This document shows positions 1 through 64,000 of a DNA stretch of 64,000 nt, in pieces (position 1 is the first letter of the stretch; each line of letters begins with the position of its first letter). The stretch is from Verrucomicrobia bacterium S94 (GTDB lineage: Bacteria; Verrucomicrobiota; Kiritimatiellia; Kiritimatiellales; Pontiellaceae): assembly GCA_004299845.1 (NCBI GenBank), contig CP036201.1, forward strand, positions 372,001-436,000, in the 5' to 3' direction. Below the pieces are notes generated by a model. The model was not told where the DNA came from. It ran no database searches and saw only the letters and a program-made list of their open reading frames with translations. The position numbers and the translations under genes are program-made.

Positions 1-1
1 G

Positions 2-457
2 GCGTTTTATACCGGCATCCTGCCGTATACGCAGGATGAAACCGGCGTGGCGGTGGTGATGGGGCATGAAATCGCGCATGCCATTGCCCGGCATAGCAAC
101 GAGCGGGTCAGTCACCAGATGGCGGTGGCGGGAGGGGGCATCCTGACGGCCTGGATGGCGAAGGACAGCGAATATCAGGAAGCGATTCTGGCGGCCTATG
201 GCATCGGAACACAGCTTGGCGGCATCCTGCCGTATTCCCGCCTGCACGAGAGCGAGGCCGATCACATGGGGCTGATTTTTATGGCGATGGCCGGATATAA
301 TCCTGAGGCGGCGGTTGATTTCTGGCAGCGCATGGCCGAAGCGGGCGGGGAGAAACCGCCGGAATTTCTCAGTACGCATCCTTCGGACGAAACCCGCGTC
401 CAGGACATTCGTGAACATCTACCGGAAGCAATGCAGTATTATCGGCCGAGGCCGTAG
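2..457 (+). CDS. M48-family zinc metalloprotease, C-terminal part (5' end outside window)
   Basis: Only the C-terminal 151 codons are inside the window; the frame is open from base 2 and reads through a TGILPYTQDE stretch into a zinc-protease motif HEIAH. The two His of HExxH bind zinc and the Glu is catalytic; the later ESEAD segment supplies the third ligand, as in M48 peptidases of the BepA/LoiP/YcaL type, which act on misfolded outer-membrane or periplasmic proteins. The end segment FLSTHPSDETR is also typical of this family. Signal peptide or lipobox cannot be judged because the 5' end is missing. A terminator-like hairpin follows about 95 bases after the stop, so this is probably the last gene of its transcript. 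Family assignment is firm; the exact substrate is unknown. Confidence 0.9.
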   Translation, partial: AFYTGILPYTQDETGVAVVMGHEIAHAIARHSNERVSHQMAVAGGGILTAWMAKDSEYQEAILAAYGIGTQLGGILPYSRLHESEADHMGLIFMAMAGYNPEAAVDFWQRMAEAGGEKPPEFLSTHPSDETRVQDIREHLPEAMQYYRPRP

Positions 458-551
458 CCTGATCCGGAACATTCTGTCGAATAACCGGATTGTGTTTGTG
501 CGTGTACAGGAGCGGTAAAATCCTGTGCCGGGCAAAATGCATTAAAGTTCG

Positions 552-580
552 AGCCCTGATGGTTGAGTCGGGGCTTTTTT
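552..580 (+). terminator. Rho-independent terminator after the M48 protease gene
   Basis: Stem AGCCCTGA pairs with TCGGGGCT (8 bp with one T-G wobble) around a 7-base loop and runs straight into six T. It ends about 37 bases before the mnmE start, separating the two transcripts. Confidence 0.75.
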
Positions 581-616
581 GTTTTCCAATGTCCGGAAAC
601 CGCTATCATCCCGCGC

Positions 617-1996
617 ATGTCACTTTATAATCCAGATACAATTGCAGCGATTGCCACACCGCCCGGGGAGGGCGGAGTCGGTATTGTGCGGATTTCCGGC
701 CCTGATGTGTGGACGATTGCGGATGAACTTTTCCGGCCGTTGGATAAAACGCCGGTTTCGCGGCGCGACCACGGCACCTTTGCCTATGGGAAAATCATTG
801 ATTCCGCCGGAGCGGAAATTGATACCGGCCTGGCGCTGATCATGCGGGCGCCGAAAAGCTATACCTGTGAGGATGTGGTGGAAATTCAGGGGCACGGCGG
901 AGCGGTCGGTATGCGCCGTATTCTGCGCCGTGCGCTCGAGGCCGGTGCGCGAATGGCGGAACCGGGTGAATTTACGAAACGGGCTTTTTTGAACGGGCGC
1001 ATCGATCTGCTGCAGGCCGAGGGCATTTTTGATTTGATCCGTGCGCGGTCCGACCGTGCAGCATCGGCGGCGCTTGAACAGATGGAAGGGAAGCTGAGCC
1101 GGCAGTTTAATGTGATCTATGATGCATTTCTCGAAGTGGCTGCCAATCTTGAGACGACGCTCGATTTTGTGGAGGACGAGCTTCCGGATGATGTTTTTTC
1201 AGGAATTGCCGATCTGCTGGATCGCACGTTTCAGTCACTGGACTGTCTGCTGGATACGTGGGATGAAGGCCGTTTACTGCGCGAAGGTGCGCGGGTGGTG
1301 ATTCTCGGGCGGCCCAATGCCGGTAAATCGACGCTTTTGAATGCGCTGCTTGGATTTGACCGGGCGATTGTTTCGAGCACGGCGGGTACGACGCGCGATA
1401 CCATTGAAGAAGGGTTTGTGCTCAACGGTATTCCGCTGCGGATTATTGATACGGCGGGACTTCGGGAAACCGATGACGAAATTGAGGCTGAGGGTATTCG
1501 CCGCGCAGAGGCGCATTTGGAAGAGGCGCATCTTTCGGTGTATCTGATCGATGCGTCGCAGCCGCTGCATGATGAGGATAAGGCCCGGCTGAAAAAACTG
1601 GTTCCGGAACGCAGCGTCGTCATCCTCAACAAGATTGATCAGGGCAATCTGGTTTCAGATTACAGGTTTCCGGTTTCACGGGTTGAAACCTCGCTGAAAA
1701 CCGGAGAGGGCATTGAGGCGTTGAAAAAGGCGATGGCTGAAAAGCTGGAGCTGGGAGCTGATTTGACGGCCCCGCCGCATGCGGTAATCTCGGAACGTCA
1801 CCGTCATCTGCTGGTGGAATCCCATCGTGAAGCACAGCAGGCGCGGGCTTTTCTGAATGAAAATGTGGAGGAAAATGCGGTGCTGGCGGCGGAGCATCTG
1901 CGTACAGCACTGGAATATCTGGGTCAGGTGACCGGCCGGACGTACCACGAAGAACTGCTCGATAACATTTTTTCGCGCTTCTGTATTGGTAAATAA
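617..1996 (+). CDS. mnmE: tRNA uridine-5-carboxymethylaminomethyl modification GTPase MnmE
   Basis: With MnmG, MnmE installs the carboxymethylaminomethyl group on the wobble uridine of certain tRNAs. The start at 617 gives the canonical N-terminus MSLYNPDTIAAIATPPGEGG; the frame is open further upstream, but that part runs through the preceding terminator hairpin and is not conserved. The order is the N-terminal folate-binding domain, helical domain, and an inserted G domain with G1 GRPNAGKST (about residues 231-239), G3 DTAGLRET (about 278) and G4 NKID (about 338-341). The last four residues are CIGK, carrying the conserved C-terminal Cys. Length of 459 residues is normal. It stands alone between a terminator and the his genes. 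Confidence 0.97.
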   Translation: MSLYNPDTIAAIATPPGEGGVGIVRISGPDVWTIADELFRPLDKTPVSRRDHGTFAYGKIIDSAGAEIDTGLALIMRAPKSYTCEDVVEIQGHGGAVGMRRILRRALEAGARMAEPGEFTKRAFLNGRIDLLQAEGIFDLIRARSDRAASAALEQMEGKLSRQFNVIYDAFLEVAANLETTLDFVEDELPDDVFSGIADLLDRTFQSLDCLLDTWDEGRLLREGARVVILGRPNAGKSTLLNALLGFDRAIVSSTAGTTRDTIEEGFVLNGIPLRIIDTAGLRETDDEIEAEGIRRAEAHLEEAHLSVYLIDASQPLHDEDKARLKKLVPERSVVILNKIDQGNLVSDYRFPVSRVETSLKTGEGIEALKKAMAEKLELGADLTAPPHAVISERHRHLLVESHREAQQARAFLNENVEENAVLAAEHLRTALEYLGQVTGRTYHEELLDNIFSRFCIGK

Positions 1997-1998
1997 GG

Positions 1999-2026
1999 TT
2001 GAAAACTCGCCGTATAGGGGTAGATT
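1999..2026 (+). promoter_or_regulatory. candidate sigma-70 promoter for hisD
   Basis: TTGAAA, 16-base spacer, TAGATT, lying in the 62-base gap between mnmE and hisD. The only promoter-like pair in the gap; judged by eye only. Confidence 0.35.
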
Positions 2027-2058
2027 TTGCACCCTTTGGAATTTATGAGGATTGAGTT

Positions 2059-3366
2059 ATGAGCAGAAGTTTTGCACCGATAGTGAAATGGGGCACGGAT
2101 AAAAAATATAAGAAGGTCGATGATTTTCTGTTGCGCCCGTCGGTTGAAGAAAAGGCCATGGAAGCGGCGGCGCGGATTCTGGCTGATGTGAAAGAGCGCG
2201 GTGACAAGGCCGTGATTGACTGCGCACGACTGTATGACGGTTCCAATATGTCGACCCGCCGTATTCGCGTGACGGACCAGGAAATCGCGGATGCTGAACG
2301 GCTGGTGGATGACGAGTTCAAGGCGGCGGCGCAGGAGGCGCATAAGCGCATTACCGAATTTTCGATCGGCGGTTTGCGTGAGGACTGGCAGATGGCTACG
2401 CCGAAGGGGGGGATGCTGGGCGAAAAGTTTGTGCCGTATGATCGCGTGGGAGCCTACATTCCGGGCGGTGCGGCGCCGCTGGCTTCGACGGCGCTGATGA
2501 CGCTGACATTGGCGAAAGTGGCTGGAGTGCAGGAGCTTGTGGCCTGTTCGCCGGCGGATAAGGACGGCAATCTGAATCCGTATGTGCTTTATGCGCTGAA
2601 TCTGGCCGGTGCGATGGAGATTTATAAGGTTGGAGGTGTTCATGCGATCGGCGCCATGGCGTACGGAACAAAATCCATTGCCAAAGTCCGGAAAATTGTC
2701 GGGCCGGGCGGGCCGTACGTGACGGCGGCGAAACGTCAGGTGTATGGAGATGTGGCGCTTGATATGGTGGCGGGACCGAGCGAAATTGCGGTACTTTGCG
2801 ATACCTCTGCGAATCCGGCACACGTGGCGGCGGACCTGCTGTCGCAGGCGGAACACGGTACCGGTTCTGAAAAGGCCCTGCTGGTGACGACGTCGCAGAA
2901 ACAGGCCGAAGCGGTCCGTGCAGAGGTGCTCCGGCAGGCGAAGGAGCTGAGCCGTACCGAACCGGTGGAACAGGTGCTTGAAAACGGTATGCTGCTTGTT
3001 GTGGTGAAAAGTATGAAAGAGGGCATGCTGCTGTGTAACCGGTTTGCGCCGGAACATATGGAGCTGATCTGTAAAAATCCGGAAAAATGGGCGGATAAGG
3101 TCCATAATGCCGGTGCGCTGTTTATCGGTGAGTGGACGCCGGAGTCGGTGGGCGATTTTGCGGCGGGGCCGAGTCATGTACTGCCGACGGGGGGTACGGC
3201 GGCCTATTTTTCCGGTTTGACGGTGGAGGATTTCCGCCGGCGCGTCAGCCTGATTCAGTTTACGAAAGAGGATCTGGAAGAGACGCTTCCGGTGGTTGAG
3301 GCCTTCGGGCGTATTGAAACTCTTGACGGTCATGCCCGTTCGGCAACGATTCGTTTTGAAAAATAA
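2059..3366 (+). CDS. hisD: histidinol dehydrogenase
   Basis: Catalyses the last two steps of histidine synthesis, oxidising L-histidinol to L-histidine with NAD and zinc. Diagnostic blocks are GPGGPYVTAAKRQVYG, AGPSEIAVL, the SQAEHGTGSEKALL segment with the catalytic and zinc-ligand Gln/His region, and GPSHVLPTGGTAAYFSGL towards the end. The 435 residues match the family. The ATG at 2059 follows a purine-rich GAGGATTGAG. hisC follows after 10 bases, so the two are almost certainly one operon. The other his genes are not in this window. Confidence 0.97.
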   Translation: MSRSFAPIVKWGTDKKYKKVDDFLLRPSVEEKAMEAAARILADVKERGDKAVIDCARLYDGSNMSTRRIRVTDQEIADAERLVDDEFKAAAQEAHKRITEFSIGGLREDWQMATPKGGMLGEKFVPYDRVGAYIPGGAAPLASTALMTLTLAKVAGVQELVACSPADKDGNLNPYVLYALNLAGAMEIYKVGGVHAIGAMAYGTKSIAKVRKIVGPGGPYVTAAKRQVYGDVALDMVAGPSEIAVLCDTSANPAHVAADLLSQAEHGTGSEKALLVTTSQKQAEAVRAEVLRQAKELSRTEPVEQVLENGMLLVVVKSMKEGMLLCNRFAPEHMELICKNPEKWADKVHNAGALFIGEWTPESVGDFAAGPSHVLPTGGTAAYFSGLTVEDFRRRVSLIQFTKEDLEETLPVVEAFGRIETLDGHARSATIRFEK

Positions 3367-3376
3367 GAAAGCTGAA

Positions 3377-4432
3377 ATGAGCGATTTAATCAGAAAATCA
3401 GTACAGGCAATGGAGGGCTATGTTCCCGGCGAACAGCCGAAGGAGGCCGATATTGTTAAGCTGAATACGAATGAAAATCCGTATCTGCCGTCACCGGATG
3501 TGCAGGATATTTTATCGATGATTGATATTTCGGTGCTGTCGCGCTATCCGGACCCGGTATGTCTGGAGCTGCGTAAAGCGATTGCGGAGCTGCATGGCTG
3601 CGATGTGGACCATGTGTTTGTGGGCAACGGTTCGGATGAAGTGCTGGCGCTCTGCATCCGGGCGTTTGTGGAGCGTGATGGATCGGTCGGTTATTTTGAT
3701 CCGTCGTATTCACTCTATCCGGTTCTGGCGGATATTGAGGATGTGGAGAAAAAGCCGGTGCCGCTGGATGCGGAGTATGGCTGGCAGATGCCTGCGGATT
3801 ATTCGGCTTCGCTGTTTTTTCTGACGCATCCGAATGCGCCGACGAGTTTTTCGTATGACCGGTCTTCGATTGAAGATTTTGTGAAGAATTTCGGCGGAGT
3901 GGTGCTGATTGACGAGGCGTATGCCGATTTTGCGGCAGAGAACTGCATGGATCTGGCACTGAAGTATGACAATGTAATTGTGGCGCGTACGCTGTCGAAG
4001 TCCTATTCACTGGCTGGGATCCGGCTGGGTTACTGCGTGGGTTGCGCGGAGCTGATCGGCGCGATGTATAAAATCAAGGATTCGTATAACGTGAATTACC
4101 TGACGCAGGAGATTGCACGGGTGGCAATTCTTGATCAGGCAACGATGAAGGCCAATGTTTCGGCGATTATCGAGACGCGCAGGATGGTGACGGAGAAACT
4201 GGAGGCGTTCGGTTTTGAGGTGGGGAAATCGGAGACAAATTTCCTGTGGGTTAAGCCGCAGGGCATCAGTGCGAAGGAGCTGTTTGAAGCGTTGCGGAAG
4301 AAAAATATCATTGTGCGTTATTTCGGGAAGGATGAGCGGACGAAGGATTATCTTCGTGTGACGATCGGCACGGCCCCGGAGATGCTGAAGTTTCTGGATG
4401 CGACTGAAGCTGTTCTGAATGGAGTTGAATGA
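3377..4432 (+). CDS. hisC: histidinol-phosphate aminotransferase
   Basis: PLP-dependent fold-type I aminotransferase converting imidazole-acetol phosphate and glutamate to histidinol phosphate. Recognised by the early KLNTNENPY motif, the HPNAPTS segment, DEAYADF, and the PLP-lysine motif SKSYSLAGIRLGY (Lys about residue 208). I place the start at 3377 (MSDLIRKSV); the frame extends upstream into hisD, but 3377 has GAAAGCTGA before it and gives the normal length of 351 residues. It lies 10 bases behind hisD and overlaps the following DUF6485 gene at ATGATG, so the three genes appear co-translated. Confidence 0.95.
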   Translation: MSDLIRKSVQAMEGYVPGEQPKEADIVKLNTNENPYLPSPDVQDILSMIDISVLSRYPDPVCLELRKAIAELHGCDVDHVFVGNGSDEVLALCIRAFVERDGSVGYFDPSYSLYPVLADIEDVEKKPVPLDAEYGWQMPADYSASLFFLTHPNAPTSFSYDRSSIEDFVKNFGGVVLIDEAYADFAAENCMDLALKYDNVIVARTLSKSYSLAGIRLGYCVGCAELIGAMYKIKDSYNVNYLTQEIARVAILDQATMKANVSAIIETRRMVTEKLEAFGFEVGKSETNFLWVKPQGISAKELFEALRKKNIIVRYFGKDERTKDYLRVTIGTAPEMLKFLDATEAVLNGVE

Positions 4433-4632
4433 TGGCTGGAATCTGTGTGAACAGAGCGGATAATCTGAAACAGTGTACGTGTACCTATGATTGTGATAAA
4501 AAGGGCATGTGCTGCGAGTGCGTGGCATATCATCGGGCAAAGAATGCTATTCCGGGTTGTTTTTTTTCGAAGGAAGGCGAGGCCGGGTGGGATCGTTCGG
4601 TGGAAAATTTCTGCAGGGATTGCGGACACTGA
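4432..4632 (+). CDS. small Cys-rich DUF6485-type protein
   Basis: A 66-residue protein with eight Cys, including a C-x-C-x3-C run near residue 17 and a CCEC cluster near residue 30, followed by VAYHRAKNAIPGCFF and a WDRSVENFCRDCGH end. From memory this pattern (CCEC, xAYHR, PxCFF, xDRSxExF) is that of DUF6485 proteins, whose function is not known; the Cys spacing suggests metal or Fe-S binding. Start and hisC stop overlap (ATGATG at 4429-4434); the second ATG sits seven bases after GGAG and is preferred. Coupling to hisC suggests co-expression with histidine synthesis but does not show a role in it. Confidence 0.75.
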   Translation: MAGICVNRADNLKQCTCTYDCDKKGMCCECVAYHRAKNAIPGCFFSKEGEAGWDRSVENFCRDCGH

Positions 4633-4661
4633 TTTCGAGGGGTCTGAGCGTTTCCGGTTGC

Positions 4662-4689
4662 TTGACTGAACCGGGGCTTCGGGCATAAT
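4662..4689 (+). promoter_or_regulatory. sigma-70-like promoter of the Gld-like ABC operon
   Basis: TTGACT, 16-base spacer, CATAAT, 28 bases before the ATG of the ATPase gene. The -35 lies in the loop of an inverted repeat, CCGGTT (4654-4659) and AACCGG (4669-4674), which may be an operator or the hairpin of the upstream his transcript. Confidence 0.55.
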
Positions 4690-4717
4690 GCAACGCTTTA
4701 ATTAGACGGACGTTTAT

Positions 4718-5656
4718 ATGATTAAGGTATCTGGGGTTACGAAAAAATATCCGGCGCGACTGGCGGTGGATAATATTTCGTTTGAAGTGGGCCGGGGAGA
4801 AATCGTCGGCTTTCTCGGTCCTAACGGGGCGGGGAAAACGACGACTATGCGTATGCTGACCGGCTACCTGCCTATGAATTCGGGGACCATTGAAGTCGCT
4901 GGATTTGATATTTCCAGGGAGCCGCAGGAGGTCCGCCGGCGGGTCGGGTATCTTCCGGAAAGCTGTCCGCTTTATCCTGAAATGCGGGTGGATGAATATC
5001 TGAAATTCCGCGCGTCGCTCAAAGGCGTTAAAACTTCGATTCGTCGGAGCAAGGTGAACGAAGTCAAGGAGCTGTGCGGACTTACAGAGGTTGGAAAGCG
5101 GATTATCGGTCAGCTTTCCAAAGGATACCGGCAGCGTGTGGGGCTGGCCGACAGCATGGTTCATGACCCGGATCTGCTGGTGCTGGATGAGCCGACGGTG
5201 GGACTGGACCCCTTTCAGATCCGGCAGGTCCGAGATCTGATCACTCATTTGGCGGAGCGGCATACGGTGCTGCTTTCCACCCATATTCTCCAGGAAGTGG
5301 AGGCGATCTGTGAACGGATCCTTATCATTAACGAAGGGCGGATTGTGGCGTCCGATACTGAGGAGAACCTGCATCGGCAGCTGCAGGCCTGTTCGATTAT
5401 TGAAATGGAGATCATGGCTGAAAAAGAAGCGGCGGTGGAGGCGGTGAGCCGACTGGATGGACTGGATGTGCGCAGTGCGAATGAGCTGGCCGACGGCTGG
5501 CTCTGGCTGGAAATCGAGGCTGATTCGGCAGCGATGCGTGTGGATCTCTATAATCTGGCGGTGGCCAGGGGCTGGGCTTTGCGTGAACTTTCGGAACAGC
5601 AGCATTCGCTGGAAGATACGTTTGTTCAGATTACGAGCAGGAAGGAGGGGAAATAA
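4718..5656 (+). CDS. ABC transporter ATPase, GldA-like
   Basis: Cytoplasmic ATPase of an ABC-2 type exporter. Walker A is GPNGAGKTT (residues 34-42), the signature LSKGYRQR begins near 133, Walker B LLVLDEPT near 152, and the H-loop STH follows; the 312-residue length with a C-terminal extension is usual for this class. It starts the operon ATPase / ABC-2 permease / GldG-like / DUF4340, an arrangement known from Bacteroidetes gliding genes gldA-gldF-gldG and from many non-gliding PVC bacteria. The stop overlaps the permease start (TAATG). Transported substrate unknown; gliding should not be assumed because no other gld or spr genes are seen here. Confidence 0.88.
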   Translation: MIKVSGVTKKYPARLAVDNISFEVGRGEIVGFLGPNGAGKTTTMRMLTGYLPMNSGTIEVAGFDISREPQEVRRRVGYLPESCPLYPEMRVDEYLKFRASLKGVKTSIRRSKVNEVKELCGLTEVGKRIIGQLSKGYRQRVGLADSMVHDPDLLVLDEPTVGLDPFQIRQVRDLITHLAERHTVLLSTHILQEVEAICERILIINEGRIVASDTEENLHRQLQACSIIEMEIMAEKEAAVEAVSRLDGLDVRSANELADGWLWLEIEADSAAMRVDLYNLAVARGWALRELSEQQHSLEDTFVQITSRKEGK

Positions 5657-6408
5657 TGAGTGTCTTTCTCTGCTTATTGAAGAAAGAACTGCGTACGTGT
5701 TTTTATTCTCCGATTGCCTATGTGGTGATGTTTTTTTTCTGGATTCTGACCGGCGGCAACTTTTACTGGCTTCTGATTAATCTGGCGCACGGGGAATCGC
5801 TGACTACGGCTTCGCAATGGATGTTCAGCGGTTTTGTGCTGCCGTTTGCGATTCCGGTGATTGTTCCGCTGATTACGATGCGTCTTTTTGCCGAGGAGCG
5901 TAAACTGGGTACACTGGAGGCGTTGCTGACCACTTCGGTGAAGGTCCCCGAACTGGTGCTGGCAAAATTTTTCGGAGCATTGGTTTTTTATATCGTATTG
6001 TGGCTTCCCTCAATAGCTTATACTTATTTTCAGATCAAAACGGCACCTGCTGAGGTGACGGGATTTCCGGACCTGGGTGCACTGCAGGCGGGTGCGTTGG
6101 GTGTCATCCTGGTGGGTGCGCTTTACATTGCGATTGGTTTGTTTATGTCCACATTGACTTCGAATCAGATTGTTGCGGCGATCAGCGGGTTCGCGATTCT
6201 GATCGGATCGCTGTTTGTGTCGATGTATATGGCCTACACGGCGCAGAGTCAGAGTATCCGGATTGTCGGACAGTATTATTCTTCGTTTGCTCACATGATG
6301 GAATTTTCGCGCGGTATTGTGGACAGCCGGGTGGTGGTGATGTATCTGAGTCATGCTGCGTGGTTCCTGTTTGCTGCAGTACGCGTGGTGGAAGGTCGAC
6401 GGGTTTAG
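5656..6408 (+). CDS. ABC-2 type permease, GldF-like
   Basis: Integral membrane subunit of 250 residues with about six hydrophobic segments. The N-terminal LLKKELRTCFYSPIAYVV and the PLITMRLFAEERKLGTLEALLTTSV segment are typical of ABC-2 permeases partnering GldA-type ATPases. The start overlaps the ATPase stop by one base and the next gene begins 10 bases after the stop, so all three should be made together. Substrate unknown. Confidence 0.87.
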   Translation: MSVFLCLLKKELRTCFYSPIAYVVMFFFWILTGGNFYWLLINLAHGESLTTASQWMFSGFVLPFAIPVIVPLITMRLFAEERKLGTLEALLTTSVKVPELVLAKFFGALVFYIVLWLPSIAYTYFQIKTAPAEVTGFPDLGALQAGALGVILVGALYIAIGLFMSTLTSNQIVAAISGFAILIGSLFVSMYMAYTAQSQSIRIVGQYYSSFAHMMEFSRGIVDSRVVVMYLSHAAWFLFAAVRVVEGRRV

Positions 6409-6418
6409 GCGCATTGAT

Positions 6419-7861
6419 ATGAAGCGATTTCTTACCAATTTAAATTCTATTGTGGCGGTTCTGCTGGCATTTGTGCTGGTTCAGATGATCAGTTTTCTTG
6501 CGATGCGCAATCCGGTGCGGATGAATCTCAGCGGCAGGACCTATTATCAGCTCTCCGAAAAAACACGGAATCTGTTGCGGGACCTGGAGCATGAAGTCAG
6601 GATTACAGTTTTTTTTCAGGAAGAGCATGCGTTGCATGATGATGTGAAAAATCTGCTCGCGGAGTATGAATATCATTCGCGCAACATCCGCGTGGAGTGG
6701 GTGGATCCGGCGCGGGATGTGGCACTGACTAAAAAACTGGCGGGGCAGTATAATCTGACTGAAGCGCAGGTGGTGGTGTTTGATGTCGGCGAGAGTTTCC
6801 GTGTGATTAAGCAGACCGATATTGCCGAAATGAAGCGTGTCAAAGGAATCAAAGAGCCGGTGATTACGGCGTTCAAGGGAGAGCAGGCTTTTACCAGTGC
6901 AATTTACGGTCTGATTCAGGGAGATACCCCTAAAGTCTATTTCCTGGTGGGGCATGGTGAGCAGCGTATTACGGATTTTGATCAGATGGCCGGTTATTCC
7001 GATATCGGAACGGCACTGCTTCAGGATAATCTTGAGGTTGAGGAGCTGATGCTCAGCGGAGAAAAGGGCATCCCTGAGGATGCGGCGGCGCTGGTGATTC
7101 CCGGACCTTCGAAAAAGATGAGTTCGATCGAAGTGGAAATGATAGAGGATTACCTGAGCCGAAGCGGGCGGGTCTTTATCCTGCTTGATGCGCTTAAAGA
7201 AACGGGGCTGGAGTCGATGCTGGAGCGCTGGGGGGTTGAACTCCGTAATGACATCGTGGTGGACCCGGAAAATACGCTGCGCGGCAGCGATGTGCATATT
7301 CGCCGGTACAATGCCCATCCGATCTGTATGGAGATGAATTCGATTGTGCAGTTCATTCTGCCGCGTTCGATTATGCCTTCGGAACAGGCCGGTGGTTCAT
7401 CGGAGGACCGTCCTTCGGTGGTGCCGTTGTTTTTTACCTCTGAAAAGAGCTGGTCGGAAATGCAGGTGGAGGAATCCACCGCCAAGTTTGAGCCGGAAAA
7501 AGGCGATATTGCGGGAGATGACAGTGAACGGCCGATTTCGCTGGGTGTTGCGATTGAACGCGGGGCATCTGAAACCATGCTTGATGTGCAGATCCGGCCG
7601 TCCCGCATGGTGGTTTTCGGGGATTCTGATTTTGCGGGCAATGGCAGTATGGTGGGCGGAAATAAGGATCTGTTCATGAGTGCACTCAATTGGCTGCTTG
7701 AGCGGGAAGAACTGATTGCCATTGCGCCGAAACCGATTGAAGAGGTTCGTCTGAGCCTTTCGCGTTCCGAGCTGCAGAAACTGTTCTGGATTAATGTGGC
7801 CGCCATTCCCGGAGTGGCGATGGTGTTGGGCCTGCTGGTCTGGGCACGCAGGAGGAAATAG
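6419..7861 (+). CDS. GldG-like ABC transporter auxiliary protein
   Basis: A 480-residue protein with one N-terminal membrane segment (about residues 9-28), a large extracytoplasmic domain and one C-terminal membrane segment ending in positively charged ARRRK. The N-terminal block RTYYQLSEKTRNLLRDLEHEVRI and the later ALVIPGPSKKMSSIEVEMIEDY / GRVFILLDA region match the GldG-like ABC-type uncharacterised domain. Start at 6419 (MKRFLTNLN) is preferred over an upstream in-frame start that lies within the permease gene. The domain probably senses or binds the exported ligand in the periplasm. Confidence 0.85.
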   Translation: MKRFLTNLNSIVAVLLAFVLVQMISFLAMRNPVRMNLSGRTYYQLSEKTRNLLRDLEHEVRITVFFQEEHALHDDVKNLLAEYEYHSRNIRVEWVDPARDVALTKKLAGQYNLTEAQVVVFDVGESFRVIKQTDIAEMKRVKGIKEPVITAFKGEQAFTSAIYGLIQGDTPKVYFLVGHGEQRITDFDQMAGYSDIGTALLQDNLEVEELMLSGEKGIPEDAAALVIPGPSKKMSSIEVEMIEDYLSRSGRVFILLDALKETGLESMLERWGVELRNDIVVDPENTLRGSDVHIRRYNAHPICMEMNSIVQFILPRSIMPSEQAGGSSEDRPSVVPLFFTSEKSWSEMQVEESTAKFEPEKGDIAGDDSERPISLGVAIERGASETMLDVQIRPSRMVVFGDSDFAGNGSMVGGNKDLFMSALNWLLEREELIAIAPKPIEEVRLSLSRSELQKLFWINVAAIPGVAMVLGLLVWARRRK

Positions 7862-7866
7862 GACGT

Positions 7867-9651
7867 ATGAAAGGGAGAACCACATTTGTTCTGCTGATCA
7901 GTATCATTGTGCTGGGCATCATTATCTGGGCCCAGGAAACCTGGCGTGCCAAAACGCCGTATCGTGAGTTGAAGCAGGTCCGGTTATTCAATCTTGATGC
8001 TCAGACGCTGCAGTCTATTGAATTTACGGTTTCCAATCAGACAGTTCGCTGTGTGCGGGAAAACGGTATCTGGTTGGCGGGCGAAAAGGACGGCAGTATG
8101 GGGGCCGCCGATGAAGCTCTCATCCACCGGATGATTGCCGGACTGAATTCGTTCGGAAAAGGAACGACCATTACAGAAAAGCAGCTGTCAATACGCGGTC
8201 TCGATCCGGCTGAATACGGGTTTGATGCACCGACTGCCGTGATCACTTCCGTTGATCACCAGGGCGGGCACAGCTGGCTGGTCGGAAAAAAGTCAGCGCT
8301 GGGGGGAATGGTATACGTCAAAAGCAGTGCCGATGAGAATATCTACACGATTCCGGATAAGTTGCTGCTTGTGATCCCTAAATCGCCGGATACGCTACGC
8401 GACCGGGTTCTGTTTCCCGGCGATGCGGCGGCCGTACGCCGGGTTGAAATGCGCGGGTCGAATGGTTTTGTGCAGTTGGTGAAAGATCCCAAAGAAGGCT
8501 GGCGGGTGCAACAGGCGGTCAATGCACCGGCAGACCCCAAGGAAGTCGGTCTGTTTATCAATAAAATCTACAGTTTCAGAATTGAGCAGTTTATTCAGGA
8601 TAATGTTTCTGATTTTTCCGTTTACGGTCTGCAGGGTGATACGCAGCAGATTTCCGTGATTCAGGCTGACGGGGCTTCGCGCCTGCTGGTTCTGGGGATT
8701 GATAACCCGGATAAGCCCGGCTATATCTATGCCCGTCGGGCTGATGATACGTCTGTATTCACGGTGTCGGCCGAGCTGCGTGATCTTTCGAACGTTCCGG
8801 CTGAACAGTTCCGCGATGCCGGCGTTCTGTCGGTTCCGCCGAACAGCATTTCCTCCATCAGTATTACGCATGGTGAGGATCAGCTGAAAATGGAATATGA
8901 CGGTTCCAGGGATTGGAATATTACGAGTCCTGTGGTCTGGAAAGCTGAACCCAAACCCATTTCTGACTTTGTGACGCTCTGGGTGAATGCGGTGATTCAT
9001 GAGTTCGAAGTTGAGGCCGTGGTGGGGGCACCGGACTGGATTGTTGAATTCGGTTCGATCGAATCCGGATTCACTAACCGTCTGGAAATCTTCTCCACGA
9101 AGAACAGCCGTGAAGGTCTGCTGGTACGTATCGACGGTGAGCCGGATCTTTACCGGATTAATCTGCAGAAGGTTCCCGACACGGTAATTGATCCGCTGAT
9201 CTATAAAGACCGGAATGTCTGGAAACTGGATGCGGATCAGATAAGCCGTTTGTCGCTGCAGACGGAATCCGGAAGCAGGCAGACCATTGAGCGGGTTGAG
9301 GATGACCGTTTTATTCCGGTTGAAACCAATGGCAATGTGCGGGTGAATGAAGAGGGTGTGGCTCGGCTGCTGCGGGGACTGCGGCAGGTGAATACTTCCG
9401 GGTACATTACCTATAATCCCCGCGATCTGGATATTTACGGGTTGGAGAACCCGGTGGCGGAACTGCATATCGGTCTTAGCGGAACCAATCAGCTTGGTCG
9501 TGTTCTGCTGGTCGGGCGGGAAACGCCCGAAGGATATTATTCCATGGTGAAGGGGCGTGATGTGGTCTTTTTCCTGGATAAACCTTCCATTGAAATTCTT
9601 ACATCCGATCTGCTCATAGAAACGGAGCCGATTGCTCCTTCATCGGAATAA
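7867..9651 (+). CDS. DUF4340 domain-containing protein
   Basis: 594 residues: an N-terminal membrane anchor (about residues 5-20), then repeated alpha/beta units of the kind found in DUF4340 proteins, with recurring LxxxDxxxVxRVEM-like strands and the C-terminal YNPRDLDIYGLENPVAELHI block. DUF4340 genes almost always follow GldG-like genes, as here, with a 5-base gap. Function unknown; position and topology suggest a periplasmic partner of the exporter. The next gene starts directly after its stop. Confidence 0.85.
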   Translation: MKGRTTFVLLISIIVLGIIIWAQETWRAKTPYRELKQVRLFNLDAQTLQSIEFTVSNQTVRCVRENGIWLAGEKDGSMGAADEALIHRMIAGLNSFGKGTTITEKQLSIRGLDPAEYGFDAPTAVITSVDHQGGHSWLVGKKSALGGMVYVKSSADENIYTIPDKLLLVIPKSPDTLRDRVLFPGDAAAVRRVEMRGSNGFVQLVKDPKEGWRVQQAVNAPADPKEVGLFINKIYSFRIEQFIQDNVSDFSVYGLQGDTQQISVIQADGASRLLVLGIDNPDKPGYIYARRADDTSVFTVSAELRDLSNVPAEQFRDAGVLSVPPNSISSISITHGEDQLKMEYDGSRDWNITSPVVWKAEPKPISDFVTLWVNAVIHEFEVEAVVGAPDWIVEFGSIESGFTNRLEIFSTKNSREGLLVRIDGEPDLYRINLQKVPDTVIDPLIYKDRNVWKLDADQISRLSLQTESGSRQTIERVEDDRFIPVETNGNVRVNEEGVARLLRGLRQVNTSGYITYNPRDLDIYGLENPVAELHIGLSGTNQLGRVLLVGRETPEGYYSMVKGRDVVFFLDKPSIEILTSDLLIETEPIAPSSE

Positions 9652-12180
9652 ATGGTCAGTCGTTCCATCAGTAGACGTGCAGCAAAGATTACCTATCGGG
9701 TAGTCACAAAATTTGTCCGCTTTTTATGTGTGCTTGCTGTTCTGTTGCTCTGTGTATTTGTTTTTCTCCGGATATACGGTGTTCCGCAGCCGGTTCTTCG
9801 GCATATTATTAAACGGGTGAATAACGCCGGCATTCCAGTGAGTGTTGAAAGTGTGCGGCTCACATTGCGCGGCTGGCAGGCTGTAAATGTGAAGTATTAC
9901 AGTCGGAATCCGCACGATCTGGAACCGCTTTTCCGTGTGCGGGAAATGTTTGTTTTACGGCGGGATATGTTCGGGGATGAGGATTGCGGGAGCTGGAAAA
10001 TTGATGTCGATGCCCAGGATATCCGCATTACGCCATCTGTCGAGTGGGGGGTCGAACTTCCTGTGCTCAGCCCTGTGCGTCGTGTGGATTCCGCACGCCT
10101 GACTATTGAGATGTTTCCCGAACGGGTTGAGTTCTCGGATGCCCGGATGTCGTGGCTGGGCATTGATTTTGCTGCTGAAGGGGTGCTGATCAAAAAAGAC
10201 GGCTCCGAAACGCTGCAATCGGGGCGTTCTGCAGGGGATATTCTGAAACGTTTTTTCCCGAAGTTTGTCAGCGCGGAAGAGGTCCAGGCGTTGGAGAATC
10301 GGTTCAGAAGCTTCAAAATTCATGGCGATGCCGGGCTGGATCTGAAGTTTGTCGTGGATGCGAGAGACTATGCGAGGAGCACATTTGACCTGGTTCTTAA
10401 TGCCCGGGATCTTGAGATCAGGAAGGTTGATTTCGACGGGTTGGAGTTTGAGGGTTCGTATCATTATCCCGATCTGATTGTGAAGCGGATGGAGGTTGAA
10501 CGGAACGGGCAGATGATTTCCGCCGAGGCCTCTTACAATCTGAAAACGGGCATGATTGAGGGCGGTATCGGGAACCGTATTACCAGCAGTAAACTGCTCC
10601 TGCTGGCTCCGCAGCCGATCATGGATTTTCTGGTAAAGGCCCAGTTGCAGATTGAAGAGCTGCCTCAGTTTCAACTGCAGGTGGACTCCTGCAGACCGGA
10701 AGAGCTGATGAACTCGGTTTCCGGTTCGTTTGCGGTAAACGATGTTACGTATGCGGGGCTGCTTCTTGAAGCTGTCCGAGGAGATTTCCGCCGTAAAGAT
10801 GAGCTGTTTGAAATTACGGGGATTCATGCGGCGATCGACGGACAGGAGGAGCGGGCGGCGGAAGTCGGAAGTTCTATGCGGGGCGGTTCTGTGAACGGCC
10901 GGGTTCAATGGGATGCCGGCCGTCATCGGTTCGGTGTGACAGCGCAGGGAAGCTTTGACCCGAATCTGCTGCTGAAGCCGTTGTCGATTGTGCGGATTGC
11001 CACCAATGTGATCGACCGATTTTATTTTCCGGAGGAGCAGCCGGAAATTTCGCTTGAGCTGGGTGCTGACTATACGGACTGGAAAACCTTTTATCTGGAT
11101 ATTCACGGTGTGGGTCGGAATGCCGGTTTTGAAGAGGCATTGATTCCGCAGATCAATATTTCGGCGTTTTACAGCAATGCGGTGCTGACGCTGGATCCCA
11201 TTGCCGTTATGGATGGAGTGGATTTTCTGAAGGGATCCGCCGCCGTTGATTTCAGGCAGGATTCCGTAACTTTCGACGCCTTCGGCAGCATTAATCCGGA
11301 ACTGGTGGAGCGGGCGGTTTATCCGGATTTCGGGCTCTTCGGCAGGCACCTGAAACCCTCAGGGGATACGAAGATTAAAGCCAAAGGGATTCTGGAATGG
11401 CAGACGATGCAATTCACCGATTTCGAAGCGGAGATCGAGGCGGAACGGTTGGATATCCCGATTATCGTTGGTTTGGACGATGTTTCTGCCACAGTTATCG
11501 GAGAGGGCCCTAATATTATCGTAACGAATGCCACGTATGGACTGTATGGAGGAAAAGGAAACGGTACGTTTTCCATTACGCTTGATCCTTCGCGCACCAA
11601 CTTGCCGTATGTCGTGGATATGGAGCTGGACGGGATTGACTATAAACAGATGCTTGAGTATGCGGGAAAAAAGTGCGGCGAGCGCACAAAGGGAAAACTT
11701 TCGGCCAAGGTTGCTGTGACGGCCGATATGAAACAGCATATTCTCGATTCAGCTTCGGGATCCGGACATGTGGAACTGGAAGAGGGTGAGCTGGCGGATG
11801 TGCCGGTTTTTAAAGGATTTTCAAAAATGATGCGCGTTGTTTCTCCGGGCTTCAAGTTTTTCTCGATTACGCGTTTCAGTATGGATTTTACGCTGAATAA
11901 CGGACTCATCCGAACCGAGAATGCGTTGTTTTCCGGCGATGTATTTCATGCTTCGGCGCATGGGACCTACGGACTTGCTGAGGGCTATAATGCAAAAGTT
12001 CAGGTGAATATGCTGAGTGACAAGGGGTTATACAAAGTGATCCGAATGATTACATCGCCGATATCCAGACTTTTTGAATTCAGGCTGACCGGTCCGCTGG
12101 AGAGTCCGTCCTGGAGCCTGAACAATTTCAATCCGGCCATGGGGCATTCCGGAAAAGATGCGTCGAAGCACGCGGAATAG
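9652..12180 (+). CDS. AsmA/DUF3971-like inner-membrane protein
   Basis: 842 residues with one N-terminal membrane segment (about residues 21-41) followed by a very long, beta-rich periplasmic part that ends in a typical AsmA-like C-terminal domain: a FKGFSKMMRVVSPGF region, an NGLIRTENALFSGDVFHASAHG block and FRLTGPLESPSW near the end. AsmA/TamB-like proteins form groove-shaped bridges between inner and outer membrane and are linked to lipid transport. Its ATG at 9652 abuts the DUF4340 stop, so it seems to belong to the ABC operon. Family call is by pattern; specific function is inferred. Confidence 0.7.
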   Translation: MVSRSISRRAAKITYRVVTKFVRFLCVLAVLLLCVFVFLRIYGVPQPVLRHIIKRVNNAGIPVSVESVRLTLRGWQAVNVKYYSRNPHDLEPLFRVREMFVLRRDMFGDEDCGSWKIDVDAQDIRITPSVEWGVELPVLSPVRRVDSARLTIEMFPERVEFSDARMSWLGIDFAAEGVLIKKDGSETLQSGRSAGDILKRFFPKFVSAEEVQALENRFRSFKIHGDAGLDLKFVVDARDYARSTFDLVLNARDLEIRKVDFDGLEFEGSYHYPDLIVKRMEVERNGQMISAEASYNLKTGMIEGGIGNRITSSKLLLLAPQPIMDFLVKAQLQIEELPQFQLQVDSCRPEELMNSVSGSFAVNDVTYAGLLLEAVRGDFRRKDELFEITGIHAAIDGQEERAAEVGSSMRGGSVNGRVQWDAGRHRFGVTAQGSFDPNLLLKPLSIVRIATNVIDRFYFPEEQPEISLELGADYTDWKTFYLDIHGVGRNAGFEEALIPQINISAFYSNAVLTLDPIAVMDGVDFLKGSAAVDFRQDSVTFDAFGSINPELVERAVYPDFGLFGRHLKPSGDTKIKAKGILEWQTMQFTDFEAEIEAERLDIPIIVGLDDVSATVIGEGPNIIVTNATYGLYGGKGNGTFSITLDPSRTNLPYVVDMELDGIDYKQMLEYAGKKCGERTKGKLSAKVAVTADMKQHILDSASGSGHVELEEGELADVPVFKGFSKMMRVVSPGFKFFSITRFSMDFTLNNGLIRTENALFSGDVFHASAHGTYGLAEGYNAKVQVNMLSDKGLYKVIRMITSPISRLFEFRLTGPLESPSWSLNNFNPAMGHSGKDASKHAE

Positions 12181-12210
12181 AAGATACAGGAAATAAAGCG
12201 AGGAATTACG

Positions 12211-12648
12211 ATGCTACATCCAAGTTTCTGGGCCGCTCTGCTGGGCTGGCTGGTTGCCCAAACAGCAAAAATGACCGCGTGCCTGATTGAATCGAGACGG
12301 TTGGATTTCAGCTATATGGTCAGTACCGGCGGCATGCCGAGTGCCCATTCGGCTATGGCGGCATCGTTGGCGACATCGCTCGGTTTATGTGAAGGGTTCG
12401 ATTCGGCCGTCTTTGCATTGGCGGCAGCATTTGCTGTGGTGGTGATGTTCGATGCTCAGAGTGTGCGCAAGGCGGCAGGGGAACAGGCTAAAGTTCTGAA
12501 CCAGATTGTCGATGAACTGCTGCATGAGCACCATCTTTCCGAAAGTAAACTTAAAGAGTTGCTGGGGCATACCCGGTTGGAAGTGCTCATAGGATGCATT
12601 GTCGGTATTTTTACCGCTATGGCGGCTTTCCGCTTTATTCATCCTTAG
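12211..12648 (+). CDS. divergent PAP2-family (DUF212) membrane protein
   Basis: 145 residues with several membrane segments. STGGMPSAHSA is the degenerate acid-phosphatase motif and VVMFDAQSVRKAAGEQAKVLN matches the conserved second block of the DUF212/YuiD group, distant relatives of PAP2 lipid phosphatases. Whether it is catalytic is unknown. It follows the AsmA-like gene after 30 bases and may be the last gene of the transcript; a bidirectional hairpin terminator lies 25 bases downstream. Confidence 0.85.
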   Translation: MLHPSFWAALLGWLVAQTAKMTACLIESRRLDFSYMVSTGGMPSAHSAMAASLATSLGLCEGFDSAVFALAAAFAVVVMFDAQSVRKAAGEQAKVLNQIVDELLHEHHLSESKLKELLGHTRLEVLIGCIVGIFTAMAAFRFIHP

Positions 12649-12670
12649 ATTGCGGAGCGGTGGAGTAAAT

Positions 12671-12697
12671 AAAAAGGCGGCCGGGTGGCCGCCTTTC
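12671..12697. terminator. bidirectional terminator between DUF212 and ferredoxin genes
   Basis: Perfect 10-bp stem AAAGGCGGCC / GGCCGCCTTT around GGGT. Flanking A-runs on the left become T-runs on the minus strand, so it fits best as the terminator of the ferredoxin gene and can also close the plus-strand operon. Confidence 0.75.
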
Positions 12698-12718
12698 AGT
12701 CAGTGCCAACATACCTGT

Positions 12719-12889
12719 TCAGCCTGCGGAAATGGCATCGACCGGGCAGGAGTCCATACAGGCTCCGCAATCCGTGCAGGTGTTTACATCAATAACAAAC
12801 TGGTCGTCGCCCTGGCTGATGGCCTCAACCGGGCAGGTGGATTCGCATGCCCCGCAGGATATGCATTCGCTGGAAATTACATGAGCCAT
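12719..12889 (-). CDS. 2[4Fe-4S] ferredoxin
   Basis: A 56-residue clostridial-type ferredoxin. The two cluster-binding motifs are CISCGACESTCP (residues 9-20) and CTDCGACMDSCP (38-49), each a CxxCxxCxxxCP, so all eight ligands are present. It carries electrons at low potential in the cytoplasm, for example for pyruvate or radical-SAM enzymes. It stands alone on the minus strand, divergent from the Fur-family gene and closed by its own hairpin terminator. The shared 140-base upstream region also holds a TTACA/TGTAA dyad, so iron-responsive control is possible. Confidence 0.95.
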   Translation of the reverse strand: MAHVISSECISCGACESTCPVEAISQGDDQFVIDVNTCTDCGACMDSCPVDAISAG

Positions 12890-12959
12890 GTTTCTGCTCC
12901 TTCTTTGATGGGTTCTATGGATCTCGTAAATCGTGGCAATATAGCAGTAAAAATCTTGA

Positions 12960-12977
12960 TTACATCAACAATTGTAA
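12960..12977. promoter_or_regulatory. candidate operator dyad upstream of fur-like gene
   Basis: TTACA and TGTAA flank 8 bases in the AT-rich region between the divergent ferredoxin and Fur-family genes. Size and composition resemble binding sites of Fur/PerR-family regulators, suggesting autoregulation; not tested. Confidence 0.3.
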
Positions 12978-13029
12978 GCCATAAACGTGTTTATATATAG
13001 ATTCAATTTTAAAAAGAAAGTTGCAGCAG

Positions 13030-13512
13030 ATGAGTTTTGATGAGCAACAGCTTCCAGAGGAAGTCAGGCAGTCGGTTGAGGAAGCGTGGCCGCTTTTTGT
13101 GGAGTTTCTGAAAAAGAAAGATGCTCGGGTGACCCAGGCCCGGAAAATTGTGCTGACTCAGGTTTTTTCGCGGCATGACCATTTCTGTGCTGATGATCTG
13201 GCGGCGGAGCTTTCGAGCGGTATGAATCATGTCAGCCGTGGCACGGTGTATCGTACGCTTGCGTTAATGGAGGAGGCCGGACTGGTCCGGGTGATCCGGG
13301 ATACGGATGTGCATGCCCATTATGAGCATACGTTCAACCATCCGCATCATGAGCATATGATCTGCGATAAATGCGGGCAGTTTATCGAATTTGCCGATGA
13401 TGAAATCATGGTCCTTATAGAAAAAGCGTGTAAGGAGTATGAATTTGAAGAACGAAATCACCGGATTGTGATTTTCGGCACCTGTAAGGAGTGCAGAGCA
13501 AAAGAGGGCTGA
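13030..13512 (+). CDS. Fur-family transcriptional regulator
   Basis: 160 residues: N-terminal winged-helix domain containing ARVTQARKIVLTQVF and HVSRGTVYRTLALMEEAGLV, then a dimerisation domain with the metal-binding HHEHMICDKCGQFIEF block and a second Cys pair CKEC near the end. The two CxxC pairs are the structural zinc site of Fur/Zur/PerR proteins. A TTG lies in frame at 13021, but the ATG at 13030 gives the more usual N-terminus. Which metal or signal it senses cannot be told; the znu-type transporter in this window is a possible target if it is a Zur. The terminator stem begins inside its last codons. Confidence 0.92.
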   Translation: MSFDEQQLPEEVRQSVEEAWPLFVEFLKKKDARVTQARKIVLTQVFSRHDHFCADDLAAELSSGMNHVSRGTVYRTLALMEEAGLVRVIRDTDVHAHYEHTFNHPHHEHMICDKCGQFIEFADDEIMVLIEKACKEYEFEERNHRIVIFGTCKECRAKEG

Positions 13513-13531
13513 GATCCTCTTTTGCTTTTTT
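13498..13531 (+). terminator. strong intrinsic terminator overlapping the end of the Fur-family gene
   Basis: Perfect 10-bp stem GCAAAAGAGG / CCTCTTTTGC with an 8-base loop followed by six T. The left arm and loop contain the last codons and the stop codon of the regulator. Confidence 0.9.
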
Positions 13532-13546
13532 CAGAGGCTCAGTACG

Positions 13547-13759
13547 TCAGGCCCGTTGCTGCGCTGCAGCAATTTCGGCCTTGAGCTCTTTGAGTTCGCA
13601 GGATGGGCACATGACTTTTTCACCTTTATAAACAACACAGTCATGTGATCCCGAGCAGCCGGGCTGCTTCTTGCGAAGTGTATTAATGGTGGCCAGAATG
13701 CCCAGCGGTACTGCAACGAAAAGTGATACAACGGCAAATAATGTTAAAAATGTAGTCAT
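13547..13759 (-). CDS. small Cys-containing membrane protein of unknown function
   Basis: 70 residues: one N-terminal membrane segment (about residues 4-24, TLFAVVSLFVAVPLGIL), a short basic stretch, then four Cys in GCSGSHDC and CPSCELKEL, and a helical tail. The layout (membrane anchor followed by a Cys cluster) resembles the Na+-NQR maturation protein NqrM and FeoB-associated Cys-rich proteins, but the Cys spacing differs, so I do not assign it. Start ATG at 13759 is preceded by CCGAGTAAAAT. It is divergent from the TPR gene and convergent with the Fur-family gene. Confidence 0.6.
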   Translation of the reverse strand: MTTFLTLFAVVSLFVAVPLGILATINTLRKKQPGCSGSHDCVVYKGEKVMCPSCELKELKAEIAAAQQRA

Positions 13760-13801
13760 ATTTTACTCGGTTAATTAGTCTGTCCGTTACTTGAGCGGAA
13801 C

Positions 13802-13829
13802 TTGACTCTTACCGTTCGCCGTTTAATAC
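13802..13829 (+). promoter_or_regulatory. sigma-70-like promoter of the TPR-glycosyltransferase-comEC genes
   Basis: TTGACT, 16-base spacer, TAATAC, in the divergent gap between the small membrane protein and the TPR gene, 66 bases before the chosen ATG at 13895. Confidence 0.5.
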
Positions 13830-13894
13830 TTCAACCCCTTTATATAGAGAAAGAATTGCGTACTGCCTGTGCGTTTTTTGCGGAAATCATTTTT

Positions 13895-15172
13895 ATGAGT
13901 AAAAAAAAGCAATCGAACGGGAATGCCGGCCCATCGCGTAAATACGACTATATCGGAGTTGAATCTGATTTCTATTCATCGGCGTCGCCCTCTGAACAGC
14001 CTCTGTATCAGGAGCGGCATGAAACATCAATGAGGCATGTCCGGAAGACCGGTCGGCATCAGGCGGTGCAGGGGCACCGCAAGGAGAATATCGATCCTCG
14101 GGAAAAAATGGCACTGCTTGCTATTCTGAAAGCCATGATCCTGCTGGTACTGCTTATCATCTTTTTCTTTGTGCTCTGGAAGGGAACCGGTATTTACGAA
14201 GAAAGTCTTCTTCTGAAGCATCAGGAGCAGCATGAAACCTCTCCTGTGATGGAGGAAATGACGCTTGCTGAAAATGTCGGAATTGAGAATCAGGACAGTC
14301 GGAAACAGTTTGCCGAGCGGGTTGAGATGTGGAAAGAAGCATCAAGACTGGTGCGCTCGGCTGATCCCCTGGTGCAGCGGAATAACTATGATCTTGCAAT
14401 TGAGCGCTGCCAGCAGGCGTTGAAAATAAACCCCGTACATATGGGGGCTCTGGAACATCTGGGCGAACTGTATTTTGAGAAGGGCATGTACATCGAAGCT
14501 GCCAATTCCTATATCCGGCTGCTCAGTATGGATCCATCGCGTTCAGAGTTGAAAGTGAGGCTGATCCGGGTGCTGGATGCACGTGGAGATGCCGATGCCG
14601 TCGTTTTTCTGGCCCGATGGTTTCTTGAAGAAAATGAATACGATGAGGAAGTGGGTCGAAGTCTTGCAAATGCACTCTTTATGAATGAACAGTTCGAAGA
14701 TGCCATTGCCGCTTATGAGCGTGTGCTGAATTCGACTCCGTCCGACACCGCCTCGCTGGAAAAAACGACCGATGCTTATATGTATCTGGAGCGGTATGAA
14801 GAAGCGTTGGAAACGCTGGAGTTGCTGCGGGTGCAGAATTACCGGAATCAGGCGTATTATCAGAAAATGGCCGTGTGCCATGCGCAACTGGGCCATGCCT
14901 ATGAAACGGTTCAGACTTTGGGGAAAGCCGCTCATCTTTTTGGGCAGTCCGTGGTTATCGGCTGGGTACAGGATCCGCGTCTCGATCCCGTTCGCGAGGA
15001 TCGTCAGTTCCAGGTATTTGCGGACAGGGTTGGTGGAGAGGAATTCCGTAAATGGCTCGAAAAAGTGGCTCGGAGTATGGAAGCTGATAAGAATCCGACC
15101 GTTGCTCCGCAGTTGTCGCTGCCGAAACAGGATGGTCTGAAGGCCGAAATCCTGACGTCGCCGCAGCAGTAA
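13895..15172 (+). CDS. membrane-anchored tetratricopeptide-repeat protein
   Basis: 425 residues. A charged N-terminal part of about 80 residues is followed by one membrane segment (ILLVLLIIFFFVLW) and then several TPR units; NNYDLAIERCQQALKINPVHMGAL..GELYFEKGMYIEAA is clearest. No catalytic motif is visible, so it is probably a scaffold facing the periplasm. I place the start at 13895 (MSKKKQS); the frame is open upstream from 13802, but that segment overlaps the promoter. A glycosyltransferase gene follows after 16 bases. Function beyond protein binding is unknown. Confidence 0.8.
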   Translation: MSKKKQSNGNAGPSRKYDYIGVESDFYSSASPSEQPLYQERHETSMRHVRKTGRHQAVQGHRKENIDPREKMALLAILKAMILLVLLIIFFFVLWKGTGIYEESLLLKHQEQHETSPVMEEMTLAENVGIENQDSRKQFAERVEMWKEASRLVRSADPLVQRNNYDLAIERCQQALKINPVHMGALEHLGELYFEKGMYIEAANSYIRLLSMDPSRSELKVRLIRVLDARGDADAVVFLARWFLEENEYDEEVGRSLANALFMNEQFEDAIAAYERVLNSTPSDTASLEKTTDAYMYLERYEEALETLELLRVQNYRNQAYYQKMAVCHAQLGHAYETVQTLGKAAHLFGQSVVIGWVQDPRLDPVREDRQFQVFADRVGGEEFRKWLEKVARSMEADKNPTVAPQLSLPKQDGLKAEILTSPQQ

Positions 15173-15188
15173 CCGTTTTTTCCGTATT

Positions 15189-16310
15189 TTGAAGATTCTG
15201 TTTATTACTTTTGGAAAACTGACGCTGGAGGATGAATCCTGCCGGCCGGCAGCCATGTTACGTGCATTGGCTGAAGCGGGGCACCGGATTGATATTATTG
15301 CGTCGTATTTCGATCTGCCTCCGCATCCCAATATGCGTGTTCTTGAAGGAGATGCCGGCACCCCGGTTTCGTTCAGAAGATTGCGTGTAGCCTTGTTTAA
15401 AGCGACCGGATCCATGAAATACGATGCGGTGCACGCGATTGATTATGCAGCGGTCTGGGCCATGCGCGCCTGTACCTTACGGCGGCTACCGTATGTCTAC
15501 GATGCGGCACGGACGTTTACCGGAAAGTCAGCTCGTCCGCCTTCCAGACGCTGGAAATGGTTCCGCACTCACTATGTCCGGGTAGAGAAAAAACTGCTGG
15601 CCCGTGCTGCGGTAGTGCTGGTTTCCTGTCCGACGCTGGAGGCGGAGCTGAAAGCGTTGCAGCATACCGCCCCGATTGTGCGGATTGAAGATATTCCGGT
15701 TCAGTCGCTGTTCAGCGGCCGTGAGACGACGGATCGCGCAGTGCTTTTTTCGGCATTTGCGCAGGAGACCTCAAGTGTTGTGGCGGTGTCGGTTTCGGCG
15801 TTGACAACATCCGAACTGCGCATGCTTCTGATCGCCGCCCGCAAAGTGATGGATGCCGTTCCCGGGCTCTCGTTTGTGTTCAGAGGAGCGGGGGAGGAGG
15901 CACCTAAAATGGCGGCGAATCTTGATATTGAAGGGCGCTGCCGTTTTCTTGATTTTACTGAAACCGGTCTGTTTCTGGATATTCTGAATGCGGCTTCTGC
16001 AGCTCTGTGGCTGCCTCCGCCGAACCGGCCGTATTGCGATCCGGCCATTTTTACGCTGCTTCATTCGCCGGCTCCACTCGTGGTGGTTCAGGAAGAAGAT
16101 TACGGCGGATTTTTGACGGAAGAAAATTCGTTTCCGGTTGTACGCACCGCCGATGCTATTGCCGAGGGACTTCTGCGTGTGATTCGTGAGCCGCTTTTTT
16201 CTCTCCGGCTGGTGACCGAAGCGCAGCAGCTGATTGCGGACCGCTATTCGTTCTCTACGTTCAAGTACAATGTCCGGATGATATATCACGAACTTTTAAG
16301 CAGAAAATAG
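15189..16310 (+). CDS. glycosyltransferase, GT4-like
   Basis: 373 residues with the GT-B layout. The N-terminus MKILFITFGKL followed by a HRIDIIASYFD strand matches the acceptor-binding half, and RKVMDAVPGLSFVFRGAG to the end matches the nucleotide-sugar-binding half, finishing with a SFSTFKYNVRMIYHELL helix usual in GT4 enzymes. The start is TTG at 15189; no ATG nearby would keep the first strand. The canonical EX7E motif is not obvious, so donor and acceptor cannot be named. It is tightly packed between the TPR gene and comEC. Confidence 0.75.
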   Translation: MKILFITFGKLTLEDESCRPAAMLRALAEAGHRIDIIASYFDLPPHPNMRVLEGDAGTPVSFRRLRVALFKATGSMKYDAVHAIDYAAVWAMRACTLRRLPYVYDAARTFTGKSARPPSRRWKWFRTHYVRVEKKLLARAAVVLVSCPTLEAELKALQHTAPIVRIEDIPVQSLFSGRETTDRAVLFSAFAQETSSVVAVSVSALTTSELRMLLIAARKVMDAVPGLSFVFRGAGEEAPKMAANLDIEGRCRFLDFTETGLFLDILNAASAALWLPPPNRPYCDPAIFTLLHSPAPLVVVQEEDYGGFLTEENSFPVVRTADAIAEGLLRVIREPLFSLRLVTEAQQLIADRYSFSTFKYNVRMIYHELLSRK

Positions 16311-16319
16311 GAGTACAGC

Positions 16320-17855
16320 ATTCCGCTCAACGGTCCAGCCCAGACGCGTCGGCCCATGGTCGGGATTGCTCTTGCTACGGCTGCCGGAATGCTGGCTTCA
16401 TCTACCGGTATTTTTCCGCTGTCTTTACTTTTTTCCGCAGCCGCTTTATCGGTCGGGACAGCCTTCATATTTATGCGGAAATCTGAGGTGCCGATCTTTG
16501 CTGTTGTCGCTCTGACGGCGGCTCTGCGTTTCGGCCTGACCGATCCTGATCTGGCTGCGGATTCGATCAACCGCACTGAAATGCTCAATGTGCGTGCCGG
16601 TGTGAAAGGGCGTATTGCTGGAGAACCGCGGTTTTATGCCTATCCAGATGGAGTTGAGGGGACGTGGACTTTCCCGGTCCAATGTCTGGAATATGCGGTT
16701 TCCAACAAGTGGAAAACCACCAGCGGCAGTATTGATCTGCAGATACATGCTGCACCAGTGAATATCGATTTTGAGACGGGGGATCTGCTTCTGGTTCATG
16801 GATGGCTGGCCGAAAAGACGTTTCCCGGCAAAAACCGTCTGGAGCTTGAGGTCAAGGCCGGTAATTGGAAGCGGCTTGAGCGCGGCGGCGGATTTTCGCC
16901 GGGGCGATGGGGGCGGTCCCTGCGCGATTCCCTGGCGCCGCGACTGGAGCAGGGGATGAGGAGGATGCCTGTGCAGCTTGCGGTACTTAAAGCGCTGGTG
17001 CTGGGTTTTCGCGAGGATGTGCCGCGCGAAACGATTGATGTTTTTAAGCGCACCGGATCGATGCATATTTTTGCCATTTCCGGCCTGCATGTCGGTATTG
17101 TGGGATTTCTGTTGGCACTGGTGCTCAAAATGCTGGGGTTGCCCCGGGGTAAATTCGGTCTGGTGCTTATTCCGCTGCTCGGGCTTTATGTGCTTTCCAC
17201 CGGCATGAAATCGAGTGCGTTGCGCGCACTGCTCATGGCAGCGGTTTTCCTGTTGGCTCCGCTGTTTAAGCGAAAGCCTGATATTCCGAGTTCGGTTGCT
17301 TTTGCTGCTGTGGTCCTTCTTTATTTCCAGCCTTTGGAAATCCTGTCGCCCGGTTTTATCTTTTCGTTTACAGTGGTGTCGTTTCTGGTGATGGCATTTT
17401 CTGCTGTGCCGCGCCATTGGGTGCAGGGCCCATGGATAAAAACCTATGCGGTTTCGCTGGTGATTACTTCGGTTGCGGCAGGTTCGGCCGCGATTCCGTT
17501 GACGGCGTTGTTTTTCGGTCGGTTTTCGCCCATTGCGCTCCTGGGTAATCTGATTGTCGTACCGCTGACTTTCTGTATTGTGTTGTGCGGATGGCTTTCG
17601 ATTGTGCTGCCGTTTGTATCTTCGGTGTTCAATCATGCGGCGGCCGTTTTTATTGATCTGCTACTCGGAAGTGTGCATCTTCTGGACTGGATTCCGGGGG
17701 GGAACCGGGCGGTGGAGCCGCCTTCGCTTATTGCAGTACTGCTGTGGCTTGGCAGTCAGGTTGCAATCTTTACAGCCTGTACCACCCGACGACAGCGCGA
17801 AGTGGCTATCGGTTGTGCTTTGTGTGCCGTGTGTCTTGTTCTGTTCGGTGGATGA
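16320..17855 (+). CDS. comEC: ComEC/Rec2-family DNA-uptake channel, without metallo-beta-lactamase domain
   Basis: ComEC forms the inner-membrane channel for single-stranded DNA in natural transformation. The protein has N-terminal membrane helices, an OB-like periplasmic part (about residues 90-190), and the competence domain with TGSMHIFAISGLHVGIVG, then many membrane helices. It ends after about 510 residues, lacking the C-terminal beta-lactamase-like domain of longer ComEC proteins; short versions are common. The first ATG is at 16356, but it has no ribosome-binding site, whereas an in-frame ATT at 16320 lies six bases after AGGAG and adds IPLNGPAQTRRP, restoring the family's usual RRPxxxxA opening. 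I therefore annotate from 16320, with 16356 as the conservative alternative. Confidence 0.85.
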   Translation: MPLNGPAQTRRPMVGIALATAAGMLASSTGIFPLSLLFSAAALSVGTAFIFMRKSEVPIFAVVALTAALRFGLTDPDLAADSINRTEMLNVRAGVKGRIAGEPRFYAYPDGVEGTWTFPVQCLEYAVSNKWKTTSGSIDLQIHAAPVNIDFETGDLLLVHGWLAEKTFPGKNRLELEVKAGNWKRLERGGGFSPGRWGRSLRDSLAPRLEQGMRRMPVQLAVLKALVLGFREDVPRETIDVFKRTGSMHIFAISGLHVGIVGFLLALVLKMLGLPRGKFGLVLIPLLGLYVLSTGMKSSALRALLMAAVFLLAPLFKRKPDIPSSVAFAAVVLLYFQPLEILSPGFIFSFTVVSFLVMAFSAVPRHWVQGPWIKTYAVSLVITSVAAGSAAIPLTALFFGRFSPIALLGNLIVVPLTFCIVLCGWLSIVLPFVSSVFNHAAAVFIDLLLGSVHLLDWIPGGNRAVEPPSLIAVLLWLGSQVAIFTACTTRRQREVAIGCALCAVCLVLFGG

Positions 17856-17914
17856 ATCGGCAGCAGTAGTGGAATTGATGATAGTTTTGTGTCCGAAAAT
17901 TTATTTACATGTCG

Positions 17915-17934
17915 ATTTGTTACTGTTAACAAAT
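17915..17934. promoter_or_regulatory. candidate operator upstream of the sulfatase/glycoside hydrolase cluster
   Basis: Perfect inverted repeat ATTTGTTA-CTGT-TAACAAAT, 24 bases before the first sulfatase start in an AT-rich 100-base gap. A dyad of this size next to a polysaccharide-degradation operon suggests a binding site for a LacI/GntR-type regulator, which is not encoded nearby. Confidence 0.45.
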
Positions 17935-17958
17935 TTTCCCCGTTTCCTGGGGGCATAA

Positions 17959-19443
17959 ATGGAGAGGCTGATGCAACGTTTGATGAAAATTGCCGCTGTT
18001 GCGGTGTTTAGTGTGTTGACTGTACAGGGGGCTGAAAAGCCGAATTTCCTGGTTATTCTGGCGGATGATCTCGGGTATATGGATGTCGGATTCACGGGAT
18101 CGAAGGAGATTTTCACGCCTCGTCTCGACCAGCTTGCTGAAAACGGCATTGTCTGTGAAAACGGATATGTGACGCATCCGTACTGCGGTCCGTCGCGGGC
18201 GGGGCTGATGGCCGGGCGTTATCAGGCGCGGTTCGGGCTGGAGATCAACATCACGTATTCTCCGTATGATCTGCACAGCGGATTCCCGCTTTCGGAAAAG
18301 ACCATTGCGGAACGTCTCAAACCGGCGGGATACCGCACCGGCATTATCGGAAAATGGCATATGGGGGCATCTCATCCGTTTCATCCGAACAATCGTGGAT
18401 TTGACCATTTCTACGGTTTTCTGTCTGGTGGACACGACTATTTCCCGGATAGCGTGACGACTGCGTTTCCGCTGTTGCTGAAGAACGGAAACCCGCACTA
18501 CAGTGCCAACGAGGGTTGCTATCTGCCGCTGATGCGCAATGATCAGGCGGGTGAATTTGATGAATATCTGACGACGGCTCTGAGTCGCGATGCGGCGGAG
18601 TTTGTTAAACAGGGCGATGAGCCTTTCTTTCTTTATCTGGCCTATAACGCGCCGCATGGACCGCTGCAGGCTCCGAAGGAGACGATTGCAAAATATACCC
18701 ATATCAAAGATTGGAACCGGCGGGTTTATGCGGCGATGATTGATGAAATGGACCGAGGCATCGGTATGGTGGTGGATGCGTTAAAGGAAAGCGGAAAATT
18801 TGACAATACCGTGATTTTCTTTCTTTCCGACAACGGCGGTGTAACGCCGAAGCCGGGGCATGAAAATGAAAACTGGGCGAACAACGGGCGGTTTAAAAAG
18901 GGCAAGGGGAGTATGCATGAGGGCGGAAGCCATGTGCCGTACATTGTTCACTGGCCGGCCGGTATTCCAAAGCCGGGGAAATTTGATGGCTTGGTTTCTT
19001 CTCTCGATATTGCTGCAACGGCTGTGGCTCTGGGCGGCGGTGATGCATCGGAACCGAAACTCGAAGGGGTGAATCTGGCGCCATATCTTTCGGGCAGAAA
19101 AAAAGGGTCTCCGCACGATGCGCTATTCTGGCGGGTGAGAGACGGCATGGCCTGGTGTGTACGCACGCCGACCGGGAAATATCTCAAGGAAAACTGGGGC
19201 GGGGAAATGGTGGCACTCTACGATATGGAAAATGATCCGTATGAGACCACGAACCTGCTGGGCAAAGCGCCGGAAAAGCAGGCAGAACTTGCGAGACTGT
19301 GGAACGAGTGGAACGCCGGCAATACAGCTAATGTTTTTCTGCAGGCGGGAGAGTACCAGAAAAAACGGCTGCAGATGTATGAAGAGCTGTATCAATCGCA
19401 GCTGGAAAAAGCGAAGAAAACGAAACCGGTGGTGATCCAGTGA
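17959..19443 (+). CDS. exported sulfatase (type I, formylglycine)
   Basis: 494 residues. An N-terminal signal peptide (MKIAAVAVFSVLTVQGA) leads into KPNFLVILADDLGYMDVG, whose two Asp bind the active-site calcium. CGPSRAGLMAGR (Cys about residue 76) is the CxPSR motif in which Cys becomes formylglycine; GIIGKWHMG and FFLSDNGG complete the active site. It should release sulfate from a sulfated sugar or galactan. ATG codons at 17959, 17971 and 17983 are all possible; 17959 follows a G-rich site. Its stop overlaps the GTG of the GH16 gene, so the two are coupled. Maturation needs a formylglycine-generating enzyme encoded elsewhere. Confidence 0.93.
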   Translation: MERLMQRLMKIAAVAVFSVLTVQGAEKPNFLVILADDLGYMDVGFTGSKEIFTPRLDQLAENGIVCENGYVTHPYCGPSRAGLMAGRYQARFGLEINITYSPYDLHSGFPLSEKTIAERLKPAGYRTGIIGKWHMGASHPFHPNNRGFDHFYGFLSGGHDYFPDSVTTAFPLLLKNGNPHYSANEGCYLPLMRNDQAGEFDEYLTTALSRDAAEFVKQGDEPFFLYLAYNAPHGPLQAPKETIAKYTHIKDWNRRVYAAMIDEMDRGIGMVVDALKESGKFDNTVIFFLSDNGGVTPKPGHENENWANNGRFKKGKGSMHEGGSHVPYIVHWPAGIPKPGKFDGLVSSLDIAATAVALGGGDASEPKLEGVNLAPYLSGRKKGSPHDALFWRVRDGMAWCVRTPTGKYLKENWGGEMVALYDMENDPYETTNLLGKAPEKQAELARLWNEWNAGNTANVFLQAGEYQKKRLQMYEELYQSQLEKAKKTKPVVIQ

Positions 19444-20267
19444 TTGGATCGGCCGGGATAACCCCGAAATGCACGAAAAGGGATGTGTTTCGTGTATTCA
19501 GTGGTCTGTGTATGCTCAGTTCGGTTGTTCTGGCGGATCCGCCGGAAGGAAAGGAGTGGGTGGTGTTTGAGCCGATGACCGATGAGTTTGATGGGGATTC
19601 GCTCAATCCGGAAAAGTGGTATGATCACAATCCCACGTGGAGCGGCCGCCCGCCGACATTGTTTCATCCGGATTGCGTAGCTGTTTCGAACGGAATGCTG
19701 CGGATCAGTGCCTTTGATTCCAAGGCATCGGCCCGGCGTAAGCTTCCTTCCGGATTCACCCATATTTCCGGGTTTGTCCGGAGTAAAGATCGCTGCCGGT
19801 TCGGTTATTTCGAAATGAGGGCCAAACTGATGCCGTCAACCCAGGTCAGCTGTTTCTGGCTGACACACGCGGGGCGCGAGGAGTGGTCTGAAATCGATAT
19901 TGTTGAGGTAGCGGCCGGAACGGAGAAGTATGGATCTTTGCTGCAGCCGAATGTCCATTATTTTCGGGGGCCTCACTATCAGGGGACGCTGGAACACCAT
20001 CTGAAGGATCCGAGTTATCATGATCTCGGTGTTCCGCTGAAGGATGATTTTCATGTTTATGCCTGTGAGTGGTCGCCGACGTTTATCCGGTGGTATTTTG
20101 ATGGGAAACTGGTGCGTGAACGGCACAACGATATGTATTTTCAGCCGTTGGAAATGAATCTGAATGTTGAGGCCAATGAGTGGTTTGGCGGATTGCCGGA
20201 CGATGCCACGCTGCCGGCTGTGTATGAAATTGATTATGTCCGGTCGTGGCGTCAGAAAGAGTATTAA
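19440..20267 (+). CDS. GH16-family glycoside hydrolase (first copy)
   Basis: 275 residues with a short hydrophobic leader (FSGLCMLSSVVLA). The family's catalytic motif is SEIDIVE, with E151 as nucleophile, D153 and E156 as acid/base, in the beta-bulge form typical of bacterial agarases, carrageenases and porphyranases. FGYFEMRAKLMPSTQVSCFWL upstream and FHVYACEWSPTFIRWYFDGKLVRE downstream are characteristic strands. It should be an endo-hydrolase of a beta-linked galactan; subfamily cannot be fixed by eye. GTG start at 19440 overlaps the sulfatase stop by four bases (GTGA). Enclosed by sulfatases, so a sulfated galactan is the likely substrate. Confidence 0.9.
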   Translation: MIGSAGITPKCTKRDVFRVFSGLCMLSSVVLADPPEGKEWVVFEPMTDEFDGDSLNPEKWYDHNPTWSGRPPTLFHPDCVAVSNGMLRISAFDSKASARRKLPSGFTHISGFVRSKDRCRFGYFEMRAKLMPSTQVSCFWLTHAGREEWSEIDIVEVAAGTEKYGSLLQPNVHYFRGPHYQGTLEHHLKDPSYHDLGVPLKDDFHVYACEWSPTFIRWYFDGKLVRERHNDMYFQPLEMNLNVEANEWFGGLPDDATLPAVYEIDYVRSWRQKEY

Positions 20268-20283
20268 TCAGTAGGGAGGACGA

Positions 20284-20298
20284 GAGCCCGTGCGGCTC
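20284..20298 (+). other. intercistronic hairpin GAGCC/GGCTC
   Basis: GAGCC-CGTGC-GGCTC in the 70-base gap before the second sulfatase. No T-run, so more likely an mRNA-processing or stability element than a terminator. Confidence 0.35.
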
Positions 20299-20337
20299 CT
20301 GATGTATATCGTTCTCCGGATCTATGGAGACTGAAAA

Positions 20338-21963
20338 ATGAAAAAAATAGCAGCAATGTTTGTTCTGTTGGTATTGGCGGTTTCGGCAGGAGCGGAAAAG
20401 CGCCGGCCGAATATTCTGTTCATTATTACCGATGATCAGTTTAAGGAACAGTTCGGATTCCTGGGCGGGAAGGCACTGACCCCTCATATTGATCGTCTGG
20501 CCCGGGAGGGGATGTATTTCGAAAACGGGTTTGTTTCATCCAGTGTCTGTTCGCCCAGCCGCTACACCTGCATGAGCGGCCAGTTTGCGAGTCGCTGTCC
20601 GCAACCGTATTTTAAAGAGGGAACGACTGAAGATGGTGTAACGCGCATTCTCTGGAATCTGGGTTTTGTGGACAACCAGCCGAATGTCCCGCGTGTGCTG
20701 CAGCAGGCCGGCTATAAAACCGGTTTTACCGGAAAATGGCATCTGAACGGAACGATGCACCTGATCAATAATGATATTCCGAAGGGGGCTGACCCGTATG
20801 ATCCCGAAATTAAAAAGATCATGCATTCCAATCAGGAGATTCTCTGTAAGGAGATCAAACGTTTCGGTTTTGATTTCACCCAGGCCGTTTACGGCGGTAA
20901 TCCGAATGATGATAAGACGCTGGTTGCAACCGGCTGTAACGTGCACAACCAGGAATGGAATACCAAAGCCGCCATTGATTTTATCGAGCAGAATAAGGAT
21001 GAACCGTGGTATCTTTATTTTGCTCCGACGCTGATGCATGTGCCGGATACTTTTGCTTCGCTGACCGGTGACCCGCGTAAAAGCGGTATGGGCATTCTGG
21101 ATGAACCGATTACGGGTGTTCAGCCTTCCCGCGAATCGGTGCTGGAGCGTACTAAAGCAGCCGGTATTCCGGATCGTAACCGTGCGGCGACCTGGCTCGA
21201 TGACGGCATAGGAGCCATTCAGGATAAACTCGAAGAGCTGGGGCTGACAGAAGACACACTGATTATTTATTTCAATGATAACGGCATGGAATATCATTCC
21301 AAAGGCACCTGCTATCAGGGTGGTGTCCGTACGCAGATTATGGCCTATTGGCCGGGTGTTATCGAGCCGGGCTCGCGTCCGCAGGAACTGGTGCAGAATG
21401 TGGATTTTGCTCCGACCTTTTTTGAAATGGCCGGAATTGAACCGCCGGAAGATATGATTCTCGACGGAGAAAGTCTGCTGCCGATCCTGAAGGGGGAATC
21501 GCCTGAAAACTGGCGTGAAGCGGTTTACAGCGAAATCGGATTGACCCGTTCGGTGAGCACGAAAGAGTGGAGCTATGTTGCTTTTTATGTTCCGCCGAGC
21601 CTGCAGCGCACGAAAGAAGAGCGTGTGAAGGAGGCCCGGGAATATTATTACGGTCCCATGCTCAAAGAGCATCCGTGGATGGCGGACGAATATCCGTTCC
21701 TGGAAGATGCGCCGTATTTTCAGCTGGGCATGAAGCCGGGCGGCTTTGCTTTTGAGCGCTGGCAGTTGAAAGATCCGGAAAATACGCCGTGGGCCTCGAG
21801 TTATTTTGATCAGGATCAGCTGTTTAATATTCGGCAGGATCCGACCGAGACCAAAAATCTTGCAACGAATCCGGAATATAAGGCGCAGCTGGAAAAAATG
21901 CAGAAACTGCTGGTGGAATATCTGGAGGATGTGCCGGGCACCTATCCGGGGCTGAAGGATTAA
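20338..21963 (+). CDS. exported sulfatase (type I, formylglycine)
   Basis: 541 residues with a clear signal peptide ([19 protein letters not shown]). [13 protein letters not shown] holds the calcium-binding Asp pair, [12 protein letters not shown] (Cys about 71) is the formylglycine motif, and TGKWHLNG and YFNDNG complete the site. It is closely related to the next sulfatase: both have the VCSPSRY block, an NPNDDK/NSNDDK segment and an [10 protein letters not shown]-like helix, suggesting a local duplication. Clear GGAG ribosome-binding site before the ATG. Should remove a sulfate ester from galactan oligosaccharides; position specificity unknown. Confidence 0.93.
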
Positions 21964-21993
21964 ACCGGCTGCAGGCGGCATATAAAATGACAG

Positions 21994-22029
21994 AACTCCG
22001 GGAGCTCCAGAGCAGCGTTCTCCGGAGTT
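21994..22029 (+). other. intercistronic hairpin AACTCCGG/CCGGAGTT
   Basis: Perfect 8-bp arms separated by 20 bases in the gap between the second and third sulfatases. No T-run follows. May tune expression within the operon. Confidence 0.35.
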
Positions 22030-22045
22030 AAATATTGGAGAAATG

Positions 22046-23679
22046 ATGAAAAAACGATGTTTATTGCCGGTTGTAATGGCCTGTGTGGCGGTATCCGGTT
22101 TGGCTGCAAAGAAGCCGAATGTAATTGTGTTTTATACGGATGATCAGAAAATGGATTCATTCGGGTTTATCCGCGGGAAGGCACATACACCGAATATTGA
22201 CCGGCTGGCGGAAACCGGGGCCTATTTTGCCAATGCCTATGCATCGAGTTCCGTTTGTTCTCCAAGTCGTTATTCCGTGCTGACCGGGCAGTATGCCAGC
22301 CGGTGCAGCAGCGAAGTGTTTCGTCGGAGCACCAGCGCGGAAGGGGTTACGAAAGTCCTGTGGAACATGTCGATCGGCGATGACCAATGGACGTTTGCGA
22401 AAGTGATGCAGCAAGCCGGCTATAAAACCGGCATGGTAGGTAAATGGCATGTGGGCCATAGTAATAAACATGGGGCCCGGAAGCAGGTGCCGAACAGCGA
22501 TCCATCCGATCCGGAAACCATTGCGGCGCTGAAGCATAACCAGAAAGTGGTCTGTGCCGGCATTCGGGATAAAGGTTTCGACTACGCGGGCGGGGTTTAT
22601 GCCGGAAATTCGAATGATGATAAACAATTGATCAAAACGGGTTGCAATGTGCATGCGGTGGAGTGGCAGACGAAGCATGCGCTGGAATTTATTGAGCAGA
22701 ATAAGGATGAGCCGTTTGTGCTCTATTATGCATCGACGCTGATGCACAGTCCGCATCCGCATGAGTCGCTGAAAGCTGATCCGCGTTTAAGCCCCGAAGG
22801 TCTGTTGCCGGAGCCGATTACCGGAATTATGCCCTCGCGCGAAGATGTAATCAGACGCGCTGAAGCGGCGGGGGTTACTGATCCGAAACTGCAGGCGGCG
22901 ACGTGGCTGGATGATGTGGTTGGAACGGTATGGAACAAACTGGAAGAGCTGGATCTGGCGGATAATACGATGATCATCTATTTCAATGATAACGGCACCG
23001 ATGACAGTGGAAAGGGTTCGTGTTATCAGGGAGGGGCACATGTTCCCATGATTGTGAATTATCCGGGGGTAGTGAAGCCGGGCACGTATGAACACCTGGC
23101 CTCGAACATTGATATTGCTCCGACGATTTTCGAAGCCTGCGGGGTGAAAGCTCCGGCCGATATGGTGCTGGACGGAATGAGTGTGCTGCCGGTGGCGAAG
23201 GGGGAAAAAACGGCGTGGCGGGATGCGCTTTATCTGGAAATCGGTCTGACGCGGGCGGTTGTGAGCGGGGATTATAAATATATCGCATTCCGTATTCCGG
23301 AGAGCTATCTCGAAAAACCGCTGGAAGAGCGGCTGGCGGAGCATAAAGCAACCTTGGCGAAGATCAATCAGCAGCACCCCTGGACGGTTGGCAATAAAAT
23401 GTGGCAGCTCGATCCGGAGGCGAAATATCTCCAGATGGGTATGGCGCCGGGGGCGACTTTATGGAGAAACTTCAGGTTTCCGGCTGGCCGCCCGCACCGT
23501 TTGTGAAGAACTACTATGATCCGGATCAGTTGTATGACTTGAAACGCGATCCGCGTGAGACGACCAACCTGGCCGGTAATCCGGAATATCAGGCCAAGCT
23601 TGAGCAGATGAAGAAGAAGCTTAAAAAAATGCTGCAGAATGTGCCGGGTACGTTTGCTGATCTGAAACCGGAAGAATAA
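22046..23679 (+). CDS. exported sulfatase, interrupted by an apparent one-base frameshift
   Basis: Signal peptide, then [24 protein letters not shown] (formylglycine Cys about residue 71), VGKWHVG and YFNDNG, so all catalytic parts are in the first frame. That frame ends at 23506 after an unrelated tail, while the expected C-terminus ([10 protein letters not shown] to DLKPEE) continues in another frame to 23679. Adding one G to the GGGGG run at 23449-23453 joins the frames and gives MAPGGDFMEK, aligned with KPGGFAFER in the neighbouring sulfatase. Two ATG codons start the gene; the second (22046) has better spacing to GGAG. Either a sequencing error or a very recent mutation. Confidence 0.88.
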
Positions 23680-23689
23680 GGAGAAAATA

Positions 23690-24577
23690 ATGAAATTGCT
23701 GATGTTGTCTGCCGTTACGTGTCTTGCTGCCGGAGCCGGAGCGATGGCTTCCCGTGAACCAGCACCACCGCCGCCTCCGGTTGAAGCTCCGGAAGGGTAT
23801 AAGTGGGTGCTGAATGAAGCGTATAGCGATGAATTTAATGGAAGAAAGCTGGATGATGATAAGTGGCATGATCACTACCCGGGCTGGAAAGGGCGTGTGC
23901 CGGGGCTGTTTGTTCCGGAGACGGTTCGGGTGGATGATGGGTTCCTTCAGATTAAAATCGGACTGCTTGATCCGCCCCGCGGAGATGATGGAGAATGGTG
24001 GATTGCCTGCGGCGCAATTCAGTCGAAAGGACAGGAGGCAAGCTATGGTTATTATGAAACCCGCATGAAAGCTTCCGGCCTGCGCACGTCATCCACCTTC
24101 TGGCTGATGAATCCGCGGGAGAGTGCGGAAAAGGCGGGCAAGCGGACGGAGCTTGATATTCAGGAATGTATCGGCGATGCACAGCGTTGGCCGGATTTTA
24201 AACATCAGTTCCGCTCCAATACGCATGTTACCTTCCTGAATGAGGAAAAGGTTGATGGGGAATATCCAGTGGTGAAGAAGGGGGCTTCATACGATATCGG
24301 CAGTAATGTGGATGAGGACTTCCATACCTACGGCTGCTGGTGGGTGGATGCAAAAACCATGCATTTTTATCTCGATGGGGAGCATGTGCAGACCATCGAA
24401 GTTTCAACGGAAAAGGATCCGGCGCCGTTTGATCAGAAAATGTTTATAAATCTGGTTTGCGAGATTTATGACTGGGAGGTGCTTCCGGAAAAGGAACAGA
24501 TTCTGGATGATTCAAGAAACACCACCTATTACGACTATGTCCGGGCTTATACTTTGGTAAAGGATGATGCGGAGTGA
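23690..24577 (+). CDS. GH16-family glycoside hydrolase (second copy)
   Basis: 295 residues: signal peptide of about 20 residues, a short Pro-rich linker ([11 protein letters not shown]), then the GH16 fold. Catalytic motif TELDIQE gives E154, D156 and E159. [21 protein letters not shown] and [23 protein letters not shown] are typical strands. The Pro-rich linker suggests the catalytic domain is held away from the cell or was once joined to another module. It differs clearly from the first GH16 of the cluster and may cut another linkage or sulfation pattern of the same polymer. Its stop overlaps the GTG of the GH2 gene. Confidence 0.9.
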
Positions 24578-27072
24578 GAGCTGAAGTTGCGGCAGCGGCG
24601 ATGTGTGCCGCCGGATGGGCGGCGCAGGGTGCAGTGAGTCGGAATTTTTCGGCGGACTGGCGGTTTTTTCCGGGTGATGCTCCGGAGGCAATGGCGGCCG
24701 TGTTTGATGATTCGGCATGGCGCAGACTTGATGTTCCGCATGACTGGAGTGTGGAGCATGCTTTCAGCACCAATGAGACCGGCGGCTGTACGGCATTCCT
24801 GCCGGGCGGTATTGGCTGGTACCGCAAAAGCTTTGAAATTCCGGAATCGGGAAAGGGGAGGATTTACCGGATCGATTTTGACGGGGTTTACAATAATTCC
24901 GAGGTCTGGGTTAACGGACATTATCTGGGAAAGCGGCCGTACGGGTATATTCCGTTCAGCTATGAGCTGACTGAATATTTAAACTATGGCGGGAAAAATG
25001 TGGTGGCCGTACGGGTGGATCGCTCTGCCTACCTGGACTGCCGGTGGTATCCGGGATCCGGGATTTACCGCGATGTGAAACTGGTTTCGCATGAGCCGGT
25101 GCATATTGAGCAGTACGGGTTGTTTGTAACGACGCGGGGCAACCAGGTGTATGTTGAGGTTGCACTGAAAAACCGGAGCACTGAAGCAGTGCCGGTTCTG
25201 GTGAAGGCGGATCTGCAGAATGCGGAAGGGAAATCCGTCGGTTTCCGGACGTTGAATCAGGATCTGGCGGCCGGAGCTTCGGCCGTCGGAACGCTGGAGT
25301 TTACCGTTGAACATCCTGAACGGTGGGATACGGACAATCCGTATCTTTACCGGGCAGAGGTTGAGTTGGTTGCGGAGAATCGGGTGCTGGATTCAGCAAC
25401 GACGAGTTTCGGCATACGCGATATTCATAACGATCCGGACAAGGGCTTTTTTCTGAATGGAGAACATACGCTGATTAAAGGGGTATGTCTGCATCACGAT
25501 GGAGGAGCCGTGGGAGCGGCGGTTCCGGATGCTGTTTGGGAACGTCGTCTGCGTTATCTGAAGGAGGCGGGCTGTAATGCCATTCGGACGGCCCATAATC
25601 CGCCGTCGGAAGCTTTTCTGAATCTGTGCGATCGTATGGGCTTTCTGGTGCAGGATGAGGCGTTCGATGAATGGTTTAATCCAAAAGACAAGCGCCATAA
25701 TTTCAATGCGAAAGATGTGGATGATTTAACCCGGGGGTATTCGGAGGTTTTCGGAGAATGGGCCGAGCAGGATATCAAAGCCATGGTGCGGCGAGATCGG
25801 AATCATCCGTCAATTATTCAGTGGAGTATCGGCAACGAGATTGAGTGGACTTATGCGGGATATGCCGATGCAACAGGCTATTGGGATAAGGAGAATGATG
25901 TAAGTTACTACTGGGATCTCCCTCCGTATTCGGCTGAGGAAATCCGGGAGCGCTTTTCCGTTTCGCAGAAACGTCAGGGGCAGCACATTCTGGCGGAGCA
26001 GGCGGCCGATCTGTCGCGCTGGATTAAGGCGCTTGATACCAGCCGTCCGGTAACGGCGAATATGGTGATGCCTTCAGTCAGTCATTTTTCGGGATATGCC
26101 GATGCGCTGGATATTGTAGGCTACAGTTACCGTACGGTACTTAATGAGTGGGGACATAAACACTATCCGGAAAAAATGATCTGCGGCACCGAAAACTGGG
26201 TGCAGTGGGAAGAATGGAAAAGTGTGCTGGAAAATGAGCATATTGCCGGGGTCTTTCTCTGGACGGGAATCGACTATCTCGGCGAATCAAAAGCCTGGCC
26301 GAAGCGTTCGACGGCCAGTGGAATGCTGAACACCGCCGGATTCCGCAAACCGCGTTACTGGTTCTTTAAGACCTTCTGGAAAGAGGATGAGCCGATGGTT
26401 TATATGGCCGCTCAGCCGCAGGCTGCTTCCAACTATCTGCTGAAGGATGGTGAGGTTGTTGAGAATCCGGAAAATCCGCGCGATAAAAAATGGTGGTGGC
26501 CGGAGGTTTCCAACCATTGGAATTTTGAAGCCGGTGAATGGGTTTATATTGAGCTCTATTCCAACTGCGAGGAAAACGAGCTGTTTCTGAACGGTAAATC
26601 GCTGGGCGTCCGGAAACTGGCGGATCATGAAGACCGTCTGCTGAAATGGATTGTTCCGTTTGAAGAAGGATCGTTGAAAGCGGTTGGTCGAAACGGAGGA
26701 CAGGTTGCCGCGATTCAGACGTTGCATACGGCTGCCAAAGCGGCTGAAGTTCGACTGAAGCTGGATAAGGAAAGTTTGCGCGCCGATGGTCGGGATGTGG
26801 TGCATTGTGTGGCTGAAATCGTTGATGAAAAAGGACGGCCGGTTCGGCATCTGGCGCATCGGGTCAGATTTTCCGTGGAGGGCGATGCCCGCAATATCGG
26901 CGTCGACAATGGAAACTCTTCAAGCGTTCAGCCTTTTCAGTCCGACAGCTGTGAAACCGATCAGGGCAGAGTCCTGATGATTCTTCAGGCGGGAAAAACA
27001 AAAGGCGATGTGGTGGTTGAAGCTTCTGTTGAAGGACTAAAGGGAGCAACGGTTCATATTCAACAGCAATAG
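24574..27072 (+). CDS. GH2-family glycoside hydrolase, beta-galactosidase-like
   Basis: 832 residues: N-terminal jelly-roll domain ([26 protein letters not shown]), Ig-like domain, TIM barrel, and C-terminal Ig-like domains. The acid/base is E422 in SIGNEIEW and the nucleophile E540 in [26 protein letters not shown] is the usual barrel signature. Enzymes of this type release terminal galactose (or related sugars) from oligosaccharides, here probably those made by the GH16 enzymes. The start is GTG at 24574, overlapping the previous stop (GTGA); the N-terminal [15 protein letters not shown] could be a short signal. It ends three bases before the convergent prenyl synthase gene. Confidence 0.93.
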
Positions 27073-27075
27073 GGC

Positions 27076-27936
27076 CTAAAACGTCCGGTTCATTAGAAAC
27101 TCGGCAATGCTTTTCAGGGCGCTGGTGTCGCGGTCTAGCTCCATCAGTGCCGCAATGGCATCGAAGGTCAGTGAGCGGACTTTGGCCTGAGCGGTGTCCA
27201 TGCCGTGTACGGCGGGATAGGTCATTTTATGCTGTTCAGCATCGGAGCCGGCCGGTTTCCCGAGGATTTCATCGGTGGAGATTTCATCGAGAATGTCATC
27301 GGCAATCTGGAAGGCCAGGCCGATTTTCCGCCCGAAACGGCTGAGCTGTTCAAGTTCTTTTTCGGTTGCGTCGGCGGCAATGGCGCCCATACGGACGGAG
27401 GCCTGAATGAGAATGGCGGTTTTGTTCAGATGAATAAATTCGACAAGATCAGCATTCGGGGTTTTGCCTTCTGCGGCGAGATCCTCCACCTGTCCGGCAA
27501 TTACGCCGCGTGAGCCGGCGGCACGGGCGAGTTCAAGGCCGAGCCGGGAATTGCCGTGTTCTGCGAGGAGTTCAAAGGCCATAATCATGAGGGCGTCGCC
27601 GGCCAGTACCGCGTTGGCTTCGCCGAACTGAATATGGCAGGTGGGTTTTCCACGACGCAGATTATCGTCGTCCATACAGGGAAGGTCGTCGTGAATCAGC
27701 GTGGAGCAATGGTAGAGTTCCACGGAGACTGCCGCTTTTATTATCTCCTCGGTTGTTTTCCCCAGCGCTTCCGCTGCAGCGATGACAAGGATCGGCCGGA
27801 TGCGTTTTCCGCCGTTGAGTACGCTGTAGCGCATGGCCTGGTGCAGAAGGGTTGGACGAACGTCTGCCGGGGGGAGTAATTGATCGATGGTGCGGTCGAC
27901 CAGAGCCTGTTTCTCTTTAAGGTAATTGGTAATCAT
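27076..27936 (-). CDS. ispA: polyprenyl (farnesyl/geranylgeranyl-type) diphosphate synthase
   Basis: Condenses isopentenyl diphosphate with allylic diphosphates to make C15-C20 prenyl diphosphates for quinones and the undecaprenyl carrier. Motifs are GGKRIRP, the first Asp-rich region HDDLPCMDDDNLRRGKPT, and the second IADDILD. The 286-residue length and overall pattern match IspA-type short-chain synthases. The start at 27936 (MITNYLKEKQ) is chosen; the longer open frame upstream runs into the neighbouring gene's 3' end and is not conserved. Chain length of the product cannot be decided with certainty. Confidence 0.92.
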   Translation of the reverse strand: MITNYLKEKQALVDRTIDQLLPPADVRPTLLHQAMRYSVLNGGKRIRPILVIAAAEALGKTTEEIIKAAVSVELYHCSTLIHDDLPCMDDDNLRRGKPTCHIQFGEANAVLAGDALMIMAFELLAEHGNSRLGLELARAAGSRGVIAGQVEDLAAEGKTPNADLVEFIHLNKTAILIQASVRMGAIAADATEKELEQLSRFGRKIGLAFQIADDILDEISTDEILGKPAGSDAEQHKMTYPAVHGMDTAQAKVRSLTFDAIAALMELDRDTSALKSIAEFLMNRTF

Positions 27937-27991
27937 GGGGGCTGTGTATAGGGAAATTTTCAGAGGTTGGAAACTTTCAATCTCCGGAAAA

Positions 27992-30235
27992 CTATTCCGG
28001 TGCAAAAGCGCTGAGCAGGGTTCCCCAGCTGTCGGCCCCGCCGTCAACATCGTTACGCAGGGTGTCTGAGAGACCGAAAAAGGTGACGGCGGCGGTTTGC
28101 GTCAGCGGGTCGCGCCAGACATGCACCACCGCCTGACGGGAGGCGCGGATCTCGTCGTCTTTCAGTCCGTTCCCATTCATATCGGTTCCGGACTGGGCCA
28201 GCAGCAGTATGGTGTAGGAGGTGTCGCGCCAGCCGAAGAGGCGATAAGTATTGGCCACGACGGAATCTTTCTGTGCATCGGTCAGCAGGCCCCAGTCCGG
28301 AAGGTTGTCGGCGAGTGCATAACCGGCATGTGAGCGGGTTTCCCATTTTCGGCCGGTTTCCCGGGCCAGATTGGCTCCGAGAATTTCCGCCTGTGCGGCT
28401 GTGATTTCTGTAGCATCGTCGATAGGGGCCTGCCAGAAGGCAGTGGCCAGAACGTTGGAATGAGGGGAGTTTATATTAATGCAGCCGGGGCGAACGGGCG
28501 TGTTGGTCAGATCCTCCGGAGTGTGAAAATAATCCAGCACGGGATCGGGGGGCTCGCCGGCGGCGTAAAGGCGGACGGTATCCCACGGTTTTCCGGTTGA
28601 GAGATGACCGAATTCTGCGGCGTTGGTCATGGGTTGGTTGGCGACATAAAACTGAATGGTGCTCTTGTCGGTCAGATCGCTTTCTTCGCCCCAGTCATCA
28701 ATATCATTGACCGCGTTGGGGGTAGCATCCATTTCCAGCCAGTGAGCCGGAAAATCATGGTTGATTCGCGGATCACGGCAGCTGTATGCAACGCCGGAAT
28801 CTGAACTCTCTGCCGATGCAGGGAGCTCCAGTTCGATATTTTCGACGCGGTCCACGGGTTCATCGGTATTGATTTCAACGGTTTCATTAAGGAAATAGAG
28901 TGCGGTTGGATCGGTGTCTTCGTTTTCACCGAAGGCAATCCCGAGTTTCAGGGTTGTGTCGTAATCGAATGCAAAGAGATATTCCGTGAAGGCACCATCG
29001 GTACTTGAAGATACCTCGGTTAAAGGAAAAATCACCGCTTTGGACATGTTGGTGTAAGCGACGACGAACGTGGTGTAGAGCGATTGTCCGGTAAAATCCT
29101 CTCCATCGAGAAGTTCGATGCTGCCCGCTTGCGAATCGGTGGATGAGGTTTCGGTGATGTCCGCTGCGGTAATATCCAGGAATATCTCCTCCGGCGGATC
29201 CGGCTCAAACGGATACCAGGTTTCAACGTACAGTTCGCCGGAAATTTCGTAATGAACATTGGTCGGATCGATGACATTGTGCTCGAATACCACATTATCA
29301 AGCCGGATCTCATTGATCATGGGAACGGCTTCGGGACTTGAACCGTGTAGATCGCGTGGAATACGGTCGGCATCTATATAGTCGAAATAGTTGTCTGCCA
29401 GCTGTTCCGCTTCTTTGTCCGAAAAACCGCACTGTTCCGTTAATACTTCTTCCAGTGTGTCGGCATCTGTATCTTCCGTCAGCAGCAGTGTGTTCATGCG
29501 GTTTGAAGGGTATAGTGAGTATGTGTTGAACGATGCGATATCGCCGCCGATGACTCCGCCGCGTGCGGATGTGTTGAGGGTGAGGATATCGCGCAGGGAT
29601 TCAAAACGTTTCCAGGCGGTATCGCGGTTATGGATAAATGCGGTGCCGGTATCCGGTGCCGGGGTTTTGTTTCCATCGGCATCAATCAGCTGGGCAGAGA
29701 CATTGAGTTCGTTCAGCAGTTCAGGAGAGAGCATGAGTTCTGCGGGTGAACGTCCGTCACGGCGCTGCGTTTTTACATTGCCGATGCTGTTGGCATCCAG
29801 CAGACCGGAGGTGTTCACGACCACATAGGCTATGCGTCCGATCTCGGTGCCGTCTACAGAAACCGGAATCCATTCCGCCGTGGACCGTGCATTTTCATAT
29901 GCGGTTCTGATCGGGGGATTGCCCAGCGGAAGGTAGTCCTCTTCGGTGGAAAGGTTCACGCTGCCGGAAATGAAGAAACCGGTGCCGTTGCCGGAGCCGA
30001 AGGCTAAACGGTGGGGATAGTTGGTGCCGAAGGTAGCGTCGATATTTTCCATGGCATCCGCAAGCGCGGTGTGGAGCAGCTGAGTGGTGCGTGCGTTTTC
30101 CAGATAGTGCCGGCCGGCGAGCCGGTCGGTCCGGCTGCGAGCGGCAAAGGCCAGGATCATGACGGTGAGCAGCGCAAGAAAACCCAGGGCGATGATCAGG
30201 GCGGTACCCTCTTTGGTTGGCGGTCGACGGTTCAT
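27992..30235 (-). CDS. oversized GspK-like type II secretion minor pseudopilin
   Basis: 747 residues, about twice a normal GspK. The N-terminus KEGTALIIALGFLALLTVMILAFAA is a prepilin leader with a hydrophobic helix, and the domain around DANSIG and SPELLNEL, then TEDTDADTLEEVLTEQCGFSDKEAEQLADNYFDYID, resembles the GspK helical insert that recognises pilus tips. The middle (residues about 290-480) is rich in beta-strand and acidic residues and unlike GspK. It is the last gene of the H-I-J-K set and overlaps the J gene by four bases. Probably the tip subunit of a secretion pseudopilus. Confidence 0.7.
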   Translation of the reverse strand: MNRRPPTKEGTALIIALGFLALLTVMILAFAARSRTDRLAGRHYLENARTTQLLHTALADAMENIDATFGTNYPHRLAFGSGNGTGFFISGSVNLSTEEDYLPLGNPPIRTAYENARSTAEWIPVSVDGTEIGRIAYVVVNTSGLLDANSIGNVKTQRRDGRSPAELMLSPELLNELNVSAQLIDADGNKTPAPDTGTAFIHNRDTAWKRFESLRDILTLNTSARGGVIGGDIASFNTYSLYPSNRMNTLLLTEDTDADTLEEVLTEQCGFSDKEAEQLADNYFDYIDADRIPRDLHGSSPEAVPMINEIRLDNVVFEHNVIDPTNVHYEISGELYVETWYPFEPDPPEEIFLDITAADITETSSTDSQAGSIELLDGEDFTGQSLYTTFVVAYTNMSKAVIFPLTEVSSSTDGAFTEYLFAFDYDTTLKLGIAFGENEDTDPTALYFLNETVEINTDEPVDRVENIELELPASAESSDSGVAYSCRDPRINHDFPAHWLEMDATPNAVNDIDDWGEESDLTDKSTIQFYVANQPMTNAAEFGHLSTGKPWDTVRLYAAGEPPDPVLDYFHTPEDLTNTPVRPGCININSPHSNVLATAFWQAPIDDATEITAAQAEILGANLARETGRKWETRSHAGYALADNLPDWGLLTDAQKDSVVANTYRLFGWRDTSYTILLLAQSGTDMNGNGLKDDEIRASRQAVVHVWRDPLTQTAAVTFFGLSDTLRNDVDGGADSWGTLLSAFAPE

Positions 30236-30999
30236 TCAAACTCCAGCAGGGATGTTCCAAGGTTCGGAATATGAATTCTGCGGGTATAGACCCGTTCGTG
30301 GATGGCGAGAAAATATTCCGCTTCGTCGTCGCCGCGTGTTTTATAAATACGCATAGCCTGCCGCATGTCATTGGCGGAACACAGTCCGATGATGATGTCA
30401 ACGAAGCGCGGCGGAGCGGAGTTGGATTGATTGCCGTTAATGCGGAAATTCATAAAGGTGAGCACCGCCTGTGCGGTGAGGCCGTCGGCATCTTCGAGTT
30501 CCTCGGTATATTCCCGGTCCGATTGAAAGTCGGGTTTTGTGCCGTCGTAGTAGTCAGATTGCCGGATCAGGTTTTTGCGTGCCGCCTGCGTGCCGACCTG
30601 CGAATTGGCGATATATTCAAAAACAACGCGTCGGTTAAGAGCGGAAACCAGATCAAGACTTTGCCTGGAGCGGATCTGAACGGGGGCGAGATCGCGCGGC
30701 ATTCCGAGAAGCTGGCGGCGGGTGGCAGTGGAGATGAAGTAGAGAGCGTCGCCGACGGATACGGAATCGACGCGGAAAGGGACGTTGGTGCGGATAAGGG
30801 CCTGGCTGATGTCGGTCTGCAGATTATCGAGCACGAAGCGGGCGGCTTCATCGAGCAGTGCATCATGGCTTCCGCGTGTGACTGCCGAGGTGCTGGTGGT
30901 GAAGATGCGGGAAATCATCAGCACCACGAGTGTGAGGATGACCAGGGAAACCATGAGTTCCAGCAGGGTGAAGCCGTTTCTGGAGGAGCGGGGCGGCAT
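30232..30999 (-). CDS. GspJ-like pseudopilin
   Basis: 255 residues with a type IV prepilin N-terminus: basic leader PRSSRN, Gly just before the cleavage site, then FTLLELMVSLVILTLVVLMI. The size and place in an H-I-J-K order indicate GspJ of a type II secretion system. The start ATG and the end of the gspI-like gene share their boundary base region (30999), and the stop overlaps the next start. Minor pseudopilins J, K and I form the pseudopilus tip. Confidence 0.78.
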   Translation of the reverse strand: MPPRSSRNGFTLLELMVSLVILTLVVLMISRIFTTSTSAVTRGSHDALLDEAARFVLDNLQTDISQALIRTNVPFRVDSVSVGDALYFISTATRRQLLGMPRDLAPVQIRSRQSLDLVSALNRRVVFEYIANSQVGTQAARKNLIRQSDYYDGTKPDFQSDREYTEELEDADGLTAQAVLTFMNFRINGNQSNSAPPRFVDIIIGLCSANDMRQAMRIYKTRGDDEAEYFLAIHERVYTRRIHIPNLGTSLLEFE

Positions 31000-31451
31000 T
31001 ATTTTTTCCTCCAGTTGTAAATCCGGGTCTGGAAAATACGCGGGTTTCCTTCGGCGGTGTAGCCGGGCCAGACCTTCAGTTCTGCGGTGATGCTGTTCCG
31101 GTTGTGGGCAAGGTCAAGCTGATAGGTGACGGTGAACCGCTCAGCGGCGGTGCCGTTCCGTCCTTCAGCAAAGGAGGTGAAGCGGGCGGTGCTGCCGGTT
31201 TCAATGTCGACTGCTGTCCCGTCGTAATCGGGCAGCGTGATGGATTCGGGTAGTGATGACAGGATATTCCAGTCGACGGAGTGGAGAGGGTTGAGTACCA
31301 GGTCAGCAAAGCTGACAATGTGCAGGTCGTCGCGGGTGCGGTGATGGGTGTCGAGGGTGGATACAAGCAGACCGATGAGGCTGACGACACCGATGCTGAT
31401 GACGAGCAGGGTAAGCAGGATTTCCATGAGGGTGAAGCCGTATTTTTTCAT
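30999..31451 (-). CDS. GspI/PilV-like pseudopilin
   Basis: 150 residues starting MKKYGFTLMEILLTLLVISIGVVSLIG, a prepilin signal with cleavage expected after Gly5 and Glu at mature position 5. Short length and position between H- and J-like genes fit GspI. Overlaps the H-like gene by four bases (ATGA-type). Part of the first pseudopilin set in this window. Confidence 0.78.
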   Translation of the reverse strand: MKKYGFTLMEILLTLLVISIGVVSLIGLLVSTLDTHHRTRDDLHIVSFADLVLNPLHSVDWNILSSLPESITLPDYDGTAVDIETGSTARFTSFAEGRNGTAAERFTVTYQLDLAHNRNSITAELKVWPGYTAEGNPRIFQTRIYNWRKK

Positions 31452-32125
31452 TCTGCGGTATCTCCCAGGAGTTGGAAGTCGTCGTCGGTTTCTCCGTAGC
31501 GGGTGTCCAGAATCATGCTTTTCCCAAAGGTTGTAAAATGAATCTGTTTGCCGGAACAGGGGTTGAACACTTCCGGTCGGCCGTTAATGACCGTACCGGG
31601 GGCAAGATGAATGTGGTGACTGGCAGAGGCGATTTCGCCGGTGGGTTTGAAGCCGAGAGTGATGTAGATGGTGTCGCCGATTTTGAGTTCGTTGTTTTTG
31701 TTGAGCGCACCGTCCCAGGGATCGTTCCCGATTTCAAAAATATTTTCTGAGGAATTGGCATCGGGGTCGATAAGAATGCCATCGGGAAGCCGTTCCCAGT
31801 CTTTGACAAAATAGCCGTCATTCCGTGTAACCGGGGGGGTGGAGATATCGATGGCGAAAACGGCGTAGCTTTGGTAGGCCTGCTCCGGATCGGTGATGTC
31901 GTCGTGAAAAATGAGATAGGTGGGTTCTTTATGTGTTACGGCGTGCTGGCGTGCTAGTTTAGCGGCGGAGTGCAGGGCATTGGCGGCGGCTTCCAATCTG
32001 CTCTGGCCGGTGATGCCGGAGAGCATCGGCAGTGTGATGACAGAGAGGATGCCGATGATCATAATAACGACCAGCAGTTCGGCCAGAGTGAAGGCGTTTT
32101 TTGATTGGGAAGGGGAAATCCGCAT
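31448..32125 (-). CDS. GspH-like pseudopilin
   Basis: 225 residues with prepilin sequence NAFTLAELLVVIMIIGILSVITLPML; Ala replaces the usual Gly before Phe. A GspH-type C-terminal domain follows (ALHSAAKLARQHAVTHKEPTYLIF, then STPPVTRNDGYF). The start at 32125 (MRISPSQSKN) keeps a normal short leader; a TTG further upstream is possible but less likely. First gene of the H-I-J-K operon, divergent from ppdK. Confidence 0.78.
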   Translation of the reverse strand: MRISPSQSKNAFTLAELLVVIMIIGILSVITLPMLSGITGQSRLEAAANALHSAAKLARQHAVTHKEPTYLIFHDDITDPEQAYQSYAVFAIDISTPPVTRNDGYFVKDWERLPDGILIDPDANSSENIFEIGNDPWDGALNKNNELKIGDTIYITLGFKPTGEIASASHHIHLAPGTVINGRPEVFNPCSGKQIHFTTFGKSMILDTRYGETDDDFQLLGDTAE

Positions 32126-32212
32126 GGGTGCAAAGATAGCGGTCGGACGCAGGGTTTCCAAACTTTGGAAGAGGTATTTTTTACACGATGGGGGAATAAA
32201 CGTGAGGGGGTC

Positions 32213-32240
32213 TTGACTCCGTTTGGTGCTCTGTTAAATA
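32213..32240 (+). promoter_or_regulatory. sigma-70-like promoter of ppdK
   Basis: TTGACT, 16-base spacer, TAAATA, about 50 bases before the ATG at 32290 in the divergent region between the pseudopilin operon and ppdK. AAGGAGAAA precedes the start codon. Confidence 0.6.
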
Positions 32241-32289
32241 TAGACCGTTTTTAGTTCTATAGGCCTTTCAAAAACAAGGAGAAATACAA

Positions 32290-35042
32290 ATGGCTCAGAA
32301 GAAATATGTCTACTTCTACGGAGTGTCCAGAGAACTCACGGAAGGCGACCAAAGCATGAAAGCAGTTCTCGGCGGTAAAGGGGCTAATCTCGCCGAAATG
32401 GCAAACGCCAATCTTCCGGTTCCTCCCGGCCTTACCATTACCACAGAAGCCTGTGCCTACTATTCCAAAACCGGTGGTAAATATGCTCCGGAGATGGAGA
32501 CTCAGCTGAAAACCCAGTTGCAGAAGCTCGAAAAAGTGATGGGCAAAAAGCTGGGCGATGCCAGGGATCCGCTGCTGGTATCTGTGCGTTCCGGTGCCGC
32601 GGTTTCTATGCCGGGCATGATGGATACGGTGCTGAATCTGGGCCTGAATGATAAAGCGGTACTGGGCTTTATTGAACAGTGTGGAAATGAACGTACCGGC
32701 TGGGACTGCTACCGCCGCTTCATTGATATGTTCGGGGATGTGGTGATGGGGCCGTATACCGGTCTGACACACCATGATTTTGAAGTGGAGCTTGAAGCGC
32801 TTAAGAAAAAATATAAAGCCAAGGAAGATACCGACCTGACAGCGGAACAGCTCAAAGAGCTCACCGAGATTTATAAAAAGGTTTATCAGAACAAAGTGAA
32901 AAAACCGTTTCCGCAGGATCCCTGGGAACAGCTCGATCTCTCCATCCGTGCCGTATTCGGCTCCTGGGGTTCGGAACGTGCTGAAAAATACCGCCAGATC
33001 AACAAGATCACCGGCCTGATGGGAACCGCGGTCAACATCTGCACGATGGTCTTCGGTAATATGGGGTCCAGATCCGGTACAGGGGTGGCGTTTACACGCG
33101 ATGGCGGAACCGGCCATAGCAAAGCGATGGGGAATATCTGGTCGATGCTCAGGGCGAAGATGTCGTTGCGGGGATTCGTACACCGAAACACCTTGATGAT
33201 ATGCCGAATGAGGAGGATCCCGTATGGAAAAAAGTCTATGCGGATCTGCAGAAAATCATGACGCGTCTGGAGAAACATTATAAATATCCGCAGGACGTTG
33301 AATTCACCGTGCAGGAGGGTAAGCTGTATATGCTGCAGACCCGTAATGCAAAACGTACCGGTCTGGCCGGGGTGCGCTGGGCGGTTGAAATGGCCACCGG
33401 ACAGGATGTCTTCACCGGCGAAAAACAGCCGAAAATCCTGAGCCAGAAAGAAGCTCTCCTGACCGTTACCGGCGAAGACCTCGAACAGCTTCTGTTCCCG
33501 ATCTTTGATATCGAGGCGGAGAAAAAGGCCAAAGTGGTTACCACAGCTCTGCCGGCAGGTCCGGGCGCTGCCGTGGGTAAAATCATGTTCGAAGCCGCAG
33601 AGGCTGAAGCGGCCATCGAAAAGAATGCCGATGAAAAAATCATTCTCGTTCGCCACGAAACCAGCCCGGAAGATGTCGGCGGTATGTGGGCGGCACAGGG
33701 CGTATTGACTTCAACCGGAGGGATGACATCGCACGCCGCGGTTGTTGCGCGTGGCTGGGGAAAATGCTGTATCTGTGGTGCAGGCGACCTCAGGATCGAC
33801 TACAAAAAGAAAACGATCACCGTCGGTAAAAAAGTTTTCAAGCAGGGAGACTGGCTCTCCCTGAACGGCTCTACCGGAGTTGTTTATGAAGGGCAGATTC
33901 CGACCCAGGTCAGTCCGGTTGTATCGGCGGTCGTTGATGGAAAAGCCTCTGCTAAAAAAGATCCGATTTACAAAATGTATGAGCAGATCTCCAAATGGTC
34001 GGATAACAACCGGAAGATGAATGTGCGTACCAATGCCGATTCGCCGGCCGACTCTGCTGCTGCCCGTGCATTCGGTGCCGAAGGAATCGGACTCTGCCGT
34101 ACCGAGCACATGTTCTTTGAAGGTGATCGTATCTGGGCTATCCGGGAGTTCATTCTGGCGGATGACGAGAATGCCCGCAAAGCGGCACTTGCCAAACTGC
34201 TGAAACATCAGCAGAAAGATTTCGAAGGTATCTTTAAGGCGATGGACGGCCTGCCGGTAACCGTTCGTCTGCTGGATCCGCCGCTGCATGAATTTGTACC
34301 GCATACGAAGAAAGATCAGCAGGAAATGGCTAAGCGGCTTGGAGTTCCGGCCCGTAAGGTGACGCAGCGTGTACAGGAACTGCATGAGTTCAATCCGATG
34401 CTCGGTCATCGAGGATGCCGCCTGTCGATCACCTATCCGGAACTTTGTGTGATGCAGACCAAAGCCATTATCGGGGCCGCCTGCAAAGTAGCCAAGCTCA
34501 AGAAGCCGGTTAAAGTGCTGCCGGAAATCATGATTCCGCTGATCGGAACCAAAGCCGAGCTGGACTTCCTCGAAAAAATTGTTCGGGAAAACGCCGAGGA
34601 AATTATTGCGAAGACCGGAGCCAAAGTGAAATACATGGTTGGTACGATGATCGAGATTCCGCGTGCGGCGCTTACGGCAGACGAAGTGGCTGAAACTGCA
34701 GAATTCTTCAGTTTCGGCACCAACGATCTCACGCAGATGACCTTTGGTTACAGCCGGGATGACATCGGATCTTTCCTGCCGGATTATCTCAATGAGAAAA
34801 TTCTGCCGGCCGATCCGTTCCAGACGCTGGATCAGAGCGGTGTCGGACAACTGGTTAAACTGGGGGTTGAGCGCGGTCGTGAAACGCGTCCGGACCTCAA
34901 ATGCGGTATCTGTGGTGAACACGGCGGCGATCCGGAAAGTGTAAAATTCTGCGCGAAGGCCGGGCTCAACTATGTGAGCTGTTCCCCTTACCGAGTACCG
35001 ATTGCCCGTCTTGCAGCAGCACAGGCGGCCATCAAAGGCTAA
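32290..35042 (+). CDS. ppdK: pyruvate, phosphate dikinase, interrupted by an apparent one-base frameshift
   Basis: Interconverts pyruvate, ATP and phosphate with phosphoenolpyruvate, AMP and pyrophosphate. The first frame has the ATP-grasp half (GGKGANLAEMANANLPVPPG, SVRSGAAVSMPGMMDTVLNLG, GVAFTRDGGTG) and stops at 33261; the second continues with EFTVQEGKLYMLQTRN, the phospho-His motif GGMTSHAAVVARGWGKCC, and the PEP-binding barrel ending CGICGEHGGDP. Restoring one G in the GGGG run at 33129-33132 joins them through GEYLVDAQGEDVVAGIRTPK, which is canonical. Full length would be about 917 residues, normal for the family. Likely sequencing error rather than loss, since everything downstream is intact. 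Confidence 0.92.
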
Positions 35043-35055
35043 ACGTCCAAAACCA

Positions 35056-35121
35056 TACCGGGAGCTTGAAATATTCAGCTCCCGGTACAGCTGAGGCCTG
35101 TCTACGCGACGGGCTTTTTTT
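35056..35121 (+). terminator. tandem hairpin terminator after ppdK
   Basis: First hairpin: perfect 11-bp TACCGGGAGCT / AGCTCCCGGTA (35056-35087) without T-run. Second: GCCTGTC-TACGC-GACGGGC (35096-35114, one wobble) followed by seven T, a standard intrinsic terminator. Confidence 0.85.
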
Positions 35122-35139
35122 CTATGTCAGATTTGTTTT

Positions 35140-35217
35140 ATACCTTCGAAGGTATGGTAATATTTATTTAAAAATAAAGGGAATTGATGGGTTTAACTTT
35201 CACACCTTCGAAGGTGT
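35140..35217. repeat. pair of 16-bp TTCGAA palindromes, copy A
   Basis: ATACCTTCGAAGGTAT (35140-35155) and ACACCTTCGAAGGTGT (35202-35217) are each perfect palindromes, centres 62 bp apart with an AT-rich interval. They lie between the convergent ppdK and the small unknown gene. The same arrangement recurs at 54991-55067. Function unknown. Confidence 0.7.
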
Positions 35218-35232
35218 AAGGTTTGTTCTGCT

Positions 35233-35595
35233 TCAAGCTGCCATTTTATGTACACGCCGGTCGGAATGACGGGCGATGGCCTGGCGCAGTCGGAAGTGTG
35301 ATCCGCTTTCCAGTTTAAGGAACATTTTACGCCCTTTACGTGTGTGGAGAATATAGACGGGGTGTTTAGAGCGTTGGCGGTTCATTAACTGCAGACCATT
35401 GAGCAGCATGTTGCTTAGTGAAATTTCATTTCGAGTGGCTAGGCGAAGATAACGTACTGCTCCAAGATGTACCCGGGTTACGGGAAGCAGGCCTAGAAAG
35501 CGACGGATCAGGTAATCACCGTACAGCTCATATGAAAAGAGTGAGCCTGGGGATACCGGTGCGATTTTGGTTTTTCCTATCGTTTGGTTCGGCAT
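35233..35595 (-). CDS. protein of unknown function (120 residues)
   Basis: I do not recognise this protein. A real gene is supported by a good ribosome-binding site (GAGGAAACAGAA before ATG) and a clean 120-codon frame. It has no signal peptide; it is basic, with hydrophobic strands around YLIRRFLGLLPVTRVHLGAV and PVYILHTRKGRKMFLKL, which gives a beta-rich look vaguely like small PH-like domains. Two perfect TTCGAA palindromes lie just past its stop. It is downstream of, and in the same direction as, the znu genes, after an 86-base gap. Confidence 0.55.
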   Translation of the reverse strand: MPNQTIGKTKIAPVSPGSLFSYELYGDYLIRRFLGLLPVTRVHLGAVRYLRLATRNEISLSNMLLNGLQLMNRQRSKHPVYILHTRKGRKMFLKLESGSHFRLRQAIARHSDRRVHKMAA

Positions 35596-35681
35596 TTCTG
35601 TTTCCTCATAAGGTGGATAGCTAATAAGCAGTCTTTATGCCATAACTATCTGAAAATGCAGGGGTTGCGCTGTGCGGGAAA

Positions 35682-36512
35682 TCAGCGCTTTTTGAAACAG
35701 AGTGCAAGCAGGTAAGCGATACCGGTAAGGACGATAATGGTGGCACCGGCTGGAAGGTCGGGACCATAGCTCAGCCCCAAACCGCTGAACGTCAGTAATG
35801 CACAGATTCCGGCGGCCAGAGCCATCATTGATCCCATGCGCCGGCAGAATCGTCCGGCAATTGCGGCCGGCAGTGTCAGCATCACGATCACCATCACAAT
35901 GCCGACGATCGAAACCATCAGGACCACGGTCAGGGCGGTGAGGGCAAGCATCAGGAAGTAGAAAAGCTGGGTGTTGATGCCGCGCAGCCTTGCAAATTCC
36001 TCATCGAAACAGACCGCGATAAACTGTTTGTGGAAGAGCAGAGCAATAGCAGCAATAAACAGATCAAGTCCGGCAATCGCCAGCAGGTCGCCGGAGGTAA
36101 CGAGCAGGATATTACCGAAGAGATAGGACATCAGATCCTCGCTGTAGCCCGGTGTTTTGGCAATGAAAAGAATGCCGATGGCCATGCCCATACCCCAGAA
36201 TGCACTGATGACTGTATCGATGCGTTCTTTGGCCTTCATATTCACCCAGCCGATAATAAATGCAGCGAGCAGGGCGGCGAGCAGGGCTCCAAACAGAGGG
36301 GTCATAAACTGCCAGTTGTGTACTGTCTGCAGATAACGGGCGCAGCCCATGCCGCCGAGAACGCAGTGCGCAATTCCGCCGGCCAGATAGGTGATGCGGC
36401 GTGTCACAACGTATGTGCCTACAATTCCGCTGGAAATGCTGACCAGCAGTCCGGCGAGAAAGGCATGTTGCAGAAAACTGTGCTGGAACAGGGCCTGGAA
36501 AAATTCACCCAT
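35682..36512 (-). CDS. znuB: zinc/manganese-type ABC transporter permease
   Basis: 276 residues with eight or so membrane segments; GGIAHCVLGGMG and the FDEEFARLRGI segment are characteristic of ZnuB/MntB-type permeases of the ABC-3 family. The start at 36512 (MGEFFQALFQH) overlaps the ATPase gene by eight bases, so translation is coupled. Together with the ATPase and the His-rich binding protein it forms a high-affinity uptake system, most likely for zinc. Confidence 0.9.
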   Translation of the reverse strand: MGEFFQALFQHSFLQHAFLAGLLVSISSGIVGTYVVTRRITYLAGGIAHCVLGGMGCARYLQTVHNWQFMTPLFGALLAALLAAFIIGWVNMKAKERIDTVISAFWGMGMAIGILFIAKTPGYSEDLMSYLFGNILLVTSGDLLAIAGLDLFIAAIALLFHKQFIAVCFDEEFARLRGINTQLFYFLMLALTALTVVLMVSIVGIVMVIVMLTLPAAIAGRFCRRMGSMMALAAGICALLTFSGLGLSYGPDLPAGATIIVLTGIAYLLALCFKKR

Positions 36513-37245
36513 GGTCGTGCTCCTGATCGTGGCGGACGGCGTGGACATGCTCGCCGTACATATCATGAATAATGTTTTCGTTGATTTCAGAAACCGGATG
36601 GATATGCACCTCCCGGTTCACGCAAACCACTTTTTCGACATAGCGCGAAACATAGGCGACATCATGTGAAACCACAATGATGGTCAGCTCTTTATTGAGC
36701 TCCTGCAGCAGATCGTAAAGCTCCTGTTCCACATAGTCATCCAGACTCGATGTCGGTTCATCAAGCAGCAGCAGTTTCGGTTCGGATACCAGTGCCCGCG
36801 CAATCAGAACGCGCTGCTGCTGTCCTCCTGAGAGTGCGGCAAGCGGCCGGTTCTCCAGTTTATCCAGGCCGACGCGTGACAGCATGGTTCGCGCAGCTTC
36901 GCGATCGGCTTTTGAATAGAAGCCGAAATTCCGGGTTTTTCCCAGTCGGCCCATCAGCACGACATCAAGTGCGGTCACCGGAAACTTGGAGTCGAGGTTG
37001 GCATACTGCGGCAGATAGCCGATCCATTTTCTTCCAAGAGCTGGTGTGCGGCCAAACACGGAAACGGATCCGGCCTGCGGTTCCAGCAGGCCGAGTATAA
37101 TTTTCAGCAAAGTGGTTTTACCGCCGCCGTTGGGGCCTACTACCGAGATGAATTCCTTTTCTCCAATGGTCACGTTTACGTTTTCCAGTACGGTCACCGG
37201 GCCGTAGGAAAAGTTTACCTGTTCAATCTGGATGGGAAGACTCAT
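36505..37245 (-). CDS. znuC: zinc/manganese-type ABC transporter ATPase
   Basis: 246 residues. Walker A GPNGGGKTTLLK, signature LSGGQQQRVLIARAL, Walker B KLLLLDEPTSSLD and H-loop VVSHD are all present. The C-terminus is rich in His (EHVHAVRHDQEHDHG), as seen in zinc-related proteins. It is the cytoplasmic engine for the downstream permease. Confidence 0.92.
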   Translation of the reverse strand: MSLPIQIEQVNFSYGPVTVLENVNVTIGEKEFISVVGPNGGGKTTLLKIILGLLEPQAGSVSVFGRTPALGRKWIGYLPQYANLDSKFPVTALDVVLMGRLGKTRNFGFYSKADREAARTMLSRVGLDKLENRPLAALSGGQQQRVLIARALVSEPKLLLLDEPTSSLDDYVEQELYDLLQELNKELTIIVVSHDVAYVSRYVEKVVCVNREVHIHPVSEINENIIHDMYGEHVHAVRHDQEHDHG

Positions 37246-37314
37246 TTAATGTGGACCAGGGAATATACGGATAACACAGGAACGGATAGGTTCAGTGAGC
37301 TCCGAAATTGAAAG

Positions 37315-38178
37315 CTATTTATACGATGCTTCAATAGCATCCGCTATTTGATGCAGGTTGGCAACTACATCTTCATCCAGTGGATCCAGCTGAACCACGT
37401 GGCCGCCGATGGCATCGGTGACGGCCCGAGCACTTTCGACGGGAAACTGTTTCTGTACAAAAATCACTTTCACGCCGTCGATTTTAGCGTTTTCAATCAG
37501 ATCAGTCAGCTGTCGGGGCGATGGGGCTTTTCCGTCGAGTTCAATAGCCTTCTGTTCGAGGCCGTACTGTTCTGCAAAATATCCGAAGGCCGGATGGAAA
37601 ACGTAAAAGTACCGCCCCTTATAGGGCGCGAGTTTCTTTTCGGTTTCCGTGTTCAGCGTATCCAGGGTTTGGATCAGCGCATCATATTTTTCCGGATCAG
37701 CCAGTCCCATCGGTTCAAGGGTTTCATACATTGCCGAAGCGATGATTGCGACATTGCGTGTACTCAGCCAGACATGAGGATCTTTCTGGCCATGGTCATG
37801 GGTACATTCGCCCTCGTGGTGGTGTTCATGGCCCATACTGCGTTTTTCGATGCCGGAATCAGTAGCCGAAATGTTCAGATTTGGATAAAGCGGTCGGATT
37901 TTTTTCAGCAGGGCCTGCTCAAACGGGACACCGATCGTAAACAGGATATCGGCTTCTCCCAATGCCGCCAGCTGCCGTGCAGTCGGTTCATAGGAATGGG
38001 GCGACTGCCCTTCACCGACCAATGTTTTAATTTCGACATTTTCGCCAGCCAAAGCTTTCAGAATACCGGCCTGTGGCCGGATACTTACAAATACGGTTGT
38101 TTTTCCGGTTTCCGGCGGCCGGTCCGGGCTGCAGCCGACCAGAAAAAGGAGGGATAAAATTAAAGTAGTACCTTTCAT
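37315..38178 (-). CDS. znuA: zinc-binding lipoprotein of the ABC transporter (ZnuA-like)
   Basis: 287 residues. A lipoprotein signal (ILSLLFLVGC, Cys16) anchors it. GEGQSPHSYEPTARQL carries the first metal-ligand His; a His/acid-rich loop MGHEHHHEGECTHDHGQ precedes DPHVWLS with the second; FHPAFGYFAEQYG gives the third. The His-rich loop separates zinc-type (ZnuA) from manganese-type cluster A-I proteins. Captures metal outside the membrane and passes it to ZnuB. 69 bases separate it from znuC. Any regulator site could not be clearly identified. Confidence 0.9.
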   Translation of the reverse strand: MKGTTLILSLLFLVGCSPDRPPETGKTTVFVSIRPQAGILKALAGENVEIKTLVGEGQSPHSYEPTARQLAALGEADILFTIGVPFEQALLKKIRPLYPNLNISATDSGIEKRSMGHEHHHEGECTHDHGQKDPHVWLSTRNVAIIASAMYETLEPMGLADPEKYDALIQTLDTLNTETEKKLAPYKGRYFYVFHPAFGYFAEQYGLEQKAIELDGKAPSPRQLTDLIENAKIDGVKVIFVQKQFPVESARAVTDAIGGHVVQLDPLDEDVVANLHQIADAIEASYK

Positions 38179-38193
38179 GTGCGGTATTGATAC

Positions 38194-38490
38194 TCACTCA
38201 TCCCCGAAAGACAACAATTCTTTACGGATTTTCTCGGTCGGATTCGAGAGCCGCAGCCGTTTATTCCGCCCCGTTTCGCCCGAAAGGATTTCAATGGAAT
38301 TCTTCGGGATTTTCCAATGTTTGGAAAGAAATTTGATCAGATAGGCGTTGGCTTTTCCATCCACCGGCGGCGCCTGAATACGCACCTTCAACGCATCGCC
38401 CATACGCCCCGCAATTTCATCTCTTGACGCCCGGGGAACCACGCGGACATTCAGTACCAGATGATCCCCTCTGTCTTCAAACCACGGCAT
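38194..38490 (-). CDS. DUF167 (YggU-family) protein
   Basis: 98 residues matching the YggU/DUF167 family: LNVRVVPRASRDEIAGRMGD then LKVRIQAPPVDGKANAYLIKFLSKHW. Structurally known small alpha/beta proteins of unknown function. The start at 38490 has GGAGGT five bases upstream; in-frame ATGs further 5' overlap that site. It lies 15 bases upstream of znuA and could share its transcript. Confidence 0.88.
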   Translation of the reverse strand: MPWFEDRGDHLVLNVRVVPRASRDEIAGRMGDALKVRIQAPPVDGKANAYLIKFLSKHWKIPKNSIEILSGETGRNKRLRLSNPTEKIRKELLSFGDE

Positions 38491-38623
38491 ATACACCTCC
38501 ATACATCCCTGCATCTTCAATAAATCCATGGCGAAGGCAATCTGTTTTCCGGGTATAAACTGCGGGTATGGGTTTACTTGCGAAGATCCGCATTTAAATG
38601 CTCGGAAAATAGTTTTTTACACA

Positions 38624-38629
38624 TATTAT
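38624..38629 (+). promoter_or_regulatory. candidate -10 element of the cas operon, suggesting a leaderless cas3 mRNA
   Basis: TATTAT ends seven bases before the cas3 ATG at 38637. There is no ribosome-binding site before this ATG and no convincing -35, so transcription could start at or near the start codon. Confidence 0.3.
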
Positions 38630-38636
38630 ACCAAGA

Positions 38637-40841
38637 ATGAGTTATTATGCGCACAGCAACGACGGACCGCCCTCCGGCTGGCAGCCGCTGGAGGAGCATC
38701 TGAAAAATGTTGCCGACCGGGCTGCTGAATTCGCCAAACCCTTCGGCGGCGAGGAGTGGGCGAGACTCGCCGGACTCTGGCATGATTTAGGGAAATACCA
38801 TCCCGACTTCCAGCGTAAGCTGAAGGGGGAGAACATTCGTGTGGTGCATTCGGAAGCGGGTGGACATTTGGCAATGCTGAAAAAGTGGCGTGGAGTGGAT
38901 GTCATTCTCTCTTGGCTGATTATGGGGCATCATGCGGGCTTGGCGGATTATTCTTCTGCGGAAACGGGTGCAAAAGGACTGGAGTCTAAAATGCGAGATC
39001 CACATCGCTCGGATATTGTGTTGAATCAAGTTCCCGAATCCATTTCCAACCAGATACCGCCGGCCAACCCTTCTATGTTTGAGAATCGAGTATTGCCCCC
39101 GGATCAGGCTTTTTTGATTCGTATGCTCTATTCCTGCCTCGTAGACGCCGATTTTCTCGATACGGAAGTGTTCATGGATGCATCGCGCAAGGCCGCGCGC
39201 CCAAATGATTCGCCGAGTATGGATGCGTTATTAGTCTGTTTTGACGCGCATATGGCACGATTCGAAGGAGCGGAAGGTGCGGTGAATCAATGCCGGGCGC
39301 AGGTGTTGGCACAGTGCCGTACGGCTGCTGAGCAAGCGGGGACATTTTCGTTAACGGTTCCGACGGGTGGCGGAAAGACGCTTGCGTCGCTGGCATTTGC
39401 GTTGCGGCACGCGGTGGAGCATCAAAAGCGTCGCATTATTTATGTGATTCCCTACACGAGTATCATTGAGCAAACCGCCGAAGTGTTTCGTTCAATTCCT
39501 GGTTTCGAGGATGTCGTACTGGAACATCATTCGAATCTGGTTTTTGATGACGATCAGGAAATCGCGGAAAAACGCGCACGACTCGCGATGGAAAACTGGG
39601 ATGCGCCCATTGTGGTGACGACGAATGTCCAGTTTTTCGAGTCATTGCATGCGAACCGCAGCAGCCGGTGTCGCAAATTGCATAACATTGCAAACAGTGT
39701 GGTGATTTTTGATGAAGCACAATGTTTGCCTCCCGCATTTCTGCGACCCTGTGTGTTCGCGATTCGAGAATTAGCTCGGCATTACGGTGTCACGCCTGTG
39801 CTTTGCACCGCAACGCAGCCCGTCCTTACAGAAACTAAATCGTTCGATTTTGAATTTACTGAAGGTTTTGATCAGGTCACTGAAATTATCGACAAACCGA
39901 ATGCGTTGAGTCAGCAACTTGCGCGCGTTCAGGTGGAAGTGCTCAATGAATTGAACCCGATTGATCTTGCTACACTGGCTGATCAGTTAGAGTCGGAATG
40001 CAGTTCGTTACTCTGCATTGTAAACCGCAAGGCTGATGCGCGGACACTTGCCGAGCTGCTTCCCGGGGAAAATACCATTCAGCTTTCGACCAACCTTTGC
40101 GCGGCCCACCGGTTCGAGGTGCTGGCGGAGATTCGCCAACGGTTGAAGTGCGGTGAGTACCTGTTGGTGATCAGCACGTCATTGGTCGAAGCGGGGGTTG
40201 ATCTTGATTTCCCGGTGGTCTACCGTGCATTGGCCGGCCTCGACTCCATTGCTCAAGCCGCCGGACGATGCAATCGCGAAGGAAAGCTGAAAATGGGCCG
40301 CACGGTCGTTTTTATGCCCGGAAAACAGCCCGACTACGTAAAGCCCGCCGCATCGCTCGCGCTGAACTACTTGAAACCCGACCGCTTGAACCGCATCTTT
40401 TTGCCGGAAACATTCCGCTCCTATTTCAAGCAATACTTTTTTATGAAAGGGACGCAGGCGCTCGATCAAAAAGGCATCCGTGAGCTCTTACCGAATGAGA
40501 CAACCGCGATCCGCTTCCAGACCGCGGCTGAACGGTTCCATCTCATTGATTCCGATTGGCAGCTTCCCGTCATTATGCCTTTCCGCGAAGCGGTGGGGTT
40601 GGTCGATCGGCTTTTGTCTCACCAATGGGAGGCCAAAGCCATCTGCCGAAAACTGCAACGCTATACCGTCAACATTTCCAAGCGCGTGGTGGATCAATTG
40701 GTGGATCAGGATTACGCGCGGCCCGTGGAAGGGTTTGAGGGAATGATTTTTCTGCACACCAAGCAACTCTACGACGAACGTTTCGGCTTTATTCCACCCG
40801 ACTCGATTGAGGCGTTTGATCCTGAAACCAATATTATTTAG
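38637..40841 (+). CDS. cas3: CRISPR-associated helicase/nuclease Cas3 (type I-C)
   Basis: 734 residues, HD nuclease fused to a superfamily 2 helicase. The HD domain has LAGLWHDLGKYHPDFQ (H49, D50), HSEAGGHL and MGHHAGLAD. Helicase motif I VPTGGGKTLASLAF begins near residue 240, motif II is DEAQ (about 358) and motif VI QAAGRCNREGK (about 539). Cas3 is recruited by Cascade at a bound target and degrades the DNA in single strands. First gene of the operon; cas5c follows after 11 bases. No frameshift or missing catalytic residue. Confidence 0.97.
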   Translation: MSYYAHSNDGPPSGWQPLEEHLKNVADRAAEFAKPFGGEEWARLAGLWHDLGKYHPDFQRKLKGENIRVVHSEAGGHLAMLKKWRGVDVILSWLIMGHHAGLADYSSAETGAKGLESKMRDPHRSDIVLNQVPESISNQIPPANPSMFENRVLPPDQAFLIRMLYSCLVDADFLDTEVFMDASRKAARPNDSPSMDALLVCFDAHMARFEGAEGAVNQCRAQVLAQCRTAAEQAGTFSLTVPTGGGKTLASLAFALRHAVEHQKRRIIYVIPYTSIIEQTAEVFRSIPGFEDVVLEHHSNLVFDDDQEIAEKRARLAMENWDAPIVVTTNVQFFESLHANRSSRCRKLHNIANSVVIFDEAQCLPPAFLRPCVFAIRELARHYGVTPVLCTATQPVLTETKSFDFEFTEGFDQVTEIIDKPNALSQQLARVQVEVLNELNPIDLATLADQLESECSSLLCIVNRKADARTLAELLPGENTIQLSTNLCAAHRFEVLAEIRQRLKCGEYLLVISTSLVEAGVDLDFPVVYRALAGLDSIAQAAGRCNREGKLKMGRTVVFMPGKQPDYVKPAASLALNYLKPDRLNRIFLPETFRSYFKQYFFMKGTQALDQKGIRELLPNETTAIRFQTAAERFHLIDSDWQLPVIMPFREAVGLVDRLLSHQWEAKAICRKLQRYTVNISKRVVDQLVDQDYARPVEGFEGMIFLHTKQLYDERFGFIPPDSIEAFDPETNII

Positions 40842-40852
40842 GAGAAATGACG

Positions 40853-41515
40853 ATGAAGAAAAGTAAACCCTTCCGGTTGCGAGTGAGCGGCGAAAACGCC
40901 TGCTTCACCCGCCCGGAAATGAAAGTGGAACGCGTGTCGTATGATGTGATTACGCCATCGGCGGCGCGCGGTATTTTCGAAGCGATTCTGTGGAAGCCCG
41001 CGATCCAGTGGAATATTCGGCAGATCGATGTGCTTAAACCGGTGAAGTGGGAATCGGTGCGGCGCAATGAAGTGGGAAAAAAGATGGGTAAGCCCTCAGC
41101 GGCTCATATGACGGGCGGACGGCATAAGCCGTTGGAACTCAGTGTTGAAAAGGAGCGCCAGCAACGCGCAGGCCTTTTTCTGAAACATGTTGAATATGTG
41201 CTTCATGCTGACTTTGAAATGACTGCAAAGGCAGGCGCTGACGATACGGTGACTAAATTCGAGCAGATGTTTTTGCGGCGGGCGTTGCAGGGCCAATGTT
41301 TTCAACAGCCCTATTTCGGATGTCGCGAATTTCCGGTCGACTTCGAATTGATTGGGTTGAAGGATGAACTGCCTGAGCCAATTCAGGAAACACGCGATTT
41401 GGGGTGGATGCTCTATGATTTGGATTATCGCGGAAAAGAGCCGATGCCTCAGTTCTTTCATGCACAACTTGTGAACGGATCTCTGGATCTGCGGGATGTG
41501 GAGGTGCGGTCATGA
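40853..41515 (+). CDS. cas5: Cascade subunit Cas5c (Csd5/Cas5d), pre-crRNA endonuclease
   Basis: 220 residues. RLRVSGENACFTRPEMKVERVSYDVITPSAARGIFEAILWKP is the hallmark of type I-C Cas5, which replaces Cas6 as the repeat-cleaving RNase and holds the 5' handle of crRNA. No cas6 gene is present, as expected. Two ATG codons are possible; the second (40853) lies eight bases after GGAG and is preferred. The stop overlaps the cas8c start. Confidence 0.95.
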   Translation: MKKSKPFRLRVSGENACFTRPEMKVERVSYDVITPSAARGIFEAILWKPAIQWNIRQIDVLKPVKWESVRRNEVGKKMGKPSAAHMTGGRHKPLELSVEKERQQRAGLFLKHVEYVLHADFEMTAKAGADDTVTKFEQMFLRRALQGQCFQQPYFGCREFPVDFELIGLKDELPEPIQETRDLGWMLYDLDYRGKEPMPQFFHAQLVNGSLDLRDVEVRS

Positions 41516-43323
41516 TTCTGCAGGCGTTGGCTCAATATTACGATCGGCTGCTGCATGATCCGAACATCAATATCGCTCCTCTGGGGTTTGAGCAGAAGAA
41601 GATTGATTTTTTAATTCTGCTTACAGAAGAGGGGGCCTTCAGTGCTCTTTGGGATTTGCGGGAAGGAACTGGAAAAAAGAAGCAGGGCCGAATGACGCGT
41701 GTTCCAAAGGGCGTCAAGCGGACTGTCGGAGTCGAGGCGAATCTGTTATGGGACACTGCACCCTATGCGTTGGGCCATTTGTTGCGCTCCGATAAGAAAG
41801 CGAAGTTGGCCTATCGCGGCAAGGGCGCTGTAAAGCGGCTTGACCTCTCCAAATCCAAAAAAGAGCTGGCGAAGATGAAAGCGCGCCTGCCCAAACAATA
41901 CGCGGCTTTTGTTGAGAAAATTGAAAAAAACTTTGAATACTGTGACGACGCCGGCATTCGGGCGGTATTGGCTTTTTTGCGAATCGCGGAATTTGATGCA
42001 TTATTCGCACATCCGCTGTGGCAGGAAGTGGAAGCGAGTGGGGGAAATCTGACCTTCGCGCTTGAAGATGGTGAGATGATTTGTCAACGCCCGGCGGTGG
42101 TTCGGTCGATTGTTGAGCAGGCGAAACCGTCTACAGGCGGGCAGGTGTGTGCCGTGCGGGGCGAACCCGATGAACTGGCGGAGTTGCATACGGCCATCAA
42201 AGGGGTGTGGGGCGCACAATCATCCGGAGCCAACATTGTTTCGTTCAATTTGGATGCCGTGAGTTCGTTCGGGAAAAAGCAGGGGCATAATGCACCGATA
42301 GGGAAGCAGGCGGAATTTGCCTATACCACTGCGCTTAATTATCTGTTGGCGAGCGACCGGCAGCGGATGCAGGTGGGCGACGCAAGTACCGTTTTCTGGG
42401 CAAGAGATCCCTCGGATTTCGAACAGACCTTTATTTCCTGTTTTGAACAGCCCAAAAAAGGCGAAGAAGCAGTGAAGTACGATAAAATCCGTTCCCTGCT
42501 TCGTTCAGTCAAAAGCGGTGTTCCGGCGGAGGATGAGACGCATCCCTTTTATGTATTGGGTCTCGCTCCCAATGCAGCTCGTATTTCGATTCGGTTTTGG
42601 TATGAAGGTAATTTGAAGCAGATCAAAGAGCGCGTGGCTCGTTTCTTCGAAGAAATTGAAATGGTTCGATCTAAACGGGATCCCGAGTTTCTTTCACTCT
42701 TACAACTGCTCAGCTCCACCGCTATGGAAGGGAAGATCGATAATCTGCCGCCGAATATTGCAGGTGATTTTGCGCGTGCAGTTTTCATGGGTGGAAATTA
42801 TCCGCGTACGCTGCTTTCGAACGCGGTTCGACGCTGCAAGGCGGAGCAGCGCGTTACATACGCACGGGTTTCAATCATTAAGGCGTGTTTAGTACGAAAC
42901 GCGCAGTTTTCAAATTTAACTAACCAGGAGGTCTCAGTGGCATTGGATAAAACATATGACGACATGGGCTATGTGTTGGGGCGCTTATTTGCTGTGCTCG
43001 AACGTATTCAGGAGAAAGCGCAACCGGGGATTAATAAAACGATTCGGGATACCTATTTCGGCGCCGCGACCAGTTCTCCGCAGATCACATTTAAACGATT
43101 GGATGAACTGTCGATTCATCATCTCGCGAAGATTCGTAACGGCGGGCAGCCCATTGTGTGGTACGAGCGTTTGAAGCAGGAAGTTTACGCCCTGATTCCC
43201 GCATCAGGAATCCGTAACCAGTTGACCCTGGAGGAGCAGGCCCGTTTTGCGGTGGGCTACTATCACCAGCGGCAGGATTTTTTTAAAGGTAAAGAAACAG
43301 AAGAGACAGGAGAAGAAGTATGA
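41512..43323 (+). CDS. cas8c: Cascade large subunit Cas8c (Csd1)
   Basis: 603 residues, normal for Csd1. Recognised from position and blocks such as [31 protein letters not shown] and the [20 protein letters not shown] stretch near the C-terminus. Cas8c binds the PAM and opens DNA; in type I-C its gene also contains an internal start that makes Cas11c, and an in-frame start around 42926-42940 after AGGAGG would fit that role here ([17 protein letters not shown]). Overlaps cas5 and cas7 by ATGA. Confidence 0.95.
42937..43323 (+). CDS. candidate internal translation product Cas11c within cas8c
   Basis: Inside cas8c, AGGAGG at 42927-42932 is followed by GTG at 42937, in frame with cas8c, giving a 128-residue C-terminal product. 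In type I-C systems a small Cas11 subunit is known to be made from an internal start in cas8c. The site here is strong in sequence but unproven. Confidence 0.5.
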
Positions 43324-44180
43324 GTGAATTGATTAAAAATAGGTATGAATTTGTACTGCTGTTTGACGTGAAAGACGGAAATCCTAATGGCGATCCGGAC
43401 GCGGGCAATCTGCCGCGCGTCGATCCGGAAACAGGCAATGGCCTGGTTACGGATGTTTGCCTGAAAAGAAAAGTACGCAACTATATTCAGCTGACGCAGG
43501 GCGATAAGCCGGAGATGAAAATCTTCATTAAGGAAAAGGGCATTCTCAATACGATGATCGATGCTGCGCATGAAGATGATTTCGTGGCAAATAAGGAAAA
43601 GGCGGGCGATAAAACCGAGGCGGCCCGTCTGTTCATGTGCAGAAACTATTTTGATGTCCGGACCTTTGGTGCCGTCATGAGCACCGGGAAGAATGCCGGA
43701 CAGGTGCGCGGCCCGGTTCAACTGGGATTTGCCCGCAGTAAGGATCGTATTTTTACCGGAGAGCACACCATCACACGCATGGCGGTTGCGACGGAGGCTG
43801 AGGCCGAAAAACAGAAGGGCGACAACCGAACCATGGGCCGCAAGTTTACCATTCCTTACGGCCTCTACGAAGTGCATGGCTTTATCTCTGCGCCGTTGGC
43901 GAAGCAGACCGGATTTTCCGAGGAGGACCTTGAACTGTTCTGGAATGCGCTGATTAATATGTTCGATCACGACCGCTCCGCCGCGCGGGGCGAGATGGCT
44001 CCCCAGAAGCTGATCGTTTTCAAGCACGCTTCCGAACTCGGCAATGCACCTGCGCAGAAGCTGTTTAATCTGGTGAAGGTGGAAAAGAACTGTGGCGAAA
44101 GACCGCCGCGTTCGTTTGCAGACTATGATGTGAAAATCGGTGAGGCACCCGAAGGCGTGGATCTGATTGAAATGCTGTGA
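43320..44180 (+). CDS. cas7: Cascade backbone subunit Cas7c (Csd2)
   Basis: 286 residues. [29 protein letters not shown] and [15 protein letters not shown] are diagnostic of Csd2; [13 protein letters not shown] and [10 protein letters not shown] follow. Multiple copies coat the crRNA. Start overlaps the cas8c stop and AGGAG lies just upstream. After its stop there is a 117-base gap with hairpins and repeats, unusual in this otherwise packed operon. Confidence 0.96.
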
Positions 44181-44297
44181 CGCCAGTCGTGCGGCTGGCG
44201 ATCTGAAATATAAAATTTGAAATCTGATATCCCGCTCGGCGGGTGTGAAATCTCAGATCTGAACGTTGAAATCCCATAAAGCGGGGTGGAGCGACTG
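44181..44297 (+). repeat. cas7/four-helix gene gap with hairpins and CAGATTT-type repeats
   Basis: Starts with a hairpin CGCCAGTC-GTGC-GGCTGGCG directly after the cas7 stop (44181-44200), then TTTGAAATCTGAT, a small hairpin CCCGC-TCG-GCGGG (44231-44243), TGAAATCTCAGATCTGAA and TTGAAATCCC. The AAATCTCAGATTT theme recurs in the following gene and at the cas4/cas1 and cas1/cas2 junctions. Confidence 0.65.
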
Positions 44298-44807
44298 ATG
44301 AAATATGAGAATTTCGAGGATGTTCCGGTTTGGCGGGATGGAATCAAGTTGACGGTTAAGGTGTTTGAGGTGACGCGCGATTCATCCTTTCGCGGACAGG
44401 GGGATATTGCCAATCAGATTCAACGTGCGGCACTGTCGGTTCCGAATAATATTGCCGAAGGCTTCGAACGGGGCACGACGTCGGAGCTGTTGCAGTTTCT
44501 CTATTATGCCAAGGGATCTGCCGGGGAGGTGCGTTCGATCTGTCATGTCATCGAAAGAATTAAGGTCTTCGGCCATTTGAAATCTCAGATTTCAGATTTA
44601 AAATCGCTGGCGAGAAATATTTCTCGCCAGCTCGGCGGCTGGGCCTTTTCGCTGCAGGAGTCGGATATTAAGGGCACGCGGCATATGACGGAAAAGTCGA
44701 AGAGGATCTATCAGCAGAAAGACAAGGCGCAGGCATTTATGGCTGATTTAAAAAAACAGCACGAAGAGCGGTTGGAGCAAATGAAGCGGGAGCGGGGAGG
44801 GGGGTAA
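44298..44807 (+). CDS. four-helix-bundle (23S rRNA intervening-sequence type) protein embedded in the cas operon
   Basis: 169 residues. The first 110 match the small four-helix-bundle proteins known from 23S rRNA intervening sequences and related to the DGR accessory protein Avd: ENFEDVPVWRDGIKLTVKVFEVTR, IANQIQRAALSVPNNIAEGFERG, LLQFLYYAKGSAGEVRSICHV. After ISDLKSLARNISRQLGGWAF comes a charged tail (about 45 residues) not usual for the family. ATG at 44298 follows GGAG; the stop overlaps the cas4 start (TAATG), so the gene is coupled to cas4. Not a standard type I-C component. Repeats and a palindrome in and before the gene suggest it arrived as a cassette. Function unknown. Confidence 0.82.
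   Translation: MKYENFEDVPVWRDGIKLTVKVFEVTRDSSFRGQGDIANQIQRAALSVPNNIAEGFERGTTSELLQFLYYAKGSAGEVRSICHVIERIKVFGHLKSQISDLKSLARNISRQLGGWAFSLQESDIKGTRHMTEKSKRIYQQKDKAQAFMADLKKQHEERLEQMKRERGGG
44607..44630. repeat. 24-bp perfect palindrome inside the four-helix-bundle gene
   Basis: CTGGCGAGAAAT followed directly by its reverse complement ATTTCTCGCCAG. It follows AAATCTCAGATTTCAGATTT and is itself followed by CTCGGCGGCTGG, echoing the hairpin behind cas7. Confidence 0.8.
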
Positions 44808-45418
44808 TGTTTTCCGATTCCGATCTCCTCCCGCTCTCGGCGCTGCAGCATTTCATCTACTGTCCGCGCCAGTGTGCATTGATCCATCTGGAGCAGCAGT
44901 GGAAGGAAAACCGTTTTACGGCCGAGGGTCGTGCGCAGCATGATCGGGTGGATCGGCCGGAGCATGAAACTCGCGACGGTATCCGCTACGAATATGCTAC
45001 GTTGTTGCGTTCTCTGAAGCTGGGTCTCATTGGTAAGGCTGATGTGATTGAATTTCATGCCGACAAAGTCTATCCCGTTGAGCACAAACGCGGTCGCCCG
45101 AAACCGACGCATTGCGACTGGGTTCAGCTTTGTGCGCAGGCTCTCTGTCTGGAGGAAATGCTGGATGTGGAGATTCCGGAAGGCGCGATTTTCTACGGTC
45201 AGCCGCGTCGCAGACAGCCGGTGGAATTTACGCCGGAGCTGAGGAGCGAAACCGTGCAGACGGCAAAGGCGCTGCATGCGTTGATGGTGTCCGGGAAAAC
45301 ACCGCCTGCCGTATATGAAAAAAAGAAATGCGATGCCTGTTCGCTGTACGAAATCTGCATGCCGCAAGCGCATCGGCCTGTAGCAAGCTACTTGGCCAAT
45401 GCACTATCTCAAAGCTGA
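44807..45418 (+). CDS. cas4: CRISPR adaptation exonuclease Cas4
   Basis: 203 residues. LLPLSALQHFIYCPRQCALIHLEQ with C19 and the C-terminal CDACSLYEIC cluster should bind a [4Fe-4S] cluster. ADVIEF and YPVEHKRGRPK carry the RecB-type nuclease Asp, Glu and Lys. Cas4 trims prespacers and selects the PAM during spacer acquisition together with Cas1-Cas2. Preceded by a strong GGGAGGGGG ribosome-binding site inside the end of the four-helix gene. Confidence 0.96.
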   Translation: MFSDSDLLPLSALQHFIYCPRQCALIHLEQQWKENRFTAEGRAQHDRVDRPEHETRDGIRYEYATLLRSLKLGLIGKADVIEFHADKVYPVEHKRGRPKPTHCDWVQLCAQALCLEEMLDVEIPEGAIFYGQPRRRQPVEFTPELRSETVQTAKALHALMVSGKTPPAVYEKKKCDACSLYEICMPQAHRPVASYLANALSQS

Positions 45419-45448
45419 AATTTCATCTCTCAAATCGCCGGAGGCATC

Positions 45449-46471
45449 ATGAAAAAACATCTCAACACCCTCTACGTCACCACCCAGAATGCTTATCTGC
45501 ATAAAGAAGGGCAAAGTGTGGTGGTAAACGTGGAGAAAGAGGCCCGGTTGCGTATTCCGGTGCATACGCTCGATGGCATCGTCTGTTTCGGTGCGGTTTC
45601 GATGAGCCCTTTTCTGATGCATCACTGCGCGGAAAACCATGTGGCGGTTTCATTTCTTTCAGAATACGGGAAATTTCTGGCCCGTATTCAGGGTCCGGTT
45701 TCGGGCAACGTGCTGCTACGGCGTGAGCAATACCGTGTGGCCGATATTCCGGAACGGGCGGCAGATATTGCACGTCATATACTCATTGGAAAAATTGCCA
45801 ACGCCCGGGCTGTTCTTCGCCGTGCTATGCGGGATCATGGGGACAATCGGGAACTGAAAACCGCAGAATGCCGGACGACTCAGTATCTGCGCCGGTTGGA
45901 ATCGCCAATGTTGATAGAAGAGCTGCGTGGAAACGAAGGTGAAGCGGCGGCATCTTACTTTTCCGCTTTTCCGCAACTGGTTACCGTGAAGAGCGAGGCG
46001 TTTCAGTTCAGTGGACGCAATCGCCGGCCGCCGACGGATCCGGTCAATGCCATGCTTTCGTTTGCTTATACGCTGCTGGTGCATGACTGTCGTTCGGCGC
46101 TGGAAGGCGTCGGGCTCGATCCCTGTGTGGGCTTTCTGCACAGCGACCGTCCCGGTCGGCCCAGCCTTGCTCTGGACCTGATGGAGGAGTTTCGTGCCTT
46201 TCTGGCGGATCGGGTCGTGTTATCGCTCATCAACCGCCGTCAAATCCAGGCAAAAGACTTCAATGACTCCGCCGGCGGCGCGGTGACCATGTCCGATTCT
46301 GCCCGCAGAACCCTGCTCGGGGCCTGGCAGAAGCGGAAACAGGAAGAGATCACTCATCCTTATCTGGAGGAAAAATGCAAAATCGGACTGCTTCCGCATC
46401 TGCAGGCACAGCTCTTGGTCCGTTATCTGCGCGGAGACCTGGAAGCCTACCCGCCGTTTATCTGGCGATAA
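45449..46471 (+). CDS. cas1: CRISPR integrase Cas1 (type I-C)
   Basis: 340 residues. N-terminal beta domain (LNTLYVTTQNAYLHKEGQSVVV), then the helical catalytic domain with FSGRNRRPPTDPVNAMLSFAYTLL, VGFLHSDRPGRPSLALDLMEEFR and DRVVLSLINRRQI; the conserved Glu, His and Asp metal ligands are in place. Inserts new spacers at the leader end. A 30-base gap before it contains a GAAATTTCATCTCTCAAAT stretch of the local repeat family. Confidence 0.97.
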   Translation: MKKHLNTLYVTTQNAYLHKEGQSVVVNVEKEARLRIPVHTLDGIVCFGAVSMSPFLMHHCAENHVAVSFLSEYGKFLARIQGPVSGNVLLRREQYRVADIPERAADIARHILIGKIANARAVLRRAMRDHGDNRELKTAECRTTQYLRRLESPMLIEELRGNEGEAAASYFSAFPQLVTVKSEAFQFSGRNRRPPTDPVNAMLSFAYTLLVHDCRSALEGVGLDPCVGFLHSDRPGRPSLALDLMEEFRAFLADRVVLSLINRRQIQAKDFNDSAGGAVTMSDSARRTLLGAWQKRKQEEITHPYLEEKCKIGLLPHLQAQLLVRYLRGDLEAYPPFIWR

Positions 46472-46519
46472 AGAATATGAAAAATAAAATTTCAGATTTG
46501 AAACAACCCGGAGGGCCTT

Positions 46520-46813
46520 ATGCTTGTTCTTATCACCTACGATGTATCCACTCTCAATAAAGCCGGACAGCGGAGGCTTTCCCGGATCGCCAAAACCTGC
46601 CTCGACTACGGTCAGCGTGTCCAGAACTCTGTTTTTGAATGTCTGGTCGAACCCGCCCAGTGGACGTCGTTGCGGGCGGAACTTCTCAGACTCTACAGCC
46701 CTGAAGAGGATTCACTCCGGTTCTATTTTCTCGGGAAAAACTGGGAGAACAGAGTGGAACACCATGGCACCAAAGAAACGCTCAATCTGGAAAGCGGAAC
46801 ACTGATTATCTGA
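46520..46813 (+). CDS. cas2: CRISPR adaptation protein Cas2
   Basis: 97 residues. MLVLITYDVST with the conserved Asp, the ferredoxin-like fold, and RVQNSVFECLVEPAQW and LRFYFLG are typical of type I-C Cas2, the structural core of the Cas1-Cas2 integration complex. ATG preceded by CCCGGAGGGCC. The cas1/cas2 gap carries AAATTTCAGATTTGAAAC. Confidence 0.97.
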   Translation: MLVLITYDVSTLNKAGQRRLSRIAKTCLDYGQRVQNSVFECLVEPAQWTSLRAELLRLYSPEEDSLRFYFLGKNWENRVEHHGTKETLNLESGTLII

Positions 46814-46992
46814 TTGTGCGAACCTTAAGTTTACACTGAAATACCGGCAGGTTCGCCGAGGACATAATGCTTTTATTGTTAAGGTGTTGTGTGTTTTTGC
46901 TCTTTGAAATATGAATAGTTGAACTGTTTTGAGAAGACGTTCGCGGAAAACCGGATATCGACACCGGCGAATCAACAGGATAGAAAGAAACC
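46814..46992 (+). promoter_or_regulatory. CRISPR leader
   Basis: 179 bases between the cas2 stop and the first repeat, richer in A/T than its surroundings, containing TTTGCTCTTTGAAATATGAATAG-like T-rich stretches. It should hold the array promoter and the signals for spacer insertion. Orientation agrees with the conserved repeat end and the degenerate final repeat at the far side. Confidence 0.8.
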
Positions 46993-49900
46993 GTCGCGCC
47001 CCACGCGGGGCGCGTGGATTGAAACAAACAGCATGTGCTTGACCATCGTGCGGTTGAGTCGCGCCCCACGCGGGGCGCGTGGATTGAAACCAGCGGCGGG
47101 ATGGATAGACGCTCCGTCGGCAAGTCGCGCCCCACGCGGGGCGCGTGGATTGAAACACCGCTACACCGTTCTGACAAAACACCTGAAGTGTCGCGCCCCA
47201 CGCGGGGCGCGTGGATTGAAACAAGTACCGGATGGAATTTGAAGAGTTCGTGCCGGGTCGCGCCCCACGCGGGGCGCGTGGATTGAAACAACGTCACCGA
47301 TGAAAAACGAACCATTGAGACCGTCGCGCCCCACGCGGGGCGCGTGGATTGAAACATCTGGCGCATGCGCTGTATACCGAGTCCGGGGTGTCGCGCCCCA
47401 CGCGGGGCGCGTGGATTGAAACGATACCATGCCGGCCGAAGCCGTTAACCCTTATGTCGCGCCCCACGCGGGGCGCGTGGATTGAAACCGGTTATGTATC
47501 TGACAGAACTATATACGAAATGTCGCGCCCCACGCGGGGCGCGTGGATTGAAACATGTATATATCGAGCTGCAGGATGAAGCGGGCAAGTCGCGCCCCAC
47601 GCGGGGCGCGTGGATTGAAACCTTCTGCTGCAGATTGGTTCCATCAGTAAACGGTAAGTCGCGCCCCACGCGGGGCGCGTGGATTGAAACCCATGCCGCT
47701 GACACCGAGGGCATGATCGTTTAGTCGCGCCCCACGCGGGGCGCGTGGATTGAAACTGTATCGAAAATACTGCTGTACTCGTTTGAAACGGTCGCGCCCC
47801 ACGCGGGGCGCGTGGATTGAAACCCACAAAATGCTAAGTGTCTTTGCTGCCATGTTAGTCGCGCCCCACGCGGGGCGCGTGGATTGAAACAAACGGTGCC
47901 TCAACCACGGAAACTATGTCTTCGGTCGCGCCCCACGCGGGGCGCGTGGATTGAAACAAGCGCATCTTCAACGCCATCGCAAACCGCAGTGGTCGCGCCC
48001 CACGCGGGGCGCGTGGATTGAAACCGCAGAACTTGCAGAAATGCAGGGCAAGCTTGACGTCGCGCCCCACGCGGGGCGCGTGGATTGAAACGTTGCACGC
48101 GGAACCGGCGACAATCAGGTTGTTGGTCGCGCCCCACGCGGGGCGCGTGGATTGAAACCGGAGCCGGTTGGCTCTAGGTATCCGATAACTCCGTCGCGCC
48201 CCACGCGGGGCGCGTGGATTGAAACTCTGCACCCGCGAAGTGCAGAAATCAATCAAAGAGTCGCGCCCCACGCGGGGCGCGTGGATTGAAACATAAAATG
48301 TACGCAATCAAAAATATCAGCTCCGTCGCGCCCCACGCGGGGCGCGTGGATTGAAACAACGTCTTTCACCGGCGCATACAGCCTGAATATGGTCGCGCCC
48401 CACGCGGGGCGCGTGGATTGAAACCGGCCAAAGGGCAAGGGGGAATATTCGTTAAGGAGTCGCGCCCCACGCGGGGCGCGTGGATTGAAACCGTCTGGGG
48501 CGGTTGGCGGATTTGACGTGGGCTGTCGCGCCCCACGCGGGGCGCGTGGATTGAAACCGTTATATACCCCGAATATTACAGCGTCTACGGCGTCGCGCCC
48601 CACGCGGGGCGCGTGGATTGAAACCGGACTGAACCGCGCCTGATAATGCGGATACAAGGTCGCGCCCCACGCGGGGCGCGTGGATTGAAACAGTGTCAGA
48701 CGTTAATGCAACCGATCCCGCCGGAAGTCGCGCCCCACGCGGGGCGCGTGGATTGAAACGTATGAAAACAGAAGAAATATTGACATTGATTTGTCGCGCC
48801 CCACGCGGGGCGCGTGGATTGAAACTCCCCGGCGTTCCCGTGGATTTGATTTTGCGGAAGTCGCGCCCCACGCGGGGCGCGTGGATTGAAACAAACGAAG
48901 ACCAGAAAGCGGAGGCGATTTATAAGGTCGCGCCCCACGCGGGGCGCGTGGATTGAAACGAGTATTACGAAGAATTTGAAAAATGGATGGTGAGTCGCGC
49001 CCCACGCGGGGCGCGTGGATTGAAACATTGTACTGCCGCTCAATTATCGCCCGGGCACCGTCGCGCCCCACGCGGGGCGCGTGGATTGAAACAGCTCGTC
49101 AAGTCCGTCACGGATCTCGGTCGCATGTCGCGCCCCACGCGGGGCGCGTGGATTGAAACACCTCAATCGCACCGTCATCACCGGCGCTGAAGTCGCGCCC
49201 CACGCGGGGCGCGTGGATTGAAACTGTTCCAGCAGCCAGGCATCAATGGCCGCCTGAGGTCGCGCCCCACGCGGGGCGCGTGGATTGAAACTCGCCGACA
49301 TGCTTGTTGTAATACCCGGCAATCGTCGCGCCCCACGCGGGGCGCGTGGATTGAAACCCGGCATCATGGTCCGTCGACGCCGAAGATGACGGTCGCGCCC
49401 CACGCGGGGCGCGTGGATTGAAACTAGATCGGCGAGGCGGCGGATTTCGTCGAGGATGGTCGCGCCCCACGCGGGGCGCGTGGATTGAAACAGCTTATCG
49501 GCGCAACAAATACGGGGCGTAAATTGTCGCGCCCCACGCGGGGCGCGTGGATTGAAACGGTAAAGGACTTATTAAATCCAATACCGGTACCAGTCGCGCC
49601 CCACGCGGGGCGCGTGGATTGAAACGTCGAGTTCGTCGCGCTCGATGCAGGACAGCGGGGTCGCGCCCCACGCGGGGCGCGTGGATTGAAACCGGTAATT
49701 TAAGCTCGTAATAATCGCCGGCCGGAGTCGCGCCCCACGCGGGGCGCGTGGATTGAAACCGATCGGCTCCAGCTGCTTGTGTATAATGTGCGGTCGCGCC
49801 CCACGCGGGGCGCGTGGATTGAAACATAACCGTCAGGCGGTTGCGGTGATCGATATAGTGTCGCGCCCCACGCGGGGCGCGTGGATTGAAACGACGGCGT

Positions 49901-50694
49901 CGTAGATACAGGTGAAGGTGATGGTGTCGCGCCCCACGCGGGGCGCGTGGATTGAAACGAGCACTGATCAGGATAGTCCTCAAGGTAACGTGTGTCGCGC
50001 CCCACGCGGGGCGCGTGGATTGAAACGTGTCCGCGCATCGTGACCAATGCAGGTTGTCTCGTCGCGCCCCACGCGGGGCGCGTGGATTGAAACTGAATCA
50101 TTTCTTCGGTCACATCATTCTCTTTCAGTCGCGCCCCACGCGGGGCGCGTGGATTGAAACGACAAAGTCGCCGAATCTGCCCGTAAGGCCGGGTCGCGCC
50201 CCACGCGGGGCGCGTGGATTGAAACATGCCCATTAAGAGTCAAATGATTGACCATAGACGTCGCGCCCCACGCGGGGCGCGTGGATTGAAACTGTTTCTT
50301 TTGCCGATCCAACCTCTCGCAAACATCGTCGCGCCCCACGCGGGGCGCGTGGATTGAAACGATTGGAGATTACAATGGCTGAATTAAGATGGGGTCGCGC
50401 CCCACGCGGGGCGCGTGGATTGAAACTGTGCCAGATACCACCGACTCCTTTTATCTCTGCGTCGCGCCCCACGCGGGGCGCGTGGATTGAAACCTGATGT
50501 TGCGGCGGCGACGGCGTCGGCCAGGTCGTCGCGCCCCACGCGGGGCGCGTGGATTGAAACCTGAACAACCGGCGGCGCATTGTTCGCGGCAGTTGTCGCG
50601 CCCCACGCGGGGCGCGTGGATTGAAACCTTTGGCCGGATCCGGCATTCCGGCGGTTGCGGCGTCGCGCCCCACGCGGGGCGCGTGGATTGAAAT
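46993..50694 (+). CRISPR. type I-C CRISPR array, 56 repeats and 55 spacers
   Basis: 33-base repeat starting GTCGCGCCCC and ending CGTGGATTGAAAC, with an internal perfect 8-bp stem CGCGCCCC-ACGC-GGGGCGCG. By direct reading I count 56 repeats with starts from 46993 to 50662 and an average period of 66.7 bases; spacers are about 32-36 bases. All repeats look identical except the last, which ends GAAAT instead of GAAAC, marking the old, leader-distal end. Identical repeats, intact cas genes and many different spacers suggest a working, long-used system. I saw no repeated spacer by eye; targets need a database search. Confidence 0.98.
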
Positions 50695-50695
50695 C

Positions 50696-50776
50696 GCGTT
50701 GATCTGGATTTTGAAGATCTTTAGGGAAGAGTATGGTTTGGAACCAGATCTTGAGCTGGTGCGGGGTAAATATTAG
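50696..50776 (+). pseudogene. possible 3' remnant of murB next to the CRISPR array
   Basis: Directly after the last repeat one frame reads ALIWILKIFREEYGLEPD then LELVRGKY and stops at 50774-50776. The pattern ALI..V....EEYG-LEP-LELV-G resembles the C-terminal end of MurB (UDP-N-acetylenolpyruvoylglucosamine reductase). murB commonly lies just before ddl in division clusters, and ddl follows here. The rest of murB is absent from the window. Short, so similarity could be chance. Confidence 0.4.
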
Positions 50777-50814
50777 AGTGGTTGATTCAGATTCCGGGAA
50801 GGAAGGGTCGTGGT

Positions 50815-51708
50815 ATGAGTGAACATGAATTTTCGAGAGTGGCAGTTTTAAAGGGCGGGGTTTCGTCGGAGCGTGGGATTTCGCTGAAGTCGGGGGCGGC
50901 GATTGCGCAGGGGCTGCGTGATGGCGGGTATGATGTGACGGAGATTGATATTCAGTCTGAGGATTTTCAGATTCCGGATGGGATTGATGCGGTGTTTGTG
51001 GCGCTGCACGGCCGGTTTGGAGAGGATGGCGGTATTCAGCGGAAGCTGGTTGAAATGAAGGTGCCGTTTACGGGTTCGAGTGCGGAGTCGAGCCGTATTT
51101 CGTTTGATAAAATCCTGACGCGTAAGGTTCTGGAGCAGCATGGTGTTCCGGTGGCACCGGGTGAGGTGGTGACAACTTTAGAAGGATGGAAAACGGAGGT
51201 TCCTCTGGTGGTGAAACCGCCGCGGGAGGGTTCGAGTGTGGGGTGTCATCTGGTATTTGATGAGGCGGATCGGGAGGGGGCTTTTGCGGATGCGCGGCGG
51301 TTTTCGGATGAGGTGCTGGTGGAGACGTATATTCCGGGGCGTGAGTTGACCGTTGGGGTGGTGAACGGGCAGGTGCTTCCGGTGGTGGAGATTATTCCGG
51401 AGTCGGAGTGGTATGATTTTGAGGCGAAGTATGTAACGGGTGATACGCGTTATGTCTGCCCGGCGGAGCTGGGGGCGGAGATTACGACGGAGCTGCAGAC
51501 GCTGGCGTTGCGGACTTTCCGGGCATTGGGGGCGGATACGTTCGGGCGGGTGGATTTTCGGCTGTCGTCGGAAAACCGGCCGTATGTGCTGGAGCTGAAT
51601 GCGATTCCGGGGTTTACGGCGACGAGCCTGCTGCCGAAGGCGGCGGAGGTGGCCGGCATCGGTTTTTCCGAGCTTTGCTGTAGCATCATGGAGCGGGCTC
51701 ATCTATAG
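50815..51708 (+). CDS. ddl: D-alanine--D-alanine ligase
   Basis: Joins two D-Ala with ATP for peptidoglycan precursor synthesis. 297 residues: RVAVLKGGVSSERGISLKSG at the start, ALHGRFGEDGGIQ, KPPREGSSVG of the ATP-grasp fold, GRELTVGV, and FGRVDFR...YVLELNAIPGFT with the Mg-binding residues. The start at 50815 (MSEHEFSRV) is preferred over an upstream in-frame ATG because of GGAAGG and conservation. First intact gene of the division cluster; ftsQ follows at once. Confidence 0.96.
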   Translation: MSEHEFSRVAVLKGGVSSERGISLKSGAAIAQGLRDGGYDVTEIDIQSEDFQIPDGIDAVFVALHGRFGEDGGIQRKLVEMKVPFTGSSAESSRISFDKILTRKVLEQHGVPVAPGEVVTTLEGWKTEVPLVVKPPREGSSVGCHLVFDEADREGAFADARRFSDEVLVETYIPGRELTVGVVNGQVLPVVEIIPESEWYDFEAKYVTGDTRYVCPAELGAEITTELQTLALRTFRALGADTFGRVDFRLSSENRPYVLELNAIPGFTATSLLPKAAEVAGIGFSELCCSIMERAHL

Positions 51709-51737
51709 TGCCGGGATTGATTCAGGGGCTGGTTTAC

Positions 51738-52574
51738 ATGGCGGCGGTAAAGAAGAAAACAACACGGAAAAAAGCACATTATGTGCGGGCGAAAAAGCGC
51801 GGGGTGGATGGTGGAACCCGGGCGCGCCGTACCGTTTCGATTGTTTTTCTGTTATTGGTTGTCGGGGCGATCGGCTACGGTATTTTTTCAGGCTTTAAAT
51901 GGATCGGTTATAAGCTTTATGCGGGCAATCCGCGTTTTGAAATCCAGCATCTGGAGATCTCCAGCAATGGAAAGCTGAAGGAGGATTTTATCCGCGAAAC
52001 GACAGGACTTCGTGAGGGGATGAACCTTTGGGAGCTGACGTTCGGGGAGATTGAGGAGAAACTGCTGGGGGTTTCGCAGGTGGAGTCGGTCCGCCTTGAA
52101 CGTAAGCTGCCGCATACGCTGATTGTGGAGGTGAAGGAGCGCGTGGCTGTTGCCCGGATTGAAGGGGTTAAAAAGCGCGGGCTTCCGTTGCGTGTTGATC
52201 GCTATGGCTATATTATGCCGCCTTCGATAAAGTCTAAGGATCTGCCGCTGATCAAGGGACTTGATTCTGAACTTGTTATGGGAGAGCCGGTGGGGGTTAC
52301 CGATGTGGATACGGCGTTGAAAATTATCGGTACCTGTGAGAGCTCGGGTTATTTGAGGACTTATATCCGGATTGAGACGCTGGACCTGAAATATTCGGAC
52401 TTTATTGATATGCGGCTGCACGGGGATATCCGTGTGAGGATGCCGCGGTTTTCGCTTAAACCCAAACTGCAGAATCTGGCTACGATAATTAAAATCGCCA
52501 ATGGCCAGGGGCAGCGGGTGAAGGAAGTTGATTTAACGCTTGATTCGGCCAAAGTGCCGGTGACCTATTATTGA
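51738..52574 (+). CDS. ftsQ: cell division protein FtsQ
   Basis: 278 residues: basic cytoplasmic tail, one membrane segment (IVFLLLVVGAIGYGIF), then the POTRA domain (FEIQHLEISSNGKLKEDFIRETTG, GVSQVESVRLERKLPHTLIVEVKERVAVA) and the beta domain. Links cytoplasmic and periplasmic division proteins. Start at 51738 (MAAVKKKTTRKK); a GTG at 51708 overlapping the ddl stop is the alternative. Its place between ddl and ftsA supports the call. Confidence 0.9.
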   Translation: MAAVKKKTTRKKAHYVRAKKRGVDGGTRARRTVSIVFLLLVVGAIGYGIFSGFKWIGYKLYAGNPRFEIQHLEISSNGKLKEDFIRETTGLREGMNLWELTFGEIEEKLLGVSQVESVRLERKLPHTLIVEVKERVAVARIEGVKKRGLPLRVDRYGYIMPPSIKSKDLPLIKGLDSELVMGEPVGVTDVDTALKIIGTCESSGYLRTYIRIETLDLKYSDFIDMRLHGDIRVRMPRFSLKPKLQNLATIIKIANGQGQRVKEVDLTLDSAKVPVTYY

Positions 52575-52584
52575 CCGGTAAACG

Positions 52585-53811
52585 ATGGCTCTTGACGCAA
52601 CGGCAGTTCTGGAAATCGGTACAAGTACCGTTCGCACCATGGTGGGCGAGGTGCGGGATGATGATGTGGTGTCGATTATCGGCATCGGTGAAACGCAGGC
52701 GCGCGGTATCCGTAAGGGTGAGATTTATAACCGCGATGATGCGATCAAGTGTGTACGCAAAGCGATCAAAGCGGCCGAGGAAAACCGGCGTAAGAGTATT
52801 CATTCGATTATGCTGATCACCTCGGGAGGGCAGGCGATGGCCAAAAAGAGCACTGGTTTTCATCGACTGGTGGATCCGCTGGAGAACCGGCTGTCGGAAG
52901 TGGATGAGCACGATCTGGAAGAGGTTGTGGAAATCGCACGCAAGGTGGCGTTGCCGGATAACCGCATTAAGCTGCATACGTTGCAGCAGTATTTTCAGCT
53001 TGATGATACGGTTAATATCACCAATCCGATTGGTATGGCCGGCGAGGAACTACGGGTGGATATGCTCACGATCCATGCCAAACGCAGTGCTGTGGATAAT
53101 TTCCGTAAACTGGTGGACGACGCGCCGATAGCCTGCACCGATGCGGTGTTCAGCGGGCTGTGTGCTGCGATAGCGGTGGTGACCGAAGAGCAGAAAAAAG
53201 CCGGTGTTCTGGTTATAGATATCGGCGGCGGTACAACGGATTTTACATTGTATCATGACGGTTTCATTCAGGCGGCCGGTTCGTTTGCGGTGGGCGGAGA
53301 CCATGTGACCAACGATATTTCCGTAGGGCTGCAGATTCCGTTGGGGCAGGCGGAGCTGGTGAAACAGAAGGACGGCAGTGCGCTGACTAATCTGATGGAG
53401 CGGGATCATAATATTTCCATTCCTGCGGCGGCCCAGGGCTTCAGTGGGAAAATGGTGCGGGCGGTGACGCTGAATACGATCATTAATGCCCGTATGGAGG
53501 AGATTTTCACGTTGGTGAAGGAAGCGGTTGAAGTGCAGTCGCCCAATGTTCCGCTGAGTGCCGGCGTGCTGCTTACCGGTGGAGGTTCATTCCTGAACGG
53601 GGCGCGAGATTTGGGACAGAAGGTTTTTAATGTTCCCTGCACGCATGGGAAACCGTTCAATGTACATGGGCTTCCTTCGGCCAAGGATGCGCCGCTTTAT
53701 GCCTCGCATGTGGGGGCTATCCGTTATGCTGCATCACTTAACCGTCCTGTGGAAAAACGTTCGTTGGGACGAACGCTGCTGAACCTGTTCTGGGGAGGAA
53801 CTGATGAGTGA
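52585..53811 (+). CDS. ftsA: cell division protein FtsA
   Basis: 408 residues, actin-like ATPase that tethers FtsZ to the membrane. VLEIGTSTVRTMVGEV, VIDIGGGTTDFTLYHDG and LTGGGSFLNGARDL are the phosphate and adenosine motifs. The C-terminus SLGRTLLNLFWGG is a probable amphipathic membrane-targeting helix. Its stop lies eight bases inside the ftsZ gene, so the two are coupled. Confidence 0.95.
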   Translation: MALDATAVLEIGTSTVRTMVGEVRDDDVVSIIGIGETQARGIRKGEIYNRDDAIKCVRKAIKAAEENRRKSIHSIMLITSGGQAMAKKSTGFHRLVDPLENRLSEVDEHDLEEVVEIARKVALPDNRIKLHTLQQYFQLDDTVNITNPIGMAGEELRVDMLTIHAKRSAVDNFRKLVDDAPIACTDAVFSGLCAAIAVVTEEQKKAGVLVIDIGGGTTDFTLYHDGFIQAAGSFAVGGDHVTNDISVGLQIPLGQAELVKQKDGSALTNLMERDHNISIPAAAQGFSGKMVRAVTLNTIINARMEEIFTLVKEAVEVQSPNVPLSAGVLLTGGGSFLNGARDLGQKVFNVPCTHGKPFNVHGLPSAKDAPLYASHVGAIRYAASLNRPVEKRSLGRTLLNLFWGGTDE

Positions 53812-54951
53812 TCATATGACGGGACCGCATCGGGTCCCGGTTCCCAAGATGCTCGTGATGGGCGTGGGTAGCAGTGGAGCCCGGGCTGTGGCGGCTATGG
53901 TTGCTTTAAATCCGGAAATTCAGGCCGTTGCCATCGATACCGACACCAAGGTGCTGGATGCGCTGGGTATGTCGAATATGATCCATGTGGGTGCCACTAT
54001 TACGCGCGGGCTCAGTTCCGGCGGGGATGTGGAGCTGGGCCGACAATCAATTGAAAAGGATTCTTCCAATATCCGCAAACAGCTCAGGAAGGTTGATCTG
54101 CTTGTGATTGTGGCGGGCTGGGCGGCGGAACCGGATCCGGTGCGGTGCCGGTGATTACCCGTATTGCGCGCGAAGCCGGCGCTTTGGTCCTGACGATGGT
54201 AACCATGCCCTTCAAATTTGAAGGAGTGAAAATCCGCCGTATTGCAGAGGATACTCTGACGCGTATCCGAACACATTCAGATGCTATTATCCAGATTCAG
54301 AATGAGCGTCTAGTGAATCGTTCCGATGCGGAACTTCCGGTGGAACAGGCGTATGCCCGAAGCCATCAGGTGATGATGGATGGAATTTTTTCAATCAGCC
54401 GGCTGTTGAACTGTCGCGGCGTGGTGGGGCTGGATTTTGCGTGTATTCATACCATGTTGAGAAACTGCGACGGCTTCTGCCATTTTGCGAGTGCCGACAG
54501 TACCGGAGAGGGCCGGGCTGATGCGGTGGTGGAAGCGTTGACCACGCATCGTCTTCTGAATAAGGGACGCATGCTGGAGGCCGCAGAGGGTATTGTGATC
54601 GGGCTGACCGGAGGTACAGATCTGAAACTCGTAGAGGTCGATGGAATCCTTTCCAAACTGCAGGAAAAACTTCCGGACGGCGTGTGGATCAATTTCGGGG
54701 TGGCTATTGATCCGGCGTTTGAGGGCCGTCTTTCAGCTATTGTTCTGGTGGCTGAAACGTGGAAGGAGCCGCTGGTGGATACTCACCGTCAGCGGGACCT
54801 GTTCTATAGGAGCAGCAACCCGGCGCAGGGAGAACTCCTGCTGGAATCTACCGGAAAAGGGGAATTTATTCATACGGATCCGACCATTCACAATAACGAA
54901 GATCTGGATGTGCCTACCTACATTCGCAGGGATATCAAACTCCCCAGATAG
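53804..54951 (+). CDS. ftsZ: cell division protein FtsZ, divergent, with an apparent one-base frameshift
   Basis: Tubulin-like GTPase forming the division ring. The first frame ends at 54154 after LLVIVAG; the second runs from there to 54951. Adding one C at 54118 restores AGLGGGTGSGAVPVITRIARE, the tubulin signature, and yields about 382 residues. The C-terminus DVPTYIRRD resembles the conserved peptide that binds FtsA. Unusual features: the first nucleotide loop is GVGSSGARAV rather than GVGGGGxNAV, and the synergy loop is GLDFACIHTM rather than NxDFADxxTV, so the usual Asn and the second catalytic Asp are replaced by Gly and Cys. Being in the division cluster it is probably the working FtsZ, and the frameshift a sequencing error. 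Confidence 0.9.
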
Positions 54952-54990
54952 GCGGAATAAGTACTTGTCAGGTTTATTAACTGTATGGAA

Positions 54991-55067
54991 ATACCTTCGA
55001 AGGTGTGGAAATTAATACCGGAAAATATAACAAATATTCAGTATTATTATCACTCCTTCGAAAGTGT
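54991..55067. repeat. pair of TTCGAA palindromes, copy B
   Basis: ATACCTTCGAAGGTGT (54991-55006) and ACTCCTTCGAAAGTGT (55052-55067), centres 61 bp apart with an AT-rich interval, between the convergent ftsZ and metallo-beta-lactamase-fold genes. Less perfect than copy A but with the same spacing and context. Confidence 0.65.
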
Positions 55068-55084
55068 TGTGGAAGCAGATGCGT

Positions 55085-55708
55085 CTACTGCATAAAAAAG
55101 TTGCTGGCTTTTTCGTGTCCAATAGTGCTGCTGTCCCCGTGTCCCGGAAAAATCTGAATTTCATCGGGGAGCTGTTTCAGTTTCTTCAGTGAATCTTTCA
55201 TCTGTTTCGGATTTCCGCCGGGAAGATCGGTGCGTCCGCATGAACCTTTAAACAGGGTATCGCCTGTGAGCATGATTCGGCTTTCAGGAAACAAGAGACA
55301 GCATCCCCCGGGTGTGTGGCCAGGTGTTTCCAGGCATTGGAAATGGAGGTCGGCTATGGTGTGATCGGAGGAGCCTTCCAGCCAGTGGATGTCGTCTGTT
55401 TCGGGTTTGCGTGGTTTCGGATAGTAGGGTGCGCCCTGATTCCGGTCGTCGAATGCCCATGCCCAGTCTTTGGAATGTACGTAAATGGGTGCGGGATGTC
55501 GGTCGTACAAATCCGCCAGCGCATTGATGTGGTCATAGTGTGTATGAGTTAGTACATAGGCGGCGACTTCAAGGCGGTGTTTTTCCAGGCATTGAAGAAT
55601 ATATTCGGCATCGAAGCCGGGGTCAAAAATAAGAGTTTTGTTTTCGGCGTTCCAGATGAGATAGCACATCTCCTGATACGCCCCGGTGGGAATGGGCAGA
55701 ATATTCAT
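55085..55708 (-). CDS. metallo-beta-lactamase-fold hydrolase (glyoxalase II-like)
   Basis: 207 residues. The metal motif THTHYDHI (HxHxDH) and downstream ETPGHTPG, LTGDTLF and FPGHGDSSTIGHE supply the remaining ligands for a two-metal site, as in hydroxyacylglutathione hydrolase-like enzymes. The substrate is probably a thioester, but not determined. Start at 55708 (MNILPIPTG) overlaps the end of the gspM-like gene (ATGA), so it is translated with the secretion genes, an odd pairing. A longer in-frame start would overlap that gene further. Confidence 0.9.
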   Translation of the reverse strand: MNILPIPTGAYQEMCYLIWNAENKTLIFDPGFDAEYILQCLEKHRLEVAAYVLTHTHYDHINALADLYDRHPAPIYVHSKDWAWAFDDRNQGAPYYPKPRKPETDDIHWLEGSSDHTIADLHFQCLETPGHTPGGCCLLFPESRIMLTGDTLFKGSCGRTDLPGGNPKQMKDSLKKLKQLPDEIQIFPGHGDSSTIGHEKASNFFMQ

Positions 55709-56268
55709 CGGTTTTCGGTAGGGGTATTTTTCGCTCCGCCGGGCTTGCGGGTGTAGACGCAATGAATGACCATATTGCCTTTGAGTTTGCCGGAATTTTT
55801 TCCGGCGGGCTGGACGGTCAGAGAACGGACATCGTAACGTACACCCTGTTGCTGAAGTTCGGTCAGAAAGTTAACCAGCGATTCGAGTGTACCATCCCAT
55901 ACACAGTTGATGGGCAGTTCAAAGAGGTCGCCGGTCGGGTTTTCGGAGCGTGGCTGGTTACGGGTAATGTGAAGTCCGTGTCTGCCGGCAATCGAGTTGA
56001 TGCTTTTCATCAGTTCCGGTGAAACGGAACGCTGTTCAGTATCGAAAACGCGGAGATCCTTCTGGCGTTCGTTGAGTTCCTCGATCCAGTTCTGCTGCAT
56101 GCGGATACGGGCTTCGTCCAGCAGAATCTGCTGTTTAAGATTTTCAATCTTGGTTTTGTTGGTACGGTGCACCGCCATTTTATTGTGAATAACGATGTAG
56201 GTCAGTCCGCCCATAATGAGGGTGAGGGTGGCGACGCCGAGAATCATTTCCCGTTGTGAGATTTTCAT
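55705..56268 (-). CDS. PilO/GspM-like secretion assembly protein
   Basis: 187 residues: one N-terminal membrane segment (MILGVATLTLIMGGLTYIVI), a coiled coil (about residues 35-70), then a ferredoxin-like domain with GTLESLVNFLTELQQQGVRYDVRSLTVQP, the hallmark of PilO/GspM. Forms the inner-membrane platform with the preceding PilM/GspL-like protein. Overlaps that gene by four bases. Confidence 0.75.
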   Translation of the reverse strand: MKISQREMILGVATLTLIMGGLTYIVIHNKMAVHRTNKTKIENLKQQILLDEARIRMQQNWIEELNERQKDLRVFDTEQRSVSPELMKSINSIAGRHGLHITRNQPRSENPTGDLFELPINCVWDGTLESLVNFLTELQQQGVRYDVRSLTVQPAGKNSGKLKGNMVIHCVYTRKPGGAKNTPTENR

Positions 56269-57677
56269 GAATTCTCCTCCTGCCGTGAGAGGGGAAGAGT
56301 CACCGAGAAGACAGCACGCCGGACGCCTTTTGTGGTTTTTTCAGTCACGGATTCATTTCGTACTCCATCGAACAATTCGGATTTGTTCAGAGTAGCGAAA
56401 AAATCGGTAATGATACTTTTATCGCGCCCTGTGCCGCGAAGGGTCACCCCTTTGTCCTTGGAGTAGTTATAAGAGACAAATTCTATATCACCGGCGGGCA
56501 GCAGGCGGGTGGCTTCACGCAGGCATTCGAGCGAAGAGTAGGTCCGGTCTGAAGCGGCTTTGAGCTTTTCGAGTTTATTTTTATTCTGTACGGCCTGCGC
56601 TGCCAGCGGAGCAATGGCATCCGCCTGCTTCTGTATTGTCGCCAGCTTCATGTCGCGCACTTTGAAGATGCTCAGGAAAATGAGCAGTACCGAGAGCCAG
56701 ACCGCAGCAATACTTCCGGTCAGAATGGTAAACTGTTTACGCATTCTGCGGTTTTTTTCCTGCTCAAGCCATTCCGCGGGAATCAGCTCAATCCGTGATT
56801 CTCCACTGAGCGTCCTGCGCAGAATCCCTTCGGAAAGTGGCGGAAGTTCGGGCAGTGTACTGTTTTCAATCTGTACGCCGGTTTTTTCAGCAAGTTTATT
56901 GAGAAAGGGCTGCGGCAGACGTTCGAGCGTCCAGAAATGTATGCTTTCCGGGCCCGGCAGGTCGTATTCGGCATCAAGTGTGGTCAGGGTATAACTGAAT
57001 TCGTAGACCAGTTCATCAATCACATCGGGATCGTCCGGACTTCCGGTCAACGGACGGAAGGTCAGAGGCTGTCCGTGGTGCAGCACTGCGAGAACGAAGT
57101 CGATTCCATCGGCAATTATGATCATTTCGCAGTCGCTGCCGGTCAGGCGGTTTTCATGCTGCAGCAGATCCAGCCAGCCGAGAATCCGTGCATCGATGCT
57201 GTGAATGCGTGTTCCGTATTTTTCAAATACCTCACCGATGCGATTAATCTGTTCGCGCCGTACGGCGGCCATCAGTACCCGGGAAGTATCGGATCCGACG
57301 CTGAGTGTTTCGTGGGAGACCGCAAGCAGATCAATCGGGAAGGGCGAAATTTTATCGACCTGAAACCCGACCATATCGGCCACTTCGGCCGGATCGGCAG
57401 AGGGAAATTCCATGGTACGCATCAGCAGATCGGAGGCCCGCAGGGCGATCGTGACTTCGCCTTTCAAGTGGTTCGATAGATTCGGGAACTCGTCGGTCTC
57501 AGGCTGCTCCGCTGTAAGGGCCTCCGGCAGATCGATATCCAGCCGGTTCTGACTGACCGGTTCGGTACCTTCCTGCGAAATCTTCACAGAGGTCCATTCA
57601 ATTCCATCGGGTGTGCGGCATACCGCTGTCACCGTTTTTTCCCGGAACTTATTTATTTTGCTTAACAGGTCCTTCAT
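56265..57677 (-). CDS. PilM-PilN/GspL-like secretion assembly protein
   Basis: 470 residues. The N-terminal 300 look like the actin-like GspL/PilM domain (MRTMEFPSADPAEVADMVGFQVDKISPFPID, DARILGWLDLL). A membrane segment near residue 315 (FTILTGSIAAVWLSVLLIFLSIF) and a C-terminal PilN-like domain (coiled coil, then GVTLRGTGRDKSIITDFFATLNKSELF) follow. This is the GspL arrangement: cytoplasmic part contacts the GspE ATPase. The 5' end overlaps gspK by 29 bases. Confidence 0.8.
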   Translation of the reverse strand: MKDLLSKINKFREKTVTAVCRTPDGIEWTSVKISQEGTEPVSQNRLDIDLPEALTAEQPETDEFPNLSNHLKGEVTIALRASDLLMRTMEFPSADPAEVADMVGFQVDKISPFPIDLLAVSHETLSVGSDTSRVLMAAVRREQINRIGEVFEKYGTRIHSIDARILGWLDLLQHENRLTGSDCEMIIIADGIDFVLAVLHHGQPLTFRPLTGSPDDPDVIDELVYEFSYTLTTLDAEYDLPGPESIHFWTLERLPQPFLNKLAEKTGVQIENSTLPELPPLSEGILRRTLSGESRIELIPAEWLEQEKNRRMRKQFTILTGSIAAVWLSVLLIFLSIFKVRDMKLATIQKQADAIAPLAAQAVQNKNKLEKLKAASDRTYSSLECLREATRLLPAGDIEFVSYNYSKDKGVTLRGTGRDKSIITDFFATLNKSELFDGVRNESVTEKTTKGVRRAVFSVTLPLSRQEENS

Positions 57678-58662
57678 TCCAGTAAACTACTACGGAGTCC
57701 TTGCTTTTCATGAGGAAGATTGCCTCGATCTGATATTGCTGACCGTAAATATCTCCCACAGACGTTACCTTCACAAAACTACTTTGCAATTTAAATTTGC
57801 CGGGATCGGCACCCACCTGTTCCAGCGAACGAATGCCGTCATCAAGCGTGCCCGCTTCCATATCCTCGCCCATGCGTGCTTCGAATACACTTTCGAGCTC
57901 CCAGTCCTCGTATTCCGAGAAGCTGAGCAGCAGGTCTTCCGAAGCCGTATTCAGATTGACTTTTCCGTCGCCCCAGACGGTGAGAATGTCATAAATGCCG
58001 AAAATTTCGTCACTTTCCTCGTCGGCCGGCTTGCCGTAAAGAATTTCAGGGCCCCAGTTTTTGATGAGCAGCAGTTCCTCGACGCTGTCAAGCGGGCCGT
58101 TTTTTACCGGGTAGCCGGCCTCCTGATAGAAAGGGTCGTCGGATTCAGCGCCATTGAGCTGATGATCGTCACTGGTATCGGTCCAGTCGATCAGACAGTC
58201 GATCATGGCATCCCAGTCGGTATTGGGAATATTTGCCATCTCGAAAATATCCAGCCACTGATCCCGGGTTAAAAGATTCACATTACGGCCTGCCTCGGCG
58301 GATTCGATTCTGATGGTGAACTGACTGCCGTCATCGAACGGAATTGTACGGTTTACTGCCAGGCCGCGCTGGACAAAAAGGGCATCCTGCATGAAGCCGT
58401 TTTTGTCCTCGTCCAGATCCTCGATTTCGAGCTGTTTGGCTTTGGCCTGCTCATCGAGGATGGCCCGGGCATATTCCAGTCCTGAGTGGGCCATCATTTC
58501 CGCACGCCACTTTTTACGTTTATGCGAAACCAGCATGGCCTCCAGATTGACCTCAAACGAAAATGATCCGACGATAAGCCCTAGAATCATCAGCACCATA
58601 ATGGCCACCAGCAACGCCGCGCCTTCCTGTTGTGTTTTCAGATGGTTGATTGGTTTCAGCAT
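57649..58662 (-). CDS. type II secretion minor pseudopilin GspK
   Basis: 337 residues, normal for GspK. Prepilin-like N-terminus QEGAALLVAIMVLMILGLIVGSF; HSGLEYARAILDEQ; a helical insert with RDQWLDIFEMANIPNTDWDAMIDCLIDWTD, and VNLNTASEDLLLSF, an HhH-like tract typical of GspK. Caps the pseudopilus tip with I and J. Four bases after gspJ. Confidence 0.88.
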   Translation of the reverse strand: MLKPINHLKTQQEGAALLVAIMVLMILGLIVGSFSFEVNLEAMLVSHKRKKWRAEMMAHSGLEYARAILDEQAKAKQLEIEDLDEDKNGFMQDALFVQRGLAVNRTIPFDDGSQFTIRIESAEAGRNVNLLTRDQWLDIFEMANIPNTDWDAMIDCLIDWTDTSDDHQLNGAESDDPFYQEAGYPVKNGPLDSVEELLLIKNWGPEILYGKPADEESDEIFGIYDILTVWGDGKVNLNTASEDLLLSFSEYEDWELESVFEARMGEDMEAGTLDDGIRSLEQVGADPGKFKLQSSFVKVTSVGDIYGQQYQIEAIFLMKSKDSVVVYWNEGPVKQNK

Positions 58663-58666
58663 CAGA

Positions 58667-59365
58667 CTATTTCAGGGATGGACCTGTGATTTTATCCTGT
58701 ACCGATTCCGCCACGGGGATTTCCAGTACACGCATGAAAGGTATGGGATCTTCATCTTCATCGTCGGAGGCGACATAAACGGTGATCTGAATCCGCTCCG
58801 GTACGGAGTTCTCCTTTTCCCATTCTTCGGTCCATTCCTCATTTTCAAAATCCCAGACCAGGATTTCCAATCCCTGTACGGCTGAGGAGACCAGAATCGG
58901 TTCGGCGTCAAATTCACTTTCTTCGTCTTCAACATCGGGAACCGCCGGCATTGCTGTTGCAAACAGAGCTGGAGCCCCGGATTCCTCGTCGATATATATT
59001 CTGAGCCGGTGCGGTCCGCGGGCAAAGGGTGAATCGTAGGGCATCATCGCTCCGCTGGAAGTTACAAAGCTGATGGAGTCCGCCGGCAGACCGCCCGAGG
59101 AATCTTTTTCGAAAGTAAACGCATAGGTTTTCCGAGGGTTGAAAAAATAGATGGTTGAGTTCAGGGCGGCTTTGATCTGCTGCATGGCGAAGTCGCCATG
59201 TTTGATTCCATCCATCACCTCAATTCCGCGTTTCCAGCCACGTACGGTGCCGCTGAAGGCCTGAAAGGCGATGGACATGGCAATCACCAGCAGCGTCAGC
59301 GCCACCAGTAATTCCAACAGGGTGAACCCTCGGCATTTATTCAGATGGATGATTTCCGGTTTCAC
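58667..59365 (-). CDS. GspJ-like pseudopilin
   Basis: 232 residues with N-terminus NKCRGFTLLELLVALTLLVIAMSIAFQAF (cleavage after the Gly, Glu at mature position 5). I take GTG at 59365 as the start, ten bases after the gspI stop; an ATG at 59440 in the same frame would lie inside gspI and give an over-long leader. Acidic C-terminal half. Position between I and K supports GspJ. Confidence 0.78.
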   Translation of the reverse strand: MKPEIIHLNKCRGFTLLELLVALTLLVIAMSIAFQAFSGTVRGWKRGIEVMDGIKHGDFAMQQIKAALNSTIYFFNPRKTYAFTFEKDSSGGLPADSISFVTSSGAMMPYDSPFARGPHRLRIYIDEESGAPALFATAMPAVPDVEDEESEFDAEPILVSSAVQGLEILVWDFENEEWTEEWEKENSVPERIQITVYVASDDEDEDPIPFMRVLEIPVAESVQDKITGPSLK

Positions 59366-59375
59366 TGTTCTGGTT

Positions 59376-59789
59376 TCAGTTGGTCTGGCTGGTAACCACT
59401 TCGGCGTTCGGGGCATAACGGAACATGGTGATTTCTTCAAAAGCGGCGCGGCCTTTTTCCGACCAGGTCACCCGCAGGGTTTCGAGAAAAAGGCCGGGGC
59501 GCTCCTCTTCATCGAAAAACTTAATTTCACGGAACCAGGTATAGCCCTCCACGTCTTCAAATTCGCCTTCTTCGGTCATTTCTTCCACATCGACTTCTTC
59601 AATCGGATAAAGCATATCAATCTGCTGAATCAGACCGCGGGCCACATCGCGGTTACGCGCCGTTCGAACTACGGAAAGGCACTGCGACATCGCGGTCATC
59701 AGTGCCGAAACGCCGACGCTGAGGATCACCAGGGCCAGCAGGACTTCGACTAAAGTAAGTCCCGATTTGGATTTGTGAGCATGCTTCAT
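59376..59789 (-). CDS. GspI-like pseudopilin
   Basis: 137 residues. KSKSGLTLVEVLLALVILSVGVSALM is a prepilin signal with Leu replacing the usual Phe after Gly. The start at 59789 (MKHAHKSKSG) follows GGTGG and gives the normal short leader. First gene of the I-J-K-L-M operon. Very acidic middle (EEVDVEEMTEEGEFEDVEG). Confidence 0.78.
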   Translation of the reverse strand: MKHAHKSKSGLTLVEVLLALVILSVGVSALMTAMSQCLSVVRTARNRDVARGLIQQIDMLYPIEEVDVEEMTEEGEFEDVEGYTWFREIKFFDEEERPGLFLETLRVTWSEKGRAAFEEITMFRYAPNAEVVTSQTN

Positions 59790-59803
59790 AAAGACCACCG
59801 GAA

Positions 59804-59825
59804 TCATCCCAATTTGACGGGATGA
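59804..59825. promoter_or_regulatory. inverted repeat upstream of the second pseudopilin operon
   Basis: TCATCCC (59804-59810) and GGGATGA (59819-59825) around 8 bases, 15 bases upstream of the gspI start. Could be an operator or 5'-UTR hairpin. Confidence 0.35.
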
Positions 59826-59860
59826 TATAAAGACAAACATGCACTGGTTTTTATTACCTG

Positions 59861-61036
59861 TTATTCGCGGTTTGCTGAAAGTGCCGCAATCTGCAGCAGC
59901 ACATTACAGACCGAGAGGTATTCCTGGATGTCCACATATTCCTCCACCTGATGGAATTTATGCGAACCGGTGCCGAGGGTGACGGTCGGGAGTCCTTTTT
60001 CGTTAAAATTATTGGCATCCAGTCCGGCGTCCATGATCAGCGGCTGCGGTTCCAGACCGGCCTGTTTTACGGCCTGGGAGGCAATCTGTACGCAGGGTTC
60101 GGATTTTTTCAGTTTGAAGGCGTTGTAATCCGAAAGAACCGACCACTTGATCCGCCCGCACTTTCCCTGCTCGTTGGTTACGCTTTCGGCCGCTTTTTCA
60201 AAGTTCTCTCTGTAAACGCTGATAATCTGTTTCAGAAAGGCAGGGCTGTGGCTGCGGCACTCGCCGGTCAGGATACAGCGATCCATCACCTGGTTATTCG
60301 CCTCACCGCCCTGAATCGTTCCCAGATTCGACGTGCCGGTTCGGCTGCCTTTCACAATTCTGCCGAAATATCCCTTCTCTGCAATACGAGCGATGGCCTT
60401 CGAAGCGATCAGTCCGGCAGAAATGCCCTTTTCGGGTTCGAGTCCGGCGTGGGTGGAAATGCCGGTAATTTCCGCCGTCCAGCGCACAGCGCTCATGGCG
60501 CCGATAACGATTTCATTTGGAAACTGTCCGTCCAGATTAAAACCCATTTCAGGTTCCCCGAGATCCGAGAAACGCACCATGCGTGAGCCGTGCAGGCCGT
60601 TTTCCTCGGCAATCGGAAAAAGAAAGGTGGTCGGCGGGTGGGGGAGGCGGTTTTTCAGCAGCGTTTCGCACAGGGTTACGATGGCCGCACAACCGGAGCG
60701 ATCATCTCCGCCCAGGCCGGTATTGCCTTTAGCCACGATGCGGTTGCCTTTGACAACCGGTACGGAGCCTTTGCAGAGCGGAACGGTATCCATGTGGGCT
60801 GAAAACATAATCCGCGGTGCATTTGCCGTACCCGGCAGTTTTACAATCAGGTTGCCGGTTTCAAAACCGTCGCCCAGTCGTTTGTGGGCATCATCGGTTT
60901 TAATCCAGGCTTTTCTGCAACCGGCCGCCAGCAGTTTTTCCGTAATGGCCTTGACCACTTCGGTTTCCTGTCCAGTCGGCCCTTCAACCGCAAGCAGATC
61001 CATCAGGTGTTCCATGGCCCGTTCTTTATCAATCAT
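59861..61036 (-). CDS. M20-family metallopeptidase (PepT-like)
   Basis: 391 residues. Zinc-binding motif SAHMDTVP, the bridging GLGGDDRSG with catalytic context, AEENGLHGSR with the general base Glu, and HKFHQVEEYVDI at the end carrying the last His ligand. GISTHAGLEPEKG marks the lid domain. This is the tripeptidase T/carboxypeptidase-like branch of M20: cytoplasmic peptide trimming. No signal peptide. It stands between two unrelated minus-strand genes with 44 and 71 base gaps. Confidence 0.9.
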   Translation of the reverse strand: MIDKERAMEHLMDLLAVEGPTGQETEVVKAITEKLLAAGCRKAWIKTDDAHKRLGDGFETGNLIVKLPGTANAPRIMFSAHMDTVPLCKGSVPVVKGNRIVAKGNTGLGGDDRSGCAAIVTLCETLLKNRLPHPPTTFLFPIAEENGLHGSRMVRFSDLGEPEMGFNLDGQFPNEIVIGAMSAVRWTAEITGISTHAGLEPEKGISAGLIASKAIARIAEKGYFGRIVKGSRTGTSNLGTIQGGEANNQVMDRCILTGECRSHSPAFLKQIISVYRENFEKAAESVTNEQGKCGRIKWSVLSDYNAFKLKKSEPCVQIASQAVKQAGLEPQPLIMDAGLDANNFNEKGLPTVTLGTGSHKFHQVEEYVDIQEYLSVCNVLLQIAALSANRE

Positions 61037-61080
61037 GACACGCTCCGTTTTATCAGGGGTTCACTTTAGCTGAAGTCGAC

Positions 61081-61749
61081 CTAACCGTGAAAGAAGACTT
61101 CGCGGTGGATCTGCGAAAGAGGAATTCCGTTTTCCTGCAGCCAGGCCGCGGTATCATTGACCATGCTTTCGAGGCCGCAGCTGTAGTAGTGCATGTTTTC
61201 AGTCCTTGGAAGATCCGGCAGCAGATCAGTCAGACGGCCGTGATGATGTTCCGACGACGCCTCGCGCGAAACCGCCAGCCGGGTTTCAGGGCAGAAGGTC
61301 CGAAGTCTGGAAAAACCGAAAGCATCGGCTGTGCGTCGCACACCGTAAAGTATCGCTGCCGGGGGGTGGTTGAATGTTTCCATATAAGCGATGAACGGCG
61401 CAATGCCGGTTCCGGTGGCCAGAAAAACAAACGGGTGGTTGCCGATCTCCTGGCCGGGCCGGAACCAGCCGAACGGCGGGGTAATCCGGACCATCTCACC
61501 GGGTTTCCGTTTCCGCAGCCAGGGAGAGACCTCGCCGCCATCCATTTCGCGGATCAGAAAACGCAGTATGTCCTGATCCGATCCCGAGGCAATAGAGTAC
61601 GGGCGCGACTGATCCTGTTCGGTATAAACCGCCACGCAGTCGCCGGGCGTGAACTCCATACCGTTACGCTCCACCAGCAGTTCAAACAGATCGTCATTGA
61701 TCGTATGGACTGCGATAACACGGTGTTCTGAATGTTCCAGGTTAATCAT
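61081..61749 (-). CDS. ferredoxin/flavodoxin-NADP reductase-type flavoprotein
   Basis: 222 residues. FAD-binding RPYSIASG, the NAD(P)-binding VFLATGTGIAPFIAYM, and the C-terminal YYSCGLESMVNDTAAWL, ending in REVFFHG, place it in the ferredoxin reductase-like family. It would pass electrons between NAD(P)H and an iron-sulfur or flavin carrier; the small ferredoxin at 12.7 kb is one possible partner. Start at 61749 directly follows a terminator-like hairpin whose right arm supplies GAGG as the ribosome-binding site. A TTG at 61785 in frame seems less likely. Confidence 0.88.
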   Translation of the reverse strand: MINLEHSEHRVIAVHTINDDLFELLVERNGMEFTPGDCVAVYTEQDQSRPYSIASGSDQDILRFLIREMDGGEVSPWLRKRKPGEMVRITPPFGWFRPGQEIGNHPFVFLATGTGIAPFIAYMETFNHPPAAILYGVRRTADAFGFSRLRTFCPETRLAVSREASSEHHHGRLTDLLPDLPRTENMHYYSCGLESMVNDTAAWLQENGIPLSQIHREVFFHG

Positions 61750-61779
61750 AAAAAACCTCACGCAAATGTGCGCGAGGTT
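61748..61779 (-). terminator. terminator-like hairpin overlapping the ribosome-binding site of the flavoprotein gene
   Basis: On the minus strand AACCTCGCGC-ACATTT-GCGTGAGGTT (10 bp, one G-T wobble) is followed by a T-run that ends in the ATG of the flavoprotein gene. It can terminate the panE transcript, and its right arm hides the GAGG of the next gene. Confidence 0.7.
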
Positions 61780-61811
61780 ATCCAATATCCGTGCACAAAT
61801 TGCAACACCGT

Positions 61812-62746
61812 CTAAACAACGGGATTCAGCGTTTTCAGTTCTTCATAGAGTTTGCGGGTTTCCGGCATATCAATACCGGCCGCTTCAGCGGCGCGGATCG
61901 GGTTCCCGTAAATGGCTTCGATTTCCATGGGATTACCCCGGTCGAAGTCCAGTTTCATGCTGGGGGCATAGGGTTTCATTTTTTCAGTATTCTGCATCAT
62001 TTTGACCATGAATTCCGGCTCAATGGGCCGACATACCGCCTGGGCCGCCGCAGCGGTTTCATGCATCAGTTTTTCGCAGATCCGTCGTTTTTCGGGATCA
62101 TTCACCAGCTCGTCGGTCAGACAGTTGCAGGCCACCGACATGCCGTTGAAGGGAATATTCCAGATCAGCTTTTTCCAGCGGGCGAGGGCTAGGTCGGCAA
62201 CAGGCTGAGTGGAAATACCCGCTGAGCGAAGGTCTGCGTCAACCTCTGTCAACCGGGGGTAATCCCGCCCGGCGCTCCGTCGGCCCGGTATTCACCGAGT
62301 GTAATCATGCCGTAATCAAGGTGGTTGATATGTCCGGGGGCCACTTTGTTTGAACAGAGGAAACAGAGACCGCCCAGAATGCGTTCGTTGCCGACGATTT
62401 GCGCGATATCCTCTTCGCTGCCGAGTCCGTTCTGCAGAGTCAGCACCAAAGTGTGTTCTCCGACCACGTGGGGCAGAATCTGCTGCAACGCCGCGTTGGC
62501 CGTGGCTTTCAGCGCAATAATCACCACATTGCAGGGCGGCAGGTCTGCGGGGTCGTTATAGGCATGTACCTCGGGAAGCTCAAAACTGCCGTTCACGGAA
62601 TCCACCCTGAGTCCATGGTTTTTCACCTGATCATAGTCAGAATGAACAAGAAAATGAACGTCGAATCCGGCACGCTGAAGTAGACCGCCGTAGTAGCCGC
62701 CCACTGCGCCCGTTCCAATGATTGAAAACTGATTTTTCTTCTGCAT
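61812..62746 (-). CDS. panE: 2-dehydropantoate 2-reductase, with an apparent one-base frameshift
   Basis: Reduces ketopantoate to pantoate with NADPH for coenzyme A synthesis. The N-terminal part has the dinucleotide motif IGTGAVGGYYGGLLQRAG and LTLQNGLGSEEDI, and ends early at 62249. The C-terminal part (KKLIWNIPFNGMSVAC with the catalytic Lys, then the helical domain) continues in another frame to 61812. One extra base in the run at 62255-62259 (GGGGG on the plus strand) restores GITPRLTEVDADL, as expected. Full length about 311 residues, normal. Homologues also reduce other 2-oxo acids, so the symbol is by family. Confidence 0.87.
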
Positions 62747-62782
62747 CCGTACAGGGTGCAGAACTTTGAGTTCAGAAAAAAG

Positions 62783-62814
62783 AAAAACCGGTATCCTTTG
62801 AAATACCGGTTTTT
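62783..62814 (-). terminator. intrinsic terminator between the ribbon-helix-helix gene and panE
   Basis: Perfect 12-bp stem AAAAACCGGTAT / ATACCGGTTTTT with an 8-base loop; T-rich on both strands. It closes the short gene on the minus strand, so panE needs its own promoter. Confidence 0.88.
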
Positions 62815-62839
62815 CCAGCTGTTCTGCTGTGCAGACGTA

Positions 62840-63019
62840 TCAGTTTTCCTGAAGCTTGAGCTTCTTGCCGGAACGAATCCATTCCCCCAGGATGATTTTG
62901 CAGTATGCACCCGTTGAAAGCTGCATCGACGCCGCGCGCCGCTCCAGCTCCTGTGCCATCTCCATTTTCATGTTGATACCGATGGTTTTTGTTCCTTTTC
63001 CTGCTGGATTAGTAGCCAT
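62840..63019 (-). CDS. small ribbon-helix-helix (CopG/Arc-type) DNA-binding protein
   Basis: 59 residues. TKTIGINMKMEMAQELERRA reads as a beta-strand followed by a helix, and STGAYCKIILGEWIRSGKK as the second helix, the ribbon-helix-helix layout used by CopG-like regulators and antitoxins. Perfect ribosome-binding site AAGGAGAT seven bases before the ATG. No toxin-like gene is next to it and a terminator follows, so it appears to be a lone regulator. A dyad between promoter and start may be its own operator. Target genes unknown. Confidence 0.7.
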   Translation of the reverse strand: MATNPAGKGTKTIGINMKMEMAQELERRAASMQLSTGAYCKIILGEWIRSGKKLKLQEN

Positions 63020-63036
63020 TGTACTATCTCCTTTCG

Positions 63037-63052
63037 TGATAATCTTGTATCA
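63037..63052. promoter_or_regulatory. candidate autoregulatory operator of the ribbon-helix-helix gene
   Basis: TGATA-ATCTTG-TATCA, just upstream of the ribosome-binding site. On the minus strand TTGCAC, 16 bases, TATGAT forms a plausible promoter whose -10 overlaps the dyad. Confidence 0.4.
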
Positions 63053-63208
63053 TAATTTAATTCTTTTCTTGTGCAATAGAAATTATGCGTCAATAAATTC
63101 TTATTTTCCTAAACATGCGCAGATAATACTTTGCGTTGTATGACACGGGGAATAGATAAGCGTTGAATTATTTCCAAAGTTATTATTCAGAAATAGAAAA
63201 ATTGTGGT

Positions 63209-64000
63209 TTATAAGCCCGTTCGGCGTTGGCGAACCGCTTCGTAAAGAAGAACAGCGGCTGCTGTGGAGACATTAAGAGAATCATTTTTTCCAAGCATTG
63301 GAATCGATACCGCGTGGTCGGCCTTCTGAATCCATTGCTCCGTCAATCCTTCATCTTCCGCGCCGACCACCACCGCCGTTCCGCCGCGCATGTCGATTTC
63401 GGTATATTCCGTCTCGGCATCCGGCACTGCGGCCAGAGATTGTATGTTTTTCTTTTTCAGCCATTCGAACATTTCCTCCGAAGAAGCTTCGGCCACCGGC
63501 ATAAAGAAAATGGTTCCAATACTGGCGCGGATTACATTGGGGTTGTTCAGGTCGGTTTTATGATCGCAGGCGATGACCGCATCAACGCCGGTGGCATCGG
63601 CGGTACGCAGAATCGTACCCAGGTTTCCCGGTTTTTCCAGATCCTCAGCAATCAGAATCAGGGGATTTTCAGGAAGCGTCAGTTCGTCGAGTGTTTTTCC
63701 CACGAGCGGGGAGAGGGCCATCAGTCCGTCCGGGGTATCGCGGTACGACATTTTCCGGAATGCGGTTTCAGAACATTGGAAAACGGGAATGCCGGCCTGA
63801 CGGATCTGTTCAACCAGCAAATCCTCGTCCGTTGCCAGATAGAGTTCGGGGCAGAAATAGAGTTCGGTGAATTTCCATCCGCTTTCAAATGCCCTGCAGA
63901 TTTCCCGGAAGCCTTCCACGACGGTCTGCTTCAGCTCTTTTCGGTGTTTGGCTTTACGCAGTTTTACAACGGTTTTTACCCGTGGATTTTTCAGGCTTTC
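63209..64000 (-). CDS. SpoU/TrmH-family RNA methyltransferase (5' end outside window)
   Basis: The frame is open to the window edge, giving 263 codons. It begins inside the substrate-binding N-terminal domain (LKNPRVKTVVKLRKAKHR, then VVEGFREI), followed by the SPOUT knot domain with LILIAEDLEKPGNLGTILRTADATG (motif 1), GTAVVVGAEDEGLT (motif 2) and SIPMLGKNDSLNVSTAAAVLLYE (motif 3). These enzymes use S-adenosylmethionine to 2'-O-methylate ribose in tRNA or 23S rRNA; the site cannot be told from this sequence. The true start lies beyond base 64000. Confidence 0.93.
   Translation of the reverse strand, partial: ESLKNPRVKTVVKLRKAKHRKELKQTVVEGFREICRAFESGWKFTELYFCPELYLATDEDLLVEQIRQAGIPVFQCSETAFRKMSYRDTPDGLMALSPLVGKTLDELTLPENPLILIAEDLEKPGNLGTILRTADATGVDAVIACDHKTDLNNPNVIRASIGTIFFMPVAEASSEEMFEWLKKKNIQSLAAVPDAETEYTEIDMRGGTAVVVGAEDEGLTEQWIQKADHAVSIPMLGKNDSLNVSTAAAVLLYEAVRQRRTGL

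Follow-up and report, generated by a model that had tools for sequence, protein, structure and literature searches.

The question raised by this locus is whether an FtsZ that has lost residues of its catalytic T7 (synergy) loop can still be the protein with which a bacterium divides and, if so, how it would turn over GTP. Arguments on whether division needs GTP hydrolysis and treadmilling by FtsZ have relied chiefly on point mutants of a small number of model species. The gene studied here lies in the division cluster of Verrucomicrobia bacterium S94 (Pontiellaceae, Kiritimatiellales), within a 64-kb stretch of genomic DNA that was analysed as a whole and is called the window below. Residue numbers follow E. 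coli FtsZ.

Organisation of the division cluster

The usual order ftsQ-ftsA-ftsZ is kept, with a putative ddl just before it. The relevant features of the window, with their coordinates, are the following:

50782..51708, + strand: ddl, putative D-alanine--D-alanine ligase, identified by sequence and position
51708..52574, + strand: ftsQ (PF08478, POTRA domain of FtsQ type)
52585..53811, + strand: ftsA, immediately 5' of ftsZ (PF14450, PF02491)
53804-54951, + strand: ftsZ, whole gene, open in two overlapping frames
53804..54154, + strand: first ftsZ ORF, N-terminal part with the GTP-binding loops G1-T3 (PF00091, 43.9 bits)
53861..53878, + strand: G1 loop, GVGSSG (canonical GVGGGG)
54109..54118, + strand: frame break of ftsZ, in the T4 loop
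54145..54951, + strand: second ftsZ ORF, rest of the GTPase domain, T7 loop, C-terminal domain and C-terminal peptide (PF00091, PF12327)
54427..54456, + strand: T7 loop, GLDFACIHTM
54901..54948, + strand: C-terminal peptide, DLDVPTYIRRDIKLPR, corresponding to the peptide with which FtsZ binds FtsA

The same gene order was found in a relative (L069) whose ddl counterpart is intact and whose FtsA is 96% identical. Directly 5' of ddl-ftsQ-ftsA-ftsZ, the window carries a CRISPR-Cas locus (38637-50673) of type I-C make-up (Cas3, Csd1/Cas8c, Cas1) with a long array (repeat GTCGCGCCCCACGCGGGGCGCGTGGATTGAAAC); a gene for a protein of the 23S rRNA intervening-sequence type (PF05635; 44298-44807, + strand) stands within the cas row, before Cas1. 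In L069, ddl-ftsQAZ adjoins the counterpart of the genes found here at 35.7-38.5 kb, CRISPR-Cas being absent between them.

A one-base change of frame near 54116 leads from the first ftsZ ORF to the second; it falls midway along the GLGGGTGSGA loop, so that the T4 signature GGGTGSG spans the break. The first-pass annotation had let the altered region begin at 54111, a position that marks this break and not the T7 loop. The break is confined to this assembly: all relatives fetched have an unbroken frame there, and no usual slippery heptamer for a programmed frameshift at 54116 was seen by eye. Two other genes of the window are split in a similar way. The ketopantoate reductase gene (PanE/ApbA; 61812-62746, - strand) has a frame shift near 62250, likely an assembly error, and is intact in L069; the pyruvate phosphate dikinase gene (32290-35042, + strand) is broken near 33230 into two overlapping ORFs in different frames with complementary domains. 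Given three frame breaks in a single 64-kb window, the ftsZ break most likely reflects a base error in the assembly. The codons of ftsZ are under purifying selection on both sides of the break, with a dN/dS against the nearest relative of 0.10 before it and 0.06 after it (0.10-0.20 against other relatives, where computable).

Identity and copy number of the protein

The Tubulin/FtsZ GTPase domain (PF00091) is found above cut-off in both pieces and the FtsZ C-terminal domain (PF12327) in the second, and the intact protein of a relative (L022) contains both. In the majority of family relatives, L022 and L023 among them, the T4 signature reads GGGTGSG or GGGTGTG, and a C-terminal peptide with an IKLPR ending is kept across the family. 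The predicted structure of the L022 protein (mean pLDDT 83; lower, 71-80, around T7) has FtsZ as its closest solved folds, the first being M. tuberculosis FtsZ 1rlu (TM 0.91 by target, 2.5 A). The NCBIfam ftsZ model TIGR00065, with a cut-off of 295.2 bits, gives 140.3 and 54.9 bits for the two pieces and at most 214.6 within the family; this cut-off is passed in all 13 control genomes with FtsZ but in just 14 of the 145 phylum genomes. FtsZl1, FtsZl2 (PMC2875224) and TubZ-like proteins also belong to the FtsZ/tubulin superfamily but, unlike these, the window protein is a division-cluster orthologue with an FtsZ_C domain and not a side paralogue.

Searches of the single-contig 4.1 Mb genome with PF00091 (E up to 1) and TIGR00065 matched this gene and no second FtsZ or tubulin, so the earlier suggestion that another FtsZ does the work is unsupported. 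FtsW is present in the genome; ZapA and MinC were undetected by their Pfam models. A second, distant tubulin-like protein of about 370 aa, with the motif GGGTGNG, occurs in a few other genomes of the phylum (L066, L067 at 4887-5984, L068 and L248), the present genome being without it; it matches PF00091 weakly (30 bits, under the cut-off) and lacks the FtsZ_C domain.

Replaced residues of the T7 and G1 loops

Each read in its own frame, the two loops are as first annotated: GLDFACIHTM in the second ORF, with N207 replaced by Gly, D209 kept and D212 replaced by Cys, and GVGSSG in the first. When the protein is aligned with E. coli FtsZ and with about 210 FtsZ from the phylum, the motif is gap-free and has Gly at the N207 position, Asp at D209 and Cys at D212. 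In a profile of 34 sequences of the class set against FtsZ from the PDB, LDFA is matched to E. coli VDFA and B. subtilis LDFA, again with no gap (the canonical T7 loop outside the phylum being defined by the E. coli, B. subtilis and Klebsiella alignments and by PMC8936486). The canonical Asn and Asp at a shifted position are ruled out by the alignment and by the predicted structure, and the residue changes stand. Helix H8 of the L022 model begins right at the T7 motif, and the sole other N-x-D is NCDG, at the far end of this helix; its Asp, a candidate for compensation, was noted by eye in several clades. Since all 23 family relatives have Cys or Ser at 212, the codons there are neither chance nor error. 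Ser at position 21 of the G1 loop is likewise shared (22/22 family members); judged from sequence comparison, GVGSSG is less telling than the T7 change because G20 and G21 vary widely across the phylum.

Distribution in the family, class and phylum

The survey drew FtsZ from overlapping sets: 58 relatives, about 146 genomes from the class and 145 from the phylum. Measured against the pattern NxDFAD (Asn and two Asp), the family to which the organism belongs (n=23) has N207 in 0/23, D209 in 23/23 and D212 in 0/23, the last position being Cys in 16 and Ser in 7. R142, the water-bridging Arg, is lost in 20 of the 23 and replaced by Ile or Val (kept in 3/23); N24 and the guanine contact N/D186 never occur. 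E138 and N165 are kept throughout (23/23) and T108 in 22/23. The window FtsZ shares with canonical FtsZ (TIGR00065; E. coli, S. aureus, M. tuberculosis) the fold, GGGTGSG, D209, E138, N165, the C-terminal FtsA peptide and the ftsQ-ftsA-ftsZ order, and differs from it by the replacement of N207, D212, R142, N24 and N/D186 and by a score below the TIGR00065 cut-off.

The sister family of the order (n=14) has N207 in all members and D212 in 2/14. In this same family (f2: L034, L040, L045-L053, L059-L061), T108 is lost in 14/14 (13 Phe, 1 Leu) and GGGFGTG stands in place of GGGTGTG, a change within the FtsZ signature itself. D212 is kept in 77 of 118 FtsZ from the other families of the class (D209 in 87) and in 13/59 from the other classes of the phylum (D209 in 43/60). 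A family represented by L223, L226 and L213 (f50) has an extremely divergent FtsZ, matched in its N-terminal half only (E ~1e-17 to 1e-20), in which the T7 region is unalignable. On an FtsZ tree built without the T7 columns, a minimum of 17 changes is needed at position 212 and 18 at position 209; together with the spread over family and phylum, this indicates that the loss is old and recurrent and not a private oddity. The framing of the first-pass annotation, which treated the T7 change as a feature of one organism, is therefore too narrow: the whole family has the change, and losses of a related kind appear repeatedly across the phylum.

Divergence of verrucomicrobial FtsZ has been described: its gene shows accelerated evolution (PMC2474590), and the protein counts among the most divergent FtsZ of bacteria (PMC9871819, PMC12283558). 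The FtsZ of Verrucomicrobium spinosum and Prosthecobacter resemble the present one in belonging to this divergent and fast-evolving phylum set (PMC12283558, PMC2474590), many members of which are without D212; V. spinosum FtsZ, compared here by its published description, differs in that it was called canonical in 2007 (PMC1845146). Its gene is essential (PMC12283558). The literature searched, which does not extend to Pilhofer et al. 2008 (Lentisphaera FtsZ), does not name a loss of catalytic T7 residues for this phylum, and priority is not certain.

Possible tendency to keep one T7 acid

Among 213 FtsZ, 58 have both acids, 108 only that at 209, 40 only that at 212 and 7 neither. The two losses avoid each other in raw counts (Fisher p 6e-10) and by family (p 0.012). 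A correlated-evolution test gave p 0.0009-0.013 when Asp or Glu was counted and p 0.21 with Asp only, and an independent-pairs test had too few informative pairs. Mutual avoidance of D209 and D212 loss may thus be taken as a lead. Co-loss of R142 and D212 was also considered and was rejected: the association (p 0.00016 overall) has p 1.0 outside the two families of this order and so reflects shared ancestry.

Proposed function of the pared-down FtsZ

In S. aureus FtsZ, D210 (equivalent to D209) swings and places the attacking water, D213 (D212) stays put and is tied by a water to R143 (E. coli R142), and N208 (N207) binds the K+ and the Mg2+ solvent shell; the gamma-phosphate site is reached by both D213 and R143, residues at the filament interface include the equivalents of N207, D212 and R142, and each of N208L, D213N and R143Q abolishes assembly (PMC8936486). 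For E. coli FtsZ, D212A retains about 7% of the GTPase (PMC8142252), forms rings in cells and, with extra FtsA, completes septa (PMC4383033); D212G, with a GTPase reported as <1%, forms static vortices (PMC7320174) and requires a suppressor to complement an ftsZ null (PMC5405962). These mutants have lost the identical residue but are laboratory point mutants of an otherwise canonical protein, whereas the window FtsZ is a natural state in which N207 and R142 are lost too.

We consider it somewhat better than an even bet that this protein is the sole, working divisome FtsZ of a Pontiellaceae-type member of the Kiritimatiellales, with a pared-down hydrolysis centre and slowed GTP turnover. The parts kept are the GGGTGSG pocket signature, the swinging catalytic D209, the FtsZ fold and the FtsA C-terminal peptide; those replaced are the K+-site N207 (by Gly), the second T7 acid D212 (by Cys or Ser) and R142, which reaches D212 via water (by Ile or Val). 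Such a protein would bind GTP and assemble into FtsA-tethered filaments, GTP would be hydrolysed slowly, via D209 alone, and the resulting slow filament turnover would be enough for division in these bacteria. Slow, D209-dependent hydrolysis best explains a family that is without N207 and D212, mostly without R142, and always with D209. Also in favour of this reading are the single copy, the low dN/dS, the predicted fold, the kept gene order and the presence of FtsW, the swinging D209 equivalent of S. aureus FtsZ, the E. coli D212A and D212G mutants, which form rings or vortices although their GTPase is low, and the binary fission seen in Pontiella agarivorans (PMC10880615). Of the readings first offered, "slow or different GTP turnover" is the best supported. 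Some published work counts against it, namely the single S. aureus changes and the non-complementation by D212G: as single changes abolish assembly in S. aureus, the three jointly might prevent GTP-driven filaments unless they are compensated.

In a rather unlikely alternative, the active site has been rebuilt: a normal GTPase rate would be restored by a partner protein or by other residues (Cys/Ser 212, His/Gln 214, the NCDG Asp), and the protein would behave as an ordinary FtsZ does. A positive role for the unusual LDFACIHTMLRNCDGFCHFA stretch is suggested by its near-invariance among family members, and the apparent mutual avoidance of D209 and D212 loss looks as if some catalysis were kept. 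However, the T7 loop has gained no new acid, NCDG sits at the far H8 end in the model, and the equivalents of both S. aureus residues that reach the gamma-phosphate site, D213 and R143 (PMC8936486), are lost here. A little less probable again is a hydrolysis-dead, static FtsZ, whose GTP-assembled filaments would provide FtsA and septal synthesis with a stable scaffold and be turned over by other means; the static vortices and the GTPase of <1% reported in earlier work for E. coli D212G (PMC7320174) and the failure to find MinC in this genome are in line with it, but the water-positioning D209, kept in 23/23 family members, would be unexpected if hydrolysis were unneeded. The last alternative, a very improbable one, is that this lineage has an FtsZ in decay or without function and that the frame break is a real inactivating mutation: the broken frame, the altered T7 and G1 loops and the lack of polymerisation of a thaumarchaeal FtsZ without T7 motif (PMC3684127) would fit, but the relatives have unbroken frames, dN/dS is low before and after the break, the two other frame-split conserved genes of the window are a mark of sequence errors, and the genome holds no replacement FtsZ.

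Significance for division in the phylum

We prefer, then, a sole FtsZ working with slowed turnover, and the residue losses behind this reading extend beyond one genome. Pontiella sulfatireligans (L010) carries the T7 change, and Pontiella agarivorans, a member of the same genus in which binary fission has been observed (PMC10880615), presumably shares it. More broadly, we tentatively suggest, at less than even confidence, that division in Verrucomicrobiota relies on a sole FtsZ in which often just one T7 acid (either of the two) is left and which, in this family, also lacks the Asn of the K+ site and the Arg at the gamma-phosphate, so that canonical FtsZ GTP turnover would be no general need or catalysis would have been rebuilt around a single acid. 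To our knowledge, the neighbouring Planctomycetota and Chlamydiota are without FtsZ, and the survey may bear on how FtsZ became dispensable there. It provides a natural set of sole FtsZ with repeated loss of catalytic residues, and because cultured members such as P. sulfatireligans are among the loci, the need for hydrolysis and treadmilling in division is directly testable.
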